Shown here one piece after another: positions 1 to 64,000 of a stretch of 64,000 nt of DNA (its first letter is position 1; every line of letters begins with the position of its first letter). Under the pieces are notes generated by a model. The model worked only from the letters and a program-made list of their open reading frames with translations. It was not told the origin of the DNA and ran no database searches. The stretch is taken from positions 4,494,356-4,558,355 of the forward strand of contig OZ022591.1 of the NCBI GenBank assembly GCA_963669155.1, written 5' to 3'. A program made the position numbers and the translations under genes. This DNA comes from Arbacia lixula. Taxonomy: Eukaryota; Echinodermata; Echinoidea; Arbacioida; Arbaciidae.

Positions 1-1737
1 TCGAAACTTGTAATTCAATTGTCTTTGGAAATATTATGAAATCGATTTCGACAAAATTTCCAATTGTGGCATAAACAATGTGTCACAGTTTCATGAGTTC
101 CAATTACGAAAAACATTTCTTTATGAACTTCCCCACATGAAGGCTATTATGGTTAATACATGCCTAATGTTTTCCTTTTCCTGTTTTTCCCCTCAGCTAA
201 TGCATGCCGGTTTTGGAAGATCCTGTGCTGAGGTGATATCACCTGAATATACACTTATCTTCACCACCATCATGACCCTTGCTCTGGGAAACTCTTCATT
301 TATTCTTGTTTTTATTTCTATATAATAAGTATAACCCGTAACACGAAAGGTTTTGTTCTCCTGTTTCAATGTACGTTTTCAACCCACGGGAATATACATT
401 TTTTGTAATGTATTTACAACATCATTTACCCCTTAGTTCCTAGTAACGCGATATCACATTCGTCTGTATTAAGTCATTCAGGTTCAATGGGTGCATGCAG
501 TGGGCAATATATATTAGTTGTTGCTAGTCGAAAAAACTCGGACAAACTTTGATGTTTCCATTGGTAACGTATAATTGTTTGAAAGACGTTCATAACATAT
601 CGGGAATGATATTGATTAGTTTTGTTGGAACACAATCAGGCATATTTAGTGATATAACGACTGAGATAAGGCTAGGAGGTAATCGAAGTATAGTTTGAAA
701 TACGTGCGCTCAATAATTTTGTTCAGTATAGAAAAGATGTAAATATATTAAAGTTAAGAATTTAAAGATAAAGATACATTGCCTGCGAGAAATCATGGGT
801 ATTACTAGTAATGGATCTTCAAACCTCTTCCTATGAAATACCAAGCAAGCAATTTAGTACATAATATAAAAAGAAATGCGATGTTGTTGATATAACATTT
901 CCAGCCCATGGACAGCTCTTTGATGAAATATGAATCATGAATCATGCATCAGTGTATGTTTTATCCAAGTTCGATCATTTAATGCGAAAGGTAAAATCAT
1001 TTTTTTTAATACATACCCATCGGTTATTTTTCAATCGACTCATCGTTATATAATCAGAGCCTTGACGATATTCTCGGACTACTTCCGATGTTAAATCAGT
1101 AATTAAAATGTAGTGACAGATATTTTGAAAAATTGACTTTTGCTTTCTGTCGTTTAATTACACTTGTTTGGCAAGACAGTGAACGAGTTGCCAGGCATGA
1201 AAGTATTGTACTCCATTTGGGTTGTATTTTACAGTTGAAATGAAGGAGGTAGCGCACCGTAATTATGTGTTATATTAGCCATATTTCAAACATAATCATA
1301 TTCTTCAGCGTTTTGTATGATCCATCGGATCTGTGCGCTGTGCACTGTACGTTGTACGGATGCGATGGTCATACATATCTGAAGAAAAAAAGATTATACA
1401 CGTATATTGTTGAAACATGAAATATCTATACCATGTTCACTTTAAAGTATAGCAACAAAGTCAGGAAATCAAAAGTAATTTATCAAAATATATTTTTCTC
1501 TTTTTTTCTGCACTTAAGTATGAATCTTCGCTCTTAACATGTTCCTTTATCGCTATGCAAAATAATCTGTGCGTCCATACTCCCTTCTATGGCTGAGATT
1601 TTACCCCCATTCCCATTTCCCCTATCCCCCTTCCCTCCCATTCAGCATGTTCAGTCAAAACTTGCTAAAAAAAAGCCCAGTTCAAAATATTGTATGTATG
1701 CACGATTAAGTATATGTTTGCATATTATGCGGTGGGC
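1..1737. other. Non-coding stretch, nothing recognised
   Basis: AT-rich sequence with frequent stops in all frames. I see no splice-flanked coding block, no RNA gene and no repeat shared with the rest of the window. A short open frame near the start (80-325) has no recognisable motif or coding bias. Confidence 0.5.
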
Positions 1738-1948
1738 AGAGTATACGTGATGTGTATTAGAGTGTGCGTGTTTTTTTTTTTGTGTGTGTGTGTGGTGGTT
1801 CCCCCCCCCCCCCTTCCCCCTCCTCCTAAGCACACGCACACAGACACAGACACAGACACAGACACAGACACAGACACACACACAGATACATACACACACA
1901 CCAAAAACAAACACGAAAACACTGATATAACAGGGGGGCGGGTGGTGT

Positions 1949-2002
<54 letters not shown>

Positions 2003-2153
2003 CAGAGTATACGTGATGTGTATGTGAGTATGTGTGGGTTTTTTATGTGTGGTGGTGGTTCCCCCCTCCCCTTTCCCCTTCTCCTAAACACACGCACACA
2101 CAGACACAGACATAGACATAGACACAGGCACACAGACACACACACATACACAG

Positions 2154-2193
<40 letters not shown>

Positions 2194-2382
2194 ACACATG
2201 TGGTTCCCCCACCCCCCCCCCCCCCCCCTTTACAAAAAAACATGCACACACCAAAAACACGAAAACACTCGTGTAACGGGGGGGGGGGGGGAGGGGGGCT
2301 CTTCTCTCTCTTTTTGTTTGTGTGTGTGTGTGTGTGCGCGTGTGTGTGCGCGTGTGTGTGTGTGCGTGTGTGCTCGTAGTTA
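1738..2382. repeat. Complex TG/CA repeat block built from a repeated module
   Basis: A module is repeated at about 1738 and 2004: GCAGAGTATACGTGATGTGT, a TG run, GGTGGTT followed by a long C run, then CACACGCACACAGACACAG. A third partial unit begins near 2200. The A-rich connector ACACCAAAAACA with ACGAAAACAC recurs near 1898 and 2249 and again in the block near 8258. Long open frames here on both strands are products of the dinucleotide repeats, not genes. Confidence 0.8.
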
Positions 2383-3603
2383 CAGGTGGGCATATACAGA
2401 ACGAAGGTCGGTTGGAATGACATGGAAAAAAAGGAGATTGATTGCATTTTTTTTTTCTTTCACATTCATGCATGGTATAATAGTATGAGGTCTGATAATA
2501 GCATGGCGTGCATGTACCCTTTTAGCATTATCGTTATTCTACGGCATGCAGATTTTGTTTCAATTTAACTTAAGCAATGATATAATTTCCAGCTGTTGAA
2601 ACCTGCATAACAATAGTGGTTACTGATGTTATGTGTCTTAGGAATTGTAATATACACATGCATTTGTTTAAAGCTTTTCCTTCATACAGTAACACTCATG
2701 CATGCATAAGCTTTCTTTTTTTTTTATGTTGGGTTAATAGGGTTGATTTCCAACCCAAACAACCCAACCAGTACATATTTTAGATTAAGGATTTTGGAAT
2801 TACACGTGGAATGCAGTTTTAGTTCAAACAGGGAGGTGTTACGAAGGAGTAGAAACTCGAGCATAATATATTCAAACATCTGTATGGGTTCTAAAGCGTG
2901 CTCATGAATGCCAAAAGCATTCCATAATCATGACAATGCTTTGATGTTCCATGTGCCGTGCCGACATTTAGCTGATGTCAACTTGAAAAGAAATTTCTTT
3001 AATTTCCCATTTGTCTGTAGACGTTTTGTTTTTGACAAATTTGTTTGCAAACTTTAAGGAAGTTAACGGCAGATAATGACAGATCCTTTACTCTGCTTTT
3101 GTTTCGAAAAGTATTGAGGAATCATTAAAAATCGGACATATAAGCTATTTTTATTACTTACAAGATTGGCCAATTTCTTCACTTTCCGACAACTTGTGCA
3201 TCTTGGGGATTCAACCACTCTCAAAATGATATATTAAGCTGTGTATTATCATTAACGGCGTTTGTGTGTGTTTGCGTGAAACAGAGATATTTCACTTGAA
3301 AAACTTGTTTATTTGTGTTTGCTGATACCTGTTATGCTCATGGAAGTATTAACAGAACGGGACAAGCGAAATGAGACTGTAAATTTCTTTTGTCCTCTCC
3401 GAGAAGCCGTTGCCACACAATCATATTCATAATTGTTCAAACACCTGAACAGCACCTGTTGAGAACACATAACTTTTCAGCGGCTTGGCACATGGGTTCA
3501 AAGGAAGAAAGTTGCTTCATATCCTTCCATAACACATCCCTGGTTCAAAGGAGGAAGGGGAGGGGCTCAAGCTCTCGCACTTAAAGTTATGTGTGCGGTA
3601 GAG
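2383..3603. other. Non-coding stretch upstream of the LINE
   Basis: No convincing gene. Short open frames (2386-2568, 3390-3584) lack motifs. The last few hundred bases before 3804 may be LINE 5' UTR, but I could not place a boundary or a target-site duplication. Confidence 0.4.
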
Positions 3604-3803
3604 CATGTTAAACACGGTACGTACATCGTTTTTCTGTGGAACTATGTGGATGGGATTAATGTGTGTATGCGGGAGGGGAAGGTATGGGGTGGGTAGTCCG
3701 GTTCTGCTTGTAGTCTTATTTCCTGTTGTGAGTTATGCAGAGGTAGGGCTTGTGCTGCCAGCGATGATGCATGTACTTTTAGTCTCCTTAAAATGTATTC
3801 ATA

Positions 3804-6800
3804 ATGGCTGTTAACTTTATTTTAACTTCAGTTAATGTAAGGGGAATAAGAGATGCAACAAAAAGGGGAAGGGTTTTTGAATGGTGCAAAACAAAAAAGA
3901 GTAGTGTCGTATTCCTTCAGGAAACATTCAGTACTGCAGACATAGAGGACAGATGGAAGTTAGACTGGGGTGGCCATGGGGTATTTAGTCATGGCACTAA
4001 CCATAGCAAAGGAGTAGCAGTTATGTTTGGGGCTGATTTAGATCTTAAAGTAGAACAGCTTTTAGCGGACAAAGAAGGAAGATATATTTTTATTAAAGGG
4101 CTAGTTCAAGGTGAAAAATTGATTTTAGGAAATGTTTATTCTCCAACAAGGGACAAAGAACAGGTACAATGTGAATTCTTTTTAGATCTGGACAGGGCCT
4201 TATCTACCTTAGCAGAAGATAGATACAAAATTTTAATAGGAGGGGATTTTAATATCCTTATGAATATGACTTTAGATTATTTTGGCTCTAGAACAGTGTC
4301 AAAAACTAAAAGTAGGGATGTGTTGAAAGGTATCTTGGATAAATTTGATTTGATAGACATATGGAGGAAAAGAAACCCAAATAGGAAACAATTTACATTC
4401 AGGCAGAAAAACCCAGTGGTCCAGACTAGATTAGATTATATTTTTGTCTCTACTACACTAGAAAGCATTGTAAACAAGTGTGATATTTTGGTCTCAGTTA
4501 CACCAGATCACTCTGGCATTAGTCTATCACTTGGAGATTCTAAACTTAATCATGCTTTCGGAAAGTCCTATTGGAAATTTAATAATAGTTTATGTTTAGA
4601 TAAGGAATTTGTGGATAAAGTGAACTGTGAAATTAAAGAATTAGAGGCAACCTGGGGAAGTCAAATTTCTAATAAAATCATATTATGGGATTTTATTAAA
4701 ATGAAGTTAAGACAATTTATTATGAAATATTCTAGGGAGAAGGCTAAAAAGAGAAAGAATACTATTGAGAAATTAGAAGAGGAAATTAGGGACTTAGAAA
4801 ATCAAATATTAGACACGCCTACAAAAGCAATAGGTGATAAAATAGATGAGAAAAAGAAGGATTTGGAAAAACTATACGACTTTGTGCGACAAGGGGTTAA
4901 AGTGCGATCTCGGGCACCATGGTCTGAAGAAGGGGAAAAGAATATAGAGTATTTTGATCAGCTTTTAAAGACTAATAAAAAGAGAAGTTTCATTAGTGAA
5001 ATTCATGATGATGATATGAATATTATAAAAGATAGAAATAAGATATCAAACATAATAAGGAATTTTTATGAAAAATTATATGCCTCAAAAGAAAATGATG
5101 TGGATTTTAGCGAAATAGGATTTTTCAGAGATATATACAAATTAAGCGAAGACAATAAAAAATTTTGTGAAGGTAATATGACAAATGCAGAATGCTATAA
5201 TGCCTTGAAAGAATTAAAATGGAATAAATCGCCTGGAAATGACGGTTTTACAGCAGAATTTTATTGTACTTTTTGGCCGGCTTTGGGCGGAGTATTGGTG
5301 GGTGCTTTGAACGAAGCCTTTGACAGGGGGGAATTATCTAGTTCACAGAAGCAAGGGGTCATAACACTTATTGAAAAGGAAGGTAAAGACAATCTCCACA
5401 TAAAGAATTATAGACCAATAACACTTTTGAATGTTGATTATAAGATTTTGTCTAAAGTGTTAGCTAAAAGAATAAAAGAAGTGCTTGGAGAAATAATACA
5501 CTTTGATCAAGTTGGATATATTCAAACTAGAAATATTGGGGAGGCAGTACGCCTGATAGATGACATGTTTTTTCATTCTTTAAACCGTACCATAGGGTTC
5601 TTAGCTGCAATTGACTTTGAGAAAGCTTTTGATTCAATTTCTCATCAATTTTTATTGCATGTCCTGAAAGTCTTTGGTTTTGGTGATACTTTTTGTTTAT
5701 GGATTAAGATTTTGTATAATGATATAAGCAGTTGTGTGATGAATGGTGGACATTCAACTGGCTATTTTGATATAAAAAGGGGTGTAAGGCAAGGGGATCC
5801 ACTTTCACCATATTTATTTGTATTGGCCATAGAAATATTGACATTGCAAATTCGAAATGATGATAAAATCAAAGGGATTAAATTGGGACAAAGTGAAATC
5901 AAACAGGTATTATATGCAGATGATATAACACTATTCTTACAAGACAAAGAATCCATTGAAAGGGTACAGCAAGTGTTTGAAGCCTTTGAAAAAATCAGTG
6001 GTTTAAAAGTTAATAAGGACAAAACAAATTTTGTGTGGTTGGGGAAAGAAACTGAAATATCAGGAGTTCAGCTTTTTGGGAATTTAGTGGAAGAAGTGAA
6101 AATATTAGGGATATACTTTACACGAAATTTGAAACGGAAAGAGGATTTAAATTATGAAGAGATATTGAGCAAAATAAAAAGACTTGTGGGATGGTGGAAA
6201 CAAAGGGATCTTACCATAATGGGTAAAGTGCAACTGTTAAAGACATATGTTCTATCTAAATTTAATTATGTTTCTTCTCTCATTACTGTACCAAAACCCA
6301 TTCTAGAGGAGGTGGAACGCATATCATTTGATTTCATATGGGGTGGAAAGGACAGAATAAAACGGAAGATTTTGTATCAGGATTATGAGTTCGGAGGGAT
6401 AAGAATGACAAACTATGAAACATTTATTAAATCTCAAAGGGTTATGTGGCTTAAGCGTTTACTCTATGGAGAAAATTATTCAGGATGGAAAATTTCATTT
6501 GACTATTTTGGTAGGGCATTTGGGGGAAGATTCATATTTCTATGCGATTATGATTTGGATAAAATAGATTTAGACAATTTTGCACCTTTCTATAAAGAAA
6601 TGTTAAAAGTGTGGCAAGAAATGGATAAATGTAGACATTTTGAAGGGAACAAAAATAACCCCATTCTTTTAAATAACAAACATATTTGTATCAGAAATAG
6701 AATGATATTTGATGAGGATCTATTAAAGAAGAGAATTGTTCAAATAGATGACATAGTTGATGGTATGAACATGAAACCATACACTTATTTTTCGAGTTTA

Positions 6801-7541
6801 GGTATTGATAGCAAAGGATTATTGAAAATCCATGATATTTTTAAAGCTATTTCAAACGATTGGAAAATGAGAGACCATATGCAGGTGGATGTTCAGAACT
6901 ATGATATTAGATTAAACATTGGGGGGCAAATGGGCACACTGCTTAGATTAAAATCTAAGTATATATACAATTATTTCATTAGACAATATCAGGAAGATTA
7001 TAACTTACAAATACGAGATGGATGTAATCAATATAACCATGATAAGGAAGAAATCAAGGAAATATTTTTGAGAATAAGACGTACAGTAACTTGTCGTAAG
7101 CACAGGGAATTTCAATACAAATTACTACATGGTGCCTTATATACGAAAGAACACCTCTACAGATTTGGATTTGTATGTGATAAATTATGCTCTATATGTA
7201 AAAAGGAGGAGACGTATCCACACCTATTTCTTTTTTGTGAACAGGTTCAAAGAACTTGGCAAGAAATAATAGATAGATTAGAGTTAAGGGAAATAAACAT
7301 AAGTGACTGGAAGTTAATTTTCATGGGGATCAAAGGAGATTCTCATAGAATTCAATTATGCAATTCCATTATTTTCATTATGAAATATATTATATATTTT
7401 TCTAGATCAAAAGGAGTTCTTCCTTCAATAAACAAAATTCTAATGAGGATCACAGATTATAGAGAGAGGGAAAAGGAATTAGCGATTAAAACTGGTAAAA
7501 TAGGGCTACATATGATAAAATGGCAAGAGCTAAGTATTTAG
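3804..7541 (+). CDS. LINE ORF2: endonuclease and reverse transcriptase, 1245 aa
   Basis: The protein nicks target DNA and reverse-transcribes the element RNA at the nick. Residues 1 to about 240 are an APE-type endonuclease: SVNVRG near the N-terminus, LQET (catalytic Glu), GNVYSP, GGDFN, TRLDYIF and TPDHSGI. The reverse transcriptase follows at roughly 460-800: KNYRPITLLN, DQVGYIQTRNIGEA, AAIDFEKAFDS, GVRQGDPLSPYLF, and the catalytic YADD at residues 704-707. A CX2CX7HX4C knuckle starts at C1129. The DQxGYxxxRxIGEAxRL block is typical of the L1/Tx1 group. There is no internal stop or frameshift, and the ORF is AT-rich with A-biased third positions, unlike the GC-richer lipoxygenase exons. 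I chose the first ATG because it begins immediately before the conserved endonuclease strand; the frame is open over the whole family length. Confidence 0.93.
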   Translation: MAVNFILTSVNVRGIRDATKRGRVFEWCKTKKSSVVFLQETFSTADIEDRWKLDWGGHGVFSHGTNHSKGVAVMFGADLDLKVEQLLADKEGRYIFIKGLVQGEKLILGNVYSPTRDKEQVQCEFFLDLDRALSTLAEDRYKILIGGDFNILMNMTLDYFGSRTVSKTKSRDVLKGILDKFDLIDIWRKRNPNRKQFTFRQKNPVVQTRLDYIFVSTTLESIVNKCDILVSVTPDHSGISLSLGDSKLNHAFGKSYWKFNNSLCLDKEFVDKVNCEIKELEATWGSQISNKIILWDFIKMKLRQFIMKYSREKAKKRKNTIEKLEEEIRDLENQILDTPTKAIGDKIDEKKKDLEKLYDFVRQGVKVRSRAPWSEEGEKNIEYFDQLLKTNKKRSFISEIHDDDMNIIKDRNKISNIIRNFYEKLYASKENDVDFSEIGFFRDIYKLSEDNKKFCEGNMTNAECYNALKELKWNKSPGNDGFTAEFYCTFWPALGGVLVGALNEAFDRGELSSSQKQGVITLIEKEGKDNLHIKNYRPITLLNVDYKILSKVLAKRIKEVLGEIIHFDQVGYIQTRNIGEAVRLIDDMFFHSLNRTIGFLAAIDFEKAFDSISHQFLLHVLKVFGFGDTFCLWIKILYNDISSCVMNGGHSTGYFDIKRGVRQGDPLSPYLFVLAIEILTLQIRNDDKIKGIKLGQSEIKQVLYADDITLFLQDKESIERVQQVFEAFEKISGLKVNKDKTNFVWLGKETEISGVQLFGNLVEEVKILGIYFTRNLKRKEDLNYEEILSKIKRLVGWWKQRDLTIMGKVQLLKTYVLSKFNYVSSLITVPKPILEEVERISFDFIWGGKDRIKRKILYQDYEFGGIRMTNYETFIKSQRVMWLKRLLYGENYSGWKISFDYFGRAFGGRFIFLCDYDLDKIDLDNFAPFYKEMLKVWQEMDKCRHFEGNKNNPILLNNKHICIRNRMIFDEDLLKKRIVQIDDIVDGMNMKPYTYFSSLGIDSKGLLKIHDIFKAISNDWKMRDHMQVDVQNYDIRLNIGGQMGTLLRLKSKYIYNYFIRQYQEDYNLQIRDGCNQYNHDKEEIKEIFLRIRRTVTCRKHREFQYKLLHGALYTKEHLYRFGFVCDKLCSICKKEETYPHLFLFCEQVQRTWQEIIDRLELREINISDWKLIFMGIKGDSHRIQLCNSIIFIMKYIIYFSRSKGVLPSINKILMRITDYREREKELAIKTGKIGLHMIKWQELSI

Positions 7542-7724
7542 GGTATCCTAGGATGGTATATTTGTCCTTCCGTTTTTTTCCCCAATCTTATTGAAATATA
7601 AAAAAAAAAAACCCTTCCAGTACACCCACAATTACGATTCCCTGGCAGCATAAGCTCTGTAACTTTCTTATTTAAACATTGCGGAGGTGAGAGTGTGAGC
7701 GGATATACCGGACATGAGGGTGTC

Positions 7725-7757
7725 GGGAGGGGGAGGGGGATGGGGAGGGGGAGGGGG
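7725..7757 (+). other. G-quadruplex-prone tract in the LINE 3' UTR
   Basis: Six runs of 3-5 G are separated by one or two bases (A, AT), about 180 bases after the ORF2 stop and on the coding strand, so the RNA would carry it too. This fits the standard four-run G4 pattern with very short loops. G-rich 3' UTR tracts of this kind are known in mammalian L1 elements. Confidence 0.8.
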
Positions 7758-8107
7758 TCGCCTTTTATATATGGTGGGGTTGGTGTTAGGGGGTGGCTGT
7801 CCAGATGGGGGTTAGGAATGGTTAGGACTAATTTTAGGGGTGTATTATAGGTTGGGGGATTAGTGGACTTGTTTATTTAAAACTTGATTCCGGAAGCTAT
7901 TCGTTCAGTTTATTTGATTAAACATCGTTACATGATTATAACAATTGAGTAATTATATTTAATATTTTCAGCTATTTTATTGTAATTAATTTGTACTTAC
8001 AAATGCATTTATATATAAGTTGCATGATGGTTATGTTTAATTTGTGTTAATATATTTGAACTGATTATATGAATTTAATTTGTATTATTATGGAATCAGA
8101 ATAAAGA

Positions 8108-8296
8108 TCATGTGCGCGTGTGTGTGTGTGCGCGTGTGCGCGTGTGCGCGTGTGTGTGCGTGTGCGTGTGCGTGTGTACGTGTGTACGTGTGTGTGTGCG
8201 TGTGTACGTGTGTGTATGTGGTGGTTCCCCCATCCCCCCTTAAAAAGACATACACACACCAAAAACAAACACGAAAGCACACAAAAACGGGGACCC

Positions 8297-8355
<59 letters not shown>

Positions 8356-8434
8356 GCTCTTTCTCTCTCTCTCCTCCATGCTTCTTTCCAATCTGACTCC
8401 CTTCCTCGCTCTCTTTCTTGCTCCCCACCCACTT

Positions 8435-8488
<54 letters not shown>

Positions 8489-8492
8489 ATCC
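8108..8492. repeat. TG, C and CT low-complexity block
   Basis: A (TG/CG)n run is followed by GTGGTTCCCCC, an A-rich connector shared with the 1.9-2.3 kb block, a C run and long (CT)n tracts. Open frames on both strands here are repeat artefacts (Ser-Leu and Arg-Glu runs). Confidence 0.85.
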
Positions 8493-8768
8493 ATGTTTCT
8501 CTCCAATCTTTCTCGCTCCCCACCCGCTTCACACTCATGCCTGCCTTCCTATTTCGTTCCTTCTTTCTTCGTTTCTCTCTTACGCCACTAACGTTGCACA
8601 CAATTTTTTTCTCCACCTACTCTCAAGTTGTTCTCTACATGACGTGATATAAAAACATAAGAAAATATTTTGGGTTTACTTTCGGGTGTAAAATCTATAT
8701 TTCTAGTGTATTCACAAGAAGCATAGTATGCGACTACATTAATATACATCTAACAATCACACCACCTT

Positions 8769-8923
8769 GGCCATGTTGCATACATGTTTTCGATTATTTT
8801 AACTTACGATCAATGATAACTACCATGGCAACATCCAATGAGCTCTCATCATATTGCCTGTTGCCATGGTACTTACCATTGATGCTTAGTTATAGTAATT
8901 GAAAACCTATATGCAACGTGGCC
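8769..8923. repeat. Small inverted-repeat element (MITE-like)
   Basis: The ends GGCCATGTTGCATA and TATGCAACGTGGCC are inverted copies, and the interior is also palindromic (ACCATGGCAAC near the centre). It resembles, but is not identical to, the GCATAAAA-ended family at 12144 and 48900. Confidence 0.6.
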
Positions 8924-9868
8924 CTTGTCAGTAAACATTAAAGTGTAATCGATCACTTGAAATCAATCAGTTATCATTGGTTATAGCGTGAAATTTATCA
9001 TACAATCAATGAATACAGTCATGTCGGAAATAATGTGCCCAAAGATATTTCCGTGAAATCAAGGGTGGAACTTAACTCGGGAATGAGGCAAAATATTTAG
9101 AAGATTGATATCTCAACTGGCTTTGCTTAGTGTTTTTTTTTTCACATGCAAAGACAGTAGCGGATAAAGAAAAAAAAAAGATATTAAACAATTGATAATA
9201 ATTATGTCTATAGATATGATATATATACTATATTATTATATACAAGTAAAAATCAACAGTATTCATGTCGCAATCGTTGCAGTCAAGTGTTTGGGTTGCA
9301 CTAATAACAAGGTGATACTGTACACGATGTCAGTAATAAAAATGTCCTTCCTGTAAACACAACACGCGTTGACACAATGTAGCTGTAGACTCTAATGTAC
9401 AGATGTATGAATATTGTTTGAATATGAAAAACAATAAAACAAGCAATTTCAAAGCTTTAAGAAATAATAAGCGATCGTCATGAGTTATAAAGAAATCATA
9501 AATACATTTCCTTAAAATAGTTTGAGGAAACAGTAAGGAACTTACATGATCACAATACTAGATTAGAGTAATAACTTGCCAAGATTGTACGGACCTCCTA
9601 TTTTGGGGGAGAAAAGCGAAGAAGATCCAGTGATTGCACAATAATTTGTACCTTGTGCTTAAAATAACGTTTCTAGCTTTTGAGTGGGACATGTGGGAAA
9701 TGACACGTTATGCTGGTACTTTCAGAGGAGATAGCTGAAGCGTGTACCAGTCTGTTGGGTGTGCTTATGTTGTATCTCCAACACATATTCTGTACACGAT
9801 TCATCTATCCTTCTTCACTCTTTTTTTTCCTTTAATTTTTCACAGGTTTGGGCAAGATCTAGTGATCA
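8924..9868. other. Non-coding stretch, nothing recognised
   Basis: AT-rich, with short simple repeats near 9220 and stops in every frame. No gene, RNA or repeat family recognised. Confidence 0.45.
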
Positions 9869-10378
9869 ACGGGAAAGTCCAGCCTGAAACCAAGTGGGTG
9901 TTAACAACAGCGAAAATATGAAAGAAATAAGTTATTGAAGGTTTGACAAAAATTCACCAAAGTATAACAGAGCTGTGAATTTTCTATTTTCTTGATTTGT
10001 TTTGTGACGTCATTTGCGAGGTGCTCCGCTATAAGTTTTTTGCTGATTTATTTAGCAAATATCCATTTTCTCAAAAAAGATACATACCATTAGACCTGTG
10101 GATTTGATGTGTAAGTAGACACGTTTTTACACATATACCTCTATGAAAACTATTTAATCCATCACCCCAAAAACAGAAAAGGGGCAACTTATTAAATCAT
10201 ACAGAACAGAGCATGTGGGTGAGCATTTCGCATGTGACGTCAAAAAATTGAAACTTTGAACAAAAAAATAACTTCCTTATCCTGTAACGGATTTTCGTCA
10301 AACCTTCACTAATTTCTATCTTTTATGTTTCTGCTTTTATCAAAACCAATTCAACTTCAGAGTGGACTATCCCTTTAA
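9869..10378. repeat. Foldback MITE family A, copy 1
   Basis: The termini GGGAAAGTCCAGCCTGAAAC and the inverted AGAGTGGACTATCCCTTT bound an imperfect long palindrome of about 510 bp. The same family recurs at 23517, 25868, 38502 and 58973. Two perfect TGACGTCA palindromes lie at 10005-10012 and 10235-10242. The nearest minus-strand AATAAA downstream of the lipoxygenase stop also lies inside this copy (10047-10052). Confidence 0.75.
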
Positions 10379-11134
10379 AAGCAGCTATGGTAGACATTTT
10401 TCAGGTACAAAAATGAAGAAATTTGTGTAAATACCACGGGAAATGGAAGGAGATACTGTGTAACAGTTTGTGTCCGATGTTACAACTGAGTAACAATTTT
10501 AAGAGGAATTATAACCATCGCTAGATTTCGCGGTTTCAAGGACGGACCGTTCAAAACCTAATGGCTCCTGTAGCATAGTGACCGGAGACCGTTGTCCTAT
10601 AACCGGCAGTGCATGTGTTGTGGGAGCGCTGCCCACTGGCTGACGCATCGCACAATGACGGGTAATACGGCAAATAAATAAATGACAATAGTCACTATGA
10701 AACGATGTGTTTCAAACAAGTGTACTTCTCCGTTTCTCCAAAGCTTTCACTGTGAGGTCATGATATCATACATGTCATACATGATAGCGTTAGAGAATTC
10801 TGGTGATCCGTGCCGTTTCGTGGCGTTTGTAAAAAGGCGACCCTCTCTTAAAAAAACGATTAAAAGTTACTCTTGAGTCTGGCCGCAGAGAAGGAGTTAA
10901 GGCAAGCAGTAGCGGTATAAAGACATACGAGGTTCATAATGGTTCCCGTTATTGTTTGATTTCAGGATACTATAAACACGATTCTGCACTCATAAGGGGT
11001 CTACAAGTCCGATGATCGGGTTTTATGATTTAACCAGTCGCAGAGTCGCAGACTCATCGGATGGTGTGGTCTGTAGTGGGCGTTAATCTATAGGGTGGGG
11101 CCTAGATCCCTCTCGCCTGTATAATCGTAATGGT
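10379..11134. other. 3' flank of the lipoxygenase gene
   Basis: This lies immediately downstream of the minus-strand lipoxygenase stop, so part of it should be 3' UTR. I see no minus-strand AATAAA in it. No other gene is recognised. Confidence 0.4.
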
Positions 11135-11249
11135 CTAGATGCTAATGGCGTTCGGAACGTCTTCCGGATGCAGGTACGTGTACTTGACTTCCCGGGTACG
11201 GTTGCGCTCATCTATGATCTCCCCCACCTCCTTTAAGTCATGGCGAAAT
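11135..11249 (-). CDS. Lipoxygenase exon 12 (C-terminus)
   Basis: Completes R636 and codes residues 637-673, ending [17 protein letters not shown] with TAG at 11135-11137. The terminal Ile is the fifth iron ligand. Acceptor GTTCTCCTCAG. Confidence 0.94.
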
Positions 11250-12624
11250 CTGAGGAGAACAACACGCAAAAGGGACACGGTGAAAATATATACTGCCATG
11301 TTCTGTTTCATTCTGGTCATTCCGGTTCATTCTTTAACAACGTTTCTCCAGTAAAAGGCACCCGCATACTATATTGATTTAGTTAATTTCAGGTTTTATT
11401 TGACCAGGGTGGTATCGTCAGTCTCGTAGGCTGCTCTTCCAAAGAGTCCTGGGGTAAAAACAAATCTCATACAACAGGGTATAACAGGGTTTAAAAATGT
11501 ACATACACAATTACACGATTGTGTATGTGTATAAGGCATATATACCTTAAAAATACGTATGTCTTTCTAAATACAAAACGGAAATTAAGGAGGTTAGGGA
11601 GGAGGAGGTGGGGGGAGGAGGGAAAGGAGGAGAATGACGACGAGAAGAGTAAAATGCATAGAAAAGAAGAAAGACATCAACATGAGGTAAAAAGGAGGCA
11701 GAAGAATACGAAGACCAAGGGGGACAAGAATGTAGAGAAGGAGAAAATACAGATCAGGTCCATAGAAATGAGACAAAGAGGAGATAGGAAAAGACGAAGA
11801 CGAAGGAAGAGAAGTTGGTGGAGAAAAAGAAGTACAATAAAAAAAACATGTAGGATATAAGACAAAGAGGAAGCAGGGGGAGCCAAAGACGAAAGAGGTA
11901 GAAAAAAAAGAAAGAAAAATAAGACGAAGGCAAAACAGATGAAGGAATTTAAAATACCAACCGTTTTAGAGCCTGCAGTCCTGCGGGGTCGTAGATGTAC
12001 TGGACTTCGAAGTCCCCGAGAGAGTTGGTTCCCTTGCTGCTCAGAATCTTGGTCAGTAACAGCGCTCTCACCGTCTCGTCCTTGTCAGGCAGCTGTGCGA
12101 TGATGTCTTTTTCTGTCAGGGGAGTCTGTGGAGGAGGAAAGCAGGGCCCTGTTGCATAAAACTTACAATTGGTGGTAACTTGGCTACCAATGGCAATGCC
12201 AATACCAAGGCCAATTTTCTATGGAAACCTTGAATTTCATTGTCTGTCAAGCGATGTTACCATAGGAGTTAATATTGATGGAAGAGTTTCCATAATGGTA
12301 AATTTTATGCAACGGGGCACATCTAGATACTCTATTGGAAGTCTCCAATCCAAAATCTATCATCACATTTACGTGTAATTACATTCAAACACAAAATTAC
12401 ACAACCCAGTCTGTCAACAACTGTGTATGGTCACACAGACTGCGCCCTAGTGACGTCATAGCTCCCGTGGCTTCTTCCCCTCTTGTGGCATAGTTTGTAT
12501 CACCAGACATAGTTGTTAACAGACTGGTTTGTGTCCATGCACCCCATAGCCTAATACCTAGGCTAGAGTGAGAGAGGAAGAAATATCAGTGCAAAATAAA
12601 GAAAATGATACAAAAGAGAGAGAC

Positions 12625-12663
<39 letters not shown>

Positions 12664-15600
12664 AAGAGAAACACAACACTTCCAAAGGCTTCTATACTAA
12701 TTGAACTATGTTAATGAAACTGATAGAATATTAATACTTCTTTAGAGGAATACTGATGAGTCACCTTATCAGTGGGCGGCTTGCCGTGCAACCACGCGGG
12801 GTAGTTCGGTGGAAATCCGTAGTTGTCGTACTGCCCGAAATTGACTGAGGCATGCCCGACACTGCAGATGAAGATGAAGTTAGTCACCGTGTCGACCACC
12901 TCCTCCACGCTGCGGAAATTCCCGTCGTTGGGAACGCCCTGGTCGTCAAAGACAAGATCGAGGAAGAGGGGTGAATGCCTGTAGTTCGGTGAGTTCGGTG
13001 AGGTAATTCACATGCACTACAAATTATGACGATGTCGCGTCATAAGGATGTGGTGTCGTCAAATCCATTCTTATGCGTGTTTCAGACTCTAAACAACATC
13101 ACTCAAGCGAGAGTTTCTTTGGTCTAGCGGGCTAGTGTCGGGTACTCCCAATGAGAGTCCCCGCTTAAATCACCCTTGTTTGCTCACCCACATAGTTTAG
13201 AAACAGATGTCCTGTCAACATGCTCATAATGACATTGTCGCACTTCGATACTCCACGCTGCAGAAAGTGTAGACAGTGACGACATACTGATGTTTGTGCC
13301 AGATATGAAAATAATATAAGAAAGTTATAATATCATTTAAATTCTGGTGTTTCACTGTTTGCCTACTAAATTGATACAACACAAAAAGTAGCTTTAAACT
13401 GAACTTGTTATCAAGACATGCAGAGATTAGAAGAGTATGTACTTTTTTATGTTACTTCAGGTAAGTTAAGTCAAATGTCAAAGCAAATTGTAGCTACTTT
13501 ACATAGAGTGCACGCCATTGATGAAGGTTATGGGATGTTTTAATTCTTTTGCCATCTTTTTTAAACTATGCTTTTATTACAAACATTTAGGTAATAGCTG
13601 GTGTATAGTGTCCTCCTCTGCCCTCCACCTGAAAGGTAATATGAGTCTTTTGCAAATGATTATCTAATTATCAAATTGTCATGATTGTTTATGTTATGTA
13701 AGTATGTTGTTCGATATACCGAGGGCTCCCGGGAAGAACTATGATTTGCTCACTGTTGGAGTTACCATGGTATATAATTTATGAGGACGGAATGAATTAA
13801 TAATTAAAAAAAAAAAACATTTGCCCATATTCATAGCAGAGGCTTAATACAAGCCGTGTCCTAAACCTGAACTAACTTCACGGGACGCCAAATCAAACAA
13901 CATGAAATATTACTATTGATTGAATATTATTATTTTTTTTCCTCATAATTACTCTGGTACTTAATTTGTCCACATGATATTTTTTTCAAATAAAAACTTT
14001 CTTTCTCAGCATTACATGTTCTTTCACAGCATGAATATTACAAATACACGTACAAGTGATGGATACATTAAATAGTCGATTACGGGCCTCTCTCTTAAGG
14101 CCCTTTTACACTTTCACGGATCGCATCACGGATCAACCCGGATCTTAATCCGGGATGTTCCGGCGTGCGACACCACGATTTCTTCTCGATGCCGGTGTGA
14201 ATACGTTCCAAACTGGGTGTATACACGGGCAAGTACGGTGTCTCCACGGACAGACAAGGTAGCAACGCGGACCACGCTAGAAACGCATACGGAGCTAACG
14301 CGGATTTCAAGGAAGAGCACGGAGGCTACTGGGTACTTTTAAGGTCCTTAAACGGAGGTGTACGTTGTCTATTGGGATATCTCCGGAATGTTGATGCGTG
14401 ACTTGTGCTTGTGGGCGCTCATTTAATCACTTACCTTCTCGGTCGACAACATGTCTTTAGAGTCAAATATGGCAAGCACGCCTGATTATGCTCCTGTTTG
14501 TGGACACCGTGAAGGTAAACTCCTTGTAGCAGAACCTCTTGTTTTGCAGCAACAGCATGGCATAAACAAAAAAAACTAGAGCAATTCGACTGCCACGCAG
14601 TCGATAAATATGCCTCCGCCTCTGTGCTAGCTCTATTTAGATTATTTATTAGATTGTTTGGTTGGGAATGTTCCAATGAAGTGCATTGACCTTTGACCTC
14701 TGATCTTTTAAGAAATTTCACCTAAAATATCACCAGTCTAGCCCCAAGAAGTGATCCATCTTTGCACCATGTGTAGTTGGTAATGTACCATTGGATTTGG
14801 ATTTATTGTGAAAAATATAAAGTATGGGGCAGTTTTTAGCCAATTTTGGCAAAGTGCGTTGACCTTTGACCTCTGACCTTTTAGAAATTTCACCAAAAAT
14901 GTCACCAGTCTAGCCCCAAGTAGTGATCCAGCTTTGCACCATGTTTATTTGGTAATGTACCATTGGATTTGGATTTATTGTGAAAAATAGCCAATTTTGG
15001 CAAAGTGCGTTGACCTTTGACCTCTGACCTTTAAGAAATTTCACCAAAAATATCACCAGTCTAGCCCCAAGAAGTGATCCATCTTTGCATCATGTTTAGT
15101 TGGTAATGTACCATTGGATTTAGATTTATTGTGAAAAATATAAAGTATTGGGCAGTTTTTAGCCAATTTTTGCAAAGTGCGTTAACCTTTGACCTCTGAA
15201 CTTTTAGAAATTTCACCAAAAATGTCACCAGTCTAGCCCCAAGTAGTGATCCAGCTTTGCACCATGTTTATTTGGTAATGTACATTTGGATTTGGATTTA
15301 TTGTGATAAATAGCCAATTTTGGCAAAGTTCATTGACTTTTGACCTCTGACCTTTCAGGAATTTTACCAAAAATTTTATCAGTCTATCCCCAAGTAGTGA
15401 TCCATCCGTGTACCATGTTTAATGAGAACTATATCCTTGGACTTGAATTTATTGTGAAAAAGATCAAATTTTTGCAATTTTTCACAAAGTTCATTGACCT
15501 TTGACCTCTAACCTTTCAGGAATTTTACCCAAAATGTCACAAGTCTACCGCCAAGTAGTGATCCATCTTTGTACCATGTTTGATGAGAATTGTATCCTTG

Positions 15601-16483
15601 GATTTGGATTTAATGTGAAAAAGGTCAATTTTGGGCAATTTTTCACAATGTTCAATGACCTTTGACCTCAATCAGATTTGACCCAAATTTTACACACTTC
15701 ATTGGTTTTATGCAATACACACAGGTACCAAGTTTGAAGCAAATCTGGTTCACGGTTCTCAAGATATTGCCGAAACGGATTCGGGACGGACGTACGGACG
15801 GACGGACGGACGGACGGACGGACGGACGGACGGACAACCCGAAAACATAATGCCTCCGGCCACTTCGTGGCGGAGGCATAAAAAGAAAGCTGCAAGGAAA
15901 CGGAGTGAGTAGGTGAAACCGTGGTTCCTCAAACGACCCACTTTACGGAAAGTATGATAAGTTGATAACCCCGGACCGATGATCCGGAATGATCCGTGAT
16001 GCGATCCGTGAAAGTGTAAAAGGGACAATAATCCATGGTTTACGCACCTTCATATTGACCGTGATCTCATCGGGATCTTGGCCCTTCCCTCCCAGTACTC
16101 GTCCCCACTCCTGAAGCTCATGGTCCCTAATCACCGCTTCCGACGAGTCTAGACACGAGTTACAACAGAGAGCAGGTACTCATTAAAGACAAGATAGCCC
16201 TTTTGCAGGTAAAACAATGTTAACAACCTGTAAAAAGGAGGGAAATACTGTTGGAAGAACCTCCCAAATTTCGAGCAGAATATTCTCTTTTCTTTATCTA
16301 TCGTCTCTCTATATATCAATACTTGTATTTGTTGTATTTGATATGTGAATAATTATGGATCTGTCTACTACTATCCAATCTTCTTCTGAGGTGTTCTACC
16401 CTCGGCTAAATATTAGTCATCAGTAATTTTCTTACATTTATCTCGTTATCCCTCTCATTCTCTGTATCACCACTCCGCCCCCC

Positions 16484-16534
<51 letters not shown>

Positions 16535-16591
16535 TTCTCTTTCACTCTCCTTCTTTCTGTTTGTATGCCTGTCTTCTTGTTTGTCTGTCTG

Positions 16592-16654
<63 letters not shown>

Positions 16655-19600
16655 CCCTCTATAAATCGATTTGTCACGAATAAGAAACCAGAGCCTTACC
16701 GTAGTACTGCGTCACGATAGCCCGTGCGTACTTGTTGATGGCCTTCCTTAACAACAGGGCGTCGTCCCGATAGTGATAATTCGGGAGAACTTCCGGGTCA
16801 GCTACGCCTCTATCTTCCAAGTCTTTCTCGAGAGAGCCCTCGACGTCGAGTCGCCAATTGCTCCATGCTCTGCGGATGATCTCGAACATGCCGATCCTTC
16901 CGATGCCCATAGTCTTGTCTACCCAGCCGTCTTCGCAGACGAGGTCAGCAATGGCTTTGCTGGAGGGATATAGAGGATCACCATTGTAATTGAAATAATG
17001 CTAGGCACTAAAAGATAGTTGTGATTGAACGCAACTTGCGTTTAACCAGCAAAACCATATGAGAAAATTTCATTTTAGAGCTACATTTTTTGGTAACATG
17101 AAAACAGCAGCTGTGATGAGAGTTCATTGGCTATTTCTATGGCAATTCCTATTGATTACAGGTTACCTAAATTCCATGACCTCTATAACACCAATTGCTT
17201 GTTGATAATGCTCCATAATGCTGCTAAGAATATTAATAGCTTAACATTAATGATAGCTACCGTGACAACAGCGATCAAAGCCCATTTCTTGTTTCTATGG
17301 TAACTGGTAATGTTTCTGTGGTCTCTGGTAAACCACTTACTTATTAATGGCGATGAGATAGAGGAAGTGCGGAGCGAGAAGTCTGAAGATGGGGTGAGAT
17401 GGGGAGAGGCACTGATGCGTTGCCACGGCAATGGACTCCCCAATGAGATGGGTGAAACCAAGATGGGAGGCCGACTCGTGGATGGCTGTGTCTGCGTTGT
17501 TGAAGTACATCTTGGCAAGCAGCCACGTGTATTCAGGGTCCGTGGGGTAGAAGACCTAATGGGGAGGAGAAGAAGAGGAAGAGGAGGAAGCGGAGAAAGG
17601 GGAGGAGGCAGAGGAGGAGGGAGAGCAGGGAGAGCAACAGCAGGAGAGGAGATGACGGAGGAGGAGGAGGAGAGTTCGAAAAGCAAAACAAATAAGAGTC
17701 ATCATGGTCATTAAACAAGCATAATGGACACGCTGAAGTCTTCAAGCAAACAGTATTAATTATAGCGATTTACGAACACTTCTTGAATCATTACCATCAG
17801 CATCAGTTATTAGAAAGTAGTTAGAGAAGGTCTATTTGTACTTGTTACGAAAGATGGTAAGTATTCCCCGCACACATACAGTAATCCTCGAAGAATATTT
17901 CCAGAGATCCACCGTGAAAAAGAAGTTGATAGGTGAGCTTACAATGAGACAGTTGAAATTTGGGAGCCTGTTCCTCGAAAAGTGGGCTTGGGAAAGTTGC
18001 CTTTCATGGGGGAGATAGATGGAAAAGGAAGAAGGGAAAGAAGGGGGATTAAGTGCATGAGAAGCCTGACTGACTGATTAGCAGATTAAGGAGCTGTTTA
18101 CAATGATGTGGAGCTAATACTATGAGCTCAGAACAGCAAGTTGTGGCACTCCGCGATCGCCTACGTCACAGGAAATAAAATGTAGTTACTAGATAGATAT
18201 TACGAAATGACTTACTGGGTTGTTGGGGGCAGGATCGGGGAAAAGCTGGATGGCGACTGGCATCAGCTCTTTGGCCTCATTCAGATAAAACAGACAAACA
18301 GGCGCGCACACCTGAAGAAAAACACCAGGGATAATGAAGTTATGTAATTCACCAAACCGCATTATGCAATACAATAAGGAAAATTTATTGTATACCATGA
18401 TGCACCGCGCAGCCGCATTCCGGCTCTGATTGTAGTCATGTCCACTTCCGGTCACACAATATTCCCATATGATAGAATAATCGTTTAGGTGGCACACAAA
18501 GGCATTTTTTTTTGTCAGCTCCTTGATACGATTCTGATCATGTCGGCAAGTGAAAATATCTCAACATCAGCTTTCAAACAACTTTGCAATGATGGAGCCT
18601 GAGAGGAAACCTTCATAATGATACGTTATTTAGGCATCGTTTCTCGTGCAATCTACAACATTGTTAAGTTCCATGTCTACTTATATTGTACAAATTAATG
18701 CATGTTACTCGATGTCAATGTTTGTGGTTTACACAATGTGTTATCATTGCTTACCTCTCTGTTGTTGGTACATGGCAGATCCCTCATAAATCTGTAGTCT
18801 ATGATGAACAGTCGTTTGCAAATAATTGCTTCCTCCATGGTCATGTTCTCCAACAATGTTTGTAAGGCATCATCGGTCACTGCAAAGCTGTGAAACAAAG
18901 AATGAAACCAAGAAACAAAAAAGTTATACTAATAAACAAAAGAGATAATATACACGCACACGCACTAAAAAAACATTTAACCATGTTAACACTGCATTGA
19001 GTGATTTAACAAAGTATTAAACGTAATCAACGAAGCATTAACGCTCCTTTATTTGACAATTATATTGTGATGGCGCTGTTTATATGGGAGCGTTTGAGTA
19101 AAAAGAAAGGTATCGCTTGAAAATGGATGAGAATCTTCAAATGTTAGTTTCAGCATAATCGTTACCGACAGAAAGTGTGCTCGTATGCGCCAAATTCGTG
19201 CAAAATGATAGCGAAATAATCCATACTTCCGAGTCTAGTCGAGTGGAGTCACACTTTACCAAAAAAAGCAGTCTTCTTAATGATGAAATTTTATCGTTAT
19301 TGTTACTTTATAATGAATATGGAAGGACAAACTTTTTTGGAATCTCCGTGCACAGGCGAATGTAGAGTGGATTGCAGCCAACCAGTCGCTGGTAGCCGAA
19401 AGCCTTGTCAGATCTCCAATTCTCACAACTCTGAGGGTTCGCGTTTAGCGTAAGATGAGATAAGATAAGACAAGATGAGATTAAAGCTAATCTATATATA
19501 TTGTCATTCAAAATGGAATACTCATAGCTTTTATAGTGACTTCCGGTATGCAATATGAAACAAACATTTTGAAAAGAGAAATGGTATGAACATCATCCTT

Positions 19601-19682
19601 CATCTACAGTCCAGTGATTCCTGATCCCATTTACTGTGTCCGCAAGCATGGTAAGTATGTGTGTCCGTCTGTCTGTCTCGCT

Positions 19683-19754
<72 letters not shown>

Positions 19755-19835
19755 CACCCCCTTCACCCCCTCTCTATGTCCATATACCACGTATACCCCC
19801 TCTCCCCCCCCCCCTCTCTCTCTCTCTCCCTCTCC

Positions 19836-19898
<63 letters not shown>

Positions 19899-22800
19899 CC
19901 CCTCTTTATCTGGCGCTCTCTCGACACTTACCGGTGGTTTTGGCAGAGTAGGGGGGCTGTAGATCTTCTTGATGTCTTCGATTGATCTCCACTTCCCATG
20001 TAGGACTTGGGTCAGCTTCGATTTGAGTGTGACTTCTGCAAAGAGTTTCCCGAGGTCCCACTGATATCAGAGCCAGAGCGAGAGAAACAAAGCACAGTGA
20101 CGACATTTCCAGAAATCCCGCTTCAAAGCAAAATCACTTGTTACACTTCAGCTAGTCGGGTTTAAGAAATAGTAGGGGGTGAAACGCCAGTGGGAAAAGC
20201 TTCAAAAAATTGTACGGGACTAAGGATAGTACGGGGCTAAGAAAACCTAGTGAGAAGGGTTTTTGAGTCCTTGCAAAAAAGGCTGCATTTTACGCTACCC
20301 CCCTCCCCTTTCCCCCGGCCGCCCCCGTTCTTTCTCTCTATTTTATTTATTTATTTTTATTTTTTATTCTTCTTCTTGATTAAGAGCATGGTGACAACCC
20401 AGTGGACACACACACACACACACACACACACATGCTCCCCACTTTTATTTAGGAAAGGAAATTGATACTACCCACCCCCCCCCCCCCCACACACACACAC
20501 ACACACACCCTCCGCTCAGTACACGTGTCAAGCAGAAGAACTTACCATATAGTCGTTTGAGAAAGACTCGTCTTTTGGAAAAGTTTTGACCTAGATAAAA
20601 ACAAGAATGACATAAACACGAAAAAAAAAATGTTTAAAACTGGCTATCGGCTGACCATTCACACATATTTCAGCTGCAATCCACGTCATAGTAATGAATG
20701 ATTAGTGTTAAATGAACATGATTAACCCTTTGCACGCTGTAGATGCATTATTACTCAGGGAATGCACCCAATTTACATAGATTGATAATTTGTCTGGCAG
20801 AGGGAGGGTTAAAGAAGAAAAATGCGTTTAACATTCTTGGGCTATGGAAGGGGCTGAGTGGATTAGCAATATCAAATGAACAGTATATTTTAGAAACATC
20901 TTATCAAATGATATGATTTTATTGCCGTTATGAAAACACGAAAGATAAAAAAAATACTCCAAACGAATTATATCCAGCAAGTTCACATCACTATCGTCTT
21001 TGTCTTAATGAAAAATGCACTGCATAACATTATGTTTGGTTTTCAAGGCGGGGGGGGGGGGGGGGGGGTCTTGATGATGCAACGAGGCGCAATATATTTG
21101 AGCGGATTTACACATTGATCGTTGCTAAAACATGCTTATATTGAAATGTTCGGGTGCCAGGTGTGTATGAGTAAACAAACACGTGATTTGTTTTTCCCTC
21201 TGCCTTTTGAGTTACCCATCTGTCGTGCGATCACGTTGCTCTTTTGCGATGCGCCTTTTCGTAACTGTAGAGCTTTCGTAAGCGTGCGGATGACCGAATG
21301 TACCATTGTTGATTTCGTAAGATCGCGTCCTTACCATTGTTGATTTCGTAAGATCGCGTCCTTGTGCATGACGATGTTTACACCACAATGGAAGTTGTTT
21401 GATAGCAACTCCTTTCAAAATGAGTAAGATTAACGGCTTTTCATCGTAAGAAGATTTGCTCCATTAAATTCCTCATACAAAAAGAAGGTTGAGAGGTGAC
21501 ATCGTGAAAATGAAAAAGGAGGAAAGACTGAAGACGGTAGCTCGGAATCACAAAGTCTTCTTGTGCTCTTTGTTCAAAGATCTCTTTTCTTGTCTGTTTT
21601 GTTATTTGGAGAGGTAGTAAAAAAAGCTATAGATAGAGACTGTACCTGCATGGGAGACAGAGACGAGGGTTGGGTGGAAGTAGAGTGAGTGGGAATGTAT
21701 CATGATATATCATAATTACTTTCTTTGATATGCTACAAAGACTGCCAAGATCAAGAAATCATTGAAGATTTGAATAAGCGTTGGTTTTCCAGCACAGGAC
21801 ACGTAAAACATCACTATGTACAAATGTGCCATAACATTGGTAATTGGTTTGTCTGCCTTCTGTTTTGATTCAGTGGGTAGAGATAACTAAAATCAAAATT
21901 TGCAACTAAATAGAGCATAAGCACGTTATTTTCGAAATCACCTCGTACACCATATGAAAAGGGTTTGATGAACAAAGGTATTATTAAAATTGCTCATTTG
22001 CTAAAGCGGCATGGTTATTTCCTCACATATTCTGAGTTTGTACACAAGTTCAATATTAATGCTAAATATATTACTCATTGCGGATAAATGTCTACTAATA
22101 ATCGTTTGTCTCGTAGTGTAAGGTAAACGGAATCGAAAAGATCACGACGTTTCGTGCGCCGCTGCAACACTTCGTCAGGTGTGATACAAAATTGTAGTAA
22201 GTAGGGGTTACTTACTACAATTTTGAATCACACCTGACAAATTGTTGCAGCGGCGCACGAAACGTCGTGATGTTTTCATTCCGTTTAACTTACATTGCGA
22301 GACAAACGATTATCAGTAGCCAAGTTCAATATTCATTGCAATTTTCTAGACTTTTATTCAGTTATATCTGCTATACCAGTAGAATTGAAACATGATTGCA
22401 AAGTCGCTCCTACAAAAAAAAAACATTAATTACCAAGAAAAAACACATTTGTAGCATAAGCAAAGTAACAAAGGTCTGTAAAAAAAAGTGCATAAAATAT
22501 ATGTAGATAGACGTTTTACTGTTCTAATTTCACAAAATAGATGGATTGATATTGTTTCAGAACCAATTGTTAACTGGAATAAAGTGTACATGATTCCTTT
22601 TAAAGGTTCTTTGTCCAGAAAGTTAAGGTATTTTCAATTCAAAATTGTTCAAAATATACTAACATAAGTGTTTGAACACTGTTGGTATATTATCCAATAC
22701 TGATTTATGTACTTTCTATTCAGGAGGTATTGGTACAATTGCTCATCCATTGTGGGAATTCCCGTTAACTTGTCGAGAGAAAGCAAGACGCCCGAGACGC

Positions 22801-25800
22801 TGCAATGTCTCCGCCAATATGAGATGGCTTTTAATGATTATCATCCATGTCATTATTTCATGCAAATTTCCCATAGTTGGACTGGCGATTTTTCGGAAAG
22901 AACTCCTTTATTTGGCTAGATTGCCTTTTTTTTTTTATTGTAGCTCTATTCCTGAGATGTGTATAAAGCTTACAATCGGGATGAATCCCTAGTCTCATTT
23001 TAATACATTTTTTAACATTGATTCAAGGAATTAGACCAATCTTTTCTTCTAAAAAACAAAGGAGTTATGCCTTCTCTACTATTTCAAATTAAACTTGCAT
23101 GAATGGTGCATCTTGTTGACTATAATCAGAAGATCAAAAGATAAAAAACATCATGAAGTATAATCCCACGATACGTGCGAAATTGCTTCCACTTCATAAT
23201 TTGGGTGATGTTCGCTATTCCGAAGGTAAATTATTCTGAAGTTTCATTGTTCGTTATTATTGTTCGTTATTTTGCTCGTTATTTTGAAATATTGCTATTA
23301 CGAATGTTTGTTAATCCGAGGGAATGTTATTTTGAAGTTTCGTTTTTCCAAAGATTTATTATTTTGAGCAATTGTAATCTTACAGGCATGTTAGGGATGA
23401 AATGACAATAATTGCTCGTCGCATACTAGTATATATTATGAGAACCCATGAAAGTTCGAATAACTATCTTACAGATGAAACCGAAATTGGCCACTTATCG
23501 TCTTTTGTCGATCATTAAAGCGATAGTTCACCCTGAAATTATTTTTGTTTCAATAAAAGCAGACACAATCATGAAAGAAACATATTAGTGAAGGTTTGAT
23601 GAAAATCCGTCAAAGGATAAGAAGGTTAGGATCTTTAAAGGTTTGATTTTGTGATGTCACGTGCGAGGTGCTCTTCCATATTATGCTGTGTACAATTTTT
23701 TTTCCAAAACGTGCATTTTCTATGAAAAAAAATGTATCCTTGTACCTGTGCATTTGATACGTCATCAGAAATAAGTTTTTACACACATGCCTGTATGGGA
23801 GAAAAGATAATTCCGTTGGCAAAAAATGAACAAGAGCAATTTATGTGATTATATTATTTAAAAAAAACATATGGGAGAGCACCTCGCACGTGACGTCACA
23901 AAATGGAAATTTCAAAATCTAATAATTTTCATTTCCTTTGACCGATATTCGTCAAACGTTCACTAATATGTTTCCGTCATGTTTCTGCTTTTATTGAAAC
24001 CAACTTATCTCCAGGGTGAACCATCCCTTTAGATTAAATAGCTTCGGTAGATTTAAAGATTTTAGCACCAAGTTTAGCACAGAGTTTTCACGACTGGTAT
24101 ATGTTTGGGAAGCATTCGTTATTCCGAAGGTTCGCTATTCCGAAGATTCGTCATTCCGAAGGATCACTTTTCCCAAGGTTCGTTATTCCTCAGGTTCGTT
24201 AGTCCGAAAACGAAATAAGATTCGCTATTCAGAAGGTTCGTTAGTCCGAAAAAGAAACAAGGCTCGTTCTTTCCGAAGGTTCGTTTGTCCGAAGACGTTA
24301 AAAGGTTCGTTAGAACGAAAATATAAAAAAGTTCGTTAGTTTGAAAATTAAATAGTACTCATTTTAGTAACAAAAACGGTGTTCTGATTAAAGAGTAATA
24401 GGACATTATGCAATAAGAATCTCAGCGGAGGATGATACATGTGTAGGGTTTTCCCCCAGAAACGACACTTTTAATTTCCCTAGGTTTTCTAACATGTAGC
24501 CAACATTATCTCATTCATGTTTCACATATCACTCATTTTAATCATTCAACTCTTGATTTAGGATCTCCTTATTAAATGCATATTTGTCTTCATTATCAAC
24601 AACTCTTGGTATTAATTATCAATATGCATAGATTAGGGAAGATGTCTGTTTGTGTGTGTGTGTGTGTGGGGGGGGGGGGGGTTCGTTCATCCGAAAAATT
24701 TATTTTCGGATGAACGAACCTTCGGAAAAACGAACCTTCGGAATAATGCCACAAATGTTCGGATTAACGAACCCTTTTTCGTTTTCGTATTTACGAACAC
24801 CGGGGTATAGGCAATTTACGTGTTTCGGAATTACGGGCGAACCCTTCGGAATATCGAACTGTAACCATATGTTTAGGGGTGATCAAGTAGCCAAGGTCGC
24901 TACTGGTATAGTCCCATTCCATCCTTATATTTTTATTTCTCTTTTATCGATCGACAAATTCTCGGGAGTGAGAAGAATGATGCCGAGTTGGATCACTAGA
25001 GTATAGATTCGTGCTTGAATGAGAGGAAGGTCGATGACTCGATAACAGGGGCAAGCAATCAGATCCCCCCCCCCCCCCACCCTCGCCTCATCCCCATTCC
25101 TCCAGCTAGTATGCTAATCCATATAAAATAACGCTTATTTCTCTGTCTATCTCGATCTCTATCTCGATCTCCATCTCGAGGAAGGGAGGAAGAGGGGTTT
25201 GGATGCGAACTATTTCTCTTTTGAATTTCGAGAAATTGAATTTCGTAAAGGAAGTTCTATTCGGGGACTAGGCATTGAAGGACGGGCAACTTAATTCTAA
25301 AACCTTAGATATTCAAAATGGAAATGATGTTTTTGCTTATTAAATATAGAGGAGCTTATTTTCGGAAAGGAGCACAATTCATTTGGCCTACGCACATACG
25401 GACAACCTATTTCTAAACCTTTGGATATTTCAAATGAAGGAAGGGAATTTTGGCGAATGTTAATTACTCAATTGCTTATCAAATCTCGTTTAGAGAAATT
25501 GAATTTCGAAACAAATTCAGGGTTTTAGCAAGGACGGGGAACTGATTTTTTAAACTAGAAATGGCTTGCTCTCACTAAGGTGCACGTCTACAAATTCATC
25601 TATCTGACCATATCTATCATACGCATTCCCTTCAGTCTTCGTGGTCTCAAGCAGGTCTCGGAGACGCCTTCTCAGTCCCGGGCAATGTTGGTGTCCGGTC
25701 TCAGTCCCGGGCAATGTTGGTGTCCGAGACCTGCTGACTGGAAAAAGTCTCACCCATATTGAACATGTTTAAAGTTCCCGTGACCGTGACTCCCCGGAGA

Positions 25801-26901
25801 CCGGGCTAGCGGAGACTGAGTCGTCAGCAAGTCGCCAACTATTCTCCAAGGCAGTGAAATAGGACCTTAAAGGGGTAATTCATCATGAAATTATTTTGGC
25901 TTCAATAAAAGGAGACACATGATAGAAACACACTAGTGAAGGTTTGACGAAAATCAGTCAAAGAAAAAGAAAGTTATTTCATTTTAAAGTTTTGATTTTG
26001 TGTTGTCACGCGCGAGGTGCTCTCCCATTATGTTGTGTACAAATTTAATTTTTATATAAATTGCCTATTTTTCTGTTATTGTCAACGGAATGATTTTTTT
26101 TTTCGTACAGGTATGTGTGTAAAAACGTATTTCTCATGATTTATCAAATGCACAAGTAAACATGAGTAAAGGGATGCATATCTTTTTGAGAAAATGCACA
26201 TTTTCGAGAAAAAAAAATTGTCCACAACATATGGAAGAGCACATCGCACGTGACAAAATCAAAACTTAAAAATCAAATAACCCTTATTTTCCTTTGACCG
26301 ATTTTCGTCAAACCTTCACTAATATGTATTTTTTTTCATGTGTCTCCTTTTATTGAAGCCAACATAATTCCAGGATGAACTGTCCCTTTAAGTGTTAAGT
26401 GCTTCTCACCTGAGGAATGGCGGAGTTTCTCGAGAGCTGGTACAGCAGCTTCTTCTGCATGAGCTCCTGCTTCCGGTCGTAGAGCATGTCGTCTTTCTGC
26501 GGAAGTATCATGTCGTACGGCCGCAGCTTGAGCCGCTTGTTAGCAGGCACCCACCGATGAACGGGAAAGACATGCGTCTCCTTCGTCTCGAGGTTGGAGA
26601 CGACGATGAGGTCGCAGTACCAATCATCGAAGAGTCCCTTGCTGTCCCGCCACAGATCCAGGTTCGCCAGCCGTCCGAAGTCGGCCCGGCCGCACCAGCG
26701 CGTGAAGCGGTCCACCTGGCCGCTCTCGAAGTCATTTTTTAAGAAGGAGTCGAGGGCGAGGTCGGCGGATCGTCGGCCGTCCTCATCATGCAGAGCGACG
26801 ACCACGTTTGCGTCGGTACCCGCGCCTTTCCGATGACCGGTCTTAACAGTGATCGTGAAATGGGCGCCCAAATTAGTAATCTTAGAAAAAACGACGCCCA
26901 T
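11135..26901 (-). CDS. Lipoxygenase with N-terminal PLAT domain, 12 coding exons, 673 aa
   Basis: The enzyme dioxygenates polyunsaturated fatty acids to hydroperoxides using non-haem iron. Exons (in order): 26410-26901, 20546-20590, 19932-20060, 19333-19430, 18755-18887, 18216-18311, 17341-17555, 16700-16959, 16048-16148, 12765-12938, 11962-12125, 11135-11249. Every junction has GT/AG and matching phase, giving 2022 nt, the usual length for animal lipoxygenases. PLAT/C2-like domain about 1-115; catalytic domain about 125-673. Predicted iron ligands are H362, H367, H552, N556 and the C-terminal I673. In [11 protein letters not shown] the usual Leu and Arg before the second ligand are Gly and Phe. 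Ala405, in NNKAIA, aligns with the Ala/Gly stereochemistry switch (Ala in S-, Gly in R-lipoxygenases), predicting S product. Residues T419-M420 align with the 5-LOX Ala-Asn regiospecificity pair, so I do not assign a position. No signal peptide; cytosolic or membrane-associated. 5' UTR and promoter are undefined. Confidence 0.93.
11590..11950. repeat. Purine-rich (GA/GAA) tract in lipoxygenase intron 11
   Basis: About 360 bases of strongly strand-biased A/G sequence on the plus strand, directly next to exon 11; in the transcript it is a long polypyrimidine run. Open frames across it are compositional. Confidence 0.75.
11962..12125 (-). CDS. Lipoxygenase exon 11
   Basis: Codes residues 582-635 plus two bases of R636: [20 protein letters not shown], then helix [10 protein letters not shown]. 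Acceptor CCTCCACAG; the donor ACG/GTTGGT is weak but matches the exon 12 phase. Confidence 0.9.
12144..12319. repeat. MITE with GGGCCCT-TTGCATAAAA ends, copy 1
   Basis: GGGCCCTGTTGCATAAAACT at the left and its inverted equivalent ATTTTATGCAACGGGGC at the right, with ACCAATGG/CCATTGGT words inside. A second copy is at 48900-49059. It lies in lipoxygenase intron 10, 19 bases beyond the exon 11 acceptor. Confidence 0.75.
12395..12572. repeat. MITE family B (ACAACCCAGTCTGTTAACAAC), copy 1
   Basis: An inverted-repeat element with ACAACCCAGTCTGTCAACAA at one side and GTTGTTAACAGACTGGTTTG at the other; TGACGTCA at 12451-12458. Other copies are at 31491 (half), 46011 and 57494. Confidence 0.8.
12622..12668. 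repeat. (GA)n microsatellite
   Basis: AGATAGATAGAGAGAG and a long GA run in lipoxygenase intron 10. Confidence 0.9.
12765..12938 (-). CDS. Lipoxygenase exon 10 (third and fourth iron ligands)
   Basis: Codes residues 524-581. [15 protein letters not shown] carries H552 and N556 and is the family's most conserved block. Acceptor GACGACCAG, donor AAG/GTGACT, phase 0 at both ends. Confidence 0.94.
13105..13275. repeat. Dispersed repeat C, copy 1
   Basis: Shares ordered words with 28815-28990 and 46935-47095: a CACTCCCA/ACTCCCA-TGAGAGTCCC block, a GTTTGCTC block, CAACATGCTCATAAT and CACTTCG-TACTC. It could be SINE-like, but I could not confirm tRNA A and B boxes. Confidence 0.55.
14101..16024. 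mobile_element. Non-autonomous DNA transposon with long terminal inverted repeats
   Basis: CCCTTTTACACTTTCACGGA (14101 on) is mirrored by TCCGTGAAAGTGTAAAAGGG (ending 16024), and the match extends through GATCGCATCACGGATC. No transposase is visible. A second element (14576-15884) is nested in it. It sits in lipoxygenase intron 9, ending 24 bases from exon 9. No clear target-site duplication. Confidence 0.8.
14576..15884 (-). mobile_element. Pearl/HINE-like tandem-repeat element, copy 1 (nested)
   Basis: Bounded by CTAGAGCAATTCGACTGCC with a CGACTGC/GCAGTCG hairpin, and by a TGCCTCCGGCCAC...GTGGCGGAGGCA hairpin next to an (ACGG)n microsatellite (15787-15834). Between them are about seven core repeats, the first ones alternating roughly 173 and 151 bases because of a 22-base indel. 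Each core has TGACCT half-sites spaced by one base. The same element in the opposite orientation is at 61917-63393. The architecture resembles molluscan 'pearl' and insect DINE-1/Helentron-type non-autonomous elements; I see no encoded protein. Confidence 0.75.
16048..16148 (-). CDS. Lipoxygenase exon 9
   Basis: Completes D490 and codes residues 491-523: [20 protein letters not shown], the 'D-ELQ-W' helix of the family. Acceptor TGTCTAG, donor AAG/GTGCGT. Confidence 0.9.
16478..16660. repeat. (CT)n microsatellite tracts in lipoxygenase intron 8
   Basis: Two long CT runs separated by about 70 bases, with a short CA run. Arg-Glu and Ser-Leu frames here are artefacts. Confidence 0.9.
16700..16959 (-). 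CDS. Lipoxygenase exon 8 (stereo-control residue)
   Basis: Completes N403 and codes residues 404-489. Ala405 sits at the S/R switch position. [16 protein letters not shown] matches the conserved 'Y-YRDD-L-LW-AI' helix. Acceptor CCCTCCAG, donor TACG/GTAAGG, phase 1 out. Confidence 0.93.
17341..17555 (-). CDS. Lipoxygenase exon 7 (first two iron ligands)
   Basis: Codes residues 332-402 plus two bases of N403. [13 protein letters not shown] leads into [11 protein letters not shown], whose second and third His (H362, H367) align with the iron ligands; [10 protein letters not shown] follows. Gly364 and Phe365 replace the usual Leu and Arg. Donor GTAAGT gives phase 2. Confidence 0.94.
17562..17682. 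repeat. GA/GGA-rich tract beside lipoxygenase exon 7
   Basis: A purine-rich run on the plus strand immediately upstream (in transcript sense) of exon 7, forming an extended pyrimidine tract before its acceptor. Confidence 0.7.
18216..18311 (-). CDS. Lipoxygenase exon 6
   Basis: Codes residues 300-331: [20 protein letters not shown], the conserved 'AP-CLxY-x-LMPIAIQ' strand. Acceptor TTTTTCTTCAG, donor CCA/GTAAGT, phase 0 at both ends. Confidence 0.93.
18755..18887 (-). CDS. Lipoxygenase exon 5
   Basis: Completes N255 and codes residues 256-299: [12 protein letters not shown], then KRLFIIDY, the equivalent of the family's 'IFIVDF' strand. Acceptor TGTTTCACAG, donor GAG/GTAAGC, phase 0 out. 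Confidence 0.92.
19333..19430 (-). CDS. Lipoxygenase exon 4
   Basis: Codes residues 223-254 plus two bases of N255. [21 protein letters not shown] matches the conserved FGYQFLNG-NP segment of the family. Acceptor ACCCTCAG; the donor GTTTGT is weak but is the only one that restores the frame into exon 5. Confidence 0.9.
19681..19896. repeat. (CT)n-(CA)n compound microsatellite, duplicated
   Basis: CT runs followed by CA runs occur twice (about 19681-19750 and 19815-19896), just past exon 3 in lipoxygenase intron 3. Confidence 0.9.
19932..20060 (-). CDS. Lipoxygenase exon 3
   Basis: Codes residues 180-222, beginning [16 protein letters not shown] and ending PPTLPKPP. I chose the acceptor GATATCAG because the nearer TTTGCAG would give the wrong phase after exon 2. 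Donor CCG/GTAAGT. Confidence 0.88.
20406..20510. repeat. CA runs and a C homopolymer near lipoxygenase exon 2
   Basis: Two CA runs flank a 15-base C run, within about 40-140 bases of the 45-nt microexon. Confidence 0.85.
20546..20590 (-). CDS. Lipoxygenase exon 2 (45-nt microexon)
   Basis: Codes [15 protein letters not shown], residues 165-179, matching the conserved linker (lipoxygenases have a 'LPRD-F' type segment here). Acceptor TTTTTATCTAG, donor ATG/GTAAGT, phase 0 at both ends, so skipping it would keep frame. Confidence 0.88.
21301..21362. repeat. Exact 31-bp tandem duplication
   Basis: A 31-base unit starting TACCATTGTTGATTTCG is present twice back to back with no mismatch, in lipoxygenase intron 1. 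Confidence 0.9.
22091..22319. repeat. Palindromic MITE of about 230 bp
   Basis: AATCGTTTGTCTCG and CACGACGTTTCGTGCGCCGC are mirrored by GCGGCGCACGAAACGTCGTG and CGAGACAAACGATT around a centre near 22205. Lipoxygenase intron 1. Confidence 0.85.
23209..23360. repeat. Degenerate TTCGTTATTCCGAAGG-type minisatellite, block 1
   Basis: Imperfect repeats of TTCGTTATT and CCGAAG words. The same motif is clearer at 24115-24345 and inverted at 24682-24850. Confidence 0.65.
23517..24031. repeat. Foldback MITE family A, copy 2
   Basis: AAAGCGATAGTTCACCCTGA at the left, inverted CAGGGTGAACCATCCCTTT at the right; the arms share GTCACGTGCGAGGTGCTC and its inverse. Perfect TGACGTCA at 23891-23898, next to CACGTG. 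Confidence 0.85.
24115..24345. repeat. CCGAAGGTTCG minisatellite, block 2
   Basis: More than eight tandem units of about 17 bases built around CCGAAGGTTCGTTATT, with A-rich variants (GTTAGTCCGAAAA). Confidence 0.85.
24682..24850. repeat. CCGAAGGTTCG minisatellite, inverted block 3
   Basis: The same motif in the opposite orientation (GAACGAACCTTCGGAA), beginning with a TTCGTTCATCCGAAA hairpin. Confidence 0.85.
25647..25728. repeat. Tandem 28-bp duplication within a small inverted repeat
   Basis: Two copies of a unit containing CAGTCCCGGGCAATGTTGG, bracketed by GCAGGTCTCGGAGAC and the inverted GTCCGAGACCTGC. Confidence 0.75.
25868..26390. repeat. Foldback MITE family A, copy 3
   Basis: AAAGGGGTAATTCATCATGA and the inverted CAGGATGAACTGTCCCTTT ends; internal CACGCGCGAGGTGCTC. 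Ends about 19 bases from the lipoxygenase exon 1 donor (26409). Confidence 0.85.
26410..26901 (-). CDS. Lipoxygenase exon 1 (PLAT domain)
   Basis: Codes residues 1-164, starting [37 protein letters not shown] and FPVHRWVPA are PLAT hallmarks; Trp69, 84, 94 and 117 could help membrane contact. The donor is CAG/GTGAGA at 26409. The exon is markedly GC-richer than its flanks. The start is the only Met ahead of the PLAT fold. Confidence 0.93.
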
Positions 26902-28814
26902 TGTTTTTGTTTTTACCTGTCGCTTACTTTCCTTGCTTTACTCGGCGTTAAGTTGTCAAAACTGGAAATACATTAACTAACTGTTTGTACCACTAGTGCA
27001 TTCCGGCTCCTTCGTGTTGGGAATAAAGTTGTCTTTCGTTGGTAGACCAGTCATAAAGGCTTTCCAATTAGCTTACATAATATTGGAGTGGTCTAAAGCT
27101 CCACGAGTTCTGCGTTCTGCAAGTAGATCGTCGGACAAAGGGATTACTGGGCGGTCAACTGAATCGATACTCGCGGAATGAGTTCCAGCTCACCTTCTTT
27201 CATCAATGTCACTGGATCCGCATGGCATTCTCAATCAATAAACCCAGAATGGAACTGATAACCTTGAGTACGTTGAGAATTACCTAGCTCCGAAAAAATA
27301 TCTCGACATTAACCCGGTACGTTCAACTTTTATAACGTTTTAGCTTGTCGGACTACCTCAGAAGCTTGGAAACAAACGGAAAGTTCACAAGCAGTTTGAA
27401 AACACATTCCGTTTCGTTCTTTGGAAAATATTACAAACGCGAACCTAGCGCACCATTTTGATTCCTAAGCTAATCGCATGGAAACGTGCAATCATGCCTG
27501 TCTGATATGTTCTATACAAAAATGTTTGATGATTAACATGATCATTATAATATCGTCTTGTTCTACGACTTCAGCTGTGTTTGTATGAATATTTATTTTG
27601 AAGATACGAGGAAGATGAATGTGCAATTAGATCACACTTTGCGTAGGGAGAAAACGGGCCCAAGAAACATTGCAGTGTTTAACTCGTTTTGTCCTCATTC
27701 TCAGTTTTTACCTTTGGTATGCCAGACAAATTGGTTGTCTAAATGATTTGTGTGCATTACTCGTGGGAAAACAAACACATGGCACACAAAGATTTTAGAG
27801 TTTCTCATCGCCCTACCTCAAATGTATCATACCAGTGGTGACAAACGTTTGGAGAGGATATCGCGTAGTCATGGCAGCTATGTCGCGATTACCGTATTAT
27901 TGCGTTCACTTAACCGATAACGATGACTGTTATGATCGAATACCTCAATGTGAGTCTCGTGAATTTATTATGTGTATCTTTCTTGACTCCAGATCCGTGC
28001 CCCTCAATTAGAGGTTATCCCGAACTCGTCATCTTCTTCAAGACACAATGAAGGAGCGCCACCTCCAACTCCATCCGTCGTCGTTTTCTTCCTTACCCCT
28101 TCTGCCCTTCCTGTTCAGATGAGAATGATCGAGGATGGTTATGATCGCGGTAACCACTGGAGTAAACCAAGCTGCGTTGAAGCTTACAGGGCTGCCAAGT
28201 TCGAACTAAGTGACATCCCCGAGTAGTGAGTGATGCGGTTGCATTAGTAATACATATCCATAAAATCATGAAGATGGAGGGTAGTTACAGAGACCTGTGA
28301 TTTGGTACTTGCTGTTCCCATGGTTCCTGCACGTACTATCTTGCTCCAGTTACACACAGAAATAGATCGTCTTCTATTTCTGTGGTCCTTATCCTGTGAA
28401 GACACTCTACATACGTCAGAGTTAAATGGTCGTTGAACTAACGTACACCATGCATGAAGAAAAGTGGTGCGTTTCAAGAGGACGCTGCACTTCCTTTATA
28501 TCACACGGTATTCTTCAACCAAGTGCCCCACCGTTGTCAGTATTACTGTTCTGGATCAGCCTTTATTAAGTTCAACGCTTCGCTAATTTGTGCGCGCTAA
28601 CAATTGACAAGCTCATTTTGTGTTTGAGGCTATTGTAAGCTCTTTCCTGCACCCTTAAGAACTTCTTAAGAAGTTAACTTTGACCTGATTGATTCTCTTG
28701 ATCTGGGAATCCTCATGGTGCCAGACAATGTGGAGCGACGAAGTGATGTCGTCGTGTCCATTGTTACGCAGGTTCCTGGTTCTGAACAATTATCGCTCGA
28801 TTGAGAGTTTCTAT
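26902..28814. other. Upstream flank of the lipoxygenase gene
   Basis: Should contain the lipoxygenase 5' UTR and promoter (minus strand), but no TATA box or initiator stands out. Short open frames on both strands lack motifs. No repeat family recognised. Confidence 0.4.
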
Positions 28815-28990
28815 GGTCCGACATTAAAGTCTAGCAGGCTCGTGTCATGCAGGCACTCCCATATGAGAGTCCCTCATGTGATCACCGCTGTTTATTGCTC
28901 TGCCCACAAAGTTGAGAACTAGTTGTCTTGACAACATGCTCATAATCGTCACACTTCGGTACCCTAAGTAGGATTTGCGTATAGTACTGA
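28815..28990. repeat. Dispersed repeat C, copy 2
   Basis: Shares GCACTCCCA-TGAGAGTCCC, CCGCTGTTT, GACAACATGCTCATAAT and CACTTCGGTAC with copies at 13105 and 46935. Confidence 0.55.
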
Positions 28991-29121
28991 GAGGTATCAA
29001 AACGTTCCATGCCATTGGGGCTTCCGTTTGCCGGAACATTCCCATACATGTCCATTCCAAAGTGCACACAGCAGAGTCTGAATTATGCGACTAGCGTCTT
29101 AACTTACCCCCCTAGTCATTG

Positions 29122-29413
29122 TCCAGGGCCGTCACCAGCTTTTTTCTAGGGGGGGGGGGGGGGGGGGGGGTGCTTTTTATGAAAAAGAAAACCCCACAAA
29201 AACACAAAAAACAAAAAGAGCCCTCAAGTATCCCTACCCCATCCCCCCCCCCCCCCCCCCTTCCCCTCCTCCGGTTTTTTTTTTTTTTTTTTTTATTATC
29301 ATTTTTTTTTTTTTTGTTGTTGTTGTTGTTTTTTTTTTTTTTTTTTTTTTGGGGGGGGGGGGTTCTGAAGGGGGGTGCGTTCGCACCCTCCGCACCCCCC
29401 TGGCGACGGCCCT
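29122..29413. repeat. Short element with CAGGGCCGTCACCAG ends (hAT-like)
   Basis: Left CAGGGCCGTCACCAG, right inverted CTGGCGACGGCCCTG, flanked by TTGTC direct repeats. The interior is almost only G, C, A and T homopolymer runs. Confidence 0.75.
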
Positions 29414-29849
29414 GTTGTCGAGCCTAGCCTAGGTTCTAGACGTATTTTCATCCCCCAAATTCAAATACTACTTTCAGTTCGTTTTCTCCGGGCTGGCAGC
29501 TAGATTCTCGAGGGATCGCACCATGGCTCGACTGGTTACGCTCAGCACCGTGCACGTACTGGAATTCTGGCTGACAAAACTATGTCTATAGTACTTAGAC
29601 TAGGCTGGACAATGACACAAGGGACAAGTTGAGCCGTTAGTCTATCTCGCAGACACATGTATTGCGTAAGAAGAGCAATTAAGTCTGTGTCTGCGGACTA
29701 CTGCCACGTACAGAGATAAAAGTGATTTACCTTAACAAAAGAACTGATCTTCCACGAAGACTGGATGATGGGATTAGAGGTGTTTTGAGTATGGCTAAAG
29801 AAGAGTGGGAATTTCGATTTGTAGTCCTTTGAGCGACACTTACAGAGAG

Positions 29850-29854
29850 CGAGA

Positions 29855-29918
<64 letters not shown>

Positions 29919-29995
29919 GTGGTGTGCAACACCTATAGAAAGAGAGAGAGAGAGAGAGACGGGGTGTGCGACACCTAAAGAGAGAGAGCGAGAGA

Positions 29996-30071
<76 letters not shown>

Positions 30072-30080
30072 GGGGGGGGG
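29850..30080. repeat. (GA)n tract with repeated ACACCTA modules
   Basis: Long GA runs interrupted twice by GTGTGCAACACCTA / GTGTGCGACACCTA and a GT run. Confidence 0.9.
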
Positions 30081-30329
30081 GCAAGATACTAGATAGAGTA
30101 AGAGAGAGGGTAGACAGCTAGATGGAGAGTGGAGCTCCCGGATGAACGTCCATTTAATAACATTAATCATGACTGTCGACCCCTTCTCTGCCATTTTTTT
30201 TTTACTACAAAAATATCACGCATGGCACCTAAAATTAATGGCTTATGAGGAGAGAAGGGCACTTGGAGCGAAACGGGAAGAGAAACAGGGTGGTTACCCC
30301 ACATACTATTAGCTTAGGTTTCACGATGC

Positions 30330-30600
30330 TAAAAATGAGGAAAGTCGACAAAGAAAAAGAAAAATATACAAAGCAGAACTAGGAGAAAAGTAAGAGGAAA
30401 CAGAAGAAGAAGAGAAATAGGAAGACGGAGAAGGAGAGAAAGTAATGGAATGTGTGCGAGAGGAATAACATGAATGTGTAAAAGGTTATTATGAAGAAGA
30501 AGACAAATATCTGCAAAAACAAATCGAGAATCACGAGAAACATGGAAAAAATGAAGGGGGTGAAAAAGGAGAAGGATCAGGAGGCGAATGAACAATTTCC
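30330..30600. repeat. Purine-rich tract
   Basis: A/G-biased plus-strand sequence; the 123-codon open frame on the other strand is Leu/Phe-rich by composition and has no motif. Confidence 0.6.
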
Positions 30601-31300
30601 CTAGCAAGTTTTCAACTGAGATGGCGCTCTTATAGGTGGTTTTCATGGACACACTGGAGGCCTGTCCTGGTTTCACTTGGCTTCTTTGTGAGCATAACAA
30701 ATATCAGCAAACAAAAAAACCAACACCAATTTTACCAAGCAAAATATCTCGGCTGCACACAAACATTGCTAATCATGACATGCATTTTAAGATACCTTTT
30801 TGGCTGTGATTGAATCCCACATTTACACAAAATGCCGCAAAGTTAAGAAATAATATTCAATTTTGTATGACTTGTATCATTATAAGCGTTTTTTTAATTG
30901 TTGTTCATTTTTTTTTTAGGAAAGCTGGGGACATGATTTTTTTAAAAGTGGGACATTCCATTTTCCTGCATAATCATAAATTGTGCGTTATTTAAAAAGA
31001 TATAAAAAAACCCCTAGATTTCAAACCGAGACATTGTGATATTATTACCATTGAAAATAACATTGTCCCATCGCTAATACACTGAATGCGTAAGCAATTT
31101 AAGTATAAAACATTTTCACAATTAATTTCTTAGCATTGAAACAAATTCGATTTTAATGGTGAAAATACTTTATATTATAATAAAAAAAAACTCACACACA
31201 CGTGTATTATTGCTATGATTGGTATTTTATTATGGATAATGTAAGTGATTCGTATCTATTTTCATCATTGTCTTTATATTTATCACTGATGCCTTCCCCT
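30601..31300. other. Non-coding stretch, nothing recognised
   Basis: AT-rich, with several T and A runs. No gene or repeat family identified. Confidence 0.45.
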
Positions 31301-31315
31301 TAAAAATGAAAACCT

Positions 31316-31440
31316 GTGTCTGTGGGTGGGGGGGGGGGGGGTATATCTTCCCACCCCACCAATCCACCACCACCATCACCACCACCACCGCCACCGGCAC
31401 CCCCCCCCCCCCCCCCACCTCCCCCCCGCACCCTGTCCCC
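31316..31440. repeat. G run, ACC repeats and C runs
   Basis: A 14-base G run, then CCACCACCATCACC-type triplets and long C runs. Confidence 0.85.
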
Positions 31441-31490
31441 TCACACCCGAGCCAAAAATACCCCCTCCGCTATACGACCCTGTATGCCGA

Positions 31491-31580
31491 AGGATGTGAG
31501 GTGCATGGACACAACACAACCCGGTCTGTCTGCTAAAACAGACTACGCTCTAATGACGTCATAGCTCCTCTGGAGGAGGA
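31491..31580. repeat. MITE family B, partial copy 2
   Basis: Left half only: GTGAGGTGCATGGACACAAC, CCGGTCTGT, then TGACGTCA at 31554-31561. The right half is missing. Confidence 0.7.
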
Positions 31581-31590
31581 GGATGGGCTA

Positions 31591-31734
31591 CAGGGGGGCA
31601 TTTCATCGAAGGACTTGTCGGATATTTTATCCGACAAGTTTGCTCTCGGCCAATAAGATGCAAGCATTTCAGTAGCTTATAACAGTTTGTCGGATTAAAT
31701 GTCCGACAATTCCTTTGATGAAATGCCCCCCCTG
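31591..31734. repeat. Palindromic MITE with CAGGGGGGCATTTCATC ends
   Basis: GGGGGGCATTTCATCGAAGG and GGACTTGTCGGATA are mirrored by TGTCCGACAATTCC and GATGAAATGCCCCCC. Confidence 0.85.
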
Positions 31735-32207
31735 GAGTACACTCCCGGGGGGGACTCACATACATTGGTGGTACGGGGACGTGCCGCTTTGAAGACCCCC
31801 TTTTTGAGACCTCGATATCAGTTCTTTAGATCCTCTATATCCTACGCATGGCGAAAGTTCCGCGAAAGTTCCGCTCCTTAGCCTCCCCGCTGTGCCCCTC
31901 CCTCCGTTCCCCAGGTCCGCGGCTTGCGTGCAGCTTGCTACGCTTCAACATCAACCCGGCCGCCCGACCCGCCGGCCAAGCGAGCTGCAAGAAAACCCTG
32001 ACGTAAACACAACGCGTCGCATGTGCAGCGAGGATCGTTCTGTAGACCCTGTTTTTCACAATGCCGGGCAGTATATTTTTAGTTCCTAAGACCCCACATT
32101 TTACGCGGATTTTACCCTTGTAGTCAGTTCCTTAGACCCCCATTTCAGGGTCTCGTGAGGCACACCCCCATCAAAATATAGTTTGAGTGCCCCCCCGGGA
32201 GTACACT
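31735..32207. repeat. Adjacent element with GAGTACACTCCCGGG ends
   Basis: AGTACACTCCCGGGGGG at the left and CCCCCCGGGAGTACACT at the right, abutting the preceding MITE. Interior has GACCCCC and GAGACC words at both ends. Confidence 0.7.
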
Positions 32208-32969
32208 ACCTAGGGAAAGAAACATGTATGAACATTATACATTGACGAAACACACAATATTGATGCTCTTTTAAAGACATGACTGTTTCAGATTGAAATT
32301 ATGTTGATGAAGGGTGTATGGGACCCCGGGATGGGACGATACCACTTTCTGGTGATTTTTTTTTCTCTGCCCACAGTCTAATATGTTGACAAACAAAACC
32401 GGATTGCGCAATCTAGATCCTCGTGCGAGTGTGCGCAATCCCCGTGCGTCCGATCCTATACCGTAGAGTGTGCACGCCACATACTGTACACCAACAACCA
32501 CAACCACTGTCACTTTACCACAAGCACTTTACGCGTATACGTCATGCACTAAGCTAGCGCCACATGCATTTATTTCGCATTTTAACGTCCTCATTTTCGT
32601 GATAACTTTGTTGAAGGAGATTAGAAACATGTGCAAAATATGCTGTACGTTGACTTTGAAGTTATGACATGGACTTAAACTTGCTTTGCATTTATTTTCA
32701 GTTTCAGTCAAGTCTCACAACCACAACTAGCGCCGAATCATGTGCCTCGCATAGGCAATGAGTCACGAATGTTCGTGGTGGTGTGTGGTGGTCGCATTTA
32801 CTCAGTTGCATTCACTGCGGTACTGTCGTGTGCTGAAGGAAGAATTGTTTGGGTCTAGAAGTTACTGTCCAGAATCATAAGAACGCCGCACCAGCTCCAC
32901 ATGAATTCTACATTCAGCCGCAACCCGTGGACTGACTCTGATTTTCTTCATGGAGAGATGGGTGAATAT

Positions 32970-33665
32970 TATACAAATATTGACTGCTATATGAGGGGCA
33001 CAGTTAAAATTATAAGCCCAAGGTGATGTCAAAACCATGACTATGCCCGAAGCGAAGCTGAGGGCATAGTCATGGTTTTGACATCACCGAGGGCCTATGA
33101 TTTTAACTGTGCCCCGAATATTAAGCAGTCAATATTTGTTTTATAAACCGAATGTATAGATTCTTCTCATCGATTGGTTAAAAAGATTTCCTGAACTGAC
33201 AAGGCCTACAAGATAGCATGTAATAGGCCTGGATTTTGAAATGAACTACAAAAAAATTGTAATATCAACTTACCAAAATCATGTCCTCTTCAATATTGAT
33301 CCATCCAAATCAGAAAATGCAAGTTCCACAAAAGTTTCATTTTGTTAAAAGTTACTTGTAGAAAGCAACAGCTAAACAGATCCAACACGGATAACCGTTA
33401 AATCCATCAATCCAACACGTACGCGCATGCATGTAAATCAACACTCATTGCGCGTACAGGGATTGCGCACACACGAGCGATATCGCGCGGTGTTGAGGTT
33501 GTCTTATTATTTTCCGGGCACAGTCGATTGCCTTGCCCCGGGCACAGTTAATTTTGACGTCATCTTGTTAAAAACGGGGGCACAGCTATTTCGATGACTC
33601 TACTTTTAACCAATCAGATGAGAGGAATCTATGTATGAGGTATATAAATAGAAACTGATAATATC
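32970..33665. repeat. Inverted-repeat element with an internal near-perfect palindrome
   Basis: The 121-bp palindrome 32995-33115 has arms GGGGCACAGTTAAAAT and CATGACTATGCCC. Further out, TAGATTCTTCTCATCGATTGG (33157 on) pairs with AACCAATCAGATGAG near 33610. Confidence 0.75.
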
Positions 33666-35270
33666 ATTGAATATGGTTTAAAAAGAAACAGTCGTAGAAT
33701 CGGCAGGATAGGGGACCAGGAGCAGGATATCCCACTAATTTTATGAATTTGAACCCTCTAAGTCTAACTAAACCTAACCCTGACCCTATAGTATAGGCCT
33801 ACCATGCTAACCCTAAACCTAATTTTAAACCTATCTTCGTAACTCTGAGTCTGACCCTAAAAAAAGGGAAAAAGTACTATTCCGTGACGTCGTGTAAAAT
33901 ATAGTCGCCCTTTTCCCTCTGTCTCGATATCGATTCATCACAGGTAAATGCGTGACGCGCAAAATCTATGTGATACTTTCCAGCTGCTTTTTGGTATTTT
34001 AGCGGAAAATCAGTGGGTGTGCTAGGGGAACTCCTGTGGTGTTGCTTAGAACATGGACACTATCACAAGGTCCATGGAAAGGATGAACAAAGAATATATT
34101 AATGAAAGATATAAAACAAATATTTCATGGTCTTTATTCGGATCTTTGTGGAATCTATTGTATTGGCCCCCTTGGTGAAGTGGAGGGCGTGCAGTACTAT
34201 TTTTCCTCAACCTGCAGTCTCGGGGGAAAATACAATGTAGTACCACACGCGCCTCCACTTAACCTAGCCTCGGTGCAAATAGATTCCACAAAATCCCTCA
34301 AATCATGAAATATTTGTATACAGTATACTATAATATTAAAACTCTCTGTTGGCGCATAAGTTATTAGTTCAGAATACTTTACTTTCTAAAGACTCTGAGG
34401 ATTTTTTTTTTAAGTGAGCATGCACTATAATAGGTGTATCAGTCCACACAGTGTACATGTCTGCACTGCCACTGTACCATGTACTGTGTACATTGATGTT
34501 TAGTTCTGAAGCATGAATGAAAGGTCATTTGAACATGTATGCACCATTCATAATTCCTGTGTGTGTGAATGTGTGTGTGTGGATTCGTGGAAGGGGGTGG
34601 GGTGGGAGCAGGCATTGTACATTGTACTGTATATTACTGTTAATACTGTTTACATAGTACTGTAGTGTGCCTTTAGAAAGCCTCAATTTTGAAGAAGTCC
34701 CATTCCGGAGCATGTTGCGCAATGAATTTGATGAGCACAGTGCGCTTCAATGGAAAGTGACGTACATAGTACACGCATTTCCACAGGAAATTATCTTAAC
34801 AGATTTGAATGGAATGAGCCGTTCAAATCAAGTGCACTTTAACTTGAGGGAAAATACACATATTTTGTCTGCATTAAGTTGAATGGAATGAGGAGTAAAC
34901 CTTGCCCTCAAATGACTATTTATGACTGCAGTGGAAATGATATTTTCCTTAGATGAAAGATTCCATTATTAAAAACATTCATTATTTGTATTGTACAATA
35001 TCTAACAACCAAAAAATTACTTTTTTTCTTTCCAGGGCTCTTTTTGGAGAAACTTAAAAATTTTCCAGGGCTACTTTTTCATTTTCCAGGGCTCTTTTTC
35101 CACTTTCCAGGGCTACAATTTCTGGAGCTATTTCGCGTTTTTTTGTTTTTTTTAATTTGTGTGTGTGTGTGTGTGTGTGGGGGGGGGGGGGTTGACCAAA
35201 AAAAAAAACGAAAAGGGGGGGGGGGGGGTTAACAAATTAGAAAGTTGATTCAGGTTGAATACTTCATTGG

Positions 35271-35845
35271 CGTCAGCGACTCAGCTCAGTCAGAGCCAGG
35301 GGCATAAACGTAAACATGCACAGTACATACGGTACGGTAAGTACAGATTGATATATATCTTGTAATCTAAATTTAAGATTTGATAAATGTTATGTAGATC
35401 TAATCTTGAAGATTTTCAATGTCAAGGAATATGAAAAAAAAAATGCACGGCAAACTGTGTTGCCCGGCCATAAATGGTCACAACGGGATAGTCACAATCA
35501 AACAATAGCTCTCCCGTAGTTACGGCCGCCTTACTAGTCGGCAAACTGGTATGCCACAGCAGCTGCCATACCCGTTTGCAGACTAGTAAGGCGGCCGTAA
35601 CTACGGGAGAGCTATTGTGACTATCCCGTTGTGACCATTCATGGGCAACACAGTTCGCCGTGCATTTTTTTTCATATTCCTTGACATTGAAAATCTTCAA
35701 GATTCAACTACATTAGATCTACATAACATTTATCAAATCTTAAATTTAGATTACAAGATTTATATCAAACTGTACTTACCGTACCGTATGTACTGTGCAT
35801 GTTTACGTTTATGCCCCTGGCTCTGACTGAGCTGAGTCGCTGACG
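35271..35845. repeat. 575-bp near-perfect palindrome
   Basis: CGTCAGCGACTCAGCTCAG at the left is mirrored by CTGAGCTGAGTCGCTGACG at the right, with arms of about 270 bases matching through GTTACGGCCGCCTTACTAGT to a centre near 35558. No coding content. Confidence 0.92.
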
Positions 35846-35896
35846 TCTGACTATGCTATGCATAGCATAGCACTAGCAGCTTGACGGCCGAAGTTT

Positions 35897-36076
35897 TTAA
35901 GCTAGTTTGAAGTTTGAGAAAAACATGGATAAATTCCTGGTTCGAGCGGCTGTGCGGGAAGCCAAAAACTTCTTTGCTTTAGTCGTACCGCTAATGAACG
36001 GGTCATTAGATACTGATCCCCTGTTGTTTCCGCTCGAACCAGGAATTTATCCATGTTCTTCTCAAACTTCAAAGCT
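35897..36076. repeat. 180-bp palindrome
   Basis: CATGGATAAATTCCTGGTTC and CGAGCGG are mirrored by CCGCTCGAACCAGGAATTTA around a central loop of about 70 bases. The arms could be read as Met-Asp-Lys-Phe-Leu, but both frames are just mirror images. Confidence 0.88.
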
Positions 36077-36213
36077 CGCCACAGAAGCATTCATTATTTA
36101 TGTACCGCGTATATGCTTTGCATACACTGCACAGTACACGTACGATCATATGCATGGCCGACTGGCCGTCTAGCCCAGCGCCTAGGCCTAGCTAGGTATG
36201 CACTATGCATTCG

Positions 36214-36375
36214 TATCGGGCGCGCGCGCATGGAAGAAACTATGAAAAGCCGTTCCCGCCAAAACGCGTGCCAAAACCATACGCGTGCAATTCAGAACGT
36301 ACGCGTATGGTTTTGGCACACATTATGGCGGGAACGGCTTACCATAGATATCGGGCGCGCGCGCATGGAAGAAAC
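36214..36375. repeat. Palindrome flanked by 27-bp exact direct repeats
   Basis: A 27-base sequence containing GGGCGCGCGCGCATGG is present at 36214-36240 and 36349-36375. Between them is a 108-bp palindrome (AAGCCGTTCCCGCC mirrored by GGCGGGAACGGCTT). Confidence 0.88.
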
Positions 36376-37256
36376 GCTCCACATGCGATGGATACTGCAC
36401 TACACACAGCATGCATTCAGCAGTACAGTGAGTCGGTGAAACATGCTGTTTGCTTACGCGCTCTCAATCTTCGCTGTGCAAAGTGCCGCAGTGCAGTGCG
36501 CGGCCGTCAAGCTAGGATTGGCTGCTTGTAGTCTAGTCGTGTTGCAAATGTTACGGGGGCGATTTCCTATTTTTGTGTCGCCCACGAAATTGCATTTTTG
36601 GCCTGTTTCGGGGGCTCTTTTAGGTGTTTCCGGGGCGAATTCGCCCGCCGCCCCCGTGTATTTTTTTGGTTGATATCTAAGTAGCTCCTTGTCAGTACAA
36701 TACAAATATTTCATGATCATGAGGAATCTTGTGGAATCAAGGTGAAGTGGAGGGGCGTGCGGTACTATTTTCCTGAGACCATAATTTTACAAAGGGAACC
36801 ATTAGATTCCACAAAGATCCCGAATCAAGATCACAAAATATTTGTGTTATATCCATTATTGATATATTCTTTGTTCATTAATTGGATCCTTCTATTGACA
36901 TTGTGGTAGTGTCCATGCTCTAAGCTCTAAATCTTAGACATAAATAAGGAGGAGCCGGGCTATTCATTTGTTTTTTATTTCCTATGGCTTGAGTAAACGG
37001 ATGGAAATTCAAGTTGCACCTCGACCGCAACACCGCAAGAGTTCTCAGAGCGCGCTAAATAGCAATAGCAGCTAGAAAGAAATGTGTCACATAGATTTTG
37101 TGTGTCGTCGCTCATACACTGAAAAGGTTAAGGCGTACAATGGAAAAATGGTATGGAACAAAAATGCACACTTAACCATGGAATGGAACAAATGTTTAAT
37201 TTACAGACAAACAATGGTATTCCCCCCTTTTGACATGTATTCTTTTTTTTCTCCAG

Positions 37257-37328
37257 ATGTTGGTGGCAGCATTGATTGTCTGGTCTTTGGCATCAGTTAG
37301 CGCAGCCGTCATTCCTGAATCCATGCCG
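37257..37328 (+). CDS. TNFR exon: signal peptide
   Basis: Codes MLVAALIVWSLASVSAAVIP then ESMP (24 codons). The ATG directly follows a strong acceptor (TTTTTTTTCTCCAG), so a 5' non-coding exon lies upstream. Donor CCG/GTGAGT, phase 0. Confidence 0.8.
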
Positions 37329-40300
37329 GTGAGTACCTGCTTGCTGTTTGCTCCTTTGTATAGGCGGGTCTGCATTGACTCTCTCAGTATTAAGCTATGA
37401 AGACCCCATTGGTGTATTATCCATGTATGTGCCCATGGGACTGAGACTGTTAATATATTACCCTCCCAGTACCAAACTATGAAAACCCTAGTATTGGTGT
37501 ACAGTGTAATACACATGTGTGTGTGCCCATGGGATTGAGAAGGTTAATATACCCTCTCATTACCAAGGTATGGAGACCCCATTGGTGTGTTTATCCATAC
37601 ATGTGCCCATGGGACTGAGACTGTTAAAGATTGTCCGTCACCTTTTGCAAGCTTAAAATTTGAAATCGTCTATCACGATCGTAAATTGAAGAAAGTGTGA
37701 TTCAAGACCATTTCTAAGAATATAGCATGTTGAAGCTTTCGGTATATGTAAAAATTTCAGCCGTTAAATTTCAAACCGACTTTTTTTCGTACTACGAAAA
37801 AAGTATTAGTCTTTGTTACAATATCTATATGTGGTTATTATGCATGTGTGAAATCCTTATTGTATAAGTAATTACCAAACTTCGGAGATGATTCCTTCTA
37901 TAGAACAATTTTTTTCATAATGCGTTTCATAACTTAAACAGATTAATCAATAAAGCAGATATTTCAACACAAACTGCTAGCAGCCTGAGGTAAAGACTAT
38001 TAATCAGACGTTGTTTACATGCATTATTTGAATTTTACACTACGTATCAGTTTCAAATAATGAATATACAGCTTGCTAACACCTCTCTATATGTTTTGCC
38101 AATGTTCCGATGGTTTGATGGTGATCTGAAAAAGGGGCGGGCTGTCTTTTACATGTAGTCCCCTCCCAGTACCAAACTATGAAAACGTTATTGGTGTGCA
38201 GTGTATGTGTATTACACACATGTGTGTGCCCATGGGATGGAGAGGGTTAAACCTTCTCAATACCAAGTTAAGACCCCATTGGTGTGTGCCTATTGGACTG
38301 AGACTGTTAATTTGTACCTTCCCAGTGCCAAGCTACTTGTATGAAAACCCTGTATTATCCATGTGTGTCTCTTCATACACTTGTAGATAAAACATTTCCC
38401 TTCATTGGGGTTACAATTTTGCTCCTCCTAAGCACCTCCAAATGTGCAGAGTTATGAGAAAACTTTGGAGGAATTTCAGAATACAGTCAAAGAAAGACCA
38501 CTTAAAGAGATAGTCCATAGCACTTTGGTTTCAATAAAAGCAGAAACGTGAAAGAAACATATAAGGGAAGGTTCGACGAAAATCAGAGAAAGTTATGATC
38601 TTATTAAATTTGTGATGTCATGTGTGATGTACTCTCCCATATGTTGTGTGCTGTACAATTCCATAAATTGCTCTTTTTCTGTTTTAGATGAGGGGATGAT
38701 TTTTTTTTTCATTGAGGTACATGTACATGTACGTATACGTGTGTATAGAAATTTCCTAATGATGTGTCAAATAATGTAAAATGAAAATTATTTGAAAAAA
38801 TCAACAATTTCAAGAAAAGTTACTACACAACATACTGTAACATGGGAGAACATCTTGCATGTCACAAAATCAAAATTTTAAACAATTGTAACTTTCTTAT
38901 CCTTTGAAGGGTTTTCATGACATCTTCGATCACTGATATGTTTCTTTTATGTTTCTGGTTTTATTAAATGAGTAGGTGGTTTTCTATACAGGTTGATTTT
39001 ATTTCATTTTCAAAAGCACATAGTCTAAGGTGAAAATAGAACATGGTCTTTATCATTGGCAGGTGGTTCATCCTATACTTATAAATGAATGAAAAACAAA
39101 TCAGAAAAAAAGGACCTTGCAAACCAGAAGTATTTGAACCTGCAATCTACTTGTAACTTGTGTACATTACTTTTGTCTAATTATGAAAACTAGACTTTGT
39201 AGTTGAAATCACATCCGCATGAGGTCGAAAATAAAGAAAATTGCATACTTAAGCCACTTGGGGGGACATGCATGATGCCTAAACTGTTGCTGTTGCTGGG
39301 AGAAGACTGCTGCACTTACATTGTACATGTACATGTACATGCCACACATCGTTGTGTTCTGAATTATCATATACACACAAACGTTGAGGTCCAAATTTGT
39401 CCAAAAAAGTGAAATCTCATTAAACATTCCAAGGATTATTACAAGAAAAGTTATCAATGAAATGCCATAACACTAAACTCTAAAATAAATTACATCCCCT
39501 GACATCATGATGTGTCAATTTCAGTTTGAATTTAGTAGAAATTGTTAGTTATTTGAGTCAATCCATACCAAATCAACCAATTTTCAGACAATTTCAGGGC
39601 TCTACAAAATAAATTTTTACCGCTTGCCCTGTCGGGCAAGCGGTAAAAATATTTGCTTGCCCTGGTGGAAAAACTGCTTGCCCGTTTTTTTTTTATTATA
39701 ACGTTTGTTTTTCACTAATTTTTCTGCAGAAGCGGCATACCTTATCCTGCCGAATTATAACATACTTTACAGGACAACTGAACATAACAATAGGTATTTA
39801 CACAGAGTTTGACAAGTTACTAGTGTTTGTTTTTACTCATCCGAGTCCATCATGTTTAGCACTGACTCTCCTAACTATAGTACTCTTGCTTTCACTCGAA
39901 ATGAAGCACACATATGCCTGACCTCCCTTAATAATTGGGCATGTTGGGAGCAGACTCTGCTCACTACATGTAGGCAGGTATAGGACACTTTCACAAGACT
40001 AGAGGAATTTAAAAAACACATATTGATAACACTGACTACACCACATTGCATTGTAATTTGTAGGTGGCAAAGCTTGTCATAATACATGTAACTCATAAAC
40101 ACGCTGACAGGATTATAAACAGTCACATTTCAAAAGTAAAATGTCTAACCCTAGACAACTTCTTTGCCGTTGAATCGTCCAAAAAAGTGATTTCTAGGTC
40201 TGCATTAGCGTCCGTTTAGACCCTATAGCCCCGGGACAGCTAGGCGGCTAGCTACCTGTGACTAGCCGCATAGCCGTAGGCTGTCGTGGATACACTTAGT

Positions 40301-43300
40301 TATGAACTAGTGCCATGATCTCCCAGTTTCAAGCTTGTTAATACAGAAAACCTTAGAGTAATCAGCCCGATATTTCTGGGTAGGGTTCTTGGTAGATGTG
40401 CTCATTTTGCCGTTTCAAGTGTACTGGTAGCGATCAAAATCATGGGCAAATCAATTAAATCATTGCTGCTCCACGGCAGGTATATGTGCAGAACTCATAC
40501 AACAATCACTTACACACGTTTTCACATTACAGTCCCATATCTAGTAATCCACGTATATACGGTATGTGGACACACAAATAAACACAGCTGTTACGAAAAA
40601 TTTCACATCGCGCAGTCGCACATTCGCAATCGCAAGCCAGTGCTCTTTTCTGGTTAAAATATCAGTAATGCGGATATCGCCCATGAGCAGAATTTATTTT
40701 TCAGTTCAAGATGGCAGTGTCCAAGGAACGGAGTTTCAGACGAATTTTCATGACAAAATGTCAGTGATCTCACTCCAATTTCAGCTGTGTTTGCCTGGTT
40801 TGACATGATACGAGACACATTCACATTAATTTTCTCGCATATGCGTAAGAACAATGTTATTTCCATATTTTTGGGTGGAAAATAACCACTTGCCCGGAAG
40901 GGCAAGTGTCTTTGAGAAATGCTTGCCGGGGCTTCACTTTCACTTGCCCCGGGCAATCGGGCAAGTGGGTTTGTAGAGCCCTGCAATTTGTAACCCGACC
41001 CCCTTCAGTTTTCTTCAAACTCGCACCAAATGTTCCCTCAAGTGTCTGACAGAAGATTCTGAAATATTTTGCCCCAAGGTCAAATGGTTGCCAAGATACG
41101 GCCTCCCTTAGCAACCAATGCGTGGTCGAACAACTGAGTTTAAATAAAATTTGCTATTTTTGATTGACCGCTGCAGCCAATGAGGACCATGAGTACAAAT
41201 TATAACATCGTCATAACACTTCATTTAAGGGCATATACTGTACTGGGAAGAAAAAAAACCCTTCAAAAGGTAATCGTGAGCAATCTTCTGGCAAATGGTC
41301 TTAAATTCATGCATTGTCCATTGTAGAAACTTGCTGAAAGTTTTTTTGCCCTCATATGATACAGATATGGAGTAATTAGTGATTACATTGTAAATCACAA
41401 ATCATCTAAATGTTCAGCCCGAACAATTTGAGGAATTATGAGTTAATCACTGATTACTCCAAATGTGGATAATTTTAGGGCAAAGAACTTTCTGCAAGTT
41501 TCTAAAATGGACAATACATGAATTAAAGACCATTGGCAAGAAGATTGCTCTTGATTACCTTTTGAAGGGCCTTTTGTCTTCCTAGTACAGTATACTTCCT
41601 TTAAGTTCATGTCACCACATGGTCATTCCATGGGGTTGAGGCAAAGTTTTCATGCAATGTCCATGTAACGGATGTATCAGCCTTTGCAGTTCACCATGAA
41701 GATCAATTCAGCTGTGGTAAAGTTTTGAGCTGTCACTGGAAAATTGCTCTTTTTCTCAGTAATAAGTGTTAAAATTGGAAATCTTTTATGGATTTGAAGC
41801 AACAGGCATACAACAAATATACCACCGTTACTTAGAGATCATATTGTTTTTACATGGCAGGGCTCTACAAACCCACTTGCCCGATTGCCCGGGGCAAGTG
41901 AAAATGACGCCCGGGCAAGCATTTCTCAAAGACACTTGCCCGTCCGGACAAGTGGTTATTTTTCACCAAAAAATATGAAAATAACATTGTTCTTACGCAT
42001 ATGCGAGAAAATTAATGTGAATGTGTCTCGTATCATGTCAAACCAGGCAAACACTGCCGAATTTGGAGTGAGATCATTGAGATTTTGTCAAGAAAATTCG
42101 TCTGAAACTCCGTTATTCCGTGGACACTGCCATCTTGAACTGAAAAATAAATTCTGGGCATGAGCGATACCCGCATTACCAGAGCACTGGCTTGCGATCG
42201 CGAATGCGCGCATGCGCGATGTGAAATTTTTCGTAACAGCTGTCTTTATTTGTGTGTCTCGCGCCCACATACCGTATTTACGTGGATTACTACATATGGG
42301 ACTGTAATGTGAAAACGTGTGTAAGCGATTGTTGTATGAGTTCAGCACATATACCTGCCGTGGAGCAGCAATGATTTAATTGATTTGCCCATGATTTTGA
42401 TCGCTATACCAGTACACTTGAAACGGCAACATTAGCACATCTACCAAGAACCCTACCCAGAAATATTGGGCTGATTACTCTAAGGTTTCCTGTATTGACA
42501 AGCTCGAAACTGGGAGATCATGCCGCTAGTTCATAACTAAGTGTATCCATGACAGCCTACGGCTATGCGGCTAGTCACGGGTAGCTGCCGCCTAGCCGTC
42601 CCGGGGCTATAGTGTCTAAACGGACGTTAATGCAGACCAAGAAATCACCTTTTGGACGAATTCAACAGCAAAGAAGTTGTCTAGCGTTAGACATTTTACT
42701 TTTGAAATGTGACTGTTTATAATCCTGTCAGCGTGCTTACGAGTTACATGTATTATGACAATCTTTGCCACCTACAAATTACAATGCAATGTGGTGTAGT
42801 CAGTGTTATCAATATGTGTTTTTTAAAGACAGCCAGTCCCTTTTTCAGATCACCACAAAACCATCGAAACATTGGCAAAACATATAGAGAAGTGTTAGCA
42901 AGCTCTATATTCACAATTTGAAACTGATACGTAGTGTAAAATTCAAATAATGCACGTAAACAACGTCTGATTAATAGTCTTTACCTCAGGCTCTTAGCAG
43001 TTTGTGTTGAAATATCTGCTTTATTGATTAATCTGTTTATTAAATTATAAAACGCATTATGAAAAAAAAATGTTCTATGGAAGGAATCATCTCCAAAGTT
43101 TGGTAGTTACTCATAAAATTAGGATTTCACACACGCATAATAACCACAAAGATACTGTAACAAAGACTAATACTTTTTTCGTGGTACGAAAAAAGTCGGT
43201 TTGAAATTTAACGGCTGAAATTTGTTACATATACAGAAAGCTTCAACATGATATATTCTTAGAAATGGTCTTGAATCACACTTTCTTCAATTTACGATCG

Positions 43301-46300
43301 TGATAGACGATTTCAAATTTTAAGCTTGCAAAAGGGACTGACAATCTTTAAATGCCTCTAGTCTTGTGAAAGTGTCCTATACCTGCCTACATGTAGTGAG
43401 CAGAGTCTGCTCCCAACATGCCCAATTATTAAATTAAGGGAGGTCAGGCGTATGTGTGCTTCATTTCGAGTGAAAGCAAGAGTACTATAGTTAGGAGAGT
43501 CGCTAAACATGATGGACTCAGATGATTAAAAACAAACACTAGTAACTTGTCAAACTCTGTGTAAATACCTATTGTTAAGTTCAGTTGTCCTGTAAAGTAT
43601 GTTACAATTCGGCAGGATAAGGTATGCCGTTTCTGCAGAAGAATTAGTGAAAAACAAAGGTTATAATGAGAAAAAAACGGGCAAGCAGTTTTTCCTCCAG
43701 GGCAAGCAAATATTTTTACCACTTGCCCGAAAGGGCAAGTGGTAAAAAAAATTTTTGTAGAGCCCTGCATGGATAAGACATTTCCATAAGTCAACTTGCA
43801 ATATGCCATGGTCTTTGAGAAATAATACTGGATGGGACCCCATTTTTTTGCTCATGCCATTAGTGGACTATATTTGCTTGGTTTGAAAAAGATATTGGAG
43901 TTGTGGTATGCCACAAAAATTTCCCCAACTCTGTGGAATCACCCCATAAGGTCATAGCTATAGAGTTGGTTCACAGTACAGTAGGTTGTGTGTGGGTGTG
44001 TGGTTTTGATCAGTTCTGACCTTGCAATACTGCACTAGAACAATGGACATACATGCATTGCATAAAAAATAATTTTAATGAAATTATGACAAAAGGCAAA
44101 AATCAAATTGTTATGGTTAGTAATGAGTTGTCCTTGTTATGGCAATTACGAGATAGTTCTTTTTTCATGGCTTGACTAACATAAAGTCGATTCATTATTT
44201 TCTTTAAAAAGCATGATTTGAAGTTTGTGAATGTAGTACTATAGTCACATTTGACGTACAGGTACATGGCCTTTGTGGTAGACTGGTACACATACTGAAT
44301 TGCCATGTCTGTACAGTTTACCACGCATAGATCAGTGTGTTTTCCAGTATAGTGAAGCATGTCTGTAGCAGGTCTGGACTTGCCCATAAGCACATGGCCC
44401 AGAGTTGGTAGTAGCATTCTTTTGTGAGTAGATTTTTACAGCTCCCTACATGTACATACACTAGAGTGCATGCATGTTCATGTACAGTACATGTACCCTA
44501 CTAGTACTGCATTGCCTCTGGTTTCTACACATGATTTTTATTAGGACATTCTTTGTGTGCATGGAGTACATACATAATGTTTAGTAGTTTTGGTCGATTA
44601 ATAGAATCAAGCTGAAATGGATGTTTTTGTAAAGCTGAAAGATATCAAACTTCATGGAAAGTTTGTGATCAATCAATATTCTTGAAATTAGCTTTGAAAC
44701 TCAGTGAATTATCAGTACCAAGAATTTGTACTTTTGTATGAGTCAGAACTACATATTCATGTAGTGTACAAAAAAATTGTCTAGCTTCCACAAATGAATA
44801 CACCATAACATTGCCTAGTACATGTAAGAGAATTGGGTCTGTCTACAGTAAAGGAATGAAATCATGACCACCTTGCACCACCAAAATATGAGTGTTGAAT
44901 TAATTTCTTCCAAAATAACTTCAATCATGAAACTCGGCAGGAATCAGCAGTATCACACCCTAATGATAAAGTATGGGAAATTTCACAGTCATAGCTTCAC
45001 AAACCATTTCAGGAAAAATGAAAATGTTTACATTTGAAACTTATAGCGACCATAGTCTACATTCACAATGGTACTGCCCCTGTCAGTGCCAGATATCTGC
45101 TGTGCACCACGGGCATACTCCCATTCCACGCATAGACTGTGGAGCGGACCTGTGCAGACAGCGGCCTCAAGTCTCTATAGGCTATAGGTTTCGGACAACC
45201 CTCCCAAAAGCTCCTTAAAATCATGTGATTGCTATAATAATCTTCCTCCATTTTTTGTGGATTTACAACAACAAAAACTGATCAACAACAGTAGTATTAC
45301 AGTATACAGTCAAAGTCCGTTTCCAGTTCTAATATTTTGTGATATTATCAAAAAAAGTATTTCATTGATTTCCCATGGTATTTACAGGTAATTTCATATT
45401 TTTGACTTGCAAGAGGGCTACTTTACCTTCATGGCCTAATGTGCAAAAGGTCAATATCTTTCAGCACAGAGCATCCAACATGTACAGACTACAGGTGTAT
45501 TGCAGTAGCCCTATTGCAGGTTTGTTTGCATTAAGGGGTCAACAAATCTAAAAGCATACTACAGTATTGACCTCTATCACCTTGTCTGTCTAGACGAACA
45601 ACCTGGTAATGTATGAAGTCTGGCTTCCAGGTTGTAGAATATTTGTATTTGTATGACAAAATGTATTGAGTCTAAAGACCTACATCTAGTCAATTTCCCA
45701 TTCTCCTCCTCTTTTCTAAGTTTGTCAAGTTTCGGGAGATTTGGAGAAGCTACATGTAGGACTAGAAAAGGAGGAGGAGCAAGACCTGTTTATTGCAGAC
45801 GTTGTATAAAAAATTGTGGGGTTTTTTTTAATGCCCAGTGCAGCCTGAATGTCAGGCTGTATAAGCTGCCTTTGAATTTACCGTCTTTCGTGTTTCATGT
45901 AAATTAAATACTCACCCATACCCGTACACAGTACCTCTTTCTGAATGTAGATTGTATTGTATGGATAAAGAAATAAAACCAACTCCTTTACACGCTAGCC
46001 TAGGTTCTTAGGCTGTGAGGTGCATGGACACAACCCAGTCTGTTAACAACTATGTCTGGTAACAATAGAGTATGCCCCATCCTCTCTCCTCAGAGGCACT
46101 ATGACGTCACTAGGGCGTAGTCTGTGTTACCAGACATAGTTGTTAACAGACTGGGTTGTACAGTATCCATGCACCGCATAAGTCACGAACACTCTGGCTC
46201 AAAGGAATTGGTAAAGGGAAAGGAAAAGGGAAGAAAGGGAAGGAGCCACAGTTGTAAACCGCAGTATATTTTGTCCAGTTCAGCATGAAACATGATCAAT

Positions 46301-49300
46301 GCTTTTTAGGCTAAAGGATCGTGTTTCATGCTGAACTGGACAAAATATACCGCGGTTTACAACTGTGGCTCCTTCCCTTTCTTCCCTTACCCTTTACCCA
46401 TGCCAATTCCTTTGAGCTGTAGTGTATGTATCTAGTGTTTTGGTTTTGATTGGTGAAACGCACTCTAAATCTAGTAGTTATTGCTACTCGGACAAACCTC
46501 GGTCAAGATTTGGAGTTACCATCAGAAATGTATTGTTTGAAAGACATGGATTACATTTGCAAACATAGCACACACGGCAGATATTTGCAGAAATTATCAA
46601 TTTACATTGTTCCTCCACACTTTACAGGATTCATGTGAAGTGGACGCCCTTGATCGCTATGAGGAGGAGTGTAATGGAGAAGTGGTTACTCTGTGGCCAT
46701 GCAACGCTGGGGAGAGGAGGGTGTGGTGGTGTGACCCAGCAGGGAACAGCCCCACCCCACCAAACTCACACTCCGACATGTACGTCTGCTTTCATGCTTT
46801 CAATTGGTCATTTGATTCATTGGTCTGTTCATTCATAACAGTGGTTTAACTTATACTGATCAAAGACTATAGAATACCAAAGTGGTGTTGTCATATGACC
46901 ATGTTGTCAAGACCATTGGTTCAAAACAAACTCACTCACATGAGAGGTTTAGTGGTCTGATATTGTCTATCGGGGAAGTGTCGGGCATTCCCAATTACAC
47001 ACCCCGCTGTGATTACCGCTGTTTGCTCTACCTGCATTGTTTAGAATCGTGACAATAATGCTCAAATGACGACAATTTGGTACTCTATTAACTTCATGGG
47101 GCGCAAAATGGATCATTAATGCTTTCACAATATCATTGGTTTTCATCACAGAATCACAACAGTGGGTGTTTTCAATTATTAGCTGTAAATATTATGTAGA
47201 CAAGCTCAATTACCTAAGCGATTCCAGGAACGAAATCAATTATATTGAATCAGTAGTAATGTTTCAAATAGTTTTATTTGGCATCACATAAAGTATGTCC
47301 AGGTGAAGAACACTATTTGCCTTTATCCTATTCTAACGGGGTGTGGGGGGGGGGGGAGGGGGTCATTTTGACCCCCACCGGCTCCACGTACAAAATTCAT
47401 AACTGACAGGCAACTGCTTCACATGGTAACACGCCTTTTCATGACTTGTTCTTTTGAAGTGTCTCACAAGTTTTGAGACCAAGTTTGATCAAATTGGACT
47501 CTGCGTTTTAAAGGTTGCGCAACATATCGCAAATGTCAAATATGACAAAAAGTGACATTTTACATAGGTCTGTGTACAAAGTACTGGTTTTCCTGTTGCT
47601 CTTAATCATTGTCAATTACGCCTTCTAGGTCTTTTGCTTGATCCCATTGTTCTTCAAACTTATCAATATATATATATATATCTGTAGCAAAGAAATGCAT
47701 AAAAATATAGAATAAATTTGAAATAAAAAAAAACATTACACATAAGAAAATTAAATACACAATGAAATACTTAAGAACTGATTTGAAATTTGAAAGTTTT
47801 TAAACATGATATTGTTGATTATGCTACTCAGGTTATTACAAAAAAAGTTTGATTTTTTTTTTTTAATAAAATATGAATGAGAAGATTTTGTAAAAATATG
47901 CATCGACATTCTAATTTCCATGAGTTATTATAATTTACACAGAATGGAATATTTTTGCCTACAACAAACTATGTAGCCACTTTTAACATCTCCTTGCAAA
48001 ATTTTGTGTCGAGATAACCTTTTGTGGCTGAAATATTGGGGGGGGGGGCAAAATTACCTCTAATGTCATCGAACAGGTGAGTGCCTTCCCCCGCCCCCCC
48101 CCCCCCCCCCTCCTTGCTACACATTCTTAGAGCGTTATGACAAACTCCCCACATTTCCTTTAACAGGTGTAATAACTGCCCCCGGCACACCTTCCGTGAC
48201 AACTACAACAAATGTCCCTCCTGCCTGCCCTGCTCCCAATGCCAGGCCGGAGAGGTCGAGAAAGAGCCGTGCATGGCTGACCAGGACATTGTCTGTGAGC
48301 CGGACGGGGGCTCAACGGGCACCACCACACCACCACCTTCAACCACTGGGGCGGTGGTAGACACCACCACCACCACCACCACCACCACCACCACCACCAC
48401 CACCACACCCACCCCAAAACCCACAACTCAGCTGCCTCCTTCCCCCACGCCTGCAACTCCTCCTCGGCCAAGCACTACTGCTACTTCTTCTGAGCCTGGA
48501 ACCCAAGGCACCACAGAGCCACAGACAAGACCCCCAGGTAGGTGCTCTCTTCATGCGCTGATATGCAGACTATTAAACATGCTATATTCGGCTATTTCGC
48601 GAGCACTTACCGTACTGACCGCCGTACATGTATAAGCCATGGATTTTTTCCCTTGAAAATCACGTCAAAGTCCAGCTGCGGCTACTACGCGGCATTACAT
48701 GTAGCTGTCTGGTCTTTAAAACCAACACGTAATATGGGACTATGCATTGTGTGACAAATAAGGAAGTGTATACTGCCATCTCCTGGCCGCCGGAGATCGA
48801 AGAAACAAAGGCGGCAAGCATCTAACGGAGTTTGCTAGTTTGAGCCTTAGCTTTCTCATTTACGGTATTTATGAGTCATCTCGAACAAATACTACTCCTG
48901 GCCCACGTTGCATAAAAGTTATTATTAATGGTAACTCTGTCATTAATGGTAACTACCATGGTAATACTGCTCCACAGCCAATCAAATATGAGGTTTCCAT
49001 AGATGTTACCATTGATAGGAAAGTTGCCATCAATGGTAAGTTTTATGCAATAGGGCCCTAGTGCTTTCTTAGTTTCTGTAATTTTGCTGGTGATATGATT
49101 GATTGATTACTGGTACATCGATTGTGTTGCAATGAATGGCTATCGAAGCCATCTATTTTGTTGTTGAATATTGTCACATAATGCATAGTCCCAGACATGT
49201 GTATACACGTGTTGGTTTGAAAGACCAATTTTTTTTTTTTGAAATTGTGTGCTCAAAGTCGGGGTGCAGCCTATCTGCAGCTAATACAACGGTCAGTATG

Positions 49301-52300
49301 GTATGTTTGCAAACCTATCGGGCCCAACACACAAGCCTACAAAATGATACAAACTGCATAGTACGACATGATGACAAGAAGTGCACTGAACATATATACA
49401 TGAAGCTAGCTGAGTAATGATTATGGTGCTTAGATTTACAGTGCACAGTATCCATGTAGGTCGCATCATTTGTAGCACATTTTAGTTAACAGTGATGGAG
49501 TGTATGCATGCAGCCTGGGTGAAAGCGATATACAATCAGCCCAATTTTCATGTTTTTGTTTTCACATTGTAAGAATTATTTGCGAAAGTTTAGTAAATTA
49601 TCATATTGAATTATGATTGAAATCGTATTACCGGTACGTCAATTGTGTCAAGCTATCATAGCCATCTATTTTGTTGAACGTTGTCACACAATGCATAGTC
49701 CCATACATGTTGTTTGATTTTTTTTTAATTTTTTTTTTTAATTGCGTGCGTCTTATCTACGGTTGAGTCAAATCTACCGGTCGATACGGTAAAACATCGC
49801 AAAGTACATGTATGCCATGTTAACGTGTTCTTTACTGAGCCTACATAATTGCGTGATGGCTTTCTTCCAATCAGATACCAAGCAGTGTGACTCTAGCATA
49901 ATCTGCTGTAGGGACAATAGACAACGGGCTGTGGATAAATGTGAAATTCCTTATGGGGCACAATAAAGCCACACCCCTTTGTTTACTGCAGTTTCCATGG
50001 CAAGTTTTAATACTGTAACCCCACCAGGGTCCATGGGGGCAGCACATCTTAGCCGTGAGAAATGGTTTAACAGTAACAAGTAGCAAAAGACCATCAAGCA
50101 AATGTTATGTATTTCTGTCAAACAGTTTTTATGTTACATGTCTTTTACTTCGTATCACTGATCTGTATTTATTTGTTTTCATTTACTAGAAATAAATAAC
50201 GACATAACAAATATAAACATTTGTTACTGATGGTATCTCCAAATTAGAGACTCAGAGTGCATTCCACCGATCTAAAGTGAATTACTAGACATGAGTGAAT
50301 GTCATTTTATAACACGTGACTACACAATAAGAAAGAAAGTTTTGAATACACTACAAAAATGGCTTGTTGCTGGTGCAGGTGTTTTACTTAAAGAAGGGTT
50401 AAAGAAATGTAAGTTAGCGTCACAAAATGTGAATTGTAAAAAAACTGAACTTGAAGTTACACAAAATAAAACAACATTAATGTCTCTTGTGTGTCTATTG
50501 TTCTTTTTAATGCTCAGGAGTCGAGTCAGTTGGCTCTGCTTGGGGGACTTTATATATAGTCCTGATCATCGTAGTGATCATTCTGATGATATTGGTTGTA
50601 GTGATGACGCTGCTCTTCATGAAGGAATACCTGTCACACCGGCATACCCGTGAACAACTCCGTGGTAACTCTCTCTTCTGTATTCTTATAGTGTTATAGA
50701 TATTTTTTTTTCTTTGCTTGCTTTTTATAAAAAAATGATTTAACAATGTTATTACTACAGTATAGAGTAACAGCAAAACTATCATATCATATCATTGATT
50801 GTCTTTCAGCAAAATCTTGTCTTTCATTCAATTCTTTGAATAAACACCTGTCCTACTGGGGACTCCTGAATGCAAATAAGCAAGAGAAGGGAAGCCTCGT
50901 TTACTGGTTCCTACATATTGTGTCATCATCTTAACCCTATATAGCCTGGGCTATTTGGAAATCGCATAGCCCGGGGGGTGGGGGAGGGGGGGCAAAAACA
51001 GCCCCCCCCCCCCAAGATCTCGACCGTTGATCGCGCAATCGCGACGAAAATTGGCACGTACGTCACCGATGACGTAATCTCCACAATTCAATTGTCAATT
51101 GCACAAAAATTATTCAAATTGATTTTTAATTAATTAATTATGCTAACTAAATGCATAAAATCATAATTTGGTTCTAAATCTTTAAAGGGCATATACTGTA
51201 CTGGGAAGGCAAAAAAGCCTTCAAAAATGATCCACATATGGAGTAATTGATGATTAATGATTAAATCCTCAAAATGTTTGGCCCGAACATTTTGAGGATT
51301 TGTGATTTAATCACTCATTACTTCAAATATAGATCATTTGAGGGCAAATAACTTTCAGCAAGCTTCAAAAATAGACAATACATGAATTTAAGACCGTTGG
51401 CAAGAAGATTGCTAACAAGTATATTTTGAAGGCTTTTTTTATTGTATTTCATCAGTAAAACTAAAAATAATGATACATTTATGATTTTGGCTAGATACAG
51501 AATTTGCATTGGATTTGTACATGAAATCACGTTTTTGAGCAATTATTGGTCTGACATGCACGTACAAAATGTTACGTAACTTCGGAACCGCTTACCCCCG
51601 CGACGCAAATTTGGTCTTGAAAGTTGCGTGAGATTTGAAGGGAAAAAGTCCTGAAACGTCGCGGCGTCATCTTTTCGCGTTACAAATTTATTGCGAAAAA
51701 TGTCGAGGGGGGGGGCTGTTTTTGCCCCCCCCGGTCTAGAAAGGGTTAAGCCAAGTGGTAGTCTGCCAAGCAGTAGATACCAGTTCAAGCCCATGCATGG
51801 TCTTCTTTTGGCTCTCTGCAAAACATTCTTTTCTTTTATTAAACAAATGATACCCAGAACTTCGATTTTGTTTTTAAAGTTAGCCACAGCACTTTTCAAC
51901 TTTTTTGTTTCCATTGTTTTAGAAACAAAAAATGCATGTAATTTGTATCGAACTATTGCAAAATTGCTACCAAATGCAAGCGAAAGAGCCAAATAAGTAG
52001 ATTGTGCCAAAATCTCATTTTTAGATTTTGTGCCAAAGGTTACGGTTTTACCAGAGCCATTCAAATATAATCTGATTTTCCCCCACAGACTTTGTTAAAC
52101 ACTTCCAGCTCCAACCAAGCAATGGGAACATTCAACACAGTCCGCTGCCAGAGACGCCTAGTTGCAGCTCTTGCAGTGGTGCTGATGTCAACCAGCAGGA
52201 TTTGCATGTAGATGGTGGAGGTGACAGAGATGGCCACCACCCAGAAGAAGAAGGTCAGGAGAAGCAATAGTGGTTTTATAAATAGGTGGAAGAGGGGAGG

Positions 52301-52328
52301 AGCGTCAGTAGGAGAAGTAGTAGTAGTT

Positions 52329-52404
<76 letters not shown>

Positions 52405-55400
52405 TAGTAGTAATAGTAGTAGGAAAGGGAGGAGTAGAGGTAGTAGGAGGAATAATGGAAGTAGTAGTCGGAGGAGAAGGAGATGTGGAAAGAGCAGGAG
52501 GAGGAGCAGTAAGTAGTAGTAGAAGCAGAAGAGAGATTTGCACGTCTATAGTCGAGCTCACCAAGATAGCCACTGTCCAGAAGAAGCATGTCTGTAGTAG
52601 CAGCAGTGAAAAAATATAAGAAGAGCCAGTTTTTACTCATCTAAGCAGTGGTGAATCAACCCTGAAATCATGGAGAGACGTTCGTTCATAAGAAGTCCAC
52701 AATGTTTTAAATTGAATCGTGCAGCATGCATAACATACAGTTGCCCCATGATCTAGCACCATCTATTCATAGATTTTCAATTATCAGGGGCTGTCACATC
52801 TGTGATTATGGGCGGTGATTATTGTGTAAGATTATGATTTCACTGAAACACAATTTTGAGGAGATTCTTTCAAGTAACAATTTGGTAGCGTGTCATAAAA
52901 TGAAATAGAAATCTCTTGAGCATTATTTTGTGCTTACCACTACCATCCTTATCTTCAATTAGTCTTTGAGCAAATATAAAGTTCAAAGTAAATTTGTGAA
53001 ATGTCTCTTGTGTTGCTCTTTCTCGACAGAATGACATTAAGTTTGATACAAATGTATGTTTGAACAGTGCAATTCACTAATACATTAAGGTAAATGTTAT
53101 GAGTTTTGAAAAAGCAATGACCAGGTATAGGACAAGCAAATTTTCGTCATAAGATATCATGGCAATATTCTTGCAGCAAGCTGCTCCTAGAGACTTGTCC
53201 TATTTAAATCTCTTTTCGTTCTTTTTCTCCTCTTGCTTCATGTACATCCCCAGATCCTCTTCTCCAAGTTAGAGTGGAGAGGCCTTTTTCTGCAGAAGTG
53301 CCTGAGAGGAATGAACAACAGATGAGCCCCTCGTCAGCGGAGTGTCCCCTGGGTGGCCAGACCCCTACTACCCGAAAGGAGCCTGTCTATGCTAAAGTCC
53401 GGAAAATGCCTCGACCATGGTCAACTCCAAATGGCGTGGGAGGTGCGGGAGGCAGCGGGTTTACGTACAGACCAGTGGATGGGGTACCAGGCAGTGACTC
53501 CATCGAGATGACAGACTTGAACTTTGCTGCACCACCCATTCACTGTGCCTCTGCCTCGCCAAACACCCATGAAGGAGGAGGGAGTATTCAAGCAACCAGC
53601 GACGCCCATCCTGCCAATGGTGCCACTGAAGACAGAGGCGCACATCCAGCCAGTATTATCCCCAAGGTCCCGGGTTACAGTAGAACTCAGGGTGCCAGTC
53701 CACCTGCCGATGATTCCTTAGTCGATGAATCTATTGGTGCTGATGCTAGTCCCTCCTCTGACCCCCTTCCCAGAGAGGGGAGTGACATTGATGGAACCAC
53801 AGACAGTAATTCATCATCCGGGACTCGTCCGACCAGTGGTGCTCACCACAAAAACCCCGGTACCTCAGCAGCACCCGTTAGTGTTGATGCTAATGACTCC
53901 TCAGTTGTTCCTGGAGGTAACACTCATGCAGTGGCTGGTATACTGCCACCCGCCGGCCCAGATCCAGGCACAACCACCAGTACCACAGCTACGGCCACCT
54001 CCAATGGGAGTACAGACCCTGACAACCCCGATGTGACCCCAGGGAGCGATGGGGATGAGGAGGAGCCCATAGGCAGTGTGAACAATCCTAGGGGAAACGA
54101 TCCGGTGCACGGCCCTTCCTCAACTGGTGCAGGTACGCTAGAAGACTCCTCTCTAGTAGTAGCAGCAGAGCAAATGATAAATATTTATTAGCAGGAGTTT
54201 CTTTTCAAGCGTGATACCAAGAAAAAAACACACTTTGCATTATATGAGAAAAACAAAATTTGCACAGGATTTCCTGTGTTGTACGGGGGGGCTCTTTTTT
54301 GCATTGCAAATGCTAAATCACCCTGAGCACTTGGGTAATTGTTTACCTAAGCAGCAGTTAAAAGATGTAGAAGTGGAGAAGAAGGAGTAGTAGTATTAGT
54401 AGCAGAAATGGGGGTGGAAGCAATGATAATAGTGGTGGTAGTAGTAGTGCAGCTTACTCTCGACACAATGAGCAGAGATATAACAAGGTCTCTTTATAAC
54501 GAGAGAAATTCAAGGGCGAGCTGGCCAAAAACACCGGTACCACACGAAGCCAGACACACATCTCGTAGTACACACAACGCGAGCATGTGCACATTTCCTG
54601 ACACATCACTCCTTCGCACAGCGAACATACATTGAAAGTCCAATCCCGTCACGTCAATCAGTGATAGGGCACGTGCTGAGTTGTGGTTACCGGTATGTCT
54701 GATGAGAGAGAGAGACACTCTTATTTTAGTAAATCCACCTTCCCCTTATTTCCCATTCGGCCCGTTGCGCCACACGTCCTCTTGTTTGTCCAAACAATCA
54801 CTAAACCACATGTTTTCTTGTCTAGAAGATTACAATAACAACTTTTTTTTACCAGTTTATATGCTGCAAAATAGCACCCATTGTATCGTGAATGGGGTAT
54901 ATTCATGTCATTTAATGCAATAAGCTATTAAAGTGGCAAAAATATATCATGGCTGGATGATGTGTTAAACAAACAAATACATCCCGTTTATAGTTTGAAA
55001 ACATGCATATCCAATCGCTTTTTTAGTTTGAAAACGCACATTCCCAATCCCTTTTTTCAGTTTGATAACGCATGTTTCCAAGACAGCTATGGATATCAAA
55101 AACATTAACACACACAAGCACACATATTTTATTGTTTTTTAGTCCGTTTGAATACAACAAGGTTTCATTATACCGAGGAAAAAGTCCTGGGTGGTATTTC
55201 ATAAAGAAGTGGTTTGCAATAATTGGAAATCTCGAAACTATGGCAAAGTCACTTTGCCATAATTGGAAATTGCCATAATTGGCAAAATCGATTTCATAAC
55301 TCCAATGACAACTTGATCACGAATTGCGGATGGATTACGTACGGGCGCATGCGCACAACGCTCATTTTTGGCCGTCTGCTCGCCGAAATGGTGGAAAGTC

Positions 55401-58400
55401 TAACTGCAACATTTTGTTGCTTGCGTAATAACGTGTGTTTTCAATGGGTTTTGGTTTTGCGATGCGGTGCGTGTATTATCAATGGACGGTTTTTGAAGAC
55501 GGCAGTACACTGGTCGGTTGCGTAATTACGTGTGTTTTCAATGGGTTTAGGCTTTGCGATGCGGAGCGTGTATTAACTATGCACAGTTGGGTACCGTAAT
55601 ACTAGTACATGTACGTGCATTGATGCTCACGACCTTCGAGATGACTCGACAGCACGTTCACCAGTCCTCGTCATCATAACCATCATCATCGCTGATCAAT
55701 TTACGTGAGTTATGAATGTTGTCCTTCATATTTCGTTTTGAGGATTTCGAGGGTTACGATACCCGTTTATACTGTGGCACCATCATTTAGAAATGGGTTC
55801 TAACTTCTTTTCGGACCCGATTTGAGCAACAAAATTATGACTTCACGGCCTCTATTTCATTAACAATAAACATGCACATCGTTGCAATGGCATGGGCTAG
55901 CTACCATGGGATGCACGGGTGTACTATTTTTCTATTTACCGTTTTAGAATTTAAATTTGCTGAAAGATTAAACGCCACGTAGACCCTAACGTTATATGAC
56001 AAAACTCTATGCACTGGGCCTAGGCTGAGACTGAGTTAGCAACCTAAATAGTTAGACCCCCGGGCCCCGTCCCGGCGCTAGTTCATAAGTGTATCCACGG
56101 CAGCTTACGCGACTAGTCACGGGTGGCTAGCCGCTTAGCAGTCCCGGGGCTAGGCCGGCTAGGCTAGGGCCTAGCTAAAACAGGCACTAATGCAGACATA
56201 GAAATCACCTTTTTTGGACGAATTCAACCTAAATAAGTTAGCCACGCAAAACCCAGGATTGCCCATTGGATCTCTAGTCTTTTTGCTCATTTCTGCAGAC
56301 ATGATTCCACAGACATTGATTCAATGCAAGATTTTGCTTGAATAAATATCCATATGAGCAGCAGGTACTTGAGGAATTTCATTGTTTTATTTTCATGTTG
56401 TTAATGTTATTTCAGACGATGCAGCACTGGAGGCCACATAGGATGAGGGGCATTCAATCCTCGAGACGAATGGACAAGCCGTCCGCTGGACTCGGATGAA
56501 CTGATACTAATAAGTTGGGATCAGCATGCAGCAAGACAGAAATGTGAGAAAGGTAAAGTTTATGAGAAATAAAGAAAATAATGAACTTCAAAATGATATG
56601 GCATCAATGTACATCCAATACATGTGCCTTTTCAGATGTAGATGTGATGTGCAAATTAAATTTGAAGTGTAATGGGTGGTAAAAATATTCTTGATGATTA
56701 AAAGTATGATATGAAGCACTTAGAGAGTTAAATACAACTTTTAAGTGCTATGAAAGAACATAATTTTCATTATTTTTGTTCTAGATCATGCCACATAACT
56801 TAAACTCTTCCAATGTGTATGATTTGTGCAGAATATGGTCTGAAAGTTACTTTGCTGGATATAAATCATAATTCTCAAATGGGAAAACAAACTGTCAGTT
56901 TGACTGATGTAAAATTATATTATAGGTATTATTTATTCTTCATAGCTGTATAGACTTGTTTTGTGTGATTTTGTCACATGTGTGCGCATACTACACAAAC
57001 ACAGACAAACACGCCCACACACATAAAGTTAACAAAACGTTAATAATTATTTGCTCGTGCAGTTCTTTAAAGAGTGATGATCAAGTTAATCTTACATTCC
57101 ATTTACGTACTGGGAAGTATTTCCTTGTTATGTTGACAACTGGCTGCTAGTGCTGATCTACTGCACTGTGAATGATCCAACATTCAACACTTCAATTTTC
57201 TTCTTTCAGGGCCAGACTCAAGTTGGATGGTGTACTGTTCCTAGCTGCAGTGTGTGACGAGGACGTTCATTGGAGCATGCATGGTAACTTTTCTTTTGTA
57301 GATACTCAAAAGGAAAAAGGAGTGGGGGTGTCCTCCTCCTCAACAGCCATGCTATTTCACATTTAGATTTGGTTTATCATTGCCTTAATGACAGGGTGTC
57401 CCATTTGCAAAAGTCATGAAACTCTACAGGAGCTAGCAGTATACCCTCACAATTACGGGTATGAAGTATCAAATGCATAGCTCCACAAACAATAGCCTAG
57501 GTACTAGGCTGTGAGGTGCATGAACACAACCCAGTCTGTTAACAACTGTCTGGTTACACAGACTATGCCCCAATCTCATCCTCGCTCCGCAGAAGGAAAG
57601 AAGCCAGAGGAGCCATGACGTAATTATGGCGCGCACTCTGTTTTACCAGACTTCGTTGTTAACAGACTGTGTTTTGTCCATGCGATTCACAGCCTAGTAC
57701 CTAGACTACACAAACATTTTCAGGGAAAGTGAGTGAAGCATCCAGGCAAGATTATATTTTTATTAGTCAGCTGAAAACTTTGTGTAATTCCATTAAGATA
57801 CTGTTAGATTTATGCACTGTTACCGGTAGTTTAACACAGGAGGTAAATCAGTGCAAAGTTTATTTTTGCAATTACATTTCTTAGCTTAAAAATGTTAGCT
57901 TGGTAATTCCATGGAAAAAAGAGCTACTATTTGACTTAAATAAAACCAATTGTTTCATTTTACTAATCAAAGCAATATTTCTGTTTTGAATAGGAGCAGC
58001 CTGGATCATGGCCTCTCTAACCCAGGGATCTTTGCAGCAGATGGCCGCTGCTCAGGGATCGACGACCGATGCATCTGTGAATACACTTGAAAGGTGACCT
58101 GTGAGGAGGAATATTTATAAAATAGCATGAATGGTGACACTATCCTGGAATATGTCATCAATAATCCCTCTATTCTGTCACCAACATGTACATGTATTTA
58201 GAAATGAACTTACAGTACACTGTAGCCCCATTGTACATGATTGTATTCAATGATTAGTGGAGTTTTTAATATGGTCAAGGATATTAAATCAATTCAAGCT
58301 GATGGTGTCCATTACATGTAAAGTGTTTGTTTTTATTGTGCATGTGCAATGATGATTTGCTCAATTAAAGCTTTATAGTAATGTGCACTGTATAAAGCAG

Positions 58401-61400
58401 CTGTATTGTGTACTTTGTTAATGACTGGCATTTTCTACATACATTATACATGTATATGTACAGTTTTTATTTCTTTAGGAGTGGTGCAACCTCTCTTGGG
58501 ATCCAAGACACCTCCAATGACTCAGGAGACACTACTATCACTCAGAGAAATGCTTTTAATGTTGATGGCTATCACCAATTGCAGCAGTAAATTCAGTAAT
58601 TGTCACTGTTCAGAGATTTGCCGCAGTTTCGGACGTTCGCCGCACCTCTTGGAGCTGCGGCGAAAATTTGCCGCAATTGAGCCAATTATGGCAATTTTTT
58701 CTGCGGCAAAAGTTTTATGAAATTGAAATTTGCCGCTAAATCAAAAATTGCCGCTGAATTTCAAGTTTGCCGCTGATTTTTGAGTTTGCCGCTGCCGTTG
58801 ATGCTTTATGAAATACCACCCTGGTTTGAACGACCTCGTGATATCGATTGTAAGCTGTAATAGTAGTAGTAGTGGTTGCAACAGTAGTGGTAGTAGTTGT
58901 ACATGTAGGTATTAGTATTAGTCGCAGTGGTTATAGTACATGTACATGTACTATAGTACTATTTGTAGCACTAGGGATAGTCCGCCTGAAATTAAGTAGA
59001 TTTTGACGAAAGCAGAAACGTGAAAGAAACATATAAATGAATGTTTGATGATTTGATGATTTTGTGATGTCACGCTCGAGACGCTCTACTATATGTTGTG
59101 TACTAATCTTTTTGAAAGTGTTGATTATATCAACTGGATGTGCATCATATTTCCTTCGCATTTGAAACATCTTTAGAACATGTTGTTACAAACATACCTC
59201 TATGAAACAATAATTATTCCTTCATCAAAGGGCGTGTTTATCAACTCTTTTTTTGGGTAGAATTAAGGTTTCCAAACGCGTTTGAATTTTTTTAAACGCG
59301 TTTAAACAAGTTGATAAACGCAAAGGTGTTTTGATTAGGGGGTTTGTAAAGCTGTTTTGAAACACGCAAATTTGTACGATCCTTAACGCGTTTAAAGAAG
59401 CGAGATAAACACAAAGCTGTTTTGAAACGCGTTTAAACCATGTGTTTTCGGTGACAAGGCCAGTTCTCAACTTGGGCGATCGAGTTGATTAACGCACCGT
59501 ATTTTAAACGCGTTTGGAAACGTGTTTGGAAACGCGTTCGTAAAGGCCTTTGGAAACGCGTTTAAATATCTGAAAAGTTGATAAACACGGCCAAAATTTA
59601 TCGAACAATATAGGAGACAACAAATAAGGGAGTGATACATGATGTCACAAAATTGAAAATTTCATATTCTCTGACGGATGTTTGTTGTCAAACCTTCACT
59701 AATCATATGTTTCTTTTATGTTTCTGCTTTTATTGAAACCAGCTTAACTTCAGAGTGAACTTTCCCTTTAAGTAATAGAAGTACATGTAGAAGTAGAATG
59801 AGGAAGAGGAAAACTTGTGCAAATTTATTGCTATTTTATTTCTGCTTTTATTGTCTCGCCCACCGGAGGTGAAGGCGAGACTAAGGGATCCAAATGGCGT
59901 CCGTCCGTCGTCCGTCCGTCGTCCGTCGTCCATCACAAATGTTAAAGTTTACCTGCAAGACTCTCTTATGATCCATAACTTCACATGGGTTGCTTGGATT
60001 ACAACCTAACTTGGGTCATAGATGCGCTGGGGGTACCTTCATGTTATGGTGGCGTTGGAGGTCACAGGATGAGGTCAAAGGTCATTTGAGGTCATACGTT
60101 AAAGTTTACCTGCAAGACTCTCTTTTGACAAATAACTTCACATAGGTTGCTTGGATTACAACCTAACTTGGGTCATAGATACACTGGGGGTACCTTCATG
60201 TTATGGTGCTGTTGGAGGTCACAGGATAAGGTCAAAGGTCATTTGAGGTCATACGTTAAAGTTTACCTGCAAGACTCTCTTTTGACAAATAACTTCACAT
60301 GGGTTGCTTGGATTACAACCTAACTTGGGTCATAGATGCACTGGGGGTACCTTCATGTTATGGTACCGTTGGAGGTCACAGGATAAGGTCAAAGGTCATT
60401 TGAGGTCATACGTTAAAGTTTACCTGCAAGACTCTCTTTTGACAAATAACTTCACATGGGTTGCTTGGATTACATCCTAACTTGGGTCATAGATGCACTG
60501 GGGGTACCTTCATGTTATGGTGACGTTGGAGGTCACAGGATAAGGTCAAAGGTCATTTGAGGTCATACGTTAAAGTTTACCTGCAAGACTCTCTTTTGAC
60601 AAATAACTTCACATGGGTTGCTTGGATTACAACCTAACTTGGGTCATAGATGCACTGGGGGTACCTACATGTTATGATGCTGTTGGAGGTCACAGGATAA
60701 GGTCAAAGGTCATTTGAGGTCATACGTTAAAGTTTACCTGCAAGACTCTCTTTTGACAAAGAACTTCACATAGGTTGCTTGGATTACAACCTAACTTGGG
60801 TCATAGATGCACTGGGGGTACCTTCATGTTATGGTACCGTTGGAGGTCACAGGATAAGGTCAAAGGTCATTTGAGGTCATACGTTAAAGTTTACTTGCAA
60901 GACTCTCTTATCACACATAACTCATCACATGTTGCTACAATGGCAATCAAACTTGGATGATGGATGCACTGGGGCCACCTGCATGTTATTGTGCTGTAAG
61001 AGGTCACATGATAAGGTCAAAGGTCATTTGAGGTCATACATTAAAGTTTACTTGCAAGACTCTTGGTGAAGGCTTCCTAACTTGTGCACAGAATTGTGTG
61101 AGCATGTGTGAGCATTACTGATGTAGATTTAGGCAAACATTACTCATGCACATTTATGCAAATTTATTCAAAGTCACTATTTTGCACCTGATTTTGATGT
61201 TGTCTGTTTAAAGTTGCTTATTTGTTTGTTTCAGTTTTCTTTTGCGTAGCAACGGAGATCGCGATATTTCTGGTTATTTTCGCAAGTGTGCAAGACACAA
61301 TATTGCTAATGCCTTGTTTGATTTAACCAGAATCACCAGCTGCAAGTGGCACACTCGGAGGCCAACGACCTCAAGAGGCTTCAAACAATCAAAGCACTTC

Positions 61401-61501
61401 GGGTCCTGGAAGCAACAGTGTCTCCCCCATTACCCATGATGCATCATTAGGTGCGTCAGGTGCAGATGATGGGAGAAATGTCTCCGCTGCTATCAAACCA
61501 G
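37257..61501 (+). CDS. TNF-receptor superfamily gene (type I membrane receptor), 3' end uncertain
   Basis: Joined exons 37257-37328, 46628-46779, 48167-48537, 50518-50664, 52089-52253 and 53254-54132 keep phase throughout and code 595 residues before the last splice. Order: signal peptide (1 to about 16); cysteine-rich region (about 25-118) ending in a TNFR-type repeat with C76, C79, C91, C94, C97, C100, C110 and C118; Thr/Pro stalk (about 122-198, including 15 consecutive Thr); membrane helix about 210-232; cytoplasmic tail from about 233 rich in Gly, Ser, Pro and Thr. The tail holds HHPEEED, which fits the loose TRAF2 consensus, and EPVYAKV, a possible phosphotyrosine site. No death domain is visible. 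It should bind a TNF-like ligand and signal through adaptors, which is inference. Three downstream exons also accept phase 1 (56416, 57994, 61331), so the C-terminus may vary or lie beyond the window. Confidence 0.8.
37370..37623. repeat. Minisatellite with CCCATGGGACTGAGACTG units, left part
   Basis: Imperfect units containing CCAAACTATGAAAACCC, ATTGGTGT, ACATGTGTGTGCCCATGGG and GAGACTGTTAATAT. It resumes at 38155-38370 after a transposon insertion. Confidence 0.75.
37628..38147 (-). mobile_element. TTAA-target MITE, copy 1 (520 bp)
   Basis: Termini AGATTGTCCGTCACCTTTT and the inverted GGGGCGGGCTGTCT. Left flank TTAA, right flank TTTA (one mismatch). The same element, inverted, is at 42827-43347. 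It splits a minisatellite. Confidence 0.8.
38155..38370. repeat. Minisatellite, right part
   Basis: Continues the unit CCTCCCAGTACCAAACTATG interrupted at 37628. Confidence 0.75.
38502..38968. repeat. Foldback MITE family A, copy 4
   Basis: Left end AAAGAGATAGTCCATAGCAC and AAAGCAGAAACGTGAAAGAAA; the right end is eroded after TTTCTGGTTTTATT. TNFR intron 1. Confidence 0.75.
39595..40983 (+). mobile_element. CAGGGCTCTACAAA-ended element, copy 1 (1389 bp)
   Basis: CAGGGCTCTACAAAAT at the left and GGTTTGTAGAGCCCTG at the right, flanked by CAATTT direct repeats (39589-39594, 40984-40989). Both ends carry GGGCAAGC/GCTTGCCC hairpins. No transposase frame. The CAGGG terminus with short duplications is hAT-like. 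Confidence 0.85.
41225..41604. repeat. Palindromic TTAA-flanked MITE, copy 1
   Basis: GGGCATATACTGTACTGGGA mirrored by CTAGTACAGTATACTTCC with TTTAA on each side. A second copy lies at 51185. Confidence 0.8.
41858..43767 (-). mobile_element. CAGGGCTCTACAAA-ended element, copy 2 (1910 bp with nested insert)
   Basis: The same family as 39595-40983 in the opposite orientation, with its own CATGG duplications (41853-41857, 43768-43772). Without the nested insertion at 42827 it is 1385 bases, matching the other copy. Confidence 0.88.
42827..43347 (+). mobile_element. TTAA-target MITE, copy 2 (521 bp)
   Basis: AGACAGCCAGTCCCTTTTT to GGGACTGACAATCT, flanked on both sides by TTAA. The equivalent site in the 39.6-kb element is empty and has a single TTAA, which proves the insertion. 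Confidence 0.92.
43773..46010. other. TNFR intron 1, no further feature recognised
   Basis: AT-rich intron sequence with several ACATGTAC words; open frames (44103-44417, 44973-45218) have no motifs or phase-compatible splice sites. Confidence 0.45.
46011..46185. repeat. MITE family B, copy 3
   Basis: GGCTGTGAGGTGCATGGACA and CCCAGTCTGTTAACAACTA mirrored by TAGTTGTTAACAGACTGGG; TGACGTCA at 46102-46109. Confidence 0.85.
46197..46419. repeat. 220-bp near-perfect hairpin
   Basis: CTCAAAGGAATTGG and GCCACAGTTGTAAACCGC are mirrored by GCGGTTTACAACTGTGGC and CCAATTCCTTTGAG; the loop near 46305 is about 30 bases. Ends 208 bases before the second TNFR exon. Confidence 0.9.
46628..46779 (+). CDS. 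TNFR exon: first cysteine-rich segment
   Basis: Codes residues 25-74, from DSCEVDALDRYEEEC to PPNSHSD; five Cys. Acceptor CACTTTACAG, donor CAT/GTACGT. The split Met75 is completed by the next exon. Confidence 0.82.
46935..47095. repeat. Dispersed repeat C, copy 3
   Basis: CATTCCCAATTACACACCCC, CCGCTGTTTGCTC, AATAATGCTCAAATGACG and TTTGGTACTC match copies at 13105 and 28815 in order. Confidence 0.5.
47096..48166. other. TNFR intron 2 remainder
   Basis: AT-rich, with G runs at 47340-47362 and 48040, a C run near 48098 and a TATA run near 47666. No gene recognised. Confidence 0.5.
48167..48537 (+). CDS. TNFR exon: cysteine-rich repeat and Thr/Pro stalk
   Basis: CNNCPRHTFRDNYNKCPSC then LPCSQCQAG and DQDIVC, typical TNFR spacing, followed by a Thr/Pro-rich stalk. 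An (ACC)14-ACA tract codes 15 Thr, a likely heavily O-glycosylated and length-variable segment. Donor CAG/GTAGGT, phase 1. Confidence 0.88.
48900..49059. repeat. MITE with GGGCCCT-TTGCATAAAA ends, copy 2
   Basis: GGCCCACGTTGCATAAAAG and the inverted TTTTATGCAATAGGGCCCT; internal ATTAATGGTAACTACCATGG palindromes. TNFR intron 3. Confidence 0.8.
49060..50517. other. TNFR intron 3 remainder
   Basis: Two similar blocks (about 49100-49210 and 49610-49720) share GCCATCTATTTTGTTG and ATGCATAGTCCCA, and an inverted match ATGGGACTATGCATTGTG lies at 48734, so a further degraded element is probable. No gene recognised. Confidence 0.45.
50518..50664 (+). CDS. TNFR exon: transmembrane helix
   Basis: Codes GVESVGSAWGT, a 23-residue hydrophobic helix (LYIVLIIVVIIL onwards) and a basic juxtamembrane segment HRHTREQLR, giving type I orientation. 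Acceptor TGCTCAG, donor GTG/GTAACT, phase 1 at both ends. Confidence 0.85.
50935..51745. mobile_element. piggyBac-like non-autonomous element (811 bp)
   Basis: TTAA at 50931-50934 and 51746-51749 flank termini CCCTATATAGCC and the inverted GGTCTAGAAAGGG; inner GGGGGGCAAAAACAGCCCC matches the inverted GGGGCTGTTTTTGCCCCCC. CCCT-type ends at TTAA are the piggyBac pattern. No transposase. Confidence 0.8.
51185..51445. repeat. Palindromic TTAA-flanked MITE, copy 2 (nested)
   Basis: TTAAAGGGCATATACTGTACT at the left; palindromic centre CAAAATGTTTGGCCCGAACA; the right end is eroded. Nested in the piggyBac-like element and the same family as 41225-41604. Confidence 0.75.
52089..52253 (+). CDS. TNFR exon: cytoplasmic segment 1
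   Basis: Codes residues 248-302, DFVKHFQLQPSNG to DGHHPEEE, with CSSCSGAD in the middle. Acceptor TTTCCCCCACAG; donor AAG/GTCAGG. Phase 1 at both ends. Lies just before a (GTA)n tract. Confidence 0.75.
52315..52425. repeat. (GTA)n trinucleotide tract
   Basis: About 30 GTA units in TNFR intron 5, 60 bases after the exon donor. The Val, Ser or Tyr homopolymer frames are artefacts. Confidence 0.95.
52426..53253. other. TNFR intron 5 remainder
   Basis: GA/GTA-rich at first, then AT-rich. A small inverted pair ATAGGACAAG / CTTGTCCTAT lies near 53125 and 53195. No gene. Confidence 0.45.
53254..54132 (+). CDS. TNFR exon: long cytoplasmic segment
   Basis: Codes residues 303-595, low-complexity and rich in Gly, Ser, Pro, Thr and Asp, with EPVYAKVRK near its start and an acidic GDEEEP near the end. 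Acceptor CATCCCCAG; donor GCAG/GTACGC, phase 1. If unspliced it reads on for 19 codons to TAG at 54189-54191. Confidence 0.78.
54192..55186. other. TNFR intron 6, first part
   Basis: No gene. Three AAAACGCA/AAAACATGC words with TTCCCAATC near 55000-55080 suggest a short degenerate repeat. Confidence 0.4.
55423..55575. repeat. Imperfect direct repeat
   Basis: GCGTAATAACGTGTGTTTTC and GGGTTTTGGTTTTGCGATGC recur about 94 bases later with three or four changes. Confidence 0.8.
56060..56232. repeat. Fragment of the CAGGGCTCTACAAA-element family
   Basis: GACTAGTCACGGGTGGCTAG, GTCCCGGGGCTA and AAATCACCTTTTTTGGACGA match the interior of the elements at 39595 and 41858. Confidence 0.75.
56416..56551 (+). 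CDS. Candidate short terminal exon of the TNFR gene
   Basis: Acceptor TTATTTCAG; joined to the 54132 donor it codes DDAALEAT and stops at 56439-56441. The rest, to donor AAAG/GTAAAG, would be 3' UTR followed by further introns, which is unusual and could make this a decay-targeted isoform. Confidence 0.45.
57210..57283 (+). CDS. Candidate small exon, unplaced
   Basis: Acceptor TTCTTCTTTCAG, donor CATG/GTAACT; the open frame reads ARLKLDGVLFLAAVCDEDVH. It enters at phase 2, which does not fit the 54132 donor, but leaves in phase 1, which fits the 57994 exon. May be untranslated or spurious. Confidence 0.25.
57494..57706. repeat. MITE family B, copy 4
   Basis: AGCCTAGGTACTAGGCTGTG and GTCTGTTAACAACTGTCTGG, mirrored by GTTGTTAACAGACTG and AGCCTAGTACCTAG. 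The CRE is changed to TGACGTAA. Confidence 0.8.
57994..58093 (+). CDS. Candidate alternative 3' exon of the TNFR gene (a)
   Basis: Phase 1 acceptor (GAATAG) continues the receptor frame as GAAWIMASLTQGSLQQMAAA and on to VNTLE; donor AAAG/GTGACC leaves phase 2 into the exon at 58479. Confidence 0.5.
58479..58590 (+). CDS. Candidate alternative 3' exon of the TNFR gene (b), with stop
   Basis: Phase 2 entry; codes RSGATSLGIQDTSNDSGDT then TITQRNAFNVDGYHQLQQ and TAA at 58588-58590. It would give one complete receptor C-terminus. The TITQRNAFNVDG stretch is the most distinctive sequence in the tail. Confidence 0.5.
58973..59770. repeat. Foldback MITE family A, copy 5
   Basis: AGGGATAGTCCGCCTGAAAT at the left and the inverted TTCAGAGTGAACTTTCCCTTT at the right, interrupted by the 363-bp element at 59230. 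Confidence 0.8.
59230..59592. repeat. MITE with GTGTTTATCAACT ends, rich in AAACGCGTTT
   Basis: GGCGTGTTTATCAACT at the left and AGTTGATAAACACGGCC at the right. Inside are seven ACGCGT cores, five in the perfect palindrome AAACGCGTTT. Confidence 0.85.
59857..61240 (+). mobile_element. Pearl-like tandem-repeat element with exact 157-bp core
   Basis: Begins with a TCTCGCCCACCGG...GAAGGCGAGA hairpin, then GTCC/GTC microsatellite (59897-59929), then core repeats starting GTTAAAGTTTACCTGCAAGA at 59941, 60098, 60255, 60412, 60569, 60726, 60883 and 61040. Every interval is 157 bases, with substitutions but no indels. The right end is not defined. No protein is encoded. Each full unit contains AGGTCA half-sites (60072, 60229, 60386, 60543, 60700, 60857, 61014). 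Confidence 0.85.
61331..61501 (+). CDS. Candidate further TNFR exon, phase 1 to phase 1
   Basis: Acceptor TTTAACCAG; codes ESPAASGTLGGQRPQEASNN and on to NVSAAIKPG, similar in composition to the long cytoplasmic exon. Donor CCAG/GTGACC is phase 1, so the gene could continue beyond the window; unspliced, it stops at 61522-61524. Confidence 0.5.
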
Positions 61502-61916
61502 GTGACCAGTCCCTTCACTATTAGCCTTTGGTCGAGTCCTCGCTCGCCGAACAAGGTTTGAAAAAAGACTAAAGCAGTGTGCGTTTATGGTAGTGATCGC
61601 GCGAGCGAGCTGCCTTGGCAGCGAGGCCTTTGCTAACTTGAAAAGCTCATTATATATTTGCATATGTACGAGGGTATTACATATGCAGCAGCTATTGACG
61701 ATCGCGACCAATCATAATTGTTTTCATCGTGATGTTTAATGTAGATTCGTTCATTGTATAGTGGGGGTGTTGTTATTCTAATGTACTTAAAAATCAATGA
61801 ATTCTGGTACAAATTTCAATAAAACATAAATTTATTACATAAATATATTTAAAGTATGACTAACGTATTCATAATTTTGTTATCTAGATAACTTTCGAAA
61901 AAAATATTCTCCCTAG

Positions 61917-63393
61917 TTTTTATGCCTCCGCCACGAAGTGGCCGGAGGCATTATGTTTTCGGGTTGTCCGTCCGTCCGTCCGTCCGTCCGTCCGTCCGTC
62001 CGTACGTACGTCCGTCCGTCTGTACGTCCGTCCGTCCGTCCCGAATCCGTTTAGGCAATATCTTGAGAACTGTCAAGCAGATTTGCTTCAAACTTGGTAC
62101 ATGTATGTATTGCATAAAACTAATGAAGTGTGTAAAATTGGGGTCAAATCTGATTGAGGTCAAAGGTCAAAGGTCAATGAACTTTGTAAAAATTGCCCAA
62201 AAATGACCTTTTCCACAATAAATCCAAATCCAAGGATGCAATTCTCATTAAACATTATACAAATATGGATCACTACTTGAGGATAGACTGGTGATATTTT
62301 TGGTAAAATTCCTGAAGGTCAGAGGTCAAAGGTCAATGAAATTTGTGAAAAATTGTCAAAAATTGACCTTTTTCACAGTAAATCCAAATCCAAGGATGCA
62401 ATTCTCATTAAACATCGTACAATGATAGATCACTACTTGGGGATAGACTGGTGACATTTTTGGTAAAATTCCTGAAAGTTCAGAGGTCAAAGGTTAATGA
62501 ACTTTGCCAAAATTGGCTAGAAATTGCCCCAAACTTAAATTTTTCACAATAAATCCAAATCCAATGGTGCAATTCCTACCAAACATAGTGAAACGAAGGA
62601 TCATTACTTGGGGGTAGACTGGTGACATTGTTGGTGAAATTCCTGGAAGGTCAGAGGTCAAAGGTCAATGAACTTTGCAAAAATTGATATTTTTCACAAT
62701 AAACCGAAATCCAAATCCAATGTCACAATTCTAACTAAACATGGTACAGAGATGTATCACTTCATGGAGGTAGACTGGTGAAAGTTTAGGTAAAACTCCT
62801 GAGAGTTCAAAGGTCAAAAGTCAATGAACTCTGCCAAAAATTAGCTAAAAATTGCCCCCAAAGTGATAATTTCCAAAATATATCCAAATCCAATGGAGCA
62901 ATACCAACCTAACATGGTGCAAAGATGGATCACTAGACTGATGACATTTTTGGTGAAATTTCTTAAAGGTCACGGATCAAAGGTCAATGAACTTTGCCAA
63001 AATTGGCTAAAAATTGCCCCCAAATAGATATTTTTCACATTAAATCCAATACTAATGATTCAATTCAAACCAAACATAGTATAGAGATGTATCACTTCAT
63101 AGAGGTAGACTGGTGAAGTTTGGGTAAAATTCCTGAAAGGTCAAAGGTCAATAAACTTCACCCAAAATTGGCTAATTTTAAACAAACTTGATGCAAGGAT
63201 GGATTTAGACAGACTGGCTAGATTGGAAGTCAATGAATATTGCCAAACTTAGCTAAACTTGAAAAAAGAAAATGTGATACTTTCATTTCACATAGAAGCA
63301 ATGGTACATTGCCCACCAAACATACACATTTTCTGAGAATAGCAAAGAGGCGGAGGCATATTCATCGACTGCGTGGCAGTCGAATTGCTCTAG
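61917..63393 (+). mobile_element. Pearl/HINE-like tandem-repeat element, copy 2
   Basis: The same family as 14576-15884, reversed: GCCTCCGCCAC hairpin cap, (CCGT)n at 61968-62040, then several core repeats of about 150-175 bases with AATCCAAATCCAA and AGACTGGTGACATTTTTGG, closing with a CGACTGCGTGGCAGTCG hairpin. Perfect one-base-spaced AGGTCA triplets at 62157, 62316 and 62648. Confidence 0.82.
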
Positions 63394-63561
63394 TTCCTTC
63401 TACCCTGCGTATAATGAATCACTTCAATTGATGTACAGAGCAGCGCGACTGCGAGTAGTACCTCCCGCAGAAGTCTGGCCAGTTTCGCCAGGGAATGCCG
63501 ATGGGATTTGTGTGCTTGCAGCACTGGCAGCGACAGTGGCTGTGCGTACTAAGTCCTTGCT

Positions 63562-63789
63562 TCAAAAAATTGCAGATTTGCCATAGCCAGTTGGAAGATT
63601 GACAAAAACATCTTCACCTTTCAATGCTGATCGTATAGCTTTCGTCTGCAAATTCTTAATATTTGACAATTTTAACCTTCCAGCTGCATATTCAATGCTT
63701 TTTGATACGATGTCTTCTTCGAATTCGCCGCCAGCCATGTTCGTTTTTCGAGCGAGCAAAGATGATCGATCAATCAAGGCTGAATTCAT
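63562..63789 (-). pseudogene. RecQ-like helicase N-terminal fragment
   Basis: The 75-codon frame has LSNIKNLQTKAIRSALKGED followed by VFVNLPTGYGKSAIF, the Q-type and Walker A motifs of RecQ-family helicases, then stops (TGA at 63562-63564) where the family continues with motif Ia. No donor splice site is evident before the stop. Downstream on the same strand, near 63560-63440, another frame reads HCRCQCCKHTN and NWPDFCGRYYSQSRC, a Cys-rich stretch I cannot name. Likely a decayed gene or transposon-carried fragment; an exon of a real gene running toward lower coordinates cannot be excluded. Confidence 0.55.
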
Positions 63790-64000
63790 GCATATTCATG
63801 ATTTTACTCCAATAGTCTACTCTGATTGGTTTATTGGATTAGAAGGTGTGGTTTGGCTGGCTTTCTGGCGAAGCTACTTTGCATCTCATTATCTACCGAT
63901 TTGGTAGCGGACGTATAATACGAAACAAAAGAATTAAACTGCAAGTTCGTAAAGGCCTCGGCGCTGAAGCGCCTCGCATGATAGTCTTATGTATGTAGAC
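63790..64000. other. Upstream flank of the RecQ-like fragment
   Basis: Non-coding; contains GGCCTCGGCGCTGAAGCGCC, a GC-rich inverted repeat at about 63955-63976. Nothing else recognised. Confidence 0.35.

Follow-up and report, generated by a model that had tools for sequence, protein, structure and literature searches.

The window analysed here is a stretch of 64,000 nucleotides from the echinoid Arbacia lixula (contig OZ022591.1, positions 4,494,356 to 4,558,355 of the forward strand). A tandem array of 157-bp units occupies positions 59941-61063 of this window, and represents the central repeat block of a family of non-autonomous Helentrons (HINE), denoted here as family A. Two members of a second HINE family, elements B and C, are found in the same window. 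The features of these elements are as follows.

14576-15879, minus strand: element C, a copy of the family of element B, with its array at 14679-15669, nested in a terminal-inverted-repeat transposon.
59853-61317, plus strand: element A, a HINE with the array of 59941-61063 at its centre.
59853-59881, plus strand: 5' end of element A, with the subTIR GTCTCGCCCAC and the complementary inverted repeat GGCGAGAC (hairpin).
59898-59927, plus strand: CGTCC/GTCC microsatellite of element A.
59941-61063, plus strand: central tandem array of element A, with a period of 157, seven units, and a 24-bp partial unit, each unit containing four AGGTCA at spacings of 7, 1, and 4.
60883-61039, plus strand: unit 7 of this array, a right-edge monomer type with 28 differences from the consensus and intact half-sites.
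61286-61317, plus strand: 3' end of element A, with the decayed subTIR GTGTGCAAGAC (2 mismatches from GTGGGCGAGAC), the palindrome CAATATTG, and the terminus GCCTTGT.
61922-63393, plus strand: element B, of the second HINE family, with the subTIR ATGCCTCCGCC/GGCGGAGGCAT, a hairpin, and the end CTAG.
61966-62041, plus strand: (GTCC)n tract of element B.
62157-63151, plus strand: array of element B, with DR1 heptamers.
63365, plus strand: 3' palindrome TCGACTGCgtgGCAGTCGA of element B.

Tandem Repeats Finder resolves the interval 59941-61063 into approximately 7.2 copies of a 157-bp period, with 94% matches and 0% indels. The AGGTCA half-sites are found at unit offsets 118, 131, 138, and 148, always in a single orientation, and are intact in all 28 cases, that is, in seven of the seven units. 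The array contains direct repeats of AGGTCA at spacings of one and four bases, which is the definition of DR1 and DR4, respectively, and these motifs are, by their sequence, of the nuclear-receptor type, and represent candidate receptor sites. The sequence-only reading of this DNA had proposed an indel-free array of 157-bp units with a composite of DR1 and DR4 and intact half-sites in all seven units, and this description is confirmed. Over the window as a whole, AGGTCA occurs 76 times, whereas the shuffled expectation is 32.9 +/- 5.8, and 76 was not attained in any of 100 shuffles. Two further DR1-bearing arrays are found in addition to the first, at 14679-15669 (minus strand) and 62157-63151 (plus strand).

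The array had also been described as exact, which is true of units 1-6, with 2-10 pairwise differences, but not of unit 7, which differs from the other units at 27-31 of its 157 positions, and is followed by the 24-base partial unit. A period close to nucleosomal length had been considered noteworthy, although 157 bp is ordinary for the central repeats of the HINEs, given that the consensus in the oyster is 138-181 bp (PMC7492417). The observation that the half-sites remain intact while other positions vary is valid for the seven units taken together, with variation in none of the 24 half-site columns and in 38 of the other 133 (p=0.001), but units 1-6 alone provide a much weaker contrast (0/24 versus 15/133; p=0.13), and the p value of 0.001 is due to unit 7. 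The right-edge monomer type of this unit is also found in five other loci (L031, L032, L037, L040, and L047), and, as its changes recur in the final unit of copies elsewhere in the genome, they are inherited, rather than the product of independent decay.

In elements A, B, and C, the 5' subTIR hairpin is followed by the CGTCC/GTCC tract, and then by the monomers. The three elements are identified as HINEs because this anatomy matches the published plan (PMC4067079, PMC7492417), including subterminal inverted repeats of 11-15 bp at the two ends, and no open frame of at least 130 aa, the size threshold adopted, is found inside any of them. Elements B and C both begin at the 5' end with ATGCCTCCGCC and an inverted repeat complementary to it, and also have (GTCC)n, GGCGGAGGCAT near the 3' end, the palindrome TCGACTGCgtgGCAGTCGA, with an 8-bp stem (TCGACTGC/GCAGTCGA), and a CTAG terminus, while their full monomers are 151-173 bp in length. 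These two elements (family B) bear the same DR1 as the array of element A. Elements of this kind have been described before, while the DR1 core shared by these families has apparently passed unremarked.

The ends of family A were compared in 20 genomic copies, the first 20 of the 23 arrays listed, which were found using a monomer 29-mer located outside the four half-sites. The 5' end of element A is identical in all 20 of these copies, and all are preceded directly at the subTIR GTCTCGCCCAC by TTTTT, which is TTTTATT in the window copy. These Ts could be part of the element itself. The intact 3' subTIR GTGGGCGAGAC, followed by ACAATATTGCTAATGCCTTGT, is present in 19 of the 20 copies, and is decayed in the window copy. 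The 3' palindrome CAATATTG, of eight bases, was recognized by eye, and a scripted search revealed no longer stem in 18 of 19 copies.

The insertion of these elements can be observed most directly in element C. When its joined flanks were used as a query, 40 matches were returned, two of which are the flanks of the window itself, and 36 of the other 38 span the joint. In three aligned empty sites, the insertion lies in an A/T run, and no bases are duplicated apart from this run. A search of the genome for Helitron_like_N recovered 43 matches, and 29 of these lie in long open frames (3,190-3,346 aa). The tail of one such frame has a weak match to Exo_endo_phos (E=0.0069, below the Pfam cut-off), the kind of endonuclease encoded by the Helentrons (PMC4067079). 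The stretches downstream of two Helitron_like_N copies are identical across 2,500 bases. The long Helentron-type open frames of this genome are a candidate partner of families A and B. The HINEs would move by rolling-circle transposition, with the Rep-helicase-endonuclease of a Helentron supplied in trans, while the monomers would be amplified within the arrays.

The searches of the genome covered 607 Mb in 590 contigs. The exact DR1 AGGTCANAGGTCA occurs 28,986 times, in comparison with 144 occurrences of the reversed control, a difference of approximately 200-fold, whereas the exact DR2 occurs 366 times, against 112 in its control (approximately 3-fold). The core 29-mer of family A has 10,173 matches with up to three mismatches, and its 3' ends number 1,978, while the core of family B has 6,113 matches; the control was zero in all three cases. 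Family A is thus represented by approximately 2,000 recognizable 3' ends and approximately 10,000 monomers in the 607-Mb genome.

Among the first 100 DR1s listed, which are located between 0.28 and 3.72 Mb of contig C1, 46 belong to family A, 46 to family B, and eight are found elsewhere, so the two HINE families hold most (92) of the perfect DR1s of this sample. Each insertion delivers from one to many DR1 motifs, together with DR4 in the case of family A. The suggestion that a mobile element could spread such sites is borne out by this census and by the excess of DR1 over the reversed control. One of the eight other DR1s (locus L059) lies in a single monomer within an apparent third HINE family, the ends of which, judged by eye, are TTTTT and GTCTCGCCTG on one side, and CAGGCGAGAC with the palindrome GTGGTTCGCGAACCAC on the other. 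As a check independent of the DR1, the (GTCC)4 starts listed in the first 3.73 Mb of contig C1 were inspected, and all eight, which represent seven loci, all of family B, have a DR1 on their own strand at a distance of 128-303 bp.

Given these numbers, the question arises of whether the half-sites are maintained for their own sake. In family A, the answer appears to lie in a larger segment. The 23-base DR1+DR4 composite is intact 9,939 times in the genome, and the adjacent 23-mer GTTAAAGTTTACCTGCAAGACTC, which has no half-site, 9,866 times. In 123 local units of this family (three of the original 126 were dropped, with more than 40 differences), the window of the composite ranks second of 135 (112 intact) and the control 23-mer ninth (109), in comparison with a median of 88. 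The diverged edge units, truncated and misframed ones aside, belong to two inherited types, the right type with 27-28 changes, none of them in the 24 half-site columns (p=0.007, simple draws), and the left type with 33-34, one of which is in the half-site columns (p=0.015, simple draws). Both types are also nearly unchanged over 27 bp past the half-sites and, because this adjoining sequence is spared too, it is a block of 50-60 bp that is kept in family A, rather than the half-sites in particular.

A conservation specific to the half-sites of family A, which had been considered on the basis of the p value of 0.001 in the window and the difference in 85 middle units (0.0015 versus 0.0210), was rejected, given that the control 23-mer is equally intact and that the spared block extends past the half-sites. 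The interpretation of the intact half-sites as a receptor-specific constraint is not supported, on the same grounds. The columns with an allele common to at least three loci include one of the 24 half-site columns and 35 of 104 others in the full set of 126 units (p=0.0024), which includes misframed and truncated edge units, in comparison with 0/24 and 16/104 in the 107 near-consensus units (p=0.041). The contrast between shared and private alleles is not significant in the cleaned set (p 0.15-0.17), and the locus-private alleles of the near-consensus units average 0.167 in each half-site column and 0.337 in each of the others (p=0.12).

These data are relevant to an alternative in which the DR1 is a functionless part of the ancestral HINE monomer, carried as a passenger and kept by recent amplification and the homogenization of the arrays. 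This scenario is a serious contender, to which we assign somewhat less than an even chance. Family A looks young, and the equal integrity of the composite and the half-site-free 23-mer is what would be expected of such a passenger. The fact that private alleles are not depleted in the DR1 of family B points in the same direction, and a box shared by different families, described below, is also consistent with this scenario. Against it, no other window of the family B monomer has diverged as little as the DR1.

The evidence from family B is based on a model built from the monomers of the window itself, which returned 248 monomer matches, 175 of which, from 46 loci, cover at least 75% of the model, the other 73 being dropped. 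In the 175 monomers, divergence is 0.060 in the half-site columns and 0.179 in the others (p=0.0014), excluding from the latter the 29 columns through which most loci of this family were located, which have a divergence of 0.090. The four least diverged of the 138 windows of 13 bp are the DR1 itself and shifts of up to three bases from it. Family B looks older than family A.

The distribution of the alleles adds a second aspect to this pattern. The number of locus-private alleles per column is 0.54 in the DR1, 0.51 elsewhere, and 0.39 in all three half-sites. The odds ratio of shared versus private alleles is 0.33-0.60 for the DR1 (p 0.11-0.29), which is in the expected direction, albeit not significant, and 0.55-1.03 for all three half-sites (p 0.27-1.0). 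A smaller set of 108 monomers reached p=0.026-0.05 at some thresholds, and the contrast became weaker with the inclusion of more loci. The most common variant of the first half-site of this family is AGTTCA (44 rows). A preference for the RGKTCA variants tolerated by receptors was considered on this basis, and was rejected, given that AGATCA, AGGTTA, GGATCA, and others are equally or more common at the other two half-sites, which leaves the pattern suggestive at one site.

Decay of the half-sites at the same rate as the rest of the unit had been proposed as the outcome that would count against a receptor function, and family B presents both sides of this comparison, with the DR1 being the least diverged segment overall, and private mutations being as frequent there as elsewhere. 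There is modest support for a constraint on the DR1 in the copies that go on to spread, while no sign of host selection was detected on the inserted copies, with limited power. Neutral decay after insertion would imply that the majority of the copies do not serve the host as selected regulatory sites, although it is not firmly established, because private half-site alleles are somewhat less frequent in two tallies (0.39 versus 0.51 in family B, and 0.167 versus 0.337 in family A).

These observations have a direct bearing on the possibility that selection on the host maintains the arrays as dense receptor-binding enhancers. The consensus motif of the families is a DR1 without any mismatch, in which the spacer is an A, and there is a precedent in the Alu repeats, which have spread DR2 and HNF4 sites, with in vivo binding at the loci tested (PMC1785376, PMC3252374). 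We nevertheless regard this type of exaptation as very improbable, given that the locus-private mutations are as frequent in the DR1 as in other columns, and that the conserved block of family A takes in approximately 27 bp that contain no half-site.

A further line of evidence comes from outside this genome. Contigs of prokaryote genomes were scanned for two DR1s located 137-167 bases apart, which produced 32 matches, three of which (L102, L091, and L096) are probably animal DNA in bacterial bins. This assignment is based on the label of the record and a HINE-like structure in the case of L102, and on the HINE-like structure alone in L091 and L096. The first of these contigs is filed under a symbiont from the gills of the mussel Bathymodiolus brooksi, and the other two are in the bin Glo_2. 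L091 has the subTIRs ATGTCCACCCC/GGGGTGGACAT, with TTTTT ahead of its 5' end, and it also has a CGTCC-like tract, which is short, and the end CTCTAG, while L102 has a hairpin, GTCTCCC..GGGGAGAC, with a matching inverted repeat. Their monomers read TTGAGGTCAAAGGTCAAGGTCA. Several of the other 29 matches are runs of AGAGGTC-type heptamers. In the viral contigs, neither the exact 27-mer of family A nor the double-DR1 pattern returned any match.

Similarity outside the half-sites was assessed in 21 shuffle-tested pairs of monomers. No clear similarity was found between the monomers of these contigs and those of A, B, and L059, with a weak positive for A and the second monomer type of L091 (the score was reached by 9 of 200 shuffles, uncorrected). 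The main unit of A, outside its half-sites, matched neither B (score reached by 38 of 200 shuffles) nor L059 (54 of 200). These weak negatives mean little, because the shuffled controls lacked the masked letters and the comparisons were based on single monomers. The edge unit of A, B, and L059 do share the box ATCAAACWTGGTACAAA, with the three pair scores being reached by 0, 0, and 7 of 200 shuffles, which indicates that descent accounts for part of the sharing of the DR1. The HINE-like arrays of the two other sources share the DR1 GAGGTCAAAGGTCA and, as judged from these contigs, little else that is detectable, which argues against a mere passenger, although they were found through the DR1 in the first place. 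Given this, they demonstrate that DR1-bearing HINE-like arrays exist elsewhere, and their frequency cannot be deduced from them.

The polarity of the half-sites raises another possibility. Iterons are the direct repeats of rolling-circle replicons and, by analogy, the AGGTCAA heptamers may be sites for the Rep of the Helentron or for accessory factors, in which case the resemblance to receptor sites would be coincidental. The AGGTCA motifs are oriented directly and follow the strand of the 5' hairpin, in 28 of 28 cases in A, 15 versus 2 opposite in B, and 15 versus 1 in C, and their polarity is the same in L091 and L096. The spacing of the heptamers is compatible with this idea, as is the fact that the constraint, if any, sits in the copies that propagate. 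However, the first half-site is more than 200 bp inside the 5' end in both A and B, a 2.5-kb portion of the 3' sequence of the putative autonomous element, the terminus of which lies beyond this stretch, contains a single half-site, and the polarity of the array of L102 is apparently opposite to that of its hairpin. Overall, we consider a role of this kind to be distinctly unlikely.

Selection at the level of the element, by contrast, would keep the DR1 because host receptors bound in the germ line raise the rate of transposition or of array amplification. The DR1 is the common denominator of the three HINE families found here and the two HINE-like families from elsewhere. In addition, the tandem (TCAGGG)n variants of the telomere can be bound by NR2F2 and NR2C2, which has been suggested to help telomeres interact in ALT cells (PMC7691514). 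The title of the same paper, however, argues for an indirect role of NR2F2 in ALT. The recruitment of receptors by a selfish element is conceivable, then, and rather doubtful.

The explanation that best accommodates these findings, and which we hold to be probable, is that the array is the central block of a HINE mobilized in trans, in which the DR1 is kept in the propagating copies and evolves neutrally after insertion. The DR1 segment would be retained either as a cis module of the element or as an inherited core, with neutral decay once inserted, a step for which there is modest support. If such a module acts, the leading guess would be the recruitment, in the germ line, of receptors of the RXR, HNF4, COUP-TF, or TR2/4 class, which, as a further guess, would open the chromatin or pair the arrays. 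A broader proposal, which we judge unlikely, is that GAGGTCAAAGGTCA, the core of the DR1, serves the tandem-repeat Helentrons as a cis module conserved across animal phyla, which recruits germ-line RXR, HNF4, COUP-TF, or TR2-4 receptors and promotes mobilization or array amplification. Such a module would make these elements the source of most of the DR1s in at least one genome, with a possible titration of the receptors by approximately 29,000 sites.

While the kind of element is ordinary, the number of DR1s is striking, and scans for DR1 motifs, or ChIP or ATAC readings, in the genome of A. lixula must allow for the DR1s borne by the HINEs. If receptors occupy the arrays, these would represent a dense natural case in which transposons rewrite or titrate a network of hormone receptors, and would make it possible to test whether the recruitment of receptors aids the spread of rolling-circle elements.

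The closest known system is the Cg_HINE of Crassostrea gigas (PMC7492417), which has the same 5' subTIR with a complementary inverted repeat, a microsatellite (GTCY/GTCC in several), a central satellite-like array, a 3' subTIR with a palindrome, and T-rich insertion without a TSD. The consensus monomers of Cg_HINE are 138-181 bp across 13 clusters, most arrays are short, and two conserved segments are common to the oyster monomer groups. The likeness to the families described here is one of description, and not of sequence, and AGGTCA is not mentioned in the available part of that paper. DINE-1/HINE-Mo (PMC4067079) also shares the subTIRs, the 3' palindrome, the central repeats or microsatellite, the TT or T-rich target, and the absence of any modification of the target site. 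This comparison is likewise descriptive, and differs in that the accessible text makes no mention of a nuclear-receptor-type motif.

In the bivalves, Pearl/CvA and BIV160/Cg170 (PMC7492417, PMC5139131) have similar central repeats of approximately 160 bp, in short arrays within mobile elements, with two conserved motifs in a long-lived family of monomers, again compared by description only. Neither "aggtca" nor "tgacct" occurs in the main texts of PMC5139131, PMC11136912, and PMC8268682. A literature search, from which subscription journals were mostly absent, found no study that links Helentrons with nuclear-receptor motifs, and no related paper was found on the 13-base DR1 string as a satellite or repeat.

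The Alu repeats provide the nearest parallel for the spread of receptor motifs, with more than 100,000 consensus DR2 sites (PMC1785376), and HNF4 sites that have been discussed as a "sink" (PMC3252374). The Alu elements are SINEs, whereas those described here are Helentrons, and they carry DR2, rather than DR1 (with DR4 in some), in dispersed single sites, instead of tandem arrays. The binding of receptors to Alu has been shown by ChIP, while the HINE arrays of A. lixula are known from their sequence alone. In both systems, most of the copies of a given spacing of the receptor motif in a genome come from a transposable element.

Many equal-scoring copies of Helitron_like_N, which are candidate Helentron proteins, are present in the source genome, in open frames that run unbroken for about 3,280 aa, for example at positions C7:23926757 and C15:14193056 of two of its contigs. 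These elements are likely to have been active recently, given that two of the copies show no difference across 2,500 bases of downstream sequence. The window itself contains the following features:

3792-7541, +, second frame of a LINE, 1,249 aa, open, with endonuclease, reverse transcriptase, and zf-RVT domains
about 14100-16018, transposon hosting the nested element C, with the terminal inverted repeat CCCTTTTACACTTTCACGGATCGCATCACGGATC
24115-24352, cluster of short palindrome-like repeats, TTCGTTATTCCGAAGG
26395-26937, -, PLAT/LH2 domain exon
48141-48635, +, TNFR-type cysteine-rich exon (E=1.7e-9) and Thr-rich stalk
53208-54191, +, long low-complexity open frame, after the TNFR-type exon
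59230-59580, cluster of short palindrome-like repeats, AAACGCGTTTGG

The LINE frame appears intact, and the interior of the transposon hosting element C, a non-autonomous Helentron (HINE), has 38 other matches in a search of the genome. The introns of a gene of this TNFR type may contain the HINEs A and B, and a Pfam search of the low-complexity frame (53208-54191, +) returned no match.

Runs of AGAGGTC-type heptamers were observed in bacterial metagenome contigs (L085, L086, L094, L103, L111, and others), retrieved by scanning prokaryote contigs for paired DR1s (AGGTCA direct repeats with 1-base spacing), and these runs can also be read as DR1 chains. In the consensus of family B (the HINE family of elements B and C), the DR1 is continuous with an inverted repeat with 1-base spacing, AGGTCAATGAACT, found, for example, at 62171-62183 of the window. 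This motif belongs to the low-divergence stretch of the family, and is of the ecdysone/FXR-response type.
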